Below, one piece after another: positions 1-64,000 of a DNA stretch of 64,000 nt. Numbering within the stretch: position 1 is the first letter of the stretch; each line of letters starts with the position of its first letter. Under the pieces are notes generated by a model. That model was not told the origin of the DNA and searched no databases. It saw only the letters and a program-made list of their open reading frames with translations. The stretch lies in contig CAINCU010000040.1 in assembly GCA_903847155.1 (NCBI GenBank), positions 1-64,000 on the forward strand. The letters are read 5' to 3'. A program made the translations under genes and the position numbers. The DNA is from an uncultured Gallionellaceae bacterium. GTDB lineage: Bacteria > Pseudomonadota > Gammaproteobacteria > Burkholderiales > Gallionellaceae.

Positions 1-54
1 CTCGTCGTCACGAATCAGAAAACGCACGAGAACGTTTGTATCGATCCCGAGCAT
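1..54 (-). CDS. vapC: VapC-type PIN-domain toxin, N-terminal fragment
   Basis: Only the first 18 codons lie in the window; the gene continues past the left edge. The translation begins MLGIDTNVLVRFLIRDDE. This is the typical first strand of a PIN-domain ribonuclease, with the first metal-binding Asp in the D-T-N motif. The ATG shares one base with the stop codon of the upstream antitoxin gene, the usual translational coupling in vapBC operons. VapC toxins cleave RNA (often initiator tRNA) and are held inactive by VapB; that part is family knowledge. Confidence 0.75.
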   Translation of the reverse strand, partial: MLGIDTNVLVRFLIRDDE

Positions 55-272
55 CAGCGTGACAGTAACTCAAGAGGAACAGCCTTCCGCCCCTTCTTGT
101 GCAACATTCCAGCCAATTCGGTAACGCTTTTGCTTTTCACTCGCATGACAACAGTGGCATCTGGCATCAAAGTGAATGTCATGCGGTCTCCTGCCTTCAT
201 GTGAAGACTATCCCGAATTTCCTTGGGAATTGTCGTTTGGCCCTTGCTTGTTAGTGTGGCATCGGTTGTCAT
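54..272 (-). CDS. vapB: AbrB/MazE-fold antitoxin, VapB type
   Basis: This 72-residue protein has the swapped-hairpin AbrB fold signature near its start (LTSKGQTTIPKEIRDSL, then a GD turn), the DNA-binding domain of VapB/MazE antitoxins. The C-terminal half should wrap the toxin. The ATG at 272 was chosen because an AAAGGAG ribosome-binding site sits a few bases upstream; the longer open frame extends into non-coding DNA. It overlaps the vapC start by one base. The pair is probably autoregulated through the inverted repeat just upstream. Toxin-antitoxin pairs are common stabilisers of mobile elements. Confidence 0.8.
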   Translation of the reverse strand: MTTDATLTSKGQTTIPKEIRDSLHMKAGDRMTFTLMPDATVVMRVKSKSVTELAGMLHKKGRKAVPLELLSR

Positions 273-284
273 CTCAAACTCCTT

Positions 285-320
285 TATATCCTTACGTAAC
301 CAATTGTAGTAAGGAATATA
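285..320. promoter_or_regulatory. Inverted repeat, likely vapBC operator
   Basis: The arms TATATCCTTAC (285-295) and GTAAGGAATATA (309-320) are near-perfect inverted copies separated by 13 bases. The left arm starts 13 bases upstream of the vapB start codon. Its position fits the autoregulatory operator expected for an AbrB-fold antitoxin. Binding is inferred from position only. Confidence 0.5.
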
Positions 321-487
321 AAAAAAGGCAATTGGGAAGAAATTTGTGTACCTAATGCTCGAATTGGGAGACATCTGTGACCGGCTGCAACTAGCTACAC
401 TGCTGTCTATGTGGCAGGTAATTGTGACCTTGGTTATACGACTGCTTGCAATCCAATTGTTGCCAGTCGAATCGACGACATGCACAC

Positions 488-1432
488 CTACCTCTGCAAG
501 ACAGTGTGCATAACAGCGTCAGCCACCTCTCCACGGTAATGGCGCGCGTCATAGTAATTGGCTTTATCCTGAGTAATTGCCCTCTCACCAGAAAAATCCA
601 CCACATCAGGCCGTATTCTCAGCAGCCGTTCTCTGAACTCGCGGTAGGACTGTTCTGAAATCGTGGCCAGCGTTTCCCCATAAAACGGATGGATGAACAT
701 CCGTGCCTTGATCCCGTTGTCATCCAGCCATTTGCACAATTCCGTGAATTCAACAAAACGCTCATCCACCCAACGGATGTTTGCGCCGTTCAACGCGTTG
801 GGCAAAAAGTGGTCTTTGTAGTATTGCGCAGGATCCCCCGCGCGCGCTCGGTCAAACCCATACAAGTGATACATGCCCGTGCCGTCCACATCAAAATATA
901 TCGAGGGCTGTGCTTGTAGATGGTGGGCAATACGCGTCGCCCCTTGCCACAATCCCGGCGCGAACAGATATGAGCTGTAAAACGACGCCCACGATTCCCC
1001 GCTGACCTCAGGATGCGGGCGGTTCGCCGGTGACAGGCGCGGTCGCTCGTAGAACGTGAAGAAATCAATCCCGATCAGCACCTCTTTAATCGGTTTACCA
1101 TTCCGTTTGAGCGCGCGCAGCACATCGAACGCTTCCTGCGGAGTTCCTGCCAAAAACGAAAGGTTGTAGAACGAGTGGTCGGTAATCCGGCTGGCGGTAC
1201 CGGGATCGAACACGCCCATGACGGACGATCCCAGAATATATGCGTCGTAATGCACATCGTCGCGTAGCAGGTGTTCCATTTTCCGGTAACGCTCATTGAC
1301 GGCGTACCCGCTACGCAAATAAACGTGGCCGAACACCTCATAGGGATCGACCAGGAAATTGAACATCACCACGACCAGCCCGCCGAACAAGAACGCTGCG
1401 GCCACCCAATAATTCCATGCACGGTTACTCAT
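488..1432 (-). CDS. SGNH-like membrane-anchored protein paired with MBOAT acyltransferase
   Basis: The 314-residue protein has one N-terminal membrane segment (about residues 8-28) followed by an extracytoplasmic domain with an ILGSSVMG motif near residue 65. This resembles the G-x-S block of the SGNH-like partners (AlgJ/AlgX/DltD style) that accompany MBOAT proteins. A clear C-terminal D-x-x-H block was seen only weakly (YYDARHY near the end). The ATG directly abuts the stop codon of the MBOAT gene, so the two are co-translated. It probably acts with the MBOAT protein to transfer acetyl groups onto a surface or exported polymer. The substrate cannot be told from sequence. Confidence 0.6.
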   Translation of the reverse strand: MSNRAWNYWVAAAFLFGGLVVVMFNFLVDPYEVFGHVYLRSGYAVNERYRKMEHLLRDDVHYDAYILGSSVMGVFDPGTASRITDHSFYNLSFLAGTPQEAFDVLRALKRNGKPIKEVLIGIDFFTFYERPRLSPANRPHPEVSGESWASFYSSYLFAPGLWQGATRIAHHLQAQPSIYFDVDGTGMYHLYGFDRARAGDPAQYYKDHFLPNALNGANIRWVDERFVEFTELCKWLDDNGIKARMFIHPFYGETLATISEQSYREFRERLLRIRPDVVDFSGERAITQDKANYYDARHYRGEVADAVMHTVLQR

Positions 1433-2857
1433 TCAGAATTGAAAATACAGAAATGTGGTGGGTTGTCCGAATGACAGAATGCTGGTCATCACCATCAAGG
1501 CAGCGAGTACGGCCGATTGTTTTGAAGGCGCCGATGACAACATGGCTGCGCGCTGCTGCGTGTTTTGCGCGGACACGGCAAACATCAATAACCCGAGCAT
1601 TGGCAGAATCTCGATTCCATTGATAAACGATGAATGCTGAGTCTGAAACGTACTCCCAAACCACACCGAGTAGGACGATGGCAGCACCACCCCATGCAGC
1701 CCGAGCATCGTTGTCCAGATGGTGATCGCGTCACTCACCGATGCCGAACGGAAAAGCACCCATGCGAACAGCACCGAAAGGAAGGTGATCGCCACAGCAA
1801 CAGGGCGGGGCATGGGGACTCCCACAACACTCCATGCACGGTGTACGCTCAAATACAGGCCGTGCAGCAACCCCCACAACACAAACGTCCATCCAGCGCC
1901 GTGCCAAAGCCCGCCTAGCAGCATTACAGCCAAGGCGACAAGCATCGCCCTGCCCTCCCCGCTTTTGTTGCCTCCAAGGGGGATATACAGGTAATCGCGC
2001 AGGAAACGACCAAGCGTGATGTGCCAGCGCCGCCAGAACTCCGCGATATTGAACGCTTGGTAAGGGGAATTGAAGTTTACCGGCAGCGCCACCCCGAACA
2101 GCAAGGCCAACCCCATCGCCATTTCCGAATACGCCGAGAAATCGAAATACAGTTGCAGCGTGTAACCAAGCGCCGCCGTCCAGGCATCGAGAATCTGAAG
2201 CTCACCGACGTGCGCGAACGGCACGTCCACGTAGTCACCCAGCCAATCGGCCACCACAACCTTCTTGAACAGCCCTACAGCCAGCAAGAACAACCCGGTG
2301 GACACCATGCGCGCATCCGGCAGCAATATCTTCTTTTGCAGCTGAGGGATGATCTCGGAATGGTGAACGATAGGCCCGGCAATGAGCTGCGGGAAAAACA
2401 TCACGAAGATGGCGAAGCGCAGCGGATCGCGGTCTGTCACCAGCCCTTTGTGGCAATCAACTAGGTAGGCAATCTTCTGGAAGATGAAAAACGATATACC
2501 AAGCGGTAGGATGATGTGCAGCAGCTCGTGGTGCTGGCCGGCGACGGCGTTCACGTTGCTGATGAAGAAATCGGCGTACTTGAAATACCCAAGCACCAGC
2601 AGGTTGAACGCGACCCCGGCAGAGAGTGCGATCGCCGAGCGCTGCCGCGACAGCCAGCCGCCCAGCTGGTAATTGACGCCGAGCAGCACCAGCAGCATGA
2701 CAAGGTAACGCCAGTCCCACGCACCATAGAACACGCAGGAAGCTGCCAGCAGCACCCATTGCGCGGCGCGGACGCCACGGTACTGATGCGCAGTCCAAAA
2801 CACCAAAAGCGCGGCCGGAAGAAAGCCATACAGGAAAATTGCGGAGTTGAAGAGCAT
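1433..2857 (-). CDS. MBOAT-family membrane O-acyltransferase
   Basis: The 474-residue polytopic protein matches AlgI/PatA-like MBOAT proteins: hydrophobic N-terminus, FFPQLIAGPIVHHSEIIPQL, FDFSAYSEMAMGLALLFG, FNSPYQAFNIAEFWRRWH and LGGLWHGAGWTFVLWG. The last contains the conserved catalytic His. The ATG at 2857 (MLFNSAIFLYGF) is preferred over a longer frame because homologues start with this sequence and it lies 2 bases after the previous stop codon. It probably moves an acetyl group across the inner membrane for polysaccharide O-acetylation, together with the SGNH-like protein encoded next. Confidence 0.85.
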   Translation of the reverse strand: MLFNSAIFLYGFLPAALLVFWTAHQYRGVRAAQWVLLAASCVFYGAWDWRYLVMLLVLLGVNYQLGGWLSRQRSAIALSAGVAFNLLVLGYFKYADFFISNVNAVAGQHHELLHIILPLGISFFIFQKIAYLVDCHKGLVTDRDPLRFAIFVMFFPQLIAGPIVHHSEIIPQLQKKILLPDARMVSTGLFLLAVGLFKKVVVADWLGDYVDVPFAHVGELQILDAWTAALGYTLQLYFDFSAYSEMAMGLALLFGVALPVNFNSPYQAFNIAEFWRRWHITLGRFLRDYLYIPLGGNKSGEGRAMLVALAVMLLGGLWHGAGWTFVLWGLLHGLYLSVHRAWSVVGVPMPRPVAVAITFLSVLFAWVLFRSASVSDAITIWTTMLGLHGVVLPSSYSVWFGSTFQTQHSSFINGIEILPMLGLLMFAVSAQNTQQRAAMLSSAPSKQSAVLAALMVMTSILSFGQPTTFLYFQF

Positions 2858-2859
2858 CG

Positions 2860-3381
2860 CTACACAACACCTGCATTGCGCAGCAGCAAAAACAGCACCA
2901 GCGCGCCGATGATCGTGGGCAAGGCTACGCGCCAGTCCTGCCTCGATGGGAGGCACGCAGCCAGCATGGAGCTGGCAACCCATACATGGAACACATACCA
3001 CCAGCCCGTCGCCGGTGACATGACGAAGACTGCATACAAGATTGCCGCTGGAAACAGCGCAAGCGGCGCGAGCGCGATTGGAATGGTGGTAAGGAAATTC
3101 GGAGAGCATGTTACCGAGCCAAGCCGCCAGCTATTGCCATCGCGCTTCGGGATGATGCTTGGAAAGGTTGGCTGCGCGCCAAGCACGAAAGCAAGCAGAA
3201 GATGGCTCAGCTCGTGCATGAGCGTGCCCGGCAGTGCGACCAGGCTATAGACCCACATTCCAAGCCGTGGCGCGGCCACGAGGATGAATAGCAATGTCCA
3301 GCCGAGCAGCATATGATCATGGAGAGGAAGCGCCATGAACTGCTGCGCAACGCCGTGAGCGACATCAGCCAAGGTGTGCAT
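2860..3381 (-). CDS. HExxH membrane protein (M50-like metallopeptidase)
   Basis: This protein of about 173 residues has several membrane segments and an HELSH motif (HExxH) within one of them. That arrangement is characteristic of site-2-protease-like M50 peptidases. I could not find a convincing second zinc-ligand motif, so activity is uncertain. The start at 3381 (MHTLADV) overlaps the upstream small gene by 17 bases; a start at 3399 is also possible. It ends two bases before the MBOAT gene, which suggests one operon. Confidence 0.5.
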   Translation of the reverse strand: MHTLADVAHGVAQQFMALPLHDHMLLGWTLLFILVAAPRLGMWVYSLVALPGTLMHELSHLLLAFVLGAQPTFPSIIPKRDGNSWRLGSVTCSPNFLTTIPIALAPLALFPAAILYAVFVMSPATGWWYVFHVWVASSMLAACLPSRQDWRVALPTIIGALVLFLLLRNAGVV

Positions 3382-3595
3382 TGAAATATTGAAGCACAAG
3401 GAATGCGACTGCCGCCCAGATGAGCATTTTTAGAATGCCTTGCAGGAGAAGTGCGGCAGCAATGCCGATAATAATTCCAGCCACCATTGCACCGTCGTCA
3501 AACATCACCTGAAACCGGGCAAAGAGGGCTTCAGCGTAATTCGTCGCCCACGTCACCCATGGGCTAATTTGCGCAAATAGGTTCTCAATCGACAT
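3365..3595 (-). CDS. Small membrane protein of unknown function
   Basis: This 76-residue protein has a central and C-terminal hydrophobic stretch (about residues 37-70) that could span the membrane twice. No family was recognised. It overlaps the start of the HExxH protein and follows the YdjM-like gene closely, so it is probably part of the same minus-strand operon. Confidence 0.5.
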   Translation of the reverse strand: MSIENLFAQISPWVTWATNYAEALFARFQVMFDDGAMVAGIIIGIAAALLLQGILKMLIWAAVAFLVLQYFNAHLG

Positions 3596-3605
3596 TCGCT
3601 CCCCT

Positions 3606-4106
3606 TTAAAGTCCCTTCACAACCTCAATCGCCACCCACGCGTACATCGCAAACCCCAAGACGTACTCGCGCAGATCACCGGTGCACAACATCACCGGCG
3701 CCACAAAACGCCGTTTCTTTGGCCACAGCAATGGCACGCCGGAATTAGTAAGCCAGTCACCCAAAAGGTGGGACAGATAGCCGACCGCCGCGCCGATCAC
3801 CATGGGCACGGCGAAACCTTGTTGCCAGTTCGCCGCTCTTAGCGCCCACCACGCCAGCGCAGACATACCTACGACCGCGAACAGACTATGGGTGATGCCT
3901 CTATGACCAAAGATGGCAGAAATCGGCAGGGAAAGCGGTAAAACCCGACTGCCGAATGCGCTTTTCGGGTGATCGATGTCTGGCAGGTGACTGCCGAGGA
4001 TTCCCCCGGCCATCATCAGCGCGGTCTGCACTGGTCCGGCATGTAAAAACTTCGCCGCAATCAGCGTCGCCGCACAGCCCGTCGCTGTATGAGTAAAGGC
4101 CATCAT
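3606..4106 (-). CDS. YdjM-like membrane-bound metal-dependent hydrolase (DUF457)
   Basis: The 166-residue protein has the family's conserved blocks in order: HTATG near the N-terminus, LPDIDHP, GHRGITHS, and HLLGDW. The His/Asp residues of these blocks are thought to bind metal. Several membrane segments separate them. E. coli YdjM is LexA-regulated, but I see no obvious SOS box here. The second Met (at 4103) is an alternative start. The gene sits four bases after the DUF4400 gene, within the conjugation operon. Confidence 0.75.
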   Translation of the reverse strand: MMAFTHTATGCAATLIAAKFLHAGPVQTALMMAGGILGSHLPDIDHPKSAFGSRVLPLSLPISAIFGHRGITHSLFAVVGMSALAWWALRAANWQQGFAVPMVIGAAVGYLSHLLGDWLTNSGVPLLWPKKRRFVAPVMLCTGDLREYVLGFAMYAWVAIEVVKGL

Positions 4107-4110
4107 CGCG

Positions 4111-4710
4111 CTAGATCCGTTTCTGCAAGTTGCTCAGCCACATCCATGTTGCAAAGCCCACGGCGATAATTGCCAAGGGCGCGACCACGGACGGAATGGG
4201 GATGGGGATAACCAGCCAAAGACATGCTGCGAAGAGCGTTGTGGTGTTAATGACCACGCCAAACCGATGACGTGCCGACGACTGGGATGAAAACCTGTGC
4301 ATGCTGATCTCGCGCACCCAGAATCCATCCAGCATGATGGCAAAGGTGAATGGCATCAGGATGAAAAAATACAGCAGCAGCATGTTGGCGCGGTACATGA
4401 TGAGCGTGCCCCACAGCCACGTCGAAAGAATGCGGTTTTGCACCCAATCCCTTACCACGGAGGGAAGGCTTTTCGTTTGCTTTATGTTGGTCGTAACATC
4501 CTTCAGCTGCTCGATGCTGGTGGCCATAGTCTTGGTGTATATCCACTGGTCGGTAGCGCCGCCGCCGAGTTCCAATGTATGCGCACGTTCCTCTTTCAGT
4601 GCATTCATCAGGTATGCAGGCGAAATCGTTGCCCATGCCACCATACCGGCCACCACGATAATAATTACCAGCGTCATTCCGGTCCCGCTGCTTTCTTTCT
4701 TGTCTGCCAT
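4111..4710 (-). CDS. DUF4400 / PFL_4697-type conjugation membrane protein
   Basis: The 199-residue protein has an N-terminal membrane segment, a soluble middle domain, and three further C-terminal membrane segments, including the stretch LDGFWVREISMHRF. This layout and its position directly after traD match the DUF4400 protein (sometimes called TraJ) that follows traD in SXT/R391-type elements. It starts two bases after the traD stop. The exact role is unknown; it probably works at the membrane with the coupling protein. Confidence 0.6.
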   Translation of the reverse strand: MADKKESSGTGMTLVIIIVVAGMVAWATISPAYLMNALKEERAHTLELGGGATDQWIYTKTMATSIEQLKDVTTNIKQTKSLPSVVRDWVQNRILSTWLWGTLIMYRANMLLLYFFILMPFTFAIMLDGFWVREISMHRFSSQSSARHRFGVVINTTTLFAACLWLVIPIPIPSVVAPLAIIAVGFATWMWLSNLQKRI

Positions 4711-4712
4711 GC

Positions 4713-6536
4713 TTAATCCTTGTCTTTGAGGATTTTTATCCGGCCTTTGACAACCCTCCCACCAGCGACCTTTGCGAAAAAGTGCAGCGGCGGCAGGAGG
4801 CCAAGCATGGCGGGCGGGATGGTTTCCGCCTCTTCCTCAATCATTGATTCCTGATAGGAGGATTGATATTCATCCTGCAGGTGCGCGTCTGCGCCATGGC
4901 CATAGCGCAGACTGAGGGACTTAGCTTTCATTTTTGGCAGGCTCTTGGCGACGTATTCCTGTGTTTCGTCATCCAGTACCCGGAACACGATCTGATTGTT
5001 GGCGTTGCCAAGCACCTGGCGCGATTTGTACACATCGCCCAAGCGAGCCGGAAGGTCGGCAAAGGTCTGGATGGCAATCGTCACCCGGAACAGTGCGCCG
5101 CCACCCTTGTTCATCAGTTGGATAGTCGGCTTGTTAATGACTTCTGCGCCTTCGTCGATGAAGAGATTGACCGGCTTGATAGAGTCGATGCCATAGTTGT
5201 AGCGATCACCGGCGACGGCTGTCAGGTCGGCCAGCATGATCGAGCCGATGGCGCTGCCGACAGTTCCATCCGATAGGCTATCAAGGCCAAGAAACAACAC
5301 TTGATTGTTGTTGATGATTTTTGCCATATCGGTCGAGCGCCGCTTTCCGCCAATCTCGACCTCTGGCGACAGCAGATCGGCGAGCGGATCTGAGGTCAGC
5401 ATGGACAAAATCGGAATGAGCGATGCAACCATTTTTTGGAAGTGGTCGCGGTTGTGCTCGAAGGTGGAAATCAGGCCGTCAAGGTCTGAGGATTGCGCCT
5501 CGTGAATAACGATCTGCTTGTAAAAGTCGATGTAGGCTTCAAGCACCTTATCTTTGTGCTTTTTAACAAATCCGCTTGAGCGGGATTCCCAATCCGGCAC
5601 ATTGTCGATGAAGTGATGCCGCAAGGTGTTCAACACCAGATTGTCGGCACCGCCTTCTACATATCGTTTCAGGTGCGCCAGATTGGGGCTTACGCCCGTT
5701 GAGACCAGTCCGTTCACAATGTCGTTGATCACTTTCCAGCCGAAGGCCGCAAACGGGTCTGCGCCAGTTTCTGACGGAATAAGCGCGGCCACGCGGCTGG
5801 CCAGCTCGGTACGGCGGTTCCAGTTGCGCATCGGGTCGATGGACACCGATTTTTCAGGGTGGGCTGGGTGGAAGTACACAAAGCGCTCCGGTTGCCCCAT
5901 GGCTTCGCAAATGCGCTTGGCATTCTTTGGCAACGCGTGATCGCCTTTCGGGTCAATGATGATGACCGCTTCGCCGCGCATTATTGCTTGGGCGATCAGC
6001 AGTTCCATCCCTCTGGTTTTACCCACCCGGGTTGTGCCAACCAGCAACGTATGTCCGACCAGGTTGCCAATGTCCATGAAACGGTCTGTTTCTACATCGA
6101 GGCCGTGCAGCCAGTACGCACCGTTGAGCCGGTGTTCATCTGTGAACTTGCCCATTGTCTGGGCGACACCTTGCGACAGCATGGCGTGCATCTTTTGCGC
6201 TTCCATGTCAGTCCAGTCGAAACCAAAACCGAGCCAGACCGCATTCTTCTTTGCTGCAAGGTCGGTTTTTTTCTTCACTTCCTGCGTCGTGATGAACTCG
6301 ATACCGAAGTTTTGAAGGCGCGTTTTATCCACATAGCGACGGTATGCCGCAAGACCACGATATGCAGCCATCGACGTGCACACAAGGGCGGCAAAGGCTG
6401 TGAATTTGCCGGGAATAGGAACGGGCAGGTATTTCCCAAACACAATGGTGACCGCTGCCGCCATTCCCCAGGTTGTAGCCATCTTCGATTCGATGTTTGG
6501 CCTCCAAGGATTTTCCCAGTCGTAGGCTGAACTCAT
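4713..6536 (-). CDS. traD: Type IV coupling protein TraD (SXT/TOL type)
   Basis: The 607-residue ATPase links the relaxosome to the mating channel. It has two N-terminal membrane segments (about residues 20-60), a Walker A motif (GTTRVGKT), IIIDPKGD soon after, and a Walker B-like NLFIDEGAEV. Its size and layout fit the VirD4/TraD coupling proteins of SXT-like elements. It lies between a membrane protein gene and the DUF4400 gene, all on the minus strand. The relaxase gene that usually neighbours traD is not seen here and may lie left of the window. Confidence 0.9.
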   Translation of the reverse strand: MSSAYDWENPWRPNIESKMATTWGMAAAVTIVFGKYLPVPIPGKFTAFAALVCTSMAAYRGLAAYRRYVDKTRLQNFGIEFITTQEVKKKTDLAAKKNAVWLGFGFDWTDMEAQKMHAMLSQGVAQTMGKFTDEHRLNGAYWLHGLDVETDRFMDIGNLVGHTLLVGTTRVGKTRGMELLIAQAIMRGEAVIIIDPKGDHALPKNAKRICEAMGQPERFVYFHPAHPEKSVSIDPMRNWNRRTELASRVAALIPSETGADPFAAFGWKVINDIVNGLVSTGVSPNLAHLKRYVEGGADNLVLNTLRHHFIDNVPDWESRSSGFVKKHKDKVLEAYIDFYKQIVIHEAQSSDLDGLISTFEHNRDHFQKMVASLIPILSMLTSDPLADLLSPEVEIGGKRRSTDMAKIINNNQVLFLGLDSLSDGTVGSAIGSIMLADLTAVAGDRYNYGIDSIKPVNLFIDEGAEVINKPTIQLMNKGGGALFRVTIAIQTFADLPARLGDVYKSRQVLGNANNQIVFRVLDDETQEYVAKSLPKMKAKSLSLRYGHGADAHLQDEYQSSYQESMIEEEAETIPPAMLGLLPPLHFFAKVAGGRVVKGRIKILKDKD

Positions 6537-6539
6537 GGG

Positions 6540-6932
6540 CTATTCCCTCGCCTTGAGTGTGAGGATGCAGGCGGACAGGTATGCACCGGCAATCATTTCA
6601 GCGACCGGCGCACTGCGTCCAATGAACGCCAAGACAATCATTGCCGGAATGGTGAGCAGAAAAACGGCGGACATGAGGCGTTTATTGAGGTTGAGCCATC
6701 CACCATCAGACGCATACAGCCAGATTGCCGCCATCCAGACCATTGGCATACCAATAGCCATTTGCAAGCCATATTCGACGTAGATGGTGATGGTATTGAC
6801 TGCGAACGACAGGATGCCAAGGGTTACACACAGTCCCGTCGAATCCGGCATTTCGCCCCACCGTCCACGGAAGGTGTTGTAGCGAAACGAAAGGTTTGCC
6901 AGCGACCAAATGAGTTTGGTGAGTTCGTTCAT
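6540..6932 (-). CDS. Membrane protein in traD operon, unknown
   Basis: This 130-residue protein has about three hydrophobic segments (near residues 33-60, 60-78 and 88-110). No family was recognised. Its ATG overlaps the stop codon of the MobI-like gene (ATGA), and it ends three bases before traD. This tight packing supports a real gene with a role in conjugation. Confidence 0.55.
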   Translation of the reverse strand: MNELTKLIWSLANLSFRYNTFRGRWGEMPDSTGLCVTLGILSFAVNTITIYVEYGLQMAIGMPMVWMAAIWLYASDGGWLNLNKRLMSAVFLLTIPAMIVLAFIGRSAPVAEMIAGAYLSACILTLKARE

Positions 6933-7375
6933 TTACCCCTGCCAATATGATTTAGCTGACCAATAGCTTTGGCGATGAATGCGGCCTCTCGACGCAATGG
7001 AATTAACTGTTGTTCGACCTCGCTTACCAATTCCAATTCCCAAGGCTTTGCGTGCTTGAGTAGCGTATCCATGTTGTATCCGTATTTGGTTTTTGGCTTG
7101 GTGATTACTCTCTTTTCCATGCGGCGCGTTTTCAATTCTTTCGAGCCATACCAGTGAACCTCGTGCCATGTGACCGTCAGCGCGTTGTCCCGCGCTCTGG
7201 CTTGGGCAAACAGGACACTCTTTTCCTCCCATGTCCTATTCTTGTTTTCCGCAATAACAAAATCCAAGTGCTTCTTACCAAGGCATCCTGCTATTTCGTA
7301 CAATTCATTCATTCGGTTTCGCAAACATTCGAGTGCTGCTTGGACATGTGGTGTTACCTCTGTAATTTCATCCAT
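6929..7375 (-). CDS. MobI-like conjugation protein (tentative)
   Basis: This soluble, basic protein of about 148 residues has a central W-Y-G-S segment, a run of basic residues, then KYGYNMDTLLKHAKPWELELV and a helical C-terminus. The pattern recalls MobI-type mobilisation factors of SXT/IncA/C elements, which help the relaxase at oriT. I rely on recollection of the family pattern, so this is weak. The ATG at 7375 was chosen because GGAG lies 8 bases upstream; ATG at 7390 is also possible. It heads the traD operon, next to the iteron array. Confidence 0.4.
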   Translation of the reverse strand: MDEITEVTPHVQAALECLRNRMNELYEIAGCLGKKHLDFVIAENKNRTWEEKSVLFAQARARDNALTVTWHEVHWYGSKELKTRRMEKRVITKPKTKYGYNMDTLLKHAKPWELELVSEVEQQLIPLRREAAFIAKAIGQLNHIGRGK

Positions 7376-7445
7376 CTTCCAACTCTCCATTTGAGCGATA
7401 TTTGTTGTGCGGTTTATGCCTTTTCCGCGCAATGTTTACTTCTGA

Positions 7446-7709
7446 GCGGAACGTGTAGAAACCGCGCGGTTAATCCCACTCCAAAAACAGTCCAAAAAAT
7501 CCGTTTACGGAACGTTTTACCGGACTACTTATCCGCACAATCATTGCGTTACAAGTGGAACGCTTTACAGCGTATTGGCGGAATGACTTACTGACTGCGG
7601 AATGATTTACGGCGAAACCTGAAACGCGGAACAATTTACCGAGTTGCTCGGAACGTTTTACCGCGCAATTGCTGCGTAATTTCAATGGATAACGTGCGGA
7701 ATGATTTAC
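7446..7709. repeat. Iteron array, probable plasmid-type origin (oriV)
   Basis: About eight imperfect direct repeats with consensus GCGGAAYGNTTTAC occur near 7446, 7508, 7556, 7578, 7597, 7626, 7648 and 7696. Spacing is roughly 19-30 bases in the right half. They lie directly downstream of repA, between it and the conjugation operon. Iterons next to a RepA-type initiator are the binding sites that define theta-replication origins. No gene was found in 7376-7719. It may give the element autonomous replication after excision. Confidence 0.75.
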
Positions 7710-7719
7710 AGACTGCACA

Positions 7720-8610
7720 TTATTTTGCATGTTTAACCCCGACAAACGTCAGCGTTTCTTTGATCTTGTCGATCGTCACAGAAAACTCAGGAAGTGGTTT
7801 TTCTGCCAGGTCGTTTATAACCGGCATAAATTTGCGCAGCGGTGATGTTGCGCCCGTTATTTCATGCAGCTTGGCAAAGGAAACCGCCAAAGAACAATTT
7901 GGCCCACAGTAGTTTTTCACGAACGCGTAGATCAATCTGCGCGTCGGCGCGAGAGCAAAATAATCCTTGTGGTAGGTGTCGAATATCTCGTTGTGAATTA
8001 GGAAGTACATGCGATGCGGCAACTTGAGTGTGATTGTTTTTATCCGTCCGGTCGCATCGCATTCTGGCCGGTATTGCTGGACGTAATTGAAGCTGCTTGA
8101 ATCTTGTCCAAAAGGGAGGGTGTTGGTGGTAATAGTGCTTCCGGCAAGACGCTCAAGCCCTTGTATTAAGCCCTCATACTGAGCACCGCCCGAGCCGCGT
8201 CTTGAGAACTCAAGGAAATCCTCAACTTCAAACTGACACACCGGGCCAACGTCGTTATCCCGTCCCTCCATCTCTGCATTGGCTATCCATGAGGCGCAGT
8301 ACAGCAATACATCGAAATCTCGCATAGTCGGGAGCCCTGTTTGGCTTGGGGTGAACTCCATGAATTTCCCCTTGTACTCATATCTGCGAGAGGTCATATC
8401 CCCTGTTTTAATCGAAAAGGGTGCGCAGTAAGGCAATTCATCCAGGAACTCATCAGCTTTACTTATCAAATCATCCTTCTCAGCATCGGTCATATTCTCC
8501 GACACGGGAAACAAGCTCACATCCTTAATGAAGGAGGACATGAAAATATCCAACGCCGCGATAAATTTGAATGCAGATCGGTCAATTCTGATGATTGAAT
8601 GCTTTTCCAT
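7720..8610 (-). CDS. repA: Replication initiator protein RepA (RPA family)
   Basis: The 296-residue protein resembles the replication initiator A family of IncP/IncN-like and environmental plasmids: GLPTMRDFDVLLYCASW, a central RRGSGGAQYEGLIQGLERL segment and TRRLIYAFVKNYCG. The C-terminal half should contain a winged helix that binds the downstream iterons. The ATG at 8610 was chosen; a TTG start at 8643 is possible. A small palindrome (GTAAGCTTTAC) just upstream of the start contains the TTTAC end of the iteron and could be an autorepression site. Confidence 0.8.
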   Translation of the reverse strand: MEKHSIIRIDRSAFKFIAALDIFMSSFIKDVSLFPVSENMTDAEKDDLISKADEFLDELPYCAPFSIKTGDMTSRRYEYKGKFMEFTPSQTGLPTMRDFDVLLYCASWIANAEMEGRDNDVGPVCQFEVEDFLEFSRRGSGGAQYEGLIQGLERLAGSTITTNTLPFGQDSSSFNYVQQYRPECDATGRIKTITLKLPHRMYFLIHNEIFDTYHKDYFALAPTRRLIYAFVKNYCGPNCSLAVSFAKLHEITGATSPLRKFMPVINDLAEKPLPEFSVTIDKIKETLTFVGVKHAK

Positions 8611-8676
8611 GTCGTAAGCTTTACGGCGGATGCGAATTTCCAAAGTCTAGTTTCGCTGGTCGAAAAAATCTCAAGA

Positions 8677-8700
8677 ATGCCGTCGGAATTTCGACGGCAT
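8677..8700. terminator. Hairpin upstream of repA, terminator-like
   Basis: The sequence ATGCCGTCG-(6)-CGACGGCAT is a perfect stem. It is followed by TTTTCTT on the plus strand and by CTTGAGATTTTT on the minus strand, so it could stop transcription in either direction. It may insulate repA from neighbouring cargo. Confidence 0.5.
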
Positions 8701-8740
8701 TTTCTTGGCTTTCAGTCGCTGGACTGCTCGGGATATTTGT

Positions 8741-8880
8741 AGAGGTGCTACGGAGGTGCTGCAGATGGTCTGAGATTCCCCAGCCCGTATTCGCAAGTGC
8801 TCCACAGAGGTGCTGTAGCCGCGCTACGCACACATGGATTGCGATTTGTGGTGGCGCTGTTTTCCACAGATGTGCTGTGG
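8741..8880. repeat. Short GAGGTGCT(G/A) repeats in repA upstream region
   Basis: Related 12-13-bp units occur at 8741 (AGAGGTGCTACG), 8752 (GGAGGTGCTGCAG), 8806 (AGAGGTGCTGTAG) and 8868 (AGATGTGCTGTGG). They differ in sequence from the oriV iterons. Location suggests binding sites for a replication or partition regulator, but that is inference. Confidence 0.4.
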
Positions 8881-8944
8881 ACGTCTTGGAGTGGTTTTGA
8901 TGACGGGTAACTCTTACCGAAGGAGACCTTCAGCTCCGCAAGCC

Positions 8945-9020
8945 ATCGGCCCCCTTTTCGGCCTGACCGGACGGTCATCCAATGCTGGACTGAACTGACC
9001 ATGGGTGTCCGCTTTTCGGC
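8945..9020 (-). repeat. 76-bp dispersed element, left copy
   Basis: Inverted counterpart of the element at 36281-36356. It lies between repA and the group II intron. The inner palindrome GACCGGACGGTC is conserved between copies. Confidence 0.7.
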
Positions 9021-9128
9021 GAGAAATTTGCAAGGTGCAATGCGTGCAGTGTGTAGAGTAGAGATGTGGCGCGGTAGCAGTAGGTTCAGCTTGTCTGTTG
9101 TCCGCCCCTTTCGTTTGGCGGTGCCCTA

Positions 9129-11043
9129 GTAGCCTAGCCATAACCCCGTTTCCACATCCCCCTCATCGAACCGGACGTGCAGATTTCCCGCATCCGGCTC
9201 TCGGACAAGACTTCACGCCTTTGCCCACGCCTCGCTGCGCCCACGCGCGCTTAGGCGTACGAGTCCAAAGTACCCGTAGAAGTGCGAGAGAGGATAGCTC
9301 CCGCCCTTGCGCCGCCAAGCCTTGTGTTTGTAACGCAACCACCGGCGCAGTCGCGCAGCAGTGTAGCTGTCGAGCGCACGATAAGCACGACTGACGCTTC
9401 CCACACCAAAGTAGTTCGCCCAGCCGCGTAACATGCGATTCAACTTTCCCACCAACTCCGTGACATTCAGCCATGTTAACGAACGGTCAGTTAGCGCATG
9501 AATCTTCTCAACCATGCGCTTGATACTTTTCTTCGACGGCCACAGGGCGATACGAGCCATCCCTGTTTGTGCCGAATACATCTTCCCGAACGTATAACCC
9601 AGAAAGTCGAACTCACCTTTCGGAACCTTACAGATTCGTGTCTTTTCCTCATTTACGGTCAGCTTCAGCTTGCCCATAATCACGCGCATCCATTGCAAGG
9701 CTTCTTCCGCCTTGCCACGTTTGCACAAGATCACAAGGTCATCGGCATAGGTAACGATGCGGCTACCAAGTTTCCGCTCCAGCCCCAGCATCTTCCACGC
9801 CAACACAAACCGCCGCATATACAAATTCGACAGCAGCGGCGAGATCGGCGAGCCTTGCGGAATGCCTCGCCCTTTGTCCTTGGCCTCCGTGCTTCGCGTC
9901 TTCCTTCCTCGTTTGTCGGTTTCTTCGACCGCACATTCCAGCCACATCTTGATCAGATGTAGCACACGCCGATCAACGATGCGTCTCGCAAGCGATTGCA
10001 TCAGTTCGGTGTGTGGAATACTGCCAAAGTAATCCGCAAGGTCGGCGTCTACGACATCCATGTGACCACGGAATAGGTGTTCCTCCACTTCCATCGCCGC
10101 TTGCTGGGCATTGCGCCCAGCTCGGTAGGCATATTGCTCGGTTGGGAGGTCGGCTTCAAAGATCGGTTCCAGCACCAGCATCGCTGCTGTCATGCAGACA
10201 CGATCTCGCAGGGTTGAAATGCCCAATGGTCGCAGCTTGCCATTTGGTTTCGGTATGAACACTCGTCTTATAGGGTTCGGTTGGTATGTCTCCTCTCTGA
10301 GGGCTTGCGCCAGTTCGCCGAGCCACCGCTGCACCCCGCACGCCTCGACATCCGCGAAATCCTGACGGTCTACTCCCGGTGCGCCCTTGTTCGAGCGGCA
10401 CTGAGCATAGGCATGAGCCAGAATATCTTCCCGGTATATTTTGTCGTACAAGGCGTAGAAGCGGTAGCCAGCTTCTGACTTCGCTTTCGCGTGTAACGCC
10501 ATTCGCAGTTTCTGAACACTTTCCGGAGTTGATAGGTTACCCAATCTCCTGTCCTTTCCTACTTCTTGCGTCTGTCTTGAACTGAGGTTCCTTCCCTCCA
10601 CCGGCATTGCCCGGCTTCAGCAGTACTACGAACCTCTCCGTCACCCCATGGCGCCCGGCCTGTCCCTCACGGGCGTCCGGTTGATCATCCTTGCATCACG
10701 CCAAGGGGCTTCCCGTGTTGCGTGCGCTTTCCTTGTGTACATGCTGTCGCCAATACCCCGGCACAGCAACTGGGCGTCCTGCATTGCTCAACCATCCCAG
10801 TCGTGTCAGCCTTCCCCAGTATGGCAGCTGGGTCGGCCTGTGCATCGTCCTTTTCGAGGATTGCTCAGCGTTCACTCGCGTTACGGCCTGCACACTCGCG
10901 CTGTCACCATATTTCGTGACATGCTTTACCCGAAGGCTTCAGCCATTTCGTTACCTCCATAGCTGCTCCGGTTGCTTCCGGCTGGAGCATTTCGCCGGGT
11001 GGGATTTGCACCCACTGAAAAGCGCCGCCTTTGCACGGCGCAC
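9129..11043 (-). mobile_element. Group II intron with maturase ORF
   Basis: On the minus strand the element begins with GTGCG at 11043, has about 435 bases of structured RNA, then a reverse transcriptase ORF. It ends with a domain V-like sequence near 9160-9200 (GAGAGCCGGATGCGGG ... CACGTCCGGTTC) and a domain VI-like hairpin, with the 3' AC near 9129. The length of about 1.9 kb is usual for compact bacterial group II introns. Boundaries are approximate and depend on the consensus ends. It interrupts the cargo region upstream of a repeat shared with 12.5 kb. Confidence 0.8.
9213..10607 (-). CDS. ltrA: Group II intron reverse transcriptase/maturase
   Basis: The 464-residue protein contains reverse transcriptase blocks in order: [62 protein letters not shown] and the catalytic [10 protein letters not shown] maturase domain with the G-W-A-N-Y-F block follows. 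No HNH endonuclease domain is evident at the C-terminus. It would aid splicing and target-primed retrotransposition of the surrounding intron. The reading frame is intact, so the element may be active. Confidence 0.9.
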
Positions 11044-11049
11044 GCCAGA

Positions 11050-11189
11050 AGGAGACATTCGCGTCCACCCGTACTATCATGCATATGAGGAACAATAAAT
11101 TCAGGAGGATTCAATGGATCAATTGCTTATCGAAAAATTGCTTTTCTCACTATTTATAATAGTACAGACCGATGGGGCTGCTGAATAAC
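11050..11189 (+). repeat. Cassette-boundary-like repeat, copy 1
   Basis: This stretch shares an aligned pattern with 12510-12655: GGAGACATTCGCG at the left, CCCGTACTAT-ATGCAT, then CTCACTATTT-TAATA and TAATAACTGTTRG or similar at the right. In both copies a gene starts within about 20 bases after the final GTT. That layout resembles integron attC or attI recombination sites preceding cassette genes. The identity is imperfect and no canonical palindrome was seen here, so the role is inferred. Confidence 0.45.
11114..11188 (+). CDS. Possible 24-residue leader peptide ORF
   Basis: A tiny ORF starts at an ATG five bases after a strong AGGAGG ribosome-binding site and ends with TAA just before the GTTAGGG that precedes the next gene. 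The predicted peptide is mostly hydrophobic in the middle. The equivalent ORF is not preserved in the second repeat copy, which lowers confidence. It might help translation of the downstream TTG-start gene. Confidence 0.25.
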   Translation: MDQLLIEKLLFSLFIIVQTDGAAE

Positions 11190-11206
11190 TGTTAGGGCTT
11201 ATCGCT

Positions 11207-11962
11207 TTGAACTCTCAGATTACTTTCACGTTGGAAAAAAAAGATGTTTTTCAGCTCTATGAAAAGCTCTATTTCCATGAAATCGACTCTCGCGAAAAAC
11301 TGAACTCGCGGCTACAAACACCGCTTACTCTCATAGTTTCATTCGTCGGTGTACTCGCCTTTTTACTACAAAACTATGGGCATCAAGGCTTCTCTCTCGC
11401 CGCAGTTCTTTTCTCGGCACTTATTGTTTTATCAGCCACTGCGCTTGCATCCGCAGCTTTTTTCTTCGTCAAGTCTTGGTACAACAACACATATTCTTTT
11501 CTTCCTTCAGCACAAGAGACAGAAAATTACCGTCAAACTCTTATCAAGCATTACGAGCCATATAAAAACGGTGATCAACTGGCATCGGAGCATTTCTCTG
11601 ATTACTTGATGGCCTACTACGTCCGTTACTCATCCGACAATACGGCATGCAATGACCAGCGTTCAATTTATCTTCACAAGACCAACAGTGCGCTTATTAT
11701 TACAGCTGCCATCGCCTTTCTCGCTTTCTTAGTCTTCTTTTTCGGAGGTCTCGATAAGGCAAATATCAAGAAGACAACGGATATATCAATCGTTAATCCT
11801 GTTGTACTAATTGGAGGAAATATGTCAAACGAACCGAAAAAGCTAAATCCACCACCACCGCCACCTCCTCCACCTCCGCGTCAGATTCGGGAAGGTGTTG
11901 AAGTTGTGAAGCCGAAAAATGTAGTTCCAATTCAACCTGGGAGCAAGGCAAATGGTCAATGA
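11207..11962 (+). CDS. Membrane protein with poly-proline tail, unknown
   Basis: The 251-residue protein has a pair of membrane segments at about residues 44-90 and a third near residues 160-185. A C-terminal cytoplasmic or periplasmic tail follows, with ten consecutive prolines near residue 217. It starts with TTG shortly after GTTAGGG. The upstream repeat and the attC-like hairpin downstream suggest a mobile gene cassette. The topology vaguely recalls SLATT-type membrane proteins of defence systems, but that comparison is weak. Its 3' end overlaps a second small poly-proline ORF. Confidence 0.55.
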   Translation: MNSQITFTLEKKDVFQLYEKLYFHEIDSREKLNSRLQTPLTLIVSFVGVLAFLLQNYGHQGFSLAAVLFSALIVLSATALASAAFFFVKSWYNNTYSFLPSAQETENYRQTLIKHYEPYKNGDQLASEHFSDYLMAYYVRYSSDNTACNDQRSIYLHKTNSALIITAAIAFLAFLVFFFGGLDKANIKKTTDISIVNPVVLIGGNMSNEPKKLNPPPPPPPPPPRQIREGVEVVKPKNVVPIQPGSKANGQ

Positions 11963-12080
11963 CAAGAAACTTCCACCACCACCACCACCGCCGCCACCAC
12001 CTCGGATGGTAAAAAGTAATTTAGATAAGGGTCGTCCCATTTCACCTCCAAGACCGATGCCAAGTGGTAAAAATCCCTAA
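11952..12080 (+). CDS. Small poly-proline protein overlapping the preceding gene
   Basis: This 42-residue ORF starts (ATGGTCAATGAC) 11 bases before the end of the preceding gene in another frame. It encodes a run of ten prolines followed by a basic tail. The poly-proline tract mirrors the one in the upstream protein, so the two may bind the same partner or derive from a duplication. Its TAA stop lies in the left end of the attC-like element. Confidence 0.4.
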   Translation: MVNDKKLPPPPPPPPPPRMVKSNLDKGRPISPPRPMPSGKNP

Positions 12081-12135
12081 CGCGGCAGACAAACGGGGCT
12101 GCGCAAAAGCGCAGCCGGTTAGCTCTACGTTGAAT
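12075..12135 (+). repeat. attC-like recombination site (integron cassette)
   Basis: The 61-bp element begins CCCTAAC right at the stop codon of the small poly-proline gene. It contains the perfect hairpin GGCTGCGC-AAAA-GCGCAGCC (12097-12116) and ends with GTTGAAT, which fits the GTTRRRY core. A CTAAC/GTTAG pair flanks the hairpin. Length, stop-codon overlap and inverted structure match attC sites, though the outer arms pair poorly. No integron integrase gene is visible in the window. Confidence 0.45.
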
Positions 12136-12667
12136 GACTGCTTCGGGTCGAATGCGCCAGTTCGCGAATGTCCGGTGTCCGGCAACTCAATTTTTTGCGC
12201 TCAAGGAAATTTTCAATGCTCCGAAGCAGTCGCTCGTCAATCGTCACAATCGACCCACACCAGCCCCTAGTAGAGGAACATCCGAGCGGCCGCTTTTACT
12301 GCAAGCGGTCACTGAAAGGGAAGAAAATTAGCTTATTCAATAACCGTAACCCGTGAAGTCGTGCCCAAAGCGCACAATGATGCATAACAGAGTCCGGCAG
12401 CGAACAACTAAAGCGAAAGAATCGCTCCCCCAAGAGAATTTCAATGAGGGGACATTTCTCGACCATAGCGAAAATTCAGGAAAGAGGTATATGCCACTTC
12501 CAATATGGACAGTAGGAGACATTCGCGCCCGCCCGTACTATTATGCATGTGTGGATAGACAAAACAGCGGGATTCCAGTAAATCAATTGGTTTAGAAAAG
12601 AATGCACACCTCACTATTTTTAATAATGCGGATCGGTGGGTCCGTCTAATAACTGTTGGCATCGCAC
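12136..12667. other. Non-coding stretch between cassette-like genes
   Basis: I found no convincing gene here. The stretch contains low-similarity remnants seen in many environmental integron or repeat regions, and its right part (12510-12655) is copy 2 of the cassette-boundary-like repeat that precedes the hydrolase gene. Confidence 0.5.
12510..12655 (+). repeat. Cassette-boundary-like repeat, copy 2
   Basis: Homologous to 11050-11189: it shares GGAGACATTCGCG, the CCCGTACTAT block and the terminal TAATAACTGTTGG. The hydrolase ATG lies about 14 bases downstream of the terminal GTT. Sequence differences show it is an old or diverged copy rather than a recent duplication. Confidence 0.45.
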
Positions 12668-13663
12668 ATGAACCGTTCCCTTGTTACTTTCGTCGGCTTT
12701 TTTGCCGCAACCTTTTCAGTTCAGGCGGCCGAGCAGCCGATTCGACTAGTGACTCCAACCGGAACGATCAATGGTACGCTCACAACCCCAATTGGAGACT
12801 CAACACCTCCTGTCGCATTGATCATCGCCGGGTCGGGACCCACGGACCGAGATGGCAATTCCCCTACGCCCGCTGGTACTAACAACAGTCTGAAAATGTT
12901 TGCTGCTGCACTGGCCGATGCTGGATTTGCTTCAGTACGTTACGACAAGCGTGGCGTCGCCGATAGCGCCTGCGACGCCACTACTGAGAACAACCTTCGA
13001 CTTGAAGACTATGTTCTTGACGCTACAGCTTGGGTACGAACCCTAGCGAGAGACTCCCGGTTTTCCGGCGTAGTCATCATTGGACACAGCGAAGGATCGT
13101 TGATTGGCATGCTTACCGCGCAACGCACGCCGACCTTAGCCTTCATCTCAATTTCCGGTCCTGCTGAGAAGGCCGCATCCGTCTTGCGCCGCCAACTTCT
13201 CGGCCGTCTGCCCGCCGATTTGGCCGCAAGAAACGAAGCGATATTGTCCTCGTTGGAAGCCGGCAAGCTTTCAGACGATGTTCCGACTCCGCTTGTGGCA
13301 CTCTATCGGCCTAGTGTCCAACCGTATCTCATCTCATGGTTCAGATACGCACCAACGACCGAACTGGCCAAGCTGCAAATCCCTTGCCTAATTATCCAAG
13401 GGGAGACCGACATACAGGTCGGTGTATCCGATGCGGAATTGCTTCACGCTGCCCAGAGCCGGTGCCAAGAGAAGCTTATACCCGGCATGAACCACGTGAT
13501 GAAACTTGTTCCGCCCGACCGGGCCAAACAGCTGGCATCATACGGTAACCCAACGCTTCCCATTGCCGAAGAACTTGTTCGGACCGTGACGAATTTTCTG
13601 CATAGTGTTGTAGCAAGTCGGCCCCTGAGTGACGTGCAAAAGCGATGCCTAACGGTTCCATAA
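12668..13663 (+). CDS. Secreted alpha/beta hydrolase
   Basis: The 331-residue protein has an N-terminal signal peptide (MNRSLVTFVGFFAATFSVQA). It then has the alpha/beta-hydrolase elements: an oxyanion region near AGSGPTDRDG, the nucleophile elbow GHSEGS, an acid in QGETDIQV and the catalytic His in MNHVMK. It is close to esterase/lipase-like hydrolases often annotated as serine aminopeptidase S33. The substrate is unknown. The ATG at 12668 is preferred over a TTG four codons upstream. It may be a mobile cassette gene given the upstream repeat. Confidence 0.75.
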   Translation: MNRSLVTFVGFFAATFSVQAAEQPIRLVTPTGTINGTLTTPIGDSTPPVALIIAGSGPTDRDGNSPTPAGTNNSLKMFAAALADAGFASVRYDKRGVADSACDATTENNLRLEDYVLDATAWVRTLARDSRFSGVVIIGHSEGSLIGMLTAQRTPTLAFISISGPAEKAASVLRRQLLGRLPADLAARNEAILSSLEAGKLSDDVPTPLVALYRPSVQPYLISWFRYAPTTELAKLQIPCLIIQGETDIQVGVSDAELLHAAQSRCQEKLIPGMNHVMKLVPPDRAKQLASYGNPTLPIAEELVRTVTNFLHSVVASRPLSDVQKRCLTVP

Positions 13664-14021
13664 GGACTTCCTCGTCAAGCTAGATTTTCGGTTCACATTT
13701 TTTCCTCCGTTAAATTTGCGCTGCTCGTTCTGAGCAAGCCCAGAACAAATCAACTTCCTCAATGCATGGTGCGCTGTGCTGTCACAAGAGCAGACTGCAT
13801 TTCCATAATCGGCCTTGTTGAACCAACTTCGTTCGATCCACAATATAAACCGCTCCACTTGCCCTCATTCGCTCATCGGTCTTGCCGTCACACCGGGGAT
13901 CAACCGTTGTGGCTATTGGCTATAATCAGGTTAGCCAGGTTCGCAAGGGGTCGGTGTGACCTGTTTAGCTACCGCATTTCATGTTGCAGTGGTTTGAACT
14001 CAAAACATTAAGCCCTCCAAC
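13664..14021. other. Intergenic stretch without recognisable gene
   Basis: I see no supportable coding region, RNA gene or strong repeat between the hydrolase gene and the IS110 remnant. Short open frames here lack ribosome-binding sites and family resemblance. Confidence 0.5.
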
Positions 14022-14222
14022 TCAAGGCCCTTCGGCAATGGCGACCAGGGTCTGGTGATATCCCACCCGCCCACTCAGACGAATGATCCATTGCTGCATC
14101 CGCTTCAGTTTGTCCTGGATTTCTTCAACGTGGCCTGTAGTGTCGAGCGTGCGCCTTGCACGAGCAGGCTGCGAAGATAGGCATCGCCACTATCTGCTGT
14201 CGCGCGATCCAATTTGGATCAG
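14022..14222 (-). pseudogene. IS110-family transposase remnant
   Basis: On the minus strand one frame reads ...SGDAYLRSLLVQGARSTL and ends at a stop. Another frame continues RMQQWIIRLSGRVGYHQTL and stops at 14022. These two blocks correspond to the conserved C-terminal part of IS110/IS1111 transposases (GDxYLRxLLxxGAR and RVGYHKTLVAIA). The frameshift, missing N-terminus and premature stop show a decayed fragment. It directly abuts the end of cobS and may have trimmed that gene. Confidence 0.75.
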
Positions 14223-14956
14223 TAGATAAATCCACCACCGCCACATGCTGCGTTTAGAATCAATAGCAACAAAGCTAGGCTTTCAACCACCTCCACGCCA
14301 GCCCCGAGCAAGTCGCCCGTCATGCCGCCAAGGCGCCGCCGCAAAAATTCCCGCCACGCAAAAACAAATAACGGAACGCACCACAATATCGGCGCAACAA
14401 TACTGCACGAGATGAGAAGCGCGCCCCATATCCAAATCGATGGCAGAGCGATTTGCCAACCGAAACGTTCTCCCATGCCGGGCTTGAGCGTGGGCAGCCG
14501 TGCCCAGATCAACGTCCCCCACCGCGCCCATGCCGGAATGAAAATCAATGCCCAATACTGCCCGCCGCGCGCCAGCAGCATCAACAATATCAGCTTACAC
14601 GCGAGTTGCAGCACCAGGCTGACGACGCCGAAAGTGCCCAGATGCGGATCGGCCAGCACGGCCAGAAACCTGTCTCGGTCGCGATGTGCGGCGCCCATTG
14701 CATCGCTCATGTCGGCCAACCCGTCCAGATGCAATGCGCCCGTGATCCACACCCACAGCAACAAGGCAAGCAGCGCGCCCAACCAAGGATCGATGCGGCT
14801 GCCCAGCCACAGGGTTGCTGCCAGCAATGCACCGATGAGCATGCCCACCAAGGGGAACCAGTGCGCGCTGCGCGGCAATTCCGCCGCATCGAAGTCGCGC
14901 AGCTGTGGTGTGGGCAGCCGTGTTAAAAATTGAATTGCCAATATCAAGCCTCGCAT
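14219..14956 (-). CDS. cobS: Adenosylcobinamide-GDP ribazoletransferase CobS
   Basis: This 245-residue polytopic membrane enzyme joins adenosylcobinamide-GDP to alpha-ribazole, forming adenosylcobalamin. It has the family's FLTRLP near the start, the metal-binding GALHLDGLADMSDAMG, and ADPHLGTFGVV. The ATG at 14956 (MRGLILAIQFLTRLP) matches homologues; the longer frame reads through REP-like sequence. It is the last gene of the B12 operon. Its last codons meet the IS110 remnant, so the extreme C-terminus may be altered, but the catalytic part is intact. Confidence 0.93.
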   Translation of the reverse strand: MRGLILAIQFLTRLPTPQLRDFDAAELPRSAHWFPLVGMLIGALLAATLWLGSRIDPWLGALLALLLWVWITGALHLDGLADMSDAMGAAHRDRDRFLAVLADPHLGTFGVVSLVLQLACKLILLMLLARGGQYWALIFIPAWARWGTLIWARLPTLKPGMGERFGWQIALPSIWIWGALLISCSIVAPILWCVPLFVFAWREFLRRRLGGMTGDLLGAGVEVVESLALLLLILNAACGGGGFIY

Positions 14957-14994
14957 CGCTATCCTCAATTTCAATTCTATTTCAATACTTCGAT

Positions 14995-15116
14995 TTACTC
15001 CCTTCTCCCGCAAGCGGGAGAAGGGTTGGGGATGAGGGTCTGTGCGTTGCAATAAAAATTCTTTCTCCCTTACGCCCCTCACCCTAGCCCTCTCCCGCCT
15101 GCGGGAGAGGGAACGT
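14995..15116. repeat. REP-like palindromic repeats between cobC and cobS
   Basis: Two GC-rich palindromes (CTTCTCCCGC-AAGC-GGGAGAAG near 15002 and CTCTCCC-GC..GC-GGGAGAG near 15090) flank a TTGGGGATGAGGG / CCCCTCACCCTAG pair. This is the layout of dispersed REP or MITE-like elements in proteobacteria. A related palindrome lies inside cobQ at 18059-18094. Confidence 0.65.
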
Positions 15117-15165
15117 GTAACAATTAACAGCACTCAAATCATTAACTGTTGATCTGGATATCGAA

Positions 15166-15768
15166 TCAGTTAATGGAAAGTAAAAACGGAGGCAGCTCCT
15201 GCAGCCAGGAAATGCGCAGGCTCGCCGCTTCCGGCAGTGCGATCTGAAAAGCTTGTGCCGGTGTATAGCCGAACAACTCCATGAGCAAAGCGCGCATCAC
15301 GCCGGCATGCGTAATCAGCAAACGGTTCGTTCCTGCGTCTTGCGCCAGCCACTCGTGCCAGCCCTGAGAGACGCGTTTGCGGAATTGCGCAAGCGCTTCG
15401 CCGTGCGGCGGGGCATGTTCGCCGTGCGTAGCGCGGAATGCCTGGTATTCGGTTGGATGGCGTGCGTTGGCCTCATCGGGTGTCAGCCCTTCCCACTCGC
15501 CGAATGACAGTTCGCCGAACGACGGCAACACCTGCAACGGCACGCTATGCTGTGCCGCATAAACGGCAGCGAACTCATGGCAACGCTTGAGCGGCGAGGT
15601 GACGACCGCATCGAAGGTGCCCGCCGGGCAGCGTGCAAGTGTCTGCTCCATCTGTTGCGCGCCTTGTGCGCTCAGCGGCTCATCCAGCGTGCCACGAAAG
15701 ACATGCGCACGCCCCGCCACCGCGCCATGGCGCAGTACGGTCACCAGGATGGGATCAGTTTTGTTCAC
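15166..15768 (-). CDS. cobC: Alpha-ribazole phosphatase CobC (histidine phosphatase family)
   Basis: This 200-residue protein has the LRHG phosphohistidine motif near its N-terminus, the SPLKRC block, [10 protein letters not shown] and [10 protein letters not shown] with the second catalytic His. It removes the phosphate of alpha-ribazole-5'-phosphate in nucleotide loop assembly. The GTG start at 15768 ([15 protein letters not shown]) is inside the 3' end of cobT, an overlap of 14 bases; longer frames run far into cobT. Other histidine phosphatases look similar, but the operon context supports CobC. Confidence 0.85.
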
Positions 15769-16807
15769 TGACTCCGGCCTCGGCAAACGTGGCCATGCCG
15801 CTATGCAATGCACACGCCAGTTGCAATAACGGCACGGCAGCCGCAGCACCGCTGCCTTCGCCCAAGCGCATCCCTAGTTGCAGCAAGGCTTGCGCTTCGA
15901 GCGCCGCCAGCACGCGTTGATGCCCCTGCTCGGCAGAGGTGTGCCCGAACAACAGCCAAGCGCGTACTTCAGGATTGATGCGCACGGCAACCAGCGCTGC
16001 CACGGAGCTGATGAAGCCATCCACGAGTACGGGCATGCCTTTCTGTGCTGCCGCAATGTACGCGCCTGCCAGTCCGGCGATCTCGAAACCGCCCACCGTG
16101 CGCAGCACTTCAAGCGGCTGATCGGCAGCAACCCGGTGCAAGCTCAGCGCCTTGGCGATCACCTGCGCCTTGTGCGTCACACCGGCGCTATCCACGCCTG
16201 TGCCCGCTCCGGCCAGAGATTCGGGCGCGGCGGATAGCAGCGCACAGGCAATGGCCGAAGCCGATGTCGTGTTGGCGATGCCCATTTCGCCGCCAATGAA
16301 GAGTTGTGCGCCCAGTTGCTTTGCACGCAGTACCGCATTACGTCCGGCTTGCAGCGCGGCTGCGCACTGGTCGGCACTCATCGCGGGTTGTTTGGCGAAA
16401 TTGGCCGTACCGGCCGCGATGCGTTCGTCACGCACCTTGTTCAACGGTTCGACAGCAGACACCGTGCCGAGATTGATCACTTCCAGCGTGGCGTTCAAAT
16501 GCCGTGCCAACACGCTGATGGCCGCCCCGCCCCGCGCAAAGTTGCGCACCATCTCGGCTGTGACGGCCTGCGGAAACAGCGACACACCTTCATCCGCCAC
16601 GCCGTGATCGGCGGCAAGAATGCCGATGTACACACGCTCCATCACGGGCTGCTCCACGCCCTGCATGGCGGCGAGTTGCACGGCGATATCTTCCAGGCGA
16701 CCCAATGCACCGGGCGGCTTGGTGAGTTGTCCCTGACGCGCCAGTGCGCTGGTGCGCGCCGTTTCGTTCAATGCAGCACAAGGTTGTGCCAGCCAGTTCA
16801 TTGCCAT
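15755..16807 (-). CDS. cobT: Nicotinate-nucleotide--dimethylbenzimidazole phosphoribosyltransferase CobT
   Basis: The 350-residue enzyme makes alpha-ribazole phosphate from nicotinate mononucleotide and dimethylbenzimidazole, which BluB supplies. Family blocks include [50 protein letters not shown] and the C-terminal LGEGSGAA. The ATG at 16807 follows AAAGGAAAT; an in-frame TTG two codons earlier is less likely. It starts two bases after cobU. Confidence 0.95.
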
Positions 16808-16809
16808 AT

Positions 16810-17325
16810 TCAATTTCCTTTCACGATAAGTGGCATTCCTGCCACGGTCAAAATCACACGTTCACATAACGCACCCAGTTGCTGGTGCAGACGTCCCACC
16901 TCGTCGCAATAACGCCGCGACAATTCGCCCAGCGGGACGATGCCCATATTTGTTTCATTGCTCACTAAAATAATTTCCCCCGGCAAGGTGGGCAGCACGC
17001 TCAACAAGGCGTCCACTTCGCTGCGCAATTCGGCTTCGCTGAGATCGCACAGCAATTGCGTGAGCCACAATGTCAGACAATCCACCAGTACACAGCGTCC
17101 GGCTTCGGCCTGTTGTTGCAACACCTGCGCCAGGTTGTGCCCGGCTTCGACCACCTGCCAATGTGCAGGACGGTGCGCCTGATGATGGGCGACGCGCTGT
17201 TGCATTTCCGCATCGCGCACCTGCGCGGTCGCCACGTACACTACATCCAGACCGGAATCCTTGGCATGCTGTTCTGCCAAACGACTTTTGCCGGAACGTG
17301 CACCACCCAGAATCAATTCACGCAT
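16810..17325 (-). CDS. cobU: Adenosylcobinamide kinase / guanylyltransferase CobU
   Basis: This 171-residue bifunctional enzyme phosphorylates adenosylcobinamide and attaches GMP. It has the P-loop [13 protein letters not shown] at the N-terminus, the [10 protein letters not shown] block carrying the guanylylated His, [13 protein letters not shown] and [10 protein letters not shown]. It overlaps the end of cobQ by 13 bases. Its GDP-cobinamide product feeds CobS. Confidence 0.95.
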
Positions 17326-18821
17326 TGCAGCTCTCCCAATTCGAATAGTTCGCGCAACTTCGCAGTATCCAGACAGCTTTCAACCGTATCCGCCAGCCGT
17401 TCCAGATCAGCCTCGCAACGCGCCCGATAGTCAGTTGTCTGCACATTGCGCAACCCCGCCCAGCGCAGCAACGCGCTGCACGCCTCAGGCGATTCAAACA
17501 AGCCATGCAGATAGGTGGCGAGGATTTGCCCGTCAGCCGAGATGGCGCCATCCGCACCGTGTTCCAGTTGCAGTGCAGGATTGTTCAATGCCGCGCCACT
17601 GGAAATTCCTGCATGAATTTCGTATCCGGACACGGGTGCGTTTTCCAGCAACAAAGTGCCGCGCACATTGCGCAACTGCTTTTCCGCAGCAAGCGTTGTT
17701 TCCAGTTCCAGCAAGCCCAGCCCCGCGCTGCTGCCGACTTCGCCTTCAATCCCAAGCGGATCATGGACATGCTGACCCAACATTTGCAGGCCACCGCAAA
17801 TACCGATGAGCTTGCCGCCGTAGCGCAAATGTTGCTTGATCGCCCTATCCCAACCGGCTGCACGCAAACTGGCCAGGTCGCTGCGCACGGATTTGCTGCC
17901 GGGCAGGATGATCAGGTCGGCGGGAGGCAATGGCTCGCTGATCGGTACGAATTTGAATTCGATTTGCGGATGTAAGCGCAGCGGGTCGAAATCGGTGTGG
18001 TTGCTGATGTGGGGCAGGACGGAGACGACGATGCGCAGCTTGTACTCGCCCGCTTCTACCCTCTCCCTAACCCTTTCCCTGCAAGGGAGAGGGGATAATG
18101 AAGGCACTGCGTCTTCCGCTTCCAGATGCAGACCGTGCAGATACGGCAACACGCCAAGCACTGGTTTGCCCGTGTACTGCTCAAGCCAATCCAGCCCTGG
18201 CTGCAGCAAGGCAAGGTCGCCGCGAAAACGGTTGATGACGAAGCCGACCACACGCGCCTGCTCGCTCTCGCTCACCAGCGCCAGTGTACCGACCAGATGC
18301 GCGAACACTCCGCCACGGTCGATGTCGGCAATCAGGATCACCGGGCAATCCACCGCTTCGGCAAAACCCATGTTCGCGATGTCGCCCTCGCGCAAATTGA
18401 TTTCGGCGGGGCTGCCCGCCCCTTCCACCACCACGACCTGATACTGTGCAGACAAGCGCGCGTGCGACTGCATCACCGCCGCGCGCGCCGTGCTTTTGTA
18501 GTGGTGATATTCCAGCGCCTCCATGTTGCCGATGGCGCGACCGTGAATGATGACCTGGGCACCCGTATCGCTATTGGGTTTGAGCAAGACCGGATTCATG
18601 TCGGTGTGCGGTGCAAGGCGTGCGGCTTGCGCCTGCACCGCTTGCGCGCGCCCGATCTCGCCACCGTCGGAAGTCACGGCGCTGTTCAGTGCCATGTTCT
18701 GCGGCTTGAACGGTGCGACCTGCACGTCCTGCCGCACCAGCCAGCGGCACAATGCCGCAACCAGCGTACTCTTGCCCGCGTCGGAGGTGGTACCCTGGAT
18801 CATCACGGTACGCGCGGTCAT
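17313..18821 (-). CDS. cobQ: Cobyric acid synthase CobQ, with REP-derived insertion
   Basis: The 502-residue enzyme amidates adenosylcobyrinate a,c-diamide to cobyric acid with glutamine. It has [32 protein letters not shown], and a class I glutamine amidotransferase domain with ICGGLQMLG (Cys nucleophile) and ATYLHGLFE (His). The ATG at 18821 overlaps the cobD stop (ATGA). Between the two domains, residues near 240-260 ([15 protein letters not shown]) are encoded by a REP-like palindrome, which looks like an in-frame insertion in the linker. Function is probably retained. Confidence 0.93.
18059..18094. repeat. REP-like palindrome inside cobQ
   Basis: CCCTCTCCC and GGGAGAGGG form the ends of a hairpin with a TAACCCTTTCCCTGCAA-type interior. 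It matches the repeats at 14995-15116 in motif and GC content. It keeps the cobQ frame open and encodes an extra linker segment. Confidence 0.6.
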
Positions 18822-19801
18822 CGCAGGCACCTGCGTAACGCTTCAGCCAGACGTACCCACTGCGCCTCTTCGCCCGGCAGGCCGAAACGCACACTGTGCG
18901 GCGCACTGTACAGCCGCGTCAGAACGCCCTGTTGTGCAAGCTGTTCATGTACGCGCACGGCATCCGCGCAGCACACCCATTGAAACAGAGTGCAGCCGCC
19001 ACTCGGTGTCAAGTTCGAGCTTTGCAGCAAATCTGCAAGGCGTTGAGCTGCCAGCGGCAATCTCTCGCGTGTTGCACGTTGCCACGCCGTATCGCGCAAC
19101 GCCAGTGCCGCCGCATAACGCGACGGGGCAGCAACCGGCCATGGACCGAGCAACTCGGCAAGTGGCCGCAACACAGCGGGTTCGGCCAGCACAAAGCCAA
19201 CCCGTGCACCGGCCAGACCGAAAAATTTTCCCAGCGAGCGCAGCACGATCAGCCCCGGACGCGGACAGCGGGACGCGAGACTGTGTTCAGGCGTGGCATC
19301 CATGAATGCTTCGTCCACCACAAGCCAGCCACCGCGCGCCGCCAACTGCGCGTGCAAACTCAACAACTCATCGATACCGAAAAGTTTGCCGGAGGGATTG
19401 TTCGGGTTGACAATGACCACGACCTGCGCATTCGTGCCGGTCTGCAATATCTCTGCCGCAGACACGCTGCTGACCTGGTGACCATGACGTTGCCAGGCAT
19501 GCGCATGCTCTGCATAACTCGGTGCGACAAGCGCCACCTGCGTGGGCGGCCGCAACATCGGCAACGTCTGCAGGGCCGCTTGCGATCCGGACACGGCCAA
19601 TATTTCCATCGTGCCGTAATATTCTTTAGCCGCCGCATCCAGCCCGTCATCTTCTTGCGGCAAGCGTAACCAGACCTCGCCCGGAACGGCCGGAACCGGC
19701 CAGCCATGCGGATTGATGCCGGAAGACAAGTCCAGCCAGCTCGCCTCGTCTATGCCGTATCGTTGCGCGGCGCGACGCAATCTTCCGCCGTGCTCAAGCA
19801 T
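18818..19801 (-). CDS. cobD: L-threonine-O-3-phosphate decarboxylase CobD
   Basis: This 327-residue PLP enzyme of the class I/II aminotransferase fold makes (R)-1-amino-2-propanol phosphate, the linker of cobalamin. Visible blocks are [31 protein letters not shown] and [17 protein letters not shown], where the Lys binds PLP. The ATG lies 8 bases inside the 3' end of cbiB. Note that 'cobD' names a different gene (the cbiB function) in the Pseudomonas naming scheme. Confidence 0.92.
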
Positions 19802-20759
19802 AGTGTTGCCACCCCGCCATCAACAACGTGCCCAGCGTAATGACGACCAGCCATGCGTACAAGGTGTGGCGCACCAGTTGCACGGCTCGCGCGATGTCCG
19901 CAGCGCCGGCCGCCGCACCACAGCCCAGCAGCGGACGCTGACTTGATTCGCCGTGATAGATCGCGGCACCGCCGAGTTGCACACGCAACGCGCCCGCACC
20001 TGCCGCCATCACCGGGCCGGCATTCGGGCTTTCCCACGCTGGGGCCTGTTGCCGCCAACAACGCAGCGCACTGTGCGTGTGCCCAATAAGCGCATAGCTC
20101 AAGGCAGTCAGGCGCGCCGGAATGAAATTCAGCACATCGTCCAGCCGTGCGGCCGCCCAACCGAAGTAGTCATAGCGTGCGTTGCGGTAGCCCCACATTG
20201 CATCCAGCGTATTGCTCAGGCGGTACAGCACCACTCCCGGAGCACCGGCAACGACGAACCAGAACAGCGCGGCGAAGATCGCATCGTTTCCGTTCTCCAG
20301 CACAGATTCCACCGCGGCGCGCGCCACGCCTTCCTCATCCAGATGGCGGGTGTCGCGGCTGACCATCATGCCTACGGCCTGTCTCGCCGCAGGCAAATCG
20401 CCGACAGAAAAAGCTCTTGCGACGCGTTCGGCATGCTCGCGCAGGCTGCGCGGGGCGATGGCAAAATACAGCACCACAATGGAAAACAGCGTGCCAAAAA
20501 TCGCTGACTGTTGCAGCAGCGCCGCGAGTGCCACAAAGGGGATCAGTAACATGCATACCGCGGCAACGCCGCGCACATAGCGCGCGCCGGACGCGGCCTG
20601 CGCCGGGCCATAAAATATATTTTCGATCCGCCGTGCCAGCCAGCCAAAACCTGCCAGCGGATGAAAACGGCTCGGTTCGCCCAATAGACGATCGAGCAAC
20701 ACCGCCGCCAATAGCATCAGCGGTACGGACAAATTAGATAAATACTGCGCTATTTGCAT
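19794..20759 (-). CDS. cbiB: Adenosylcobinamide-phosphate synthase CbiB
   Basis: This 321-residue integral membrane protein attaches the aminopropanol linker to adenosylcobyric acid. Homology signs include the N-terminal [45 protein letters not shown] and the [21 protein letters not shown]-like block. The ATG at 20759 shares its first base with the bluB stop codon, so it is preferred over an upstream in-frame start. It works with CobD, encoded next. Confidence 0.92.
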
Positions 20760-21418
20760 CAGTCTTCCGCCCGGCATTCCCAGCTATTTTCAAACAACAT
20801 CTCGTGCAATGGTTGCGGCGTGCGCCACCGCTCCAGTTGCAGCATCGGGGCCGGGTAGAACTCTGCCACCTGCCCCAGACACAGGATCGCCACTGGTTTC
20901 CCGCCTGACGGGATACCCAGCAATGCAGCAAGTGCTACAGGGTCAAACAGCGATACCCAGCCCATACCCAAGCCCTCCGCGCGTGCCGCCAGCCACATGT
21001 TCTGAATCGCACAGGCGACTGATGCCATGTCCATTTCCGGCAGCGTGCGCCGTCCGAAAATATGCGCCTCGCGCTGATCCATCAGCGCCGCGACCCATAA
21101 TTCCGCACAGTCGCGTATCCCCTCGACTTTCAAGCGCAGGAATTCAGCATTGCGTTCGCCCAGCGCCTGTGCCGTCAAAAGGCGCTCGCTCTCCACCAGC
21201 GCGTGAATTTGCGTGCGCAATGTGCTGTCACTGATGCGAATGAAGCGCCAGGGTTGCATCATCCCGACACTGGGTGCCTGATGCGCCGCTTGTAATACAC
21301 GCTGCAAAACTTCTGCGGGAACAGGATCGTTGAGAAAATGACGCATGTCGCGCCGTTCTGCAATCACGCGGTACACCGCTGCGCGGTCGGTGTCGGAATA
21401 TTGATGTGGAGAGCTCAT
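20759..21418 (-). CDS. bluB: 5,6-dimethylbenzimidazole synthase BluB
   Basis: This 219-residue nitroreductase-fold enzyme breaks down FMN with oxygen to give dimethylbenzimidazole, the lower ligand of B12. It has [30 protein letters not shown] and [12 protein letters not shown], as in BluB. The ATG at 21418 ([12 protein letters not shown]) overlaps the cobB stop codon (ATGA). An aerobic route to the lower ligand is implied. Confidence 0.92.
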
Positions 21419-22710
21419 GGTAGAAATAGTTGCGCCACCGCGTGCGGGTTGGACGGAAAATATAAATGGATGTACGAGGCGGTAAGACGCTTCTGTTGAT
21501 ACACTGCTTCGCTGCTGGCGCCGCCATTCGGGCATACCCCGCGCGCACTGGGCGCGAGACGGCTTTCCAGTTTTGAGTAGTGGAACGTATGACCGCGCAG
21601 TGTGCCTTGCGGCAGTATCACGCTCTGCAGCGCCAGTGCGCTCAGGCGCGGCTGCATCTTCGCTTCGCCCTCGATCAAGCCGAGAAGACTCTCCGATTTT
21701 TCTTGTGCATCAGTGAGCGTTTGCAGCGTATACAACATACCGCCGCATTCGGCGAGTATTGGCTTGCCTGCAGCGTGGTGCGCACGGATGGCGGACAGCA
21801 TGGCTGTGTTGCTCGCCAATTTTGATAAATGCAATTCAGGATAGCCGCCGGGCAGATACAGGCTATCTGCCTCCGGTAACACTTGGTCATCAAGCGGCGA
21901 AAAAAAGCTCAGTTGTGCGCCCAGCGCGCTCAATACATCAAGGTTGGCCTGGTACAAAAACGAAAATGCGGGATCGCGTGCGACGGCAATTTTCACTCCC
22001 AGCAACTCGTGTGCCATAGCAGCAGATTCGGCCGGAGCAAAAGCGACGGCAGGAGGCAACCCGGTATGCGCGTTTTCAGCCCACAGATTTGCGGCATGAT
22101 CGATGCGCTGCTGGATATCGGGCAGTTCTGTCGCTTGCAACAGGCCCAAGTGCCGTTCAGGCAAATTGATTTCCGCTGCGCGCGGAAGCGCACCGCAAAA
22201 CTTTATGCTGGTAGGCAAATGCTCGGTGAGCATCTCGGCATGACGTGTACCGGCGACACGATTCGCCACCACACCGAAAAACGGCAAAGACGCATCCAGC
22301 TGCGACAGGCCGAAAGCCAGGGCGGCGAAAGTCTGCGCCATCGCGCTGGCGTCGATCACGGCCAGCACTGGGATGCCGAATTGTTTGGCGAGATCGGCGC
22401 TGGACAGTTTACCGTCGAACAACCCCATCACTCCTTCGACCAGGATCAGATCCGCTTCGCCAGCCGCCTGATACAACTGCGCGCGGCAGTCGGGTTCGCC
22501 GCCCATCCATAAATCGAGTTGATACACGGGATGGCCGGAAGCCTGCTCCAGAATGGTGGGGTCGATAAAATCCGGCCCGGTCTTGAACACCCGCACGCGC
22601 CGCCCCTGGCTGCGGTGATAGGCAGCGAGCGCGGCGGTGACGGTGGTTTTCCCCTGCCCGGAGGCGGGTGCGCTGATGAGCACGGCGGGACAATGGCGCA
22701 CGGACGTCAT
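21415..22710 (-). CDS. cobB: Cobyrinate a,c-diamide synthase CobB/CbiA
   Basis: This 431-residue glutamine-dependent amidase has an N-terminal ATP-binding domain (ISAPASGQGKTTVT, VFKTGPDFIDP, LVEGVMGLFDG). Its C-terminal glutamine amidotransferase domain has LPGGYPELHLSKL, AECGGMLYTL with the catalytic Cys, and a final ASYIHLYF. The ATG at 22710 overlaps the btuR stop codon (ATGA). The operon has no early corrin-ring methyltransferases, so the substrate must come from elsewhere in the genome or from salvage. Confidence 0.93.
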   Translation of the reverse strand: MTSVRHCPAVLISAPASGQGKTTVTAALAAYHRSQGRRVRVFKTGPDFIDPTILEQASGHPVYQLDLWMGGEPDCRAQLYQAAGEADLILVEGVMGLFDGKLSSADLAKQFGIPVLAVIDASAMAQTFAALAFGLSQLDASLPFFGVVANRVAGTRHAEMLTEHLPTSIKFCGALPRAAEINLPERHLGLLQATELPDIQQRIDHAANLWAENAHTGLPPAVAFAPAESAAMAHELLGVKIAVARDPAFSFLYQANLDVLSALGAQLSFFSPLDDQVLPEADSLYLPGGYPELHLSKLASNTAMLSAIRAHHAAGKPILAECGGMLYTLQTLTDAQEKSESLLGLIEGEAKMQPRLSALALQSVILPQGTLRGHTFHYSKLESRLAPSARGVCPNGGASSEAVYQQKRLTASYIHLYFPSNPHAVAQLFLP

Positions 22711-23306
22711 AAATCTATGCCGGGTTGTGCGCGCACGCCGCTGCGGAAGGCGTGTTTGACGTCCTGAATTTCGCTCACCGTGTCGGCCATTTCCAGCAGA
22801 CATTCGGGTGCAGCGCGCCCCGTAATCGCCACATGTTGCATCGGTGGCCGCGCCGCCAGGTCGGCACAAACTTGTTGTGCATCGAGATAGCCGTATTTCA
22901 GCAGATACGTCAGTTCATCCAGCACCACCAGGTGCAGCGATGCGTCGCGCAAGAAACCTTGCGCGACCGCCCACGCGCGTTGTGCGGTGGCAATGTCCGC
23001 CTCGCGGTTTTGCGTATCCCAGGTAAAACCGTCGCCCAGTACTTGCCATTGCACGCCGGGTTGTTGGCCGAAGAATTTTTCTTCACCGGTATCGCGGCGG
23101 CTCTTGATGAATTGCACCACGCCCGCTTTCAGCCCATAGCCCAAGGTGCGCGCCACCATGCCAAATGCGGAACTGGATTTGCCCTTGCCGTTGCCCGTCA
23201 ATAGCAGCAGCAAACCCTTATCCAGGTCGGCTCCGGCAATGGCCGCATCGACCACCGCCTTCTTGCGCGTCATGCGCTGCCGGTGTTGTGTACTGTTATC
23301 CGGCAA
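22707..23306 (-). CDS. btuR: Cob(I)alamin adenosyltransferase BtuR/CobO
   Basis: The 199-residue ATP:corrinoid adenosyltransferase has RMTRKKAVVDAAIA, the P-loop TGNGKGKSSSAFG, GVVQFIKS and the VLDELTYLLKYGYLD block. It adds the upper adenosyl ligand. A TTG at 23306 is used because the region before MTRKK matches homologues, but an ATG at 23273 is possible and no strong ribosome-binding site decides it. It begins three bases after btuM. Confidence 0.92.
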   Translation of the reverse strand: MPDNSTQHRQRMTRKKAVVDAAIAGADLDKGLLLLLTGNGKGKSSSAFGMVARTLGYGLKAGVVQFIKSRRDTGEEKFFGQQPGVQWQVLGDGFTWDTQNREADIATAQRAWAVAQGFLRDASLHLVVLDELTYLLKYGYLDAQQVCADLAARPPMQHVAITGRAAPECLLEMADTVSEIQDVKHAFRSGVRAQPGIDL

Positions 23307-23309
23307 GAT

Positions 23310-23879
23310 TTATTGCGCCGCAGAACGTTGCGTGTTGGCGCGGTGCGTAAACACCACATACAACAAGACCGCAGGAACCAGGTACACCGCGGCACCGCTC
23401 ACATACGGCACATAGTATTGCGCAACGCGATGTGCATATTCAGCCATGTTCACGTCGGCGAAGCGGCCGGAAAACAGATAGAACGAACCGTTTGAAATCA
23501 TGAAAGCCACGCTGGTTGCCGCGAAGGAAATTCCGGCAAAAATACCCAGGCTGCGCAAACTGTGCTGGTGAATGCGTGCGTAGGAACGGCCTGCAAACCA
23601 CAGCACGGCGTAGGTCGGAATCAGGAACCAGTAGGCCGGGGTAATGCAATAATCGCTCACGCCAAAATGAGTAATGGCGAGGTAATCAAGTGCGCCGGCG
23701 CCGAGCAGCAATGCACCAAAGAACAACCGGCTCGCGACAAAGAATCCCGCCAGCAGGAACACCGCCAGCGAAGCATCGGGCAAGTGCAGCGATGTACCGA
23801 AATGATGCATGCGCGTGCCTGCCATCAGCGCGAACAAACCCAATGCGATGAATATTTGACGTTGCGATAATTGTTTCAT
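23310..23879 (-). CDS. btuM: BtuM-type solitary vitamin B12 transporter
   Basis: This 189-residue protein has about six membrane segments and a DYCITPAYWFL motif with Cys78. Family knowledge: Thiobacillus denitrificans BtuM is a solitary ECF-type S-component for B12. Its conserved Cys80 coordinates the cobalt and supports decyanation. The match in length, Cys position and location between btuB and btuR under a B12 riboswitch supports the call. It would move B12 or cobinamide across the inner membrane after BtuB import. No ECF ATPase genes are nearby. Confidence 0.8.
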   Translation of the reverse strand: MKQLSQRQIFIALGLFALMAGTRMHHFGTSLHLPDASLAVFLLAGFFVASRLFFGALLLGAGALDYLAITHFGVSDYCITPAYWFLIPTYAVLWFAGRSYARIHQHSLRSLGIFAGISFAATSVAFMISNGSFYLFSGRFADVNMAEYAHRVAQYYVPYVSGAAVYLVPAVLLYVVFTHRANTQRSAAQ

Positions 23880-23958
23880 GTTGTACTCCTTTAGTTGGGA
23901 TGATTTAAAAAATGAGTCGGGTCAGCACATTCGTTCATGACCCAACCCGCTACTACTG

Positions 23959-25767
23959 CTACCTGGGCTGGTAATTCAGCGTCAGATATACCGAGCGTCG
24001 TGCCTGGTTAAAGTACTGGGCGGTTTCGTATTGCTTGTCCAGCAGGTTATCAAGCCGCCCTTGCACCAGCCACACCTTGTTCACGCGATATTCGGCGCGC
24101 ACATCGAGCAATCCATAGCCCCCCATTTGTTTGCCGGGGCTGTTGGCGAGATCGTCATAACGGCGTCCTTCCCCGTACAGCGAACTCGCCACACGCACCT
24201 CGCCGAATTGACGGGCAATTTCCACGCGCATGGCTTCCCTGGCACGGCGATTCAGCAATTTGCCGCTGTTGGCGCCCGACGTTTGACGCGGATCCTGCCA
24301 CGTCAGCGTGGTGGCAACATCCCAGTCTGACAACTGCGTCTTCATCTGGCCTTCTACGCCAGTCAGCCGCGCGGTATTGATGTTGACCGGATTGAATGCT
24401 GCGTCAAAACCGATCAAGTCGGTAATGTCGGTTTGATACGCATTCACGGACCATTTGCCCGATTCAACACGACCAGCCAAACCAAGCTCGACACTGCGTG
24501 ACAACTCCGGCCGCAAAGTGGCCAAACCAAATCCGGGGTAATACAACTGGTTGAATGTCGGCGCCTTGAATGCCGTTCCGTAGGACGCGGTCAAACGCGT
24601 GCTGTCACTCAGCGCATAGCCGTAACCCAGTCCGGATGTGATGTGCACGCCGAATTGCTGGTTGTTATCGCGGCGTGCACTGGCTTGAACACTGCTCCTG
24701 CCAAAGACACCCTGATACTGGCCGAATACGGCGTTATTGCTGCGTGAGCTTTTGGTGTAAAGCGTTGTGCTATCCACTCGGTCATTTTGATAATCCATTC
24801 CTGCCGTGAAAATATCATCCGCATTTAACGCAAAGTCATTCTGCCAGGTCAGTGTGTCGCGCTGCGTGTTGAAGCGGGATTTGAATACGCCATTCAGAAA
24901 ATTATTCAAATAATCCTGTGAACTCCCGGCACGCAAGGTTGTATTCCAGGCCTGCATAGGCGCAAATTTCAGCGATCCGCCCAGCACCTGCTGTACCCCC
25001 TTGGACTCATTGGGGTTTCCGTCATACTGATTTTTGCTATTGGCACGCAGGGCATGAGCATCGGCGATCACGCCATTCTCGAAACTGTAACCCCCGTTCA
25101 AACCGAGCGACGAATTATGATAGCCGTCTTTATCCAAGTCGGCTCCCGTGGCGTTGCTCTTTGCGTTAAAGCCCCCGGTGTTTTGCTGGTTGAGCTTGAA
25201 ATTGAGCCACCCCTGCTTGCCGCCGCCGCTCAAACCCAGCGCGGTGTTGTAAGTGCCATAGCTGCCCGCTGTGAAGCTGGCAGACGGAGTCGGCGTGCCA
25301 CAACTCTTGCGCGTAAAAATCTGAATCACGCCGCCGATGGCTTCCGAACCGTACAGACTGGCGCGCGGACCGCGCACTATTTCAATGCGCTCAATTTGCT
25401 CAACCGGGATATCCTGGAACGAGGCTGTGCCCAAAGTTGCCGACCCGATCTTGATGCCGTCCACCAGCACCAGCACGTGGTCGGCATTCGTGCCGCGCAT
25501 AAACACCGAATTCGACTTGCCTGCACCGCCGTTGTTGCTGATCGTCAAACCCGCCACGCCGCGCAATACATCGGGCAAGGATTGCGCTTGCAACCGATCA
25601 ATATCCTCGCGTGTAATGACAGTAACGGACGCCAACGATGCATCCGCCGCTTGCGCAGTGCGTGTGGCAGTGACTACCACTTCGCCAAGACTTTCGTGTG
25701 CTGCGGCATGACCGATAGAAGGTGCCGCACATAAAGCGGCGGCAAAAATTATACTTTTGATTTGCAT
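23959..25767 (-). CDS. btuB: TonB-dependent vitamin B12 receptor BtuB
   Basis: The 602-residue outer membrane receptor has a signal peptide (to about residue 22), a TonB-box-like EVVVTATRT and a plug domain (LPDVLRGVAGLTI, VFMRGTNADHVLVLVDGIKIG, IEIVRGPRASLYGSEAIGGVI). A beta-barrel follows, ending in a hydrophobic strand. The gene is the first of the B12 operon and lies downstream of the cobalamin riboswitch. It imports cobalamins from outside. Confidence 0.93.
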   Translation of the reverse strand: MQIKSIIFAAALCAAPSIGHAAAHESLGEVVVTATRTAQAADASLASVTVITREDIDRLQAQSLPDVLRGVAGLTISNNGGAGKSNSVFMRGTNADHVLVLVDGIKIGSATLGTASFQDIPVEQIERIEIVRGPRASLYGSEAIGGVIQIFTRKSCGTPTPSASFTAGSYGTYNTALGLSGGGKQGWLNFKLNQQNTGGFNAKSNATGADLDKDGYHNSSLGLNGGYSFENGVIADAHALRANSKNQYDGNPNESKGVQQVLGGSLKFAPMQAWNTTLRAGSSQDYLNNFLNGVFKSRFNTQRDTLTWQNDFALNADDIFTAGMDYQNDRVDSTTLYTKSSRSNNAVFGQYQGVFGRSSVQASARRDNNQQFGVHITSGLGYGYALSDSTRLTASYGTAFKAPTFNQLYYPGFGLATLRPELSRSVELGLAGRVESGKWSVNAYQTDITDLIGFDAAFNPVNINTARLTGVEGQMKTQLSDWDVATTLTWQDPRQTSGANSGKLLNRRAREAMRVEIARQFGEVRVASSLYGEGRRYDDLANSPGKQMGGYGLLDVRAEYRVNKVWLVQGRLDNLLDKQYETAQYFNQARRSVYLTLNYQPR

Positions 25768-25914
25768 GAGCTATTCCCTGAATGATTCCAAACGTCCCCG
25801 TTGGAATGTTCAAATACAGGAAATGCAGCAGAGGGAGATAAAGGCAGCGGACTTGGAACAACCAGTCTGCCGTCCACGCCGCCTCCCGCAGCATTTCCAG
25901 ACCATTGGAGCCGA

Positions 25915-26095
25915 CTTGGCTCCTGCTTCAAGGCCGGTATCCGGGCTCACAAGACTAAACACATCGCCTTCCCATGATTTCTCACAGTGGCTTATCGATG
26001 TATCCACACTTGCTAACCGTTGCGGGGGCAGCACAGGCTTTTAACCTGTTTCCCGATTATCCTGGCATAACTTCGCCTGGCACCTTGTAGCGAAT
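25915..26095 (-). promoter_or_regulatory. Cobalamin (AdoCbl) riboswitch
   Basis: Read on the minus strand, the leader has GGTGCCAGGCGAAGT, AATCGGGAAACAGG, TGCTGCCCCCGCAACGG, the B12 box GCCACTGTGAG..TGGGAAGG (25968-25991) and GAGCCCGGATACCGGCC. These are the conserved blocks of cobalamin riboswitches in order. It should repress the whole btuB-cobS operon when B12 is abundant. The rest of 25768-26291 holds no gene; 26100-26291 shows nothing recognisable. Confidence 0.95.
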
Positions 26096-26291
26096 AAACT
26101 ATAACCCAAGTTTTGACTTCATATCAAAAAATCCGCAAGTTTTACAGAGCAACAACAAAAGAAATATATTCGAAGAATTTACGGGTCCGCCGAGTTCATT
26201 CGCGGACTTGATCGCTACTGCCTATGGATTGGCGATTCGGATCAAAGTGAGGCTAACTCTATAAAGCCAGTGTCCACTAGGCTTCAGGCAG

Positions 26292-28472
26292 TCACAAAGA
26301 TGCGCCTTGATAGCCCGAAGGCTGCCACTGTTTCGATGGCTCAGTTGCCGCATGCCCTCCGGACTGCTCCAGGTCCCGCACAATCTCCCCTTGCTCCAGC
26401 ACCACCACCCTCTGTGCCATGGCAATCGTTTCAGGGCGATGGGCAATAACTATGCGCGTGAGATCAAGCTGGGCGATGGCAACATTGACCGCCTGCTCGT
26501 TCCATATGTCGAGATGACTGGTCGCTTCGTCGAGCACCAATAGTTTGGGCTCCTTGTAGAGCGCCCGGGCCAGCAAAACACGCTGCTTCTGGCCGCCGGA
26601 AAGCCCAGTACCGATATCGCCGATCAGTGTGTTGTAGCCCATTGGCATCGCCGCGATCTCGCGATCCAGCACCGCCGCGTGAGCACAAGCAGCGATCCGC
26701 TCTTGGTCGGGCGCTAGATCGAAGAAGCTGATGTTGTCGGCGATCGATCCCGAGAACAACTGGTCATCCTGCATCACCGCGCCGGCGATGCGGCGGAAGT
26801 TTTCTCGGCCGAGCTGTTCGAGATTGGTTCCGGCAACGCGAATGGAGCCTTCGGTGGGTTCGAGCAAGCCGAGCAGAAGTTTCACCAGCGTCGTCTTACC
26901 AGACCCGGAAATGCCCGTGACGGCAATAAATTGCCCGGCGGGGATTTCGAGGTTGCAATTCTTCAGAACCCACGGCTCGCCATCAGCGTAACGAAAGGAA
27001 AGTCCCGTGATCTTGATGTGTGGCTCCACGGTCGCCAGATCGATTTCCGGGAGTGCATCATGCCGTTCCGGTTCTGTAAGAACGATATCGGCCACGCGCT
27101 CGCCATGCAGACGCAGCATACGCAGTTCAAACAACCGATCGATCAGCGACGCCATCCGTTGGCTGAACTGATCCTTGTAGGCCAGGAAGGCGAACAGCAT
27201 CCCTACAGAGAACTTGCCGTCGATCACCGCCAGCGCGGCCAGCCAGATCACCACGACGCGTTCAAGGCCGAAGATCAACGTGTTGGCCATCTGGTACGAA
27301 ATCGTGATGCGCGCGATGCGCAACTCGGCGTTGAATTGTTCAACCAGGCGATTCGACCACCCAGCATGTCGTTCCGGCCCCCTGCCGAACAAGCGGACAC
27401 TTTGGATGCCGCGTACCGATTCCAGAAAATGGGTTTGTTGCTTGGCGGCATGGACGATCTGTTCCGAATTGGCGTCCCGCAACGGGCGGAAGATCACCCA
27501 GCGCAGTAGGCCATAGAGTATCACCGTGATTATGGCAATGACGCTCAATTTCACGCTGTACAAGACCATTAGGACGAAGGTTGCCAGCACCAGCAGGCCA
27601 TCGATCAATCCCTCCACCAATTGGATGGTCAGGCTGCGCTGGATAGTCTGAATGGACCCAAACCGAGAGACGATGTCGCCCAAATGCCGTTTTTCGAAGA
27701 ACGGAAACGGCAAGCGGAGCAAGTGGGCGAAGGCATTGCCCAGCCACTGGAAGTTGAATTGGGTCGTCAGTACCGTACTCACCCAAGCCCGCGTGATGGT
27801 GACGGCCGCTTGTACCAGCACCAGCACCAGAAACCCAAAGCCGAGCACGGTAATCAAATCTCGGTCGGAGGACACCAATGCCTCGTCGACGATCCACTGC
27901 AAATAGAACGGCGCCACCAGCGCGCAGAGTTGCAAAGCGATACCCAGCAGCAGCAATTGCACCAGTCCGCGGCGCAGCCCCGTCACTTTGCCCATCAATT
28001 CGAAAAGCTTGATCTGGCGGGTCTCGCGCTGCGGCCGGAAATCGGTACCGGGGGTGAGTTCCAAGGCAACGCCGGTGAAGTGCTCCGCCACGTCCTTCAT
28101 GGCAACCCGGCGTTCGCCGATGGCCGGGTCGTGAATGACCACCCAATTGGCAGTAACCTCATGCAGGACGACAAAATGGTTCATGTCCCAGTGCAGCACG
28201 CAAGGCAGCTTCAAATCGGAAAGGTGCTGCAAATCCAGCTTCAGCGGACGGGCGTGGAGCCCAAGCGCCTGGGCGACGGCGATCAGTCCCTTGAGCGAGG
28301 TGCCTTTCAGCGAAACGGAAAAGCGCTGGCGCATTGCCGGCAGGTCGATCTCGTGACCATGAAAGCTCGCCACCATTGCGACGCAGGCTAGGCCGCATTC
28401 GGCTGCTTCGGTCTGTAGCATCACGGGCATGCGTGGCCCGGTGAAGAACGACAACAGTGGAGAATTGCTCAT
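26292..28472 (-). CDS. C39 peptidase-containing ABC exporter (RiPP leader protease/transporter)
   Basis: The 726-residue protein has an N-terminal C39 peptidase domain with QTEAAECGLAC (Cys26), MNHFVVL (His99) and IHDPA (Asp115). A six-helix membrane domain follows, then an ABC ATPase with GISGSGKTT, LSGGQKQR and VLDEATSHLD. Such transporters cut precursors after a double glycine and export the product. The neighbouring precursor has a VAGGGG site that fits. The ATG at 28472 overlaps the stop of the HlyD gene (ATGA). All three catalytic residues are present. Confidence 0.92.
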   Translation of the reverse strand: MSNSPLLSFFTGPRMPVMLQTEAAECGLACVAMVASFHGHEIDLPAMRQRFSVSLKGTSLKGLIAVAQALGLHARPLKLDLQHLSDLKLPCVLHWDMNHFVVLHEVTANWVVIHDPAIGERRVAMKDVAEHFTGVALELTPGTDFRPQRETRQIKLFELMGKVTGLRRGLVQLLLLGIALQLCALVAPFYLQWIVDEALVSSDRDLITVLGFGFLVLVLVQAAVTITRAWVSTVLTTQFNFQWLGNAFAHLLRLPFPFFEKRHLGDIVSRFGSIQTIQRSLTIQLVEGLIDGLLVLATFVLMVLYSVKLSVIAIITVILYGLLRWVIFRPLRDANSEQIVHAAKQQTHFLESVRGIQSVRLFGRGPERHAGWSNRLVEQFNAELRIARITISYQMANTLIFGLERVVVIWLAALAVIDGKFSVGMLFAFLAYKDQFSQRMASLIDRLFELRMLRLHGERVADIVLTEPERHDALPEIDLATVEPHIKITGLSFRYADGEPWVLKNCNLEIPAGQFIAVTGISGSGKTTLVKLLLGLLEPTEGSIRVAGTNLEQLGRENFRRIAGAVMQDDQLFSGSIADNISFFDLAPDQERIAACAHAAVLDREIAAMPMGYNTLIGDIGTGLSGGQKQRVLLARALYKEPKLLVLDEATSHLDIWNEQAVNVAIAQLDLTRIVIAHRPETIAMAQRVVVLEQGEIVRDLEQSGGHAATEPSKQWQPSGYQGASL

Positions 28473-29758
28473 AGCTTGCCCGATATACTGAACAGCGGTT
28501 CCAGCACCCATTCGTAGAGTTTGCGCTCTTCGAGAAAAATGCTCGCATCCAGGGCCATGCCCGGCCGCAGGGACTGTTCGATTCCATAAGCCAGGACGCT
28601 CGGATGCTCAAGCGTGACGCGCACCCGATACAACGGCTCAACGTTCGTCAAGCCGCCCTGAACGAGCGAAGAGATTTCGTCGGCGCGTAGCGCCGTGCGC
28701 GAAACTTCTCGAATGCGCCCGCTGTGCTGACCGAACTTCTGATAAGGAAACGCTTGGTAGCGGATTAATACCGGCAATCCCAGCTTGAGAAAACCGACCG
28801 ACCGCGAAGGCACATAGAGTTCCGCTTCAAGCGTGGCGCTCTGCGGCACCAGACTGGCGAGCAGTTGGTTGGCGGCGACGGTCTGCCCAGGTTCGGCGGA
28901 AATCGCCGCCACTTGGCCCGGCTGCGGCGCGCGCACAACGATGCGCCGCCTGGCCTCGTTCTCGGCAAGATCCTGCTCGATGCTGGCGATGTTGCGTTGC
29001 AAAGCCAATTCGTCGCGTTTGGCCTGCTTTTGCTGGTCTTGTAGTTCGGCCTGGGCGGTGGCGAGGTCGCGTTCGACGGCCGCTTTCGCGCGTTCCAGAT
29101 CGTACACCCGCTGCTGCTGGTCGATGAGATCGGCGGTCTTGTCCTGAAGTTGCGCTATGGAAATGAAGTTCACGTCGGCGAGTTCCTTGTACCGCTTCAG
29201 TGCTTGCTGGGCCAGGTCGACGCGCCGTTCCTGAAGAATGATCTGGCCGGCGATACGGTCGGTCTCCGTCCCCAGATCCTTGGCTCGGTTCGCTGTGGCG
29301 GCGGTGCGCTGTCGTGCTTGCATGGAGGCCAGCCCGCGTTCCGTCTCTAGGTTCTCACGGCGTGATTCCAACATGGTGCTGATGGTACCTTCAGTTTCGC
29401 CGCGCGTTGCGCTGGTGCGTTCGCTCGACAGCACGAACAGCACATCGCCGGTCACAACGGTTTGTCCTTCTTCGACGCGTCGCTCGATGATGGTTCCGGC
29501 TTGGCCGGAAACTACTCGGGAGATGCCGGTGCTGGGCACGATCATGCCCACCACCTGCGCCTTGCGGGCGTAGCCAAACAACGTGAAGAAAACGACAATA
29601 CCAACGGTAATTCCAACGAAGAGGAAGGTCAAAACTGAAAACGAAACCGGGCGTGCCAGCAGAATCTCGCCGTGCAGCTTGTGGCGCGCACTGTCGAGTG
29701 CTTGCTGGCGGAAAAGGGGAGTTCGGGAGGGAATGTCGGGTGTCGGGTGATCTGGCAT
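28469..29758 (-). CDS. HlyD-family periplasmic adaptor
   Basis: The 429-residue protein has one N-terminal membrane segment (about residues 35-55), a lipoyl-like VSGQAGTIIERRVEEGQTV, a long coiled coil (residues 110-270) and a second beta-barrel/lipoyl half with RAPQPGQVAAISAEPGQTV. It would connect the C39 ABC exporter to an outer membrane channel, which is not encoded here. It resembles the adaptors of bacteriocin (CvaA-type) exporters. The start at MPDHPTPDIP is preferred over an upstream start. Confidence 0.85.
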   Translation of the reverse strand: MPDHPTPDIPSRTPLFRQQALDSARHKLHGEILLARPVSFSVLTFLFVGITVGIVVFFTLFGYARKAQVVGMIVPSTGISRVVSGQAGTIIERRVEEGQTVVTGDVLFVLSSERTSATRGETEGTISTMLESRRENLETERGLASMQARQRTAATANRAKDLGTETDRIAGQIILQERRVDLAQQALKRYKELADVNFISIAQLQDKTADLIDQQQRVYDLERAKAAVERDLATAQAELQDQQKQAKRDELALQRNIASIEQDLAENEARRRIVVRAPQPGQVAAISAEPGQTVAANQLLASLVPQSATLEAELYVPSRSVGFLKLGLPVLIRYQAFPYQKFGQHSGRIREVSRTALRADEISSLVQGGLTNVEPLYRVRVTLEHPSVLAYGIEQSLRPGMALDASIFLEERKLYEWVLEPLFSISGKL

Positions 29759-29810
29759 GCGGCTAAACGATACAAACAAAAGATTGTGGCGAAGTCATAT
29801 TGGCACCTAT

Positions 29811-31241
29811 TTATCGACTTGTCTCATAACAGTGCTGATACTGAGCCGATAGCTGCAAATGACGCTCTATTGCCACCTTTGCTAACCAATTGGCACCTTC
29901 CCCCTGATCTTTTGCCTTATCTAAATCATCTCGAACAAATTTCGATGAAAATCCATTATTGTTTGCATAGAGAACATCGTCTTGTCTTCTATAGTTGCGG
30001 TAAGCCGCGTTCACTAATGAACTGTCATGATATCCCCTGCACCAGGCTATTGCCTCTTTCAACGAAAGACTAGGTAATATCCATTCGCACGAATTCCAGA
30101 TATCAATATTCCGCCCAGCAATAATACTATAGTCTTCGTGTTGCGCAAGCGGGGAGGATGCAACAACATAATATGGTTCAACCGATATTTGATCGGAGAA
30201 CATACGTAAGGAATCCAGAAGCCTCTCAATGGAAGCAATGCTATCCCCAGGAAGTCCAATATGGATTGTCACCATTAAATACGCCACCGGACCCATTGAC
30301 TCGCGAAGCCGTGCAACAAGAGCTTGAATATCAAACTGCGTATAACCCAACACGGCGCGACCTTTTGGCGTTGCTCCGTATAAGCAAACATTTAATGAGC
30401 CAATTCTGTGCTCTTTAATGAATGCCCAAAATTCTTTTAAGTGAGCAAGTCTAAGGAAGTCGGAATTTAGGTGTAACTCTATTTCGCCATTTGGCGCGAC
30501 TCTATGCATCATATTTGATAACAGGTGGAATTTCGTCTCCGATATCTTTAGTGAGTCGCTAGTAAGTGTCAAATTGAATGGTTGCGGTTTTAAGTTTAAT
30601 TCTCTTTCTAGTTCTTTAATATTAGAAGCCAAATTTGTAGCTTTAATTCTCTTGTACGGCAAGCACGTAGTTGGCTCTCTTGAACAATTTATGCAGTGCC
30701 CGTGGCACTCAGGCATGTCGATCATCATATTGGCAGAGCGCCATAAGTAGCCATTGGCCGGAACATATTTGACAGACTTCCTTCCTCCATAATCGAATTT
30801 TGGAGACGAGATGTTAAACACAGTCGCCATTTCCAATAACGAATCATATCCCCGCCTGAATATGGCCGAGGCTTGATTAAACGCATCGTCTATAAATAAC
30901 TCATCAGGTAACAACCCCATGATGCAATACTTAATGTTAGGGTACCCCTGTCGCAAACTGGTCATTTTGTCGTTAATGATTCGCGCCCACGGGAGTGGGA
31001 TACCGTCTGGGATATCTCTCCATGCCCCCGCTAGATATATCCCAGCCCATACAGTGCGCCCTCGATATTTACGGACCAAATACTCAACAAGAATGCTATC
31101 GGGTATTTGTATGAACGTATCATGTATGGCGGCGTCCACTGAAAAATGTTGCAGTGCCGTTTTTGCGGCATAGACCCCAGGTATCGGCCAGAAACGGGAA
31201 TCCGGACGTTCAGAGAAAATCTCGATAGAATAAGTGGCCAT
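29811..31241 (-). CDS. Radical SAM enzyme, possibly cobalamin-dependent, of RiPP cluster
   Basis: This 476-residue protein carries the CHGHCINC motif (Cys179, 183, 186), the CxxxCxxC binding site for the radical SAM [4Fe-4S] cluster. About 175 residues precede it, the size of a B12-binding domain, and LYGATPKGRAVLGYT..TIHIGLPGDS fits the partial TIM barrel of B12-radical SAM proteins. In polytheonamide-type pathways such enzymes C-methylate valines and other residues. The B12 domain is inferred from size and layout, not from a clear DxHxxG motif. The ATG at 31241 was chosen over a TTG. Confidence 0.6.
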   Translation of the reverse strand: MATYSIEIFSERPDSRFWPIPGVYAAKTALQHFSVDAAIHDTFIQIPDSILVEYLVRKYRGRTVWAGIYLAGAWRDIPDGIPLPWARIINDKMTSLRQGYPNIKYCIMGLLPDELFIDDAFNQASAIFRRGYDSLLEMATVFNISSPKFDYGGRKSVKYVPANGYLWRSANMMIDMPECHGHCINCSREPTTCLPYKRIKATNLASNIKELERELNLKPQPFNLTLTSDSLKISETKFHLLSNMMHRVAPNGEIELHLNSDFLRLAHLKEFWAFIKEHRIGSLNVCLYGATPKGRAVLGYTQFDIQALVARLRESMGPVAYLMVTIHIGLPGDSIASIERLLDSLRMFSDQISVEPYYVVASSPLAQHEDYSIIAGRNIDIWNSCEWILPSLSLKEAIAWCRGYHDSSLVNAAYRNYRRQDDVLYANNNGFSSKFVRDDLDKAKDQGEGANWLAKVAIERHLQLSAQYQHCYETSR

Positions 31242-31476
31242 TTCAAGTATCCGCAATTAGCGATTGTCTTTACAGGACTCGACGGTTGTTAAGAGCGTAG
31301 CGGGCTAAGCTAAACAAGCATTTTGTCAAGATAGCGACAGCGTCGCACTGGCTGCGCGTTTTCCACTGATACCCACGGAGCCAGTGGGAAACCCTTTAAT
31401 GTCGCCCACCTGACACTGTCTCCAGCTCATCCCCATCCGCTTCTTTTCTAAATAGCGTCAGTGTGAAGCAGCTTCT

Positions 31477-32838
31477 TCAATTTCCCTTCTCCAGATTTTC
31501 CCGACAAGACTGAGTCATGCTGGAAAGATCGATATCTCCCATCCAGGAAACAAGCCTAATAGGGATTAGGCCGGTAATAAAAAAAACCGCTGCACAAAGG
31601 AACGGCAGCCGATAGTAAAACTGAAAAAGACACGCCTTTGAGAATTCGTCGTTCTCCAAATATAAACAGCCTCCGCGGCAAAATGCGAGGACAGGGCATT
31701 TTATGCAATTGTCACGTGAGCGCCAGTGCCATACTGTATTCAGTACTGGACCAGGAAGGTCGCTTACGTGACCAAGCAAATGCCTTCCGACAGGAAGTGT
31801 ATTTTGGCAGGTAACAATGTTTTGCGTATTCAGATTAACTACGACAGCATCTGGTCTATCCAAGCCACATTTATGTCCAATACAAACGGCTGGCTTACTG
31901 GTTTGAAGCATCGAAAAAAAGTCCTGTATTTCCTCCCCAAACGCGAAGAGGCTCTTCCCGGCAATTAGTTCCTCAAAAACGATAGAAAGATCGGCCAAGC
32001 TAGGGGCAACAACATTCTGATTTGCCGGCGTCGCGAGCCCCTCCGTTAATAAAACAATATTTATATAAGACGTGCTTAATCGTCGAGCTAAATAATGGCG
32101 AATATCTACGATGGACAAATTGTCGGACGTCAAAACGCAGTTAAAGCGTAATGATCTCCTGCTCTCAAGCAATCGGTGAAACAGTTCGTGAACATAATGA
32201 TTATTGAGTACATCATCAGTTCTATGCCGACCGGGTCCATCATGGCTTATAGTAACGTCAACCCGATCATGAGTCAGAATCCAATCCGCGATTTGCTTGT
32301 TTATCAAAGACCCGTTTGTAACGGTACCAACTCTGGCCTGGGGATAAATGTCCAAAAGGCTTTCAGCTAAAGGCTTGAAATCCGACCAATAAACAAATGG
32401 CTCGCCCCCCCATAACTCAAATCTAATTTCTTGCGCAGGATTTAGCCATGATCTTAGCCCGGCAACAAAGCCAGCGACATTTTCCCGGTTTGCGTTTTTC
32501 CTAACCGGAACCATCGATGAAGAAGAGTGATCACGTCCGTCTTGCTGCGCACAGTAACCACATTGAAAGTTGCATTTCAATCCCAGCTGAATCTTAACTA
32601 ATTGGAATGGCCCGTGTTTATGGCCCGGACTACTCGGAGTAATAGTAAACTGTCGCTGATGCTCCCACGGTTGCTGCGTTTTCTGGTATTTTCTACCGAC
32701 TCGATCAAGTGATAATAAACCGCCCGACGACCACTTCATAATATTCGATTGCACGTCATAATGAACGGATTTAATATCGCCTCGAGAATCCACTAAATCA
32801 ATTACAACCGGATTAGCGGTTTCGGTAGCATTGTCCAT
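31477..32838 (-). CDS. SPASM-domain radical SAM peptide maturase
   Basis: This 453-residue protein has CNFQCGYC (Cys89, 93, 96) for the SAM cluster. Its Cys-rich C-terminal part (CIGHKCGLD, VTCQNT, NCIKCPVLAFCRGGCLY) is typical of SPASM domains that bind auxiliary Fe-S clusters. GGEPFVYW and TNGSLIN match radical SAM core blocks. SPASM enzymes modify ribosomal peptides by cross-linking, epimerisation or thioether formation; which one applies here cannot be read. The ATG shares one base with the stop of the precursor gene, so translation is coupled. Confidence 0.85.
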   Translation of the reverse strand: MDNATETANPVVIDLVDSRGDIKSVHYDVQSNIMKWSSGGLLSLDRVGRKYQKTQQPWEHQRQFTITPSSPGHKHGPFQLVKIQLGLKCNFQCGYCAQQDGRDHSSSSMVPVRKNANRENVAGFVAGLRSWLNPAQEIRFELWGGEPFVYWSDFKPLAESLLDIYPQARVGTVTNGSLINKQIADWILTHDRVDVTISHDGPGRHRTDDVLNNHYVHELFHRLLESRRSLRFNCVLTSDNLSIVDIRHYLARRLSTSYINIVLLTEGLATPANQNVVAPSLADLSIVFEELIAGKSLFAFGEEIQDFFSMLQTSKPAVCIGHKCGLDRPDAVVVNLNTQNIVTCQNTLPVGRHLLGHVSDLPGPVLNTVWHWRSRDNCIKCPVLAFCRGGCLYLENDEFSKACLFQFYYRLPFLCAAVFFITGLIPIRLVSWMGDIDLSSMTQSCRENLEKGN

Positions 32839-33779
32839 TAGCCGGAAAGCTCCGCTACGGACATTTTCCCACAAAGATCAGCGCCATCAACGCTAACACC
32901 ACTCTCGACGACATAGCTGTTTGCAATAAAACTTTGGTTGCCGTCCAACAAAAAACTATGCAGTGTTTCAGGTTCCGACACAACCCTGTAAGTCAATGAA
33001 GAGACGGTACCTATCCCATCAGCCAGATAAATCTTATCCCCTAATTCCATCTGACGGAATTGCCTGTCTTCCAATCCAAATTCCGGATTCAATTTGCGCT
33101 TCCAGGTTCGATAGGCACGATATCCCTCCAAATCCACTGCAAGCCACAGTCCATCTTCGCAAAGGAATAGCTGCTCCCATGTGCACTCAATTTGTGAGTT
33201 CAATTGGTAGATCTTGTCCCCCGGCTGAACAACACAAGTAACTAGTTCCGACACCCGATTACTACCGCCGAGTGCTGCTAATTCGGTTCCCACGGGAATT
33301 AGTTCGATCGGGACGATTGCTCCATCAGCACGCTTTACTCTGGTATGCTTGGGGAAGCAGCAAAAGCCTCCGCCTGAACCAGCAACTAAAACTAGCACAC
33401 CAGCGGCCACGACGACGACGACACCCGCCACTACTGCAGAATAAACGGTCACGGCAGCCGCAGCATTAACGGAAGCCAAAACATTAATGTTAATCGTCAG
33501 GGTACCACCCCCGCCGGCAACCTGTTCAAGCGTATCGTCGTCTAGTGGAATCTCAATCAAATTAGAGGCTCCATCCCTGCAGAATGTAACCCCTGGATTA
33601 TTTTCTTCTTGTAGCGCTCTTGCTAAATTGGCCTGAACGCTGTCCTCACTTAACTGTGCACCACACTCTCTGTTTGCAAAGTCAACTAAGCCTGCCACAC
33701 TAAAATTCGACTTCAATGAGTCTATGAAAGCCTGTTCCTTACCCACTGGAATAACAAAATCATCGATATCATGTTTCAT
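32838..33779 (-). CDS. Proteusin-like RiPP precursor fused to a Hint (hedgehog/intein) domain
   Basis: The 313-residue protein shows three parts. Residues 1-92 are a leader rich in charged helices ending IEIPLDDDTLEQVAGG, a double-glycine site as in proteusin/NHLP leaders. Residues 93-138 are a very hydrophobic V/A/G/N core (TININV, NAAAAV, VVVVVAAGVLVLVAG). Residues 139-294 resemble a Hint domain: CFPKHTRVKRADGAIVPIEL (Cys141 as nucleophile) and a terminal HSFLLDGNQSFIANSYVVES block. The usual TxxH His is Gln (T200-W-E-Q203), and the C-terminal His-Asn is missing. AAGGAAAATTTT precedes the ATG. The core could alternatively be a membrane anchor. Confidence 0.7.
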   Translation of the reverse strand: MKHDIDDFVIPVGKEQAFIDSLKSNFSVAGLVDFANRECGAQLSEDSVQANLARALQEENNPGVTFCRDGASNLIEIPLDDDTLEQVAGGGGTLTININVLASVNAAAAVTVYSAVVAGVVVVVAAGVLVLVAGSGGGFCCFPKHTRVKRADGAIVPIELIPVGTELAALGGSNRVSELVTCVVQPGDKIYQLNSQIECTWEQLFLCEDGLWLAVDLEGYRAYRTWKRKLNPEFGLEDRQFRQMELGDKIYLADGIGTVSSLTYRVVSEPETLHSFLLDGNQSFIANSYVVESGVSVDGADLCGKMSVAELSG

Positions 33780-33825
33780 AAAATTTTCCTTCTACATGTT
33801 GAACGAATTAGTAATGTAATCTACC

Positions 33826-35277
33826 TCACAATGCATACCCAATAAACCCCCTGTGCCATAACGAGTCGATTAATCCTATAACCTTAAAAGCGTTTTCCTC
33901 GGTGGAACGTAGTTTTTGAACAATCTCAACCGGAGTATGGCCCCCTTCACTGAGCAATTGAATCAGGCGCCTTGCCTGTGTAAAGTCGGCCCTTGCATTC
34001 CGACTCACCAAGTAAAACTTACCGTTCTCCTCGACGCAAGAAAGACCCTGATCCAATCTAATCGGAACCGCTGGATTTATTGTTATCGGCATATGCTTGG
34101 CAACAATATCCAACATTACTTGACCGAGATCAGTGTGATTTTTATATCCCATTTCCGCGTGGATAACAAAACCATCTTTCCATTTCACGGAAGGTTGACA
34201 TGGACTAATTAGTTGTACAGTTTTGGTCACAATATTGACCAAAAAGCCGGTTACACAAGCAATAGTTGCCGCCTGAAGATTCTGCTGACGCTTTTTGCTG
34301 TGGGAGGGCGCCGAGACTGCATCCGAGAATGCTTTTCCAGCCGCTGATTTGAATTCCTGACTTGCTCCAGAATTTTGCAACACCAATTCCACGCCCAATA
34401 GCTCTTCATCTGTAAAAGTATTGTGAATTTGCTTAAGCTGTGAGTTGCTCAATACGGAAAACCTAGTGGGAAAATCGCGGTTGATGCTAGCTAGACTCAG
34501 CACCTCCTTAGTGAGGCTAACGTTCCTAAGAGGTATAGCCGTTGTCGTCTGAGGGACTACCCCAGTGATTTCACGGTATATTCTCAAAAAGTCGATATAT
34601 TCCGGATTGTCAAGTGGATCTGTCGCCCAATATAGGAAGCCGCTGCTCATACCGGTGCCGACCACAGATTTTGCAGTATGAAGCAAAGACCGCCATTCAG
34701 CCTCTCCTCCACCTTTTAGTGAGAAATGGCCTCGAAATTTCTTGGCGGAAACTCCGCAAAACCAGCAACCTACGGAGCAACCATCGGAAAGTTCAAATGC
34801 TATTGGCGTATGAACTATTCCTAGGCTGGATAATCCCAACTCGAATTTAGTCCGCTGGATATTGCGTTGCCGCCAAGAGTCGAAGTTTTCATTAATGCCC
34901 GAAGAGCCGCCGGCTGCAACCAATTGTTTTCGGAACACATTGGCAGTAGAAACATATTTCATCCATAGATATGCAAGCGGCCACTTTTCCGATATGAAGC
35001 CATCGTCGGTAAATGGGGTTAGCAGAGATGGATTGAATACTGGTTCAAGGCATTTATACGTAGAGACATCGACATCCTGATCATTGTCGCGGCTGTGATC
35101 GGCGATCCCTTTATCGACCTTAAGCCTAAACTCCGGATCCCCCTGATATCTCTCAATAAACCGCTTGGCCTTGGCAAATAAACCTCGGTTACGGTCATCC
35201 AAAGAACGCATAAAGTGAGCGTACTCTCTGTCGGTTGCGCTGTGTTCTAACTGTTCTGTTGAATTGTGATTTTGCAA
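33826..35277 (-). CDS. PoyD-like radical SAM peptide epimerase
   Basis: This 483-residue protein contains FELSDGCSVGCWFCGVSA with CxxxCxxC at Cys167, 171 and 174. That stretch is characteristic of RiPP-maturing radical SAM epimerases (PoyD/OspD type) that convert L- to D-residues, often at alternate positions. The C-terminal part has a winged-helix-like segment near residues 440-480. It directly precedes the precursor gene. The TTG at 35277 is used because GAGGAT lies about 6 bases upstream; an ATG at codon 23 is possible. Epimerisation of the V/A/G core is inferred. Confidence 0.8.
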   Translation of the reverse strand: MQNHNSTEQLEHSATDREYAHFMRSLDDRNRGLFAKAKRFIERYQGDPEFRLKVDKGIADHSRDNDQDVDVSTYKCLEPVFNPSLLTPFTDDGFISEKWPLAYLWMKYVSTANVFRKQLVAAGGSSGINENFDSWRQRNIQRTKFELGLSSLGIVHTPIAFELSDGCSVGCWFCGVSAKKFRGHFSLKGGGEAEWRSLLHTAKSVVGTGMSSGFLYWATDPLDNPEYIDFLRIYREITGVVPQTTTAIPLRNVSLTKEVLSLASINRDFPTRFSVLSNSQLKQIHNTFTDEELLGVELVLQNSGASQEFKSAAGKAFSDAVSAPSHSKKRQQNLQAATIACVTGFLVNIVTKTVQLISPCQPSVKWKDGFVIHAEMGYKNHTDLGQVMLDIVAKHMPITINPAVPIRLDQGLSCVEENGKFYLVSRNARADFTQARRLIQLLSEGGHTPVEIVQKLRSTEENAFKVIGLIDSLWHRGFIGYAL

Positions 35278-35325
35278 AATCGATCCTCAGGCCGCTGCGG
35301 GAAAATAAATGCCTCAGCAATACAT

Positions 35326-52633: not shown

Positions 52634-53090
52634 CTTTATGCCCCTGATTTTGTGTTTCTGCTCGCAATGCGATCGCCACTTTTTGCGAATACGCAGCCCC
52701 CTTTGAAGGTGAATTGGCGTTGTATTTGCCAACCGCCTTCCATCCGTATCCCATGTGGTAAATGTTGGTTGCCAATATCCACGCGCCCACATTGGTGTTG
52801 GTGCATGGGTTCATCAATTGGGCTTTAGTAATGCCGTACTGCGCGAGAGTCGGCAGCCAGCCGGTATTGACTTGCATGTGACCGAGATCAATTGTCCCGT
52901 CTTTGTTTTTGTGCATAGCTGCGGGATTGCCACCGGATTCGACTTTGGAGATTGCGCGTAAAAGCGTTTCAGGAACGCGATAGCGCGATGACGCTTGAGA
53001 AAAGCAAAATCCATCATCCGCAAACGCTTGTTGTGAGCACAGCGCAGCGCTGGCCACAATCATAAAAACGAGAGGATTGATGCGCATCAT
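52626..53090 (-). CDS. Lytic transglycosylase (SLT family) of conjugation system
   Basis: The 154-residue exported protein has a signal peptide to about residue 22 and an SLT domain: VPETLLRAISKVESGGNP (catalytic Glu), DLGHMQVN, and MGYGWKAVGKYNANSP. It opens the peptidoglycan layer for the conjugation apparatus. It resembles F TraM-region orf169 and VirB1-type enzymes. Overlapping starts and stops link it to both neighbours. Confidence 0.9.
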   Translation of the reverse strand: MMRINPLVFMIVASAALCSQQAFADDGFCFSQASSRYRVPETLLRAISKVESGGNPAAMHKNKDGTIDLGHMQVNTGWLPTLAQYGITKAQLMNPCTNTNVGAWILATNIYHMGYGWKAVGKYNANSPSKGAAYSQKVAIALRAETQNQGHKVD

Positions 53091-53593
53091 TGAGCAACCT
53101 CGATCATCTTGGTGTCGCTCATTCCGCAATAAGGGCAGTTGTTATTTTTCTTTGATATTTGGGTACCAAAAATAAATCCCGCCTTGCAATTCTTGCACTG
53201 ATGCCAAAACACTAGACCTGCTTTGATATCCCTGATGGCGTACCATGCCGCATTGATGTCTAGGTCAATTTCCCCCGCGTCATCTACCAACAATTTCGAC
53301 GCTTCCCAAGCAATCACAAACGCCTCGACGGGTGTCTTGTGTTCTTTTTCTGCCCAAAGATACATGGAGACCGCTGTCGATAACGCGACGAGAGATTGCC
53401 CAGCTCTGACGAACGCAATGGTGTCGAAGGGCAACCTGCCGAGCTGGGGAGTATCTTTCCCATGCACCGAACTCCACAGATCACGCAGCACCTCTTTCGA
53501 CACACCGGTGATAGCCCGGACAAGAGCAATGCGCATCCCGTCCCTTATCAGGGCGGCGGCATAAAGTTGAGTGTTGATGATCTGCGCGTTCAT
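53087..53593 (-). CDS. FlhC-like transcriptional activator (SetC/AcaC type)
   Basis: The 168-residue protein has ALIRDGMRIALVRAITGVSKEVLRDLW and a C-terminal zinc-binding CKNC..CPYC arrangement, as in FlhC. Together with the FlhD-like protein it matches SetCD/AcaCD, the master activators of SXT and IncA/C conjugation. It likely activates the tra promoters. Its ATG overlaps the stop of the FlhD-like gene. Confidence 0.85.
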   Translation of the reverse strand: MNAQIINTQLYAAALIRDGMRIALVRAITGVSKEVLRDLWSSVHGKDTPQLGRLPFDTIAFVRAGQSLVALSTAVSMYLWAEKEHKTPVEAFVIAWEASKLLVDDAGEIDLDINAAWYAIRDIKAGLVFWHQCKNCKAGFIFGTQISKKNNNCPYCGMSDTKMIEVAQ

Positions 53594-53901
53594 CGGCTCA
53601 AAGGGTGTGTCGATAACACGTTTGCTATGTATGCTTTTCGCAGCGCGCCAGAAGGGAGTTCTTTCACGCGCTCGATTGCAACATCATCAAAATTCATCTG
53701 AAAACACGGCGCCACCATGTCTTCGGCCAGCCGATCAATCTCTTCAAGCGTCATACCCTCCACAATTCTGATTAGCGCCTTGGGAGCGCAGGATGTAAGC
53801 AAGGGATAATTGGTCGCAGCCATTTGCTGAACGAGTAAAAGGTATCGCCTGTTCAACGTTTCGATGTTTTTTTGCATGGTGCTTTGCATTGCTGATTTCA
53901 C
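53590..53901 (-). CDS. FlhD-like transcriptional activator partner (SetD/AcaD type)
   Basis: The 103-residue protein has IETLNRRYLLLVQQMA and LIRIVEGMTLEEIDRLAEDMV, the helical FlhD fold. Context with the FlhC-like gene supports a heteromeric activator of conjugation. It starts four bases inside the end of the O-like gene. Confidence 0.75.
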   Translation of the reverse strand: MKSAMQSTMQKNIETLNRRYLLLVQQMAATNYPLLTSCAPKALIRIVEGMTLEEIDRLAEDMVAPCFQMNFDDVAIERVKELPSGALRKAYIANVLSTHPLSR

Positions 53902-54938
53902 TTGGCCACCCCCGCTGTTATGCGTTCTACCGGGCCTCGTAAATGTGGTGGAAGTTTGCTTAGAGCTTCAGCACCTGATGGAACGGACAGCTTGAATGCA
54001 GCAATTTGCTCTGCATCATGCTGCGCTTGCGCTTCACTCGCTCTGCGCTGCTGCGTCACAATCAACCCTCGCTCAGGTATGAATGTGCCGGCCAAGGCAC
54101 GTTCGGCCATTCCCCGCAAAAATCCGACTGGGTTGTTGATCGTGCGATGCATGCGCGCTCCCGCCAACTCATCAACGAGCGCCTGCCAGAACGTTTCGTT
54201 TACACCGCTACTCACCAATACCGCCTGAATGGAATCACGCTCAGCTTGAGGGGTTTGATTTGAAAAAATTAAGTCATTCACCACCACAGGGTTTAAGGAG
54301 GAGGAGCTTGTGGTGGTGGTGTTACTGATACAACTACCATTACCGCCGCCCCCATGGGGAGGGGCATCAAAAGCCCCTTCGATGGGGCATGGATGGGGCA
54401 TGGATGGGGTATCTAAACCCTGTGGTTGTCGCGTTTCTGAATTTACTGATGGGGCATCAGATGGTGTACCGGAGGGGGATATGATGCCCCTTTGATGGGG
54501 CATCAATGGGGCATCGGTGGGGTATGGATACCCCATAGCATGGGTATTTATTCCGAACGCTTCAAGGCTTTTACCGAAATCCACAAGCCATTCACGGGGG
54601 ATGGCCGCACATTGTTTTTTGACGTGGGAGGACAACTTTGATGAGGGGTTAAATGCCCCTGATGATGAATTATGCTTCCACCACAATTTCACCCACACCC
54701 AGCCGTCGTCATTGAACTCGATCAGACTTTTTGCCTTGAGCCGTTCAACAACGACCAGCAGTTGATCTTTTGTCCAGCCCATCTCGGCTGCCGCAATCAT
54801 CCAGACAACCTGATAGCAGCCGATAATGTTGGATGATGGCGAGGTTAGAAAGTAGAGAAGAGTTGCTTTGTCCTCTTGGCTGAGGCCAGAAATGTCGGGA
54901 TCGCGCCAGAAATGATCGCTGATGGTGCGTTGCCTCAT
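53898..54938 (-). CDS. O-like replication protein with internal repeats
   Basis: The 346-residue protein starts with a winged-helix-like region (MRQRTISDHFWRDPDISGLSQ, KATLLYFLTSP..IIGCYQV) found in replication organiser proteins of phages and mobile elements. A low-complexity Pro/His/Ser-rich middle follows, then a C-terminal helical part. The middle DNA (54360-54530) carries an 11-bp repeat, as lambda-type origins sit inside gene O. It lies in the Cro-controlled operon. Confidence 0.6.
   Translation of the reverse strand: MRQRTISDHFWRDPDISGLSQEDKATLLYFLTSPSSNIIGCYQVVWMIAAAEMGWTKDQLLVVVERLKAKSLIEFNDDGWVWVKLWWKHNSSSGAFNPSSKLSSHVKKQCAAIPREWLVDFGKSLEAFGINTHAMGYPYPTDAPLMPHQRGIISPSGTPSDAPSVNSETRQPQGLDTPSMPHPCPIEGAFDAPPHGGGGNGSCISNTTTTSSSSLNPVVVNDLIFSNQTPQAERDSIQAVLVSSGVNETFWQALVDELAGARMHRTINNPVGFLRGMAERALAGTFIPERGLIVTQQRRASEAQAQHDAEQIAAFKLSVPSGAEALSKLPPHLRGPVERITAGVAK
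54382..54525. repeat. 11-bp-spaced ATGGGGCAT repeats within the O-like gene
   Basis: ATGGGGYAT starts at 54382, 54393, 54404, 54449, 54495, 54506 and (GTGGGGTAT) 54517. Within each triplet the spacing is exactly 11 bases, not a multiple of three. This points to a DNA-level repeat rather than a protein repeat. It might be a replication origin with sites spaced by one helical turn. Confidence 0.6.
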
Positions 54939-55150
54939 CTATAGCCCCTCGCTATAGTGGCAATTCTTGAATCAATGCAGCAGACGCTCATTGGAGCGTG
55001 AGCGACTTTGAAAAGGGGAACGCGCAGCATTGTTGCTGTCCGGGGCACCCATACCCCTCGCAACAACTCAGGCAACGTGTGAAGGAGACACCTGAGCAAA
55101 CAACCGTCACCTGATTTGCGCGCGTTCGATTTGAATTTTAAACCACTCAT
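54935..55150 (-). CDS. Small Ash/Icd-like protein (tentative)
   Basis: The 71-residue protein has VPRTATMLRVPLFKVAHAP, which resembles Ash-type or Icd-like host cell division inhibitor proteins of phages and mobile elements. Its stop overlaps the O-like gene start (ATGA), supporting translation. The DNA is unusual in composition, so it may be spurious. Confidence 0.35.
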   Translation of the reverse strand: MSGLKFKSNARKSGDGCLLRCLLHTLPELLRGVWVPRTATMLRVPLFKVAHAPMSVCCIDSRIATIARGYR

Positions 55151-55170
55151 GCTTTCCCCTTGCGCAGTGG

Positions 55171-55410
55171 TTATGATTTTTTTGATTTTTCAGATTCAAC
55201 CAAAAGCTCAGGCCAGATAAGATGCCAATCGTCTGGGCGTAGGTCTTTACGTGTTACTTGCCCGTTCGTGGCAATCTCGATGGCAACACAGCGCGCTGTC
55301 GAAACTGGTCGAGTATTGTTTAACCATTGAGAAAGCATTCCCGGGCTAACGCCAACCGCAGATGCAAGCTCTGCACGCGAATTTTTCTCAAAATATTCGG
55401 ATAGGTTCAT
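55171..55410 (-). CDS. Cro-like/YdaS HTH regulator
   Basis: The 79-residue protein has a helix-turn-helix (LASAVGVSPGMLSQWLNNTRPVSTARCVAIEIATNG) like YdaS/Cro regulators. It is divergently oriented from the CI-like repressor. It begins the long minus-strand operon leading through flhDC-like genes to tra. It probably tips the switch toward activation. Confidence 0.8.
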   Translation of the reverse strand: MNLSEYFEKNSRAELASAVGVSPGMLSQWLNNTRPVSTARCVAIEIATNGQVTRKDLRPDDWHLIWPELLVESEKSKKS

Positions 55411-55418
55411 ACTGCAAG

Positions 55419-55433
55419 AATAGCAAAGCTATT
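55419..55433. promoter_or_regulatory. Operator palindrome 1 (AATAGC-N3-GCTATT)
   Basis: Perfect palindrome AATAGC-AAA-GCTATT nine bases upstream of the YdaS/Cro-like start. It shares its half sites with the copies at 55444, 56071 and 56096. Confidence 0.75.
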
Positions 55434-55443
55434 TACTTAATGC

Positions 55444-55458
55444 AATAGCTATGCTATT
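55444..55458. promoter_or_regulatory. Operator palindrome 2 (AATAGC-N3-GCTATT)
   Basis: Perfect palindrome AATAGC-TAT-GCTATT, 25 bases from operator 1 and 36 bases before the CI-like start. Two sites in a divergent promoter region recall phage-type regulatory switches. Confidence 0.75.
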
Positions 55459-55493
55459 TGATGAGCAGGGACACATGCCACATAGTGTTTTCT

Positions 55494-55922
55494 ATGCTGA
55501 TAAACAAACTAGACCAATGGCAAATTGATGATGCTGCTAGACTAAAGCAGATATTCGAACGGTCTGAATATACTCAAGAAGCCTTTGGAATTGAGTACGG
55601 CATCGGCAATCAAGCTATGGTAGGTCAGTATCTAAACGCTAAGCGTCCTTTGAATCTAGCAGCAGCAGGTAAATTTGCCCAAGGATTGAAAGTAACCATA
55701 GATGAGATAAGCCCAACCCTAGCATCTCAGATTCGCGCTCTAAACTCTTTGATAACACATGAAACCGGCTACACACCAGTAAGCAAGAAAGGTGAAATAG
55801 CCGCCAGGATCGTTGACGCAATGTCCACAGAAGCTCAGCAGGACAAGGCCATTAAAATCGTTACTACGCTCGCTGAACCAGAAGGCAACGGGCACGACAA
55901 GCCAAAACGAGCCACGCAGTAA
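55494..55922 (+). CDS. CI-like repressor (XRE family), no peptidase domain
   Basis: The 142-residue protein has an N-terminal helix-turn-helix (about residues 12-60; YTQEAFGIEYGIGNQAMVGQYLNAKRPLNLAAAGKFA) like CI and SetR repressors. The C-terminal part is short and shows no S24 peptidase domain with the Ser/Lys dyad. So it would not be inactivated by classic RecA-stimulated self-cleavage. The ATG at 55494 (MLINKLDQW) is used. It is divergent from the Cro-like gene. Confidence 0.8.
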   Translation: MLINKLDQWQIDDAARLKQIFERSEYTQEAFGIEYGIGNQAMVGQYLNAKRPLNLAAAGKFAQGLKVTIDEISPTLASQIRALNSLITHETGYTPVSKKGEIAARIVDAMSTEAQQDKAIKIVTTLAEPEGNGHDKPKRATQ

Positions 55923-56070
55923 CGTATCCCACATTCAAATCCAACTCTGTTTTGATTTTGAAGTAGAAAAATCACCAACTGCGGAATTATTTGCTTTTGA
56001 GCAAAATTCGCAGAACAAATCTGCCACACCACACCAACCCAAAAAAATTACTTAGCCTTTTTGCGCATTT

Positions 56071-56085
56071 ACTAGCATTGCTATT
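56071..56085. promoter_or_regulatory. Operator palindrome 3 (one mismatch)
   Basis: ACTAGC-ATT-GCTATT differs by one base from the 15-bp operator. It lies 25 bases upstream of operator 4, matching the 25-bp spacing of operators 1 and 2. Confidence 0.6.
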
Positions 56086-56095
56086 GTTTTATATA

Positions 56096-56110
56096 AATAG
56101 CTTTGCTATT
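56096..56110. promoter_or_regulatory. Operator palindrome 4 upstream of xis-int
   Basis: Perfect palindrome AATAGC-TTT-GCTATT, 32 bases before the excisionase start. It suggests direct control of xis and int by the CI/Cro-type regulators. Confidence 0.75.
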
Positions 56111-56141
56111 CTTTCCGAAGCGTTGTCACAACAGTTCAATA

Positions 56142-56492
56142 ATGCGCACTCTCGATCTCAATGAAGCCGCCCAATTCCTTCACCTACATCCGCACACGCT
56201 GGAGGAGAAGGCGCGCACCGGAGAGGTGCCTGGAGCTAAGCCAGGCAAGCGCTGGGTGTTCATCGACATTGACCTTGTTGAATGGCTTCGAGCACAATAC
56301 CCCGGCAACGATAAGGATAAAGAAGAATGTCACTCTACAAGCGCGGCGAGGTCTATTGGTGCAAATGGGAGATCAGCGGCAAAAGAATTAGGGAAACGAC
56401 TGGCACGACCGACCGCCAAGCCGCACAAGAATACCACGACCGCCGCCGTGCTGAAATTTGGCGGGAAGACAAGCTCGGCGACACCCGCGTAG
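56142..56492 (+). CDS. Excisionase-like HTH protein (Xis)
   Basis: The 116-residue protein begins MRTLDLNEAAQFLHLHPHTLEEKARTGEVPGAKPGKRWVFID, a MerR/excisionase-type winged helix. The C-terminal half overlaps the integrase gene in another frame by about 166 bases. It probably directs excision by bending attachment-site DNA. The operators upstream suggest coupling to the repressor. Confidence 0.8.
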   Translation: MRTLDLNEAAQFLHLHPHTLEEKARTGEVPGAKPGKRWVFIDIDLVEWLRAQYPGNDKDKEECHSTSAARSIGANGRSAAKELGKRLARPTAKPHKNTTTAAVLKFGGKTSSATPA

Positions 56493-57472
56493 CCACTTGG
56501 GACGAATCCGCCCTGCAATGGGTGGATGAACATGCCGTCCATAAAACCAGCTTTGAGACCGACCGCGTGCGCCTCATCTGGCTCACCGAACGACTCACCG
56601 GAAAACCAATCACCGCCATCACCACCGACGTGCTGCTGTCCATCCGCAAAGAGCTGTTGATCACTCGTGCTCCGGCCACCGCCAACCGCTTCCTCGCGAT
56701 CATATCCGCCGTGCTGAACTACGCGCACGCCAAAAGCCAACTTGCTGCTGTACCGAAAATACCCTACCTACCCGAACCAAAAGACCGCTTCCGCTGGATA
56801 ACCCGTAGCGAGGCCAAGGCGCTTATAGCCGAACTTCCAGACCATCTGGCTGCCATGACCCGCTTCGCGCTGGCCACAGGCCTGCGCAGAGCCAATGTCA
56901 CTGGCCTGACATGGCATAACGTGGACGCTGATCGAAAAGTCGCGTGGATATGGCCAGACGAAGCCAAGGCAGGCAAGCCTATCCCGGTTCCGCTCAACGA
57001 AGACGCACTAACCGTACTCAAGGAACGCTACAACCATACCGACAAGGACGGAAAGAGCTTGCGCGATGTGCGCTACGTCTTCACCTTCCGCAAAAAGCCG
57101 GTGACCAGAACAACCACGAAAGCATGGGATGCTGCGCTGGAACGCGCAGGCATCGAGGCCGGACTTACCTTCCACGACCTGCGCCACACCTGGGCAAGCT
57201 GGCACGTCATGGCGGGCACACCACTGGAAGTATTGAGGCAATTGGGAGGATGGGCTGATATGACGATGGTACTGCGCTACGCCCACCTGTCACCCGGTTA
57301 CGTGGCAGGCTATGCCAGTAATGCATCACTCGACGATACTAGCGACCACAATTCCGGCCACAGTGTTTCGGATGTTAGTGAGAACTATCAAGGAGACAAC
57401 GGGAATTTGGGGTGGCTGAACGGGCTCGAACCGTCGACAACTGGAATCACAATCCAGGGCTCTACCAACTGA
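56327..57472 (+). CDS. int: Tyrosine integrase of the ICE
   Basis: The 381-residue tyrosine recombinase has an N-terminal arm/core-binding region and a catalytic domain with Arg187 (GLRRAN), His283 and Arg286 (FHDLRHTWASW) and Tyr318 (VLRYAH). The last 20 or so residues are read from the antisense strand of tRNA-His (GWLNGLEPSTT). So the gene's 3' end lies within the attachment site, and the C-terminus depends on the integration junction. It overlaps xis at its start. Confidence 0.93.
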   Translation: MSLYKRGEVYWCKWEISGKRIRETTGTTDRQAAQEYHDRRRAEIWREDKLGDTRVATWDESALQWVDEHAVHKTSFETDRVRLIWLTERLTGKPITAITTDVLLSIRKELLITRAPATANRFLAIISAVLNYAHAKSQLAAVPKIPYLPEPKDRFRWITRSEAKALIAELPDHLAAMTRFALATGLRRANVTGLTWHNVDADRKVAWIWPDEAKAGKPIPVPLNEDALTVLKERYNHTDKDGKSLRDVRYVFTFRKKPVTRTTTKAWDAALERAGIEAGLTFHDLRHTWASWHVMAGTPLEVLRQLGGWADMTMVLRYAHLSPGYVAGYASNASLDDTSDHNSGHSVSDVSENYQGDNGNLGWLNGLEPSTTGITIQGSTN

Positions 57473-57484
57473 GCTACAGCCACC
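57408..57484 (-). tRNA. tRNA-His (GTG), integration target
   Basis: The minus strand reads GGTGGCTGTAGCTCAG ... anticodon loop TTGTGAT ... TTCGAGC ... CAGCCACC-CCA. The extra G at -1 pairs with C73, as in all tRNA-His, and CCA is encoded. The integrase gene overlaps its 3' half, so this is the attachment site (right boundary) of the element. Confidence 0.95.
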
Positions 57485-57504
57485 GTTGAACGGTTAAAGT
57501 CTAC

Positions 57505-57581
57505 TGGTGTGCCCGACTGGAATCGAACCAGCAACCCCCAGCTTAGAAGGCTGGTGCTCTATCCGGTTGAGCTACGGGCAC
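57505..57581 (-). tRNA. tRNA-Arg (TCT)
   Basis: The minus strand reads GTGCCCGTAGCTCAACCGG ... CTTCTAA (anticodon TCT) ... GGTTCGATTCC ... CGGGCAC-A-CCA. Acceptor and T-arm stems pair, and CCA is encoded. Confidence 0.95.
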
Positions 57582-57621
57582 AATTCATCGGCAACCAACA
57601 TGACTTCGTATTACTTGAACC

Positions 57622-57698
57622 TGGTCGGGGTGGAGAGATTCGAACTCCCGACATCCTGGTCCCAAACCAGGCGCGCTACCAGGCTACGCTACACCCCG
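57622..57698 (-). tRNA. tRNA-Pro (TGG)
   Basis: The minus strand reads CGGGGTGTAGCGTAGCCTGG ... TTTGGGA (anticodon TGG) ... AGTTCGAATCT ... CACCCCG-A-CCA. The His-Arg-Pro tRNA cluster next to pgsA and uvrC looks like conserved chromosome. Confidence 0.95.
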
Positions 57699-57732
57699 AG
57701 AGCGCGGCATTATACAGACCGAGCGACAAAAA

Positions 57733-58317
57733 TCAATTTTGATTGCGAGATTTTTCCAATATCTGCGGCATGGCCAGCATCAGGTAGTAAACCATCGACC
57801 ATAATGTGAGTATCGCGGCCAGATAAATCAGCAAAGTTCCCACCCATTGCGTTGAAATTCCAAACAGCGGCTCTTGAAATAACAGAAATTGAATGGCCAG
57901 CATCTGGAACACGGTTTTTACTTTGCCTATCATCGAAACGGCCACGCTCTTGCTGTTGCCTAACTGCGCCATCCATTCGCGCAAAGCCGAGATGGTCAAC
58001 TCGCGTCCGATGATGATGAAGGCGATGACCGCATTCACGTATTCGAGTTTAATCAGCATCACCAGCGCCGCCACCACCATCAGCTTGTCGGCTACCGGAT
58101 CGAGGAACGCGCCGAAAGCGGAACCTTGATTCAGCATACGCGCCAGATATCCATCCAGCCAATCGGTGATGGAGGCGAACCAGAATATCGCGAAACTCAG
58201 CATGTGCTTGTGATGCAGACTCAAAGTTTCATCCGACACATAGAACACCGCGATGAACACCGGGATCAACAGGATACGGAGCCATGTCAGCAGATTTGGA
58301 ATAGTGAGCGGCATCAT
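57733..58317 (-). CDS. pgsA: Phosphatidylglycerophosphate synthase PgsA
   Basis: The 194-residue membrane enzyme makes phosphatidylglycerol phosphate from CDP-diacylglycerol and glycerol-3-phosphate. It has the CDP-alcohol phosphotransferase motif D-G-Y-L-A-R-x8-G-x3-D-x3-D (DGYLARMLNQ..GAFLDPVADK) and several membrane segments. Its ATG shares a base with the uvrC stop; a second ATG follows directly. Confidence 0.95.
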   Translation of the reverse strand: MMPLTIPNLLTWLRILLIPVFIAVFYVSDETLSLHHKHMLSFAIFWFASITDWLDGYLARMLNQGSAFGAFLDPVADKLMVVAALVMLIKLEYVNAVIAFIIIGRELTISALREWMAQLGNSKSVAVSMIGKVKTVFQMLAIQFLLFQEPLFGISTQWVGTLLIYLAAILTLWSMVYYLMLAMPQILEKSRNQN

Positions 58318-60203
58318 TAATGTAAGTGTTGGTGAATTTTTTCTGCGAGTGATGGGCTGATTCCCTCCACCCGCGACAGTTCTTCTACGCTGGCTTGTTG
58401 CACACCTTTCAACCCGCCAAAGTGAGTCAGCAAATTGCGTCGGCGTTTCTCGCCCACCCCTTCGATGTCCTCCAGCGATGAGGTGGTGCGCGCTTTGCCA
58501 CGCTTGGCTCGGTGGCCGCTGATGGCGAAACGATGCGCTTCATCGCGTACTTGCTGGATCAAATGCAGGGCTGGATTATCCGGCGGCAATTGTAACGATT
58601 TTTCTACACCGGGTCGTAACAATTGCTCCATGCCCGGCTTGCGCTCCACGCCTTTAGCCACGCCGACCAGCGCGATGTCGGACAGCCCGAATTCAGTCAT
58701 CACCTCCACCGCCATACCCAACTGTCCCGCGCCGCCATCGATCAAAATCAGGTCGGGGCGCTTGCCTTCGCCTTGCTGCAATTTTTGATAGCGCCGCTGC
58801 AAAGCCTGTTTCATCGCAGCATAGTCGTCGCCGGGGGTAATGCCGCTGATGTTGTAACGGCGATATTCCTGCGGACGGATCGCCAGGTCGTCGTACACCA
58901 CACAAGATGCGACAGTCGCCTCGCCCATGGTGTGGCTGATGTCAAAGCATTCGATGCGCTTCAAATCGGGCAACGACAAAATATTGCGCAATGCATCCAA
59001 ACGCAAGGTCTGCCCCGCTTGCAAGCCGGCCTGCTGGCGTAACGCCAGCAACGCGTTGGCCTGCGCCCGTTCCAGCCACTGCCGCCGCTCGCCGGTCACC
59101 GCATGGCGTATCTGCACCTTGTGTCCGGCCTGCTCGCTCAGAAGCTGCTCCAGCGCCTCGTCGGTCACCTCGATACTGGTGATGATGAACGGCGGCACGC
59201 TGTTTTCCAAATAATGCTGCGCCAAAAATGCCTCCAGCACTTCGTTGCTATCCTGCCCCTGCACGTTGGATGGAAAGAACTGTTTGTCACCCAGATGCCG
59301 CCCGCCGCGCACCACTGCCAGATTCAGGCACAGAGCGCCTTCCGACTCGACCACCGCCACGATGTCGGTATCGGTATCGCGTCCGCTCTCCACGAATTGT
59401 TTCTGCTGCACCGTGTGCAACGCCTGCAACTGGTCGCGCAACGCGGCGGCGTGCTCATACTGCATGGCTTCCGCTGCCTGCTCCATCGCCGTGCGCAAGC
59501 GCTTCTCCACTTCATCGAATTTGCCTTGCAACAACAGCGCGGCGTTGCGCACATCGGTGGCGTAATCCACCGGGCTGACAATGCCGACACAAGGCGCGCT
59601 GCAACGATGGATCTGGTACAGCAGGCAAGGCCGCGTGCGGTTGTTGAACACGCCCTCCTCGCAGGTGCGCAGGCGGAACACCTTCTGCAACAAGTTGATG
59701 CTTTCCTTCGCCGCCTGCGCGTTCGGATAAGGGCCGAAGTATTGATTGCGCTTGTCGGTCGCGCCGCGATAGTAAGTCAGACGCGGCGACGAGCTGCCGG
59801 TGAGCACGATGTAGGGATAGGACTTGTCGTCGCGGAACAGAATGTTGTAACGCGGCTTGAGCGACTTGATGAGATTGTTCTCCAGCAGCAACGCTTCCGC
59901 TTCCGAGCGCGTCACCGTCACCTCGATGCGCGCGATGTGCGACACCATCAGGCGAATGCGCGGCGACAGATTGCTCTGCTGGAAGTAAGACCCGACGCGC
60001 TTCTTGAGCTGGTTGGCCTTGCCCACATACAACACCTGCCCCGCCTCGTCCAGCATGCGATACACGCCCGGCTGCAAAGGCAGCGAGGCGACAAATTCGG
60101 GAATGGAAAATTCGCTTAACGAACGTTCGCTTCCACTCCCTCCGGTGGTGGGTTGTGCTGGGGGAACTACTTTAGAATTGGTGTTGTTCAAGGATGGAAT
60201 CAA
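58317..60203 (-). CDS. uvrC: Excinuclease subunit UvrC
   Basis: The 628-residue nuclease makes both incisions in nucleotide excision repair. It has an N-terminal GIY-YIG domain (LPLQPGVYRML..VLYVGKANQLKKRV), a UVR motif near residue 210-240, a central RNase H-like endonuclease domain (IECFDISHTMGE) and C-terminal helix-hairpin-helix repeats (LEDIEGVGEKRRRNLL). The start is uncertain: the TTG at 60203 begins a 30-residue extension that overlaps the UDG gene. Confidence 0.93.
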   Translation of the reverse strand: MIPSLNNTNSKVVPPAQPTTGGSGSERSLSEFSIPEFVASLPLQPGVYRMLDEAGQVLYVGKANQLKKRVGSYFQQSNLSPRIRLMVSHIARIEVTVTRSEAEALLLENNLIKSLKPRYNILFRDDKSYPYIVLTGSSSPRLTYYRGATDKRNQYFGPYPNAQAAKESINLLQKVFRLRTCEEGVFNNRTRPCLLYQIHRCSAPCVGIVSPVDYATDVRNAALLLQGKFDEVEKRLRTAMEQAAEAMQYEHAAALRDQLQALHTVQQKQFVESGRDTDTDIVAVVESEGALCLNLAVVRGGRHLGDKQFFPSNVQGQDSNEVLEAFLAQHYLENSVPPFIITSIEVTDEALEQLLSEQAGHKVQIRHAVTGERRQWLERAQANALLALRQQAGLQAGQTLRLDALRNILSLPDLKRIECFDISHTMGEATVASCVVYDDLAIRPQEYRRYNISGITPGDDYAAMKQALQRRYQKLQQGEGKRPDLILIDGGAGQLGMAVEVMTEFGLSDIALVGVAKGVERKPGMEQLLRPGVEKSLQLPPDNPALHLIQQVRDEAHRFAISGHRAKRGKARTTSSLEDIEGVGEKRRRNLLTHFGGLKGVQQASVEELSRVEGISPSLAEKIHQHLH

Positions 60204-60816
60204 AGACCTGATGGAACATTGCCTCAGTCAAACGTTTGGTCTGGGTATTGTAGCGACTGCAATGGTAGCTGTCATAAAGCGCCAAACCATTCGGCAACTC
60301 GTGCCGTGCGTTGTGCGCAAATTTAAAATCCTTCACCTTCAACCCGCAAGCACGCAACACTGCCCCATGCGCAATGAGTCCCAATGCCATGACTGCTGCG
60401 CCTTGCGGCACTGCTGCCAACTCCTGCACCAGATACCCATTGCACTGCTTAATCTCGGCAGGCTCCGGCTTGTTCTGCGGCGGCAGACAGCGCACCGCGT
60501 TGGTGATGCGACAACCTTTGAGTGACAACAAGGCATTGGCCTGCTTGTTGGCATCCAGCGGCGCACTGGCAGTCGCCAGCCCGAACTTGTGCAACGACGA
60601 ATACAACAGATCGCCGGCATAGTCGCCCGTGAAAGGCCGTCCAGTGCGGTTCGCGCCGTGCATCCCCGGCGCGAGACCGACGATCAGCAATGGCGTGCCC
60701 GCCTCACCGAATGATGGTACGGGCTTGGCGAAATAATCCGGCTGCGCCGCGCGCACCTCATCCAGAAAAGAAGCGAGACGCGGACAGAGTCGGCAATCGG
60801 TAGAAAATTTTTTCAT
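60172..60816 (-). CDS. Family 5 uracil-DNA glycosylase (UdgB-like)
   Basis: The 214-residue protein starts MKKFSTDCRLCPRL (C-x-x-C for a [4Fe-4S] cluster) and has GLAPGMHGANRTGRPFTGDYAG as motif A. GCRITNAVRCLPP and a late H-block SYHCSRYNTQT follow. The motif A composition is type 5 rather than type 4. It removes uracil or hypoxanthine from DNA. The ATG at 60816 was chosen. It may be co-transcribed with uvrC, joining two repair enzymes. Confidence 0.85.
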   Translation of the reverse strand: MKKFSTDCRLCPRLASFLDEVRAAQPDYFAKPVPSFGEAGTPLLIVGLAPGMHGANRTGRPFTGDYAGDLLYSSLHKFGLATASAPLDANKQANALLSLKGCRITNAVRCLPPQNKPEPAEIKQCNGYLVQELAAVPQGAAVMALGLIAHGAVLRACGLKVKDFKFAHNARHELPNGLALYDSYHCSRYNTQTKRLTEAMFHQVFDSILEQHQF

Positions 60817-60984
60817 CACAAAATGGACATAATGCGTAGGGTCGAATATAACATTGATGGAGTGTAATCCCCATGGCACAACTGCCCGGCAACGCCCGTC
60901 AATAGGCAATCTACGCAATTAGATTGATGGAGATGCCCGTGTTTATTGGCTTCCAATCAAGGTGCTATTCTGAATATGTGCAAT

Positions 60985-61011
60985 AAAAAAGCCCCGCACT
61001 CGGCGGGGCTT
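60985..61011 (-). terminator. Rho-independent terminator of pnp
   Basis: On the minus strand AAGCCCCGCCGAGTGCGGGGC is followed by TTTTTT. It lies about 20 bases after the pnp stop. Confidence 0.9.
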
Positions 61012-61031
61012 GATTGACTTCAGTTGCTTGA

Positions 61032-63146
61032 TTACTCAGCCGCAGGTGCGGCAGCCTCACCCTGTGGCACCAATGCCTTCATGCTCAGACGCATGCGGCC
61101 TTTGTCGTCCAGTTCCAGCACCTTGACCTTGACCACTTGGCCTTCTTTCAAGTGATCTGCCACGTTGGCGATGCGTTCATGCGAGATTTGCGAGATGTGC
61201 AGCAGACCATCTTTGCCCGGCAGAATGTTGATCAGCGCGCCGAAGTCCAGCAGCTTGACTACCGGGCCTTCATACACTTTACCAACTTCAACTTCGGCCA
61301 CGATGTCGAGGATGCGTTTCTTAGCCTGTTCACCAGCTTCGCCGCTCACGCAGGAGATGGTGATGTTGCCTTCGTCGTCGATGTCGATAGTGGTGCCGGT
61401 TTCTTCAGTCAGCGCGCGAATCACTGCGCCGCCTTTGCCGATCACGTCACGGATTTTCTCGGGGTTGATCTTCATCTTGAGCATGCGCGGCGCGAAGTCG
61501 GAAACTTCGGGACGCACAGCAGGCATTGCCTCCTTCATGATGCCGAGGATGTGCATGCGGCCTTCTTTGGCTTGGCTCAAAGCGACTTGCATGATTTCCT
61601 TGGTGATACCGTTGATCTTGATGTCCATTTGCAACGCGGTGATGCCTGTGTCAGAACCGGCCACCTTGAAGTCCATGTCGCCCAAGTGATCTTCGTCACC
61701 GAGGATGTCGGTCAGCACGGCGAAACGGCCACCGTCCTTGATCAGACCCATGGCGATACCTGCCACGTGTGTCTTCACTGGTACACCGGCATCCATCATC
61801 GACAAACAGCCTCCGCACACCGATGCCATGGAACTGGAGCCGTTGGATTCGGTGATTTCGGACACCACGCGAATGGCGTAACCGCATTCTTCTTCGCTAG
61901 GCAGCACGGCTACCAGCGCGCGCTTGGCTAGACGACCGTGGCCGATCTCGCGGCGCTTGGGTGTGCCGACGCGTCCGGTTTCACCGGTGGCATACGGAGG
62001 GAAGTTGTAGTGCAGCATGAAACGATCGATGTACTCACCTTCCAGCGCATCAATTTTTTGCGCATCGCGCATGGAACCCAGTGTCGCCACCACAATCGCT
62101 TGTGTTTCGCCGCGCGTGAACAGCACCGAGCCATGGGCTCGCGGCAATACGCCGGTACGGATGGTGATCGGACGCACGGTGCGGGTGTCGCGTCCGTCGA
62201 TACGCGGTTCGCCGCTCAGGATTTGGCCACGCACGATCTTGGCTTCCAGTGCGCTGAACAATTCGCCGATTTCATTCTTGGATGCGTTCTCGAATTCAGG
62301 TGTCGCCAGCGCTGCGGAAACTTTGGTGCGAATCGCTTCCACTTGATGGGTACGCGCTTGTTTTTCACGCACCGCATATGCGGCCTTCAAGTCGCTTTCG
62401 GCCAGCGCGCCAATCTTGGCAATCAACGCTTCATTCTTGGCGGCAGGTGTCCAATCCCAATCGTCTTGACCTACTTCATTCGCCATCTCGATGATGGCGT
62501 TAATCACTACTTGCATTTGCTCGTGACCGAACACCACCGCGCCCAGCATGATTTCTTCCGACAGTTGTTGCGCTTCAGATTCCACCATCAAAACTGCTTT
62601 TGATGTACCGCCAACCACTAGATTCATCTGTGACTCAACCAGTTCATCCTTGGTCGGGTTCAGCAAATATTGACCATTAAGGTAACCCACGCGCGCCGCG
62701 CCGATAGGACCGTCGAACGGGATACCTGAAATGGCCAAGGCAGCAGAAGCGCCGATCATGGAAACAATGTCGGCATCGATTTGCGGATCGGATGACATCA
62801 CGGTCGCCACGATCTGCACTTCGTTGTAGAAACTTTCCGGGAACAGCGGACGCAGCGGACGGTCGATCAGACGCGAGGTCAAAATCTCTTTTTCACTGGG
62901 GCGGCCTTCACGCTTGAAGAAGCTGCCGGGAATCTTGCCAGCAGCATAAGTGCGCTCTTGATAATCCACAGTCAGAGGGAAAAAATCCTGATCGGGTTTG
63001 GCATCTTTGCGTCCCACCACGGTGACCAGCACCACGGTATCGTCCAGACTGACCATAACTGCACCGCTGGATTGACGTGCGATTTCGCCCGTTTCCAGTG
63101 TCAATTGATGTTTGCCGTAGCTCAGTGTTTTTTTATAGTGACTCAA
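61032..63146 (-). CDS. pnp: Polyribonucleotide nucleotidyltransferase (PNPase)
   Basis: The 704-residue exoribonuclease has two RNase PH domains ([38 protein letters not shown]), then KH ([21 protein letters not shown]) and S1 ([29 protein letters not shown]) domains. A TTG at 63146, seven bases after GGAGAG, gives a protein of normal length; the longer frame adds a non-homologous N-terminus. Follows rpsO, the classic rpsO-pnp order. Confidence 0.95.
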
Positions 63147-63211
63147 GATAGCGCTCTCCAATGTGTGTGCGTGACAGAGTTGCCAGCATGGTGAAATGAC
63201 ATGCAAAACGA

Positions 63212-63237
63212 AGCGGGTCGCATCCGCGACCCGCTTA
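63212..63237 (-). terminator. Hairpin between rpsO and pnp
   Basis: AAGCGGGTCGC-GGAT-GCGACCCGCTT is a perfect stem, followed on the minus strand by CGTTTTG. It may act as a leaky terminator and RNase processing site, as between rpsO and pnp in E. coli. Confidence 0.75.
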
Positions 63238-63248
63238 TTCAAACCTTG

Positions 63249-63518
63249 TTACTTGCGCAGTTCCAGACGCTGGATCAAATCTTTGTAAGCGACTTCGTTC
63301 TTGCTCTTCAGATAGTCCAGCAGCTTGCGGCGGCGACTCACCAGGCGCAACAGACCACGACGCGAGTGGTGATCCTTGTTATGTTCTTTGAAATGATCGG
63401 TCAGGTAGTTGATACGTGCCGTCATCAGGGCTACTTGTACTTCCGGGGAGCCGGTATCGCCCTGGGCTCGCTGATAGTCGGCCACGATTTGCGATTTTTG
63501 TGCGGCGGTAATAGACAT
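63249..63518 (-). CDS. rpsO: Ribosomal protein S15
   Basis: The 89-residue protein matches S15: [51 protein letters not shown]. It binds 16S rRNA in the small-subunit platform. It lies between truB and pnp, a conserved order. Confidence 0.97.
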
Positions 63519-63574
63519 TGACTTCTCTCTCCAATTAAAAAGTGCAGCATTCTACCCTTTATTGGGGGGTAGGC

Positions 63575-64000
63575 TCAAGCTGTATTAGCCGCAGTTGAAT
63601 TAGCCACTGCAGCAGCTTTGGCAACGCTGGACAACAATCGGCTGGGAACCAGCCTGCCACCGCACAAATCGCCAAGACCGATGAAGCAGCCGTCCGCATA
63701 TAACCGGCGTTTACCGTCAGGATATGGATCGGTCAGCCCCAGCCGCTGCCCTTGCGCAAGACGGCTAGCCTGCACGGCATCCAACTCCAGACGCGGCAAG
63801 TTCTGCACCAAGCGATCCAGCGGCAGCAAACAGGCATCGCGCTGTGCCGCATCCATCGTCTCCAGTTGCGGCAGGGTATAAGCATCGTCCAGACTGAATT
63901 CGCCGATTCCTGTGCGCCGTAGCGCGATCAGATGCCCGCCGCAGCCCAACACCTCGCTGATGTCTTCCGCCAAGGTACGCACATAAGTGCCCTTGCTGCA
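63575..64000 (-). CDS. truB: tRNA pseudouridine-55 synthase TruB, C-terminal part
   Basis: The window holds only the last 141 codons; the gene begins beyond the right edge. [33 protein letters not shown] is the conserved TruB block following the catalytic domain. A PUA-like C-terminal domain follows. TruB makes pseudouridine 55 in the T-loop. Confidence 0.9.

Follow-up and report, generated by a model that had tools for sequence, protein, structure and literature searches.

The precursor gene described here encodes a double-glycine leader, a hydrophobic core and a Hint (bacterial-intein-like) domain in a single polypeptide, and it lies in an operon with genes for a PoyD-type epimerase, further radical-SAM proteins and a peptidase-containing exporter. 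The gene belongs to an uncultured Gallionellaceae bacterium (contig CAINCU010000040.1, 64,000-nucleotide stretch, hereafter the window, to which coordinates refer unless a locus is named). The Hint fold is retained with a reduced set of catalytic residues, and from the residues that remain we infer that the domain may cleave the chain at its own N-terminus.

A three-part precursor in a PoyD-type operon

The precursor gene (32838-33779, minus strand) is an intact reading frame of 313 codons that begins with ATG inside an open frame of 317 codons. Directly upstream of the ATG lies AGAAGGAAA, and the stop codon and the ATG of the following gene, which encodes a radical-SAM protein, overlap as TAATG. 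The translated protein falls into a leader (residues 1-90, 33510-33779) whose last residues form the double-glycine site EQVAGG, a V/A/G/N-rich core of residues 91-140 (33360-33509), and residues 141-313, which open with CFPKHTRV and contain the Hint domain at residues 141-293 (32901-33359). A sequence-only reading of this DNA had given the leader end as LEQVAGG, and the translation agrees (...DDDTLEQVAGG90). That reading had counted 46 residues in the core; translation gives 50 up to Cys140 (V14 A10 G8), strongly hydrophobic and ending GGGFC immediately before the Hint Cys.

Transcription, on the minus strand throughout, begins with a bacterial PH-domain protein (35326-35820; bPH_4, 77.1 bits), which we presume by analogy with SunI to be a candidate immunity protein. 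There follow the PoyD-type radical-SAM RiPP epimerase (33826-35277; TIGR04517, 389.2 bits against a cut-off of 325), the precursor, and a radical-SAM protein with a SPASM-like C-terminus (31480-32838; PapB-type maturase E=4e-11, TIGR04085 E=4.3e-5, Radical_SAM E=8.1e-5, all below curated cut-offs). A second, divergent radical-SAM-like protein comes next (29811-31256; Pfam Radical_SAM E=0.017, below cut-off, with a CxxxCxxC motif seen by eye), then an HlyD-type export adaptor (28469-29779; HlyD_3, 58.6 bits, above cut-off) and a C39-peptidase ABC exporter (PCAT; 26292-28511), which is expected to cut after the GG. The exporter's Peptidase_C39 domain (124.3 bits) and ABC domains score above cut-off, and its best NCBIfam model, TIGR03796, scores below its own. 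This gene set is a complete RiPP operon layout and has the marks of a PoyD-type RiPP cluster, with the epimerase gene adjoining a GG-leader precursor and a C39 exporter in the operon. With maturase genes adjoining it, the precursor looks like a RiPP precursor.

Assignment of the leader to a class is less firm. A profile of 12 other PoyD-cluster leaders, from which the precursor was excluded, matched residues 2-90 and ended exactly at the GG of residues 89-90 (E=3.4e-6); the next-best ORF of the window reached E=0.38. The 12 rows represent 11 loci and were picked from ORFs ranked by similarity to the precursor, which makes them a biased sample. Removal of the three nearest clusters (L007, L008 and L009) weakened the match to E=0.0067, so the signal comes mostly from these clusters and the statement on leader class is weakened. 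The leader had been taken for a proteusin leader, a claim that found no support: a profile that combined eight leaders of proteusin type, taken from other PoyD loci, gave E=0.099 with only 13 residues aligned at the GG, and the precursor did not match the proteusin (NHLP) model TIGR03793. Among 13 aligned precursors, our own included and E values up to 1 admitted, Pfam Nif11 matched 10, TIGR03798 matched nine, and TIGR03793 weakly matched five (best 0.0028). The precursor itself matched none of these three models at E up to 1, nor any curated leader model of Pfam or NCBIfam above chance. On these controls, the leader appears to belong with those of the nearest clusters and weakly resembles the Nif11 type. 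Our weighing of mechanisms is unchanged by the leader control, because it does not rest on leader class. C39 cleavage at a double Gly removes Nif11 and proteusin leaders alike, as described in an excerpt of PMC10885120.

The same leader profile found 51 ORFs, spread over 37 loci; two of the 51 are copies of the precursor itself. A GG-like site was located automatically in 42 of the 49 others, with 15-108 residues beyond it, and in seven none was located; the precursor has 223 residues beyond Gly90 (a rough automatic call gave 224). V/A-rich stretches directly after the GG occur in the three nearest clusters and in other PoyD loci. In the Kordiimonas precursor (L007, 9386-9967), the hydrophobic core is followed by a Gly-rich, acidic extension, possibly a small follower.

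A Hint fold with altered catalytic residues

Curated models missed the Hint domain. The Pfam model Hom_end_hint reached only E=0.12 (12.8 bits against a cut-off of 32.1), and neither Pfam, NCBIfam nor a phmmer search against the PDB recognized a Hint domain significantly. We read this as a problem of sensitivity, which was solved by a profile built from 60 distinct segments longer than 110 aa, drawn from 80 viral-contig loci. This profile, which excluded the precursor, matched residues 141-292 (E=1.6e-13, 50.1 bits). The second viral-contig scan was seeded with an alignment that included the precursor; confirmation was made against another sequence. Segments were trimmed at His-Asn where present, which biases the set toward a C-terminal His-Asn and not toward the block-B His. 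An AlphaFold2 model of the domain (pLDDT 86.8, pTM 0.81) has a Hint fold, and its PDB matches are bacterial-intein-like and hedgehog domains; a full-length single-sequence prediction (pLDDT 34.7) was left unused, as was an alignment of mixed precursor and Hint rows, which placed leaders on the Hint domain. The sequence-only reading had placed a Hint-like domain from Cys141 in CFPKHTRV and had proposed profile searches and structure prediction as checks, and translation, purpose-built profile and model all bear it out. The domain has the features of the Hint superfamily, namely the fold, a Cys at position 1 and a block-B Thr; the types of bacterial-intein-like (BIL) domain and the Hint motifs are described in an excerpt of PMC7765530.

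We compared the domain residue by residue with the 60 relatives. At the nucleophile position, Cys141 (33357-33359) is retained (C in 58, a gap in two), as are Phe142 (F in 57) and Thr146 (T in 53). Block B reads T200-W-E-Q203 (33171-33182): Thr200 is kept (T in 52 and S in seven of the 60), and Gln203 occupies the position of the block-B His, which is His in 59 relatives and Asn in the other. Position 275 is Ser, where 54 of the 60 have Asn. In block G (32901-32906), Glu292-Ser293 stands in place of His-Asn. The relatives have His at 292 in 57 of 60 cases; column 293 was not cleanly aligned in the script alignment, and the statement on the terminal Asn rests on alignment A4, in which E292 and S293 fall in the terminal His and Asn columns, each conserved to at least 90%. 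Upstream of the domain, the -1 residue is Cys140 and the -2 residue Phe139. Cys occupies -1 in 17 of 57 relatives as well, so the Cys-Cys pair is no special compensation for the losses.

The domain thus has neither the block-B His of a catalytically standard Hint or BIL domain nor the C-terminal His-Asn of inteins and A-type BILs. By established Hint chemistry, loss of block G should prevent Asn cyclization and splicing, and loss of the block-B His should greatly weaken the N-S acyl shift. Given Gln203 and Glu292-Ser293, this domain is unlikely to splice, and its remaining chemistry would be no more than slow cleavage at the N-terminus.

Distribution of the fusion and its genomic setting

We looked for the same architecture in PoyD relatives from a one-genome-per-species collection, taking the best 80 of 125 confirmed stretches, which correspond to 76 loci. 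None of these 76 other PoyD loci held a Hint ORF among all ORFs of at least 50 aa, several of the loci ending at contig ends. The sequence-only reading had proposed a search for further leader-core-Hint proteins, and our searches of genomes, plasmids, phages and viral contigs found none. With the precursor as query, searches at three ranks (family, 158 genomes; order, 399; phylum, 398) returned, apart from the precursor itself, a Hint domain that forms part of a large protein (L002), a match in a low-complexity frame (L003) and two weak, stop-containing matches (L083, L084). The same query matched nothing in plasmids or viral contigs, and the Hint part alone matched no phage and only six weak plasmid records (best E about 1). 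The Hint profile matched 16 of 299 phylum genomes, our own included, in which the precursor is the only Hint match; by eye, no GG leader was seen in 7 of the 16 foreign Hint matches, which included all five in frames shorter than 450 aa. PoyD itself was found in 3 of 369 genomes in a class-wide search, our own included, and PoyD relatives occur in 49 plasmid records. In the literature searched, we likewise met no RiPP precursor described as carrying a Hint or intein-like domain. Because the fusion is a singleton in these searches, conservation or selection cannot decide whether the Hint domain works.

The nearest clusters are those of Kordiimonas (L007), Brevundimonas (L008) and Stakelama (L009), whose PoyD proteins are 40-41% identical to ours over the best segment, with exporters 41-46% and HlyD adaptors 30-33% identical, a related leader and a hydrophobic V/A core. 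They are nearest by exporter identity: other long exporter matches reach at most about 31%, and three shorter ones (L011, L025 and L063; 88 to about 217 residues) are 35-48% identical. Their precursors, however, are 138-193 aa long, the three genomes have no Hint match at E 0.01, and the fetched loci have no counterparts of the two extra radical-SAM proteins of our operon. The SPASM-type protein likewise has no counterpart in the 76 PoyD loci from the best 80 of 125 stretches (blastp, 1e-4) and no match in viral contigs, and among 185 phylum genomes only the window itself was found. The divergent radical-SAM-like protein has no relative in the other 184 of the 185 phylum genomes at 1e-10 or in plasmids at 0.01. 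Polytheonamide-type proteusins resemble our system in their PoyD-type epimerase and long V/A/G/N core and differ in the leader, ours having no NHLP match. Known proteusin precursors end at the core.

An S33-type alpha/beta hydrolase in the window (12656-13663) is about 26% identical to hydrolases near the L007 and L009 PoyD clusters and is possibly a recurring companion of such clusters. TonB receptor (BtuB-like) and cobalamin-synthesis-like genes lie beside the operon (15755-25767), identified by eye, with only the TonB receptor domains tested against models, and a group II intron reverse transcriptase/maturase is encoded at 9213-10607.

A tyrosine-recombinase integrase, whose frame overlaps tRNA-His, is followed by tRNA-Arg and tRNA-Pro (56327-57698), and conjugation genes for TraC, TrbI-like and TraD-like proteins occupy 44779-49856 and 4713-6536. 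The integrase at tRNA-His and the Tra/Trb genes suggest that a conjugative island carries the RiPP operon. No exact copy of at least 12 bases of 57341-57520, as an att repeat would give, occurs elsewhere in the window; the other end may lie outside it. The GC content is 0.445-0.461 over 30-36 kb and 0.56-0.58 over the exporter genes at 26-30 kb, a contrast that leads us to consider that the modification genes and precursor may differ in origin from the exporter.

Release or carriage of the core

In the reading that we tentatively favor, the fusion is a genuine PoyD-type RiPP precursor, and the Hint domain behind its core serves as a large C-terminal follower. Judging from their families, the neighbouring radical-SAM enzymes would act on the V/A/G/N core, with D-residues introduced by PoyD, and cleavage after Gly90 would fall to the C39 exporter. 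Next, most likely, slow or conditional N-terminal chemistry at Cys141, an N-S acyl shift followed by hydrolysis or attack by a thiol, would set free the C-terminus of the core. No splicing or cleavage at the C-terminus of the Hint domain would be expected, because the block-G His-Asn for Asn cyclization is missing. To this slow or conditional, Cys141-dependent release, proposed from the residues of the domain, we give not quite an even chance. Against it stand the changes at Q203, E292, S293 and S275, several catalytic or near-catalytic conserved positions, the modest bulk of Cys140 at -1, the failure of the searches to find a second copy of the fusion, and the weak leader match outside the nearest clusters. 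The earlier proposal of a RiPP precursor fused to a Hint domain that removes itself autocatalytically holds for the fusion and the fold, finds no support for the proteusin leader and overstates autocatalysis; with the standard block-B His and His-Asn missing, follower removal would be left only as N-terminal cleavage by a His-less route.

Precedent for such a route comes from Friedel et al. (excerpt of PMC6333167), who disabled an intein at the block-B His, the terminal Asn and the +1 residue. The H73A/N154A/S+1A triple mutant of the Ssp DnaB/M86 intein does N-terminal chemistry only, and in that excerpt its cleavage increases with the bulk of the -1 residue, from 1/1% (parent/M86) with Gly to 18/19% with Abu, 31/53% with Thr, 52/80% with Leu and 75/90% with Phe, D-Leu giving 69/100% and D-Phe 100/100%. 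When the His alone was mutated, D-Leu failed to sustain full splicing (PMC6333167, excerpt). These inteins, like the natural CDC21-1 inteins of the same source, share with our domain a Hint fold without the block-B His, but they are engineered or splicing inteins with no RiPP context. By analogy, the natural state of our Hint domain resembles the Friedel triple mutant.

Since an epimerase gene adjoins the gene for a His-less Hint domain, and Phe139-Cys140 precede Cys141, release triggered by epimerization is conceivable. The Hint domain, having lost its histidine, would stay idle on the unmodified precursor until a PoyD-made D-configuration or other modification at Phe139 or Cys140 put strain on the scissile bond and so set off the N-S acyl shift. 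Only the fully modified peptide would then be freed, its thioester hydrolysed or handed to a nucleophile. If true, gated release would be a built-in quality check tying radical-SAM modification to autocatalytic follower removal. The PoyD epimerase beside a His-less Hint domain suggests such gating by analogy; we nevertheless regard it as improbable, as Cys is only moderately bulky and is common at -1 in the relatives (17 of 57); the D-Leu result in the single His mutant also speaks against it.

The strongest competitor to Cys141-dependent release is a catalytically dead Hint domain, kept as a folded follower that makes the very hydrophobic core soluble, shields it or holds it in place for the enzymes, and either exported with the core or removed by an ordinary protease. 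The replacement of the block-B His, the block-G His-Asn and Asn 275, together with the survival of the fold-defining residues and a confident Hint model, is what such a follower would look like, and we consider it a real possibility, short of probable. Yet Cys141, at the canonical start, and Thr200, the remaining residues of N-terminal chemistry, are kept; the other PoyD precursors examined have no Hint domain, so such a follower is not generally needed; and inteins with a comparable triple loss still cleave N-terminally (PMC6333167, excerpt). We rate cleavage at Cys141 only marginally above a follower with a purely structural role.

The loss of catalytic residues would also fit a recent accident, in which part of a Hint gene was joined by recombination to the precursor gene's 3' end on a mobile element and is now decaying. 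The fusion is a singleton (0 of 76 PoyD loci, from the best 80 of 125 stretches) and the sole Hint match in its genome, and conjugation genes surround the cluster, an integrase gene adjoining tRNA-His. The frame is nonetheless intact, many conserved structural positions are kept across 150 residues, and the precursor stop still overlaps the next gene's start, which leaves an accident unlikely in our view. Least probable of all, and by our estimate very unlikely, is that the core is only a membrane anchor, with no RiPP made and the maturases acting on something else. Its strong hydrophobicity and the precursor's failure to match any curated leader model would allow this, but the leader is like those of PoyD-cluster precursors and has a GG site, PoyD adjoins it, the TAATG overlap joins the gene to that of a radical-SAM protein, and many related clusters have V/A-rich cores.

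Borosins, too, have a RiPP core and a catalytic domain within a single chain. The fused burpitides of plants are a further example of RiPPs with an attached catalytic domain (PMC11253845, excerpt). The domains of burpitides and borosins install cyclizations or methylations, whereas the target of the Hint domain would be the backbone at its own N-terminus. Our domain resembles BIL and hedgehog Hint domains in fold, Cys at position 1 and block-B Thr, and is unlike them in lacking the block-B His and C-terminal His-Asn and in being attached to a RiPP core. The fusion is a well-supported architecture, and whether it releases the peptide or merely carries it is directly testable. An active Hint domain would give the RiPP its own means of backbone cleavage and, for a time, a C-terminal thioester on a peptide possibly rich in D-residues, useful for making C-terminally modified peptides; an inactive one would be a natural His-less, Asn-less Hint domain, a test of the fold without its usual chemistry. 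In another genome (L173, 1363-2010), we noted a 215-aa protein with a zinc-ribbon-like start, a poly-Gly linker and a Hint domain that ends in HS rather than HN.
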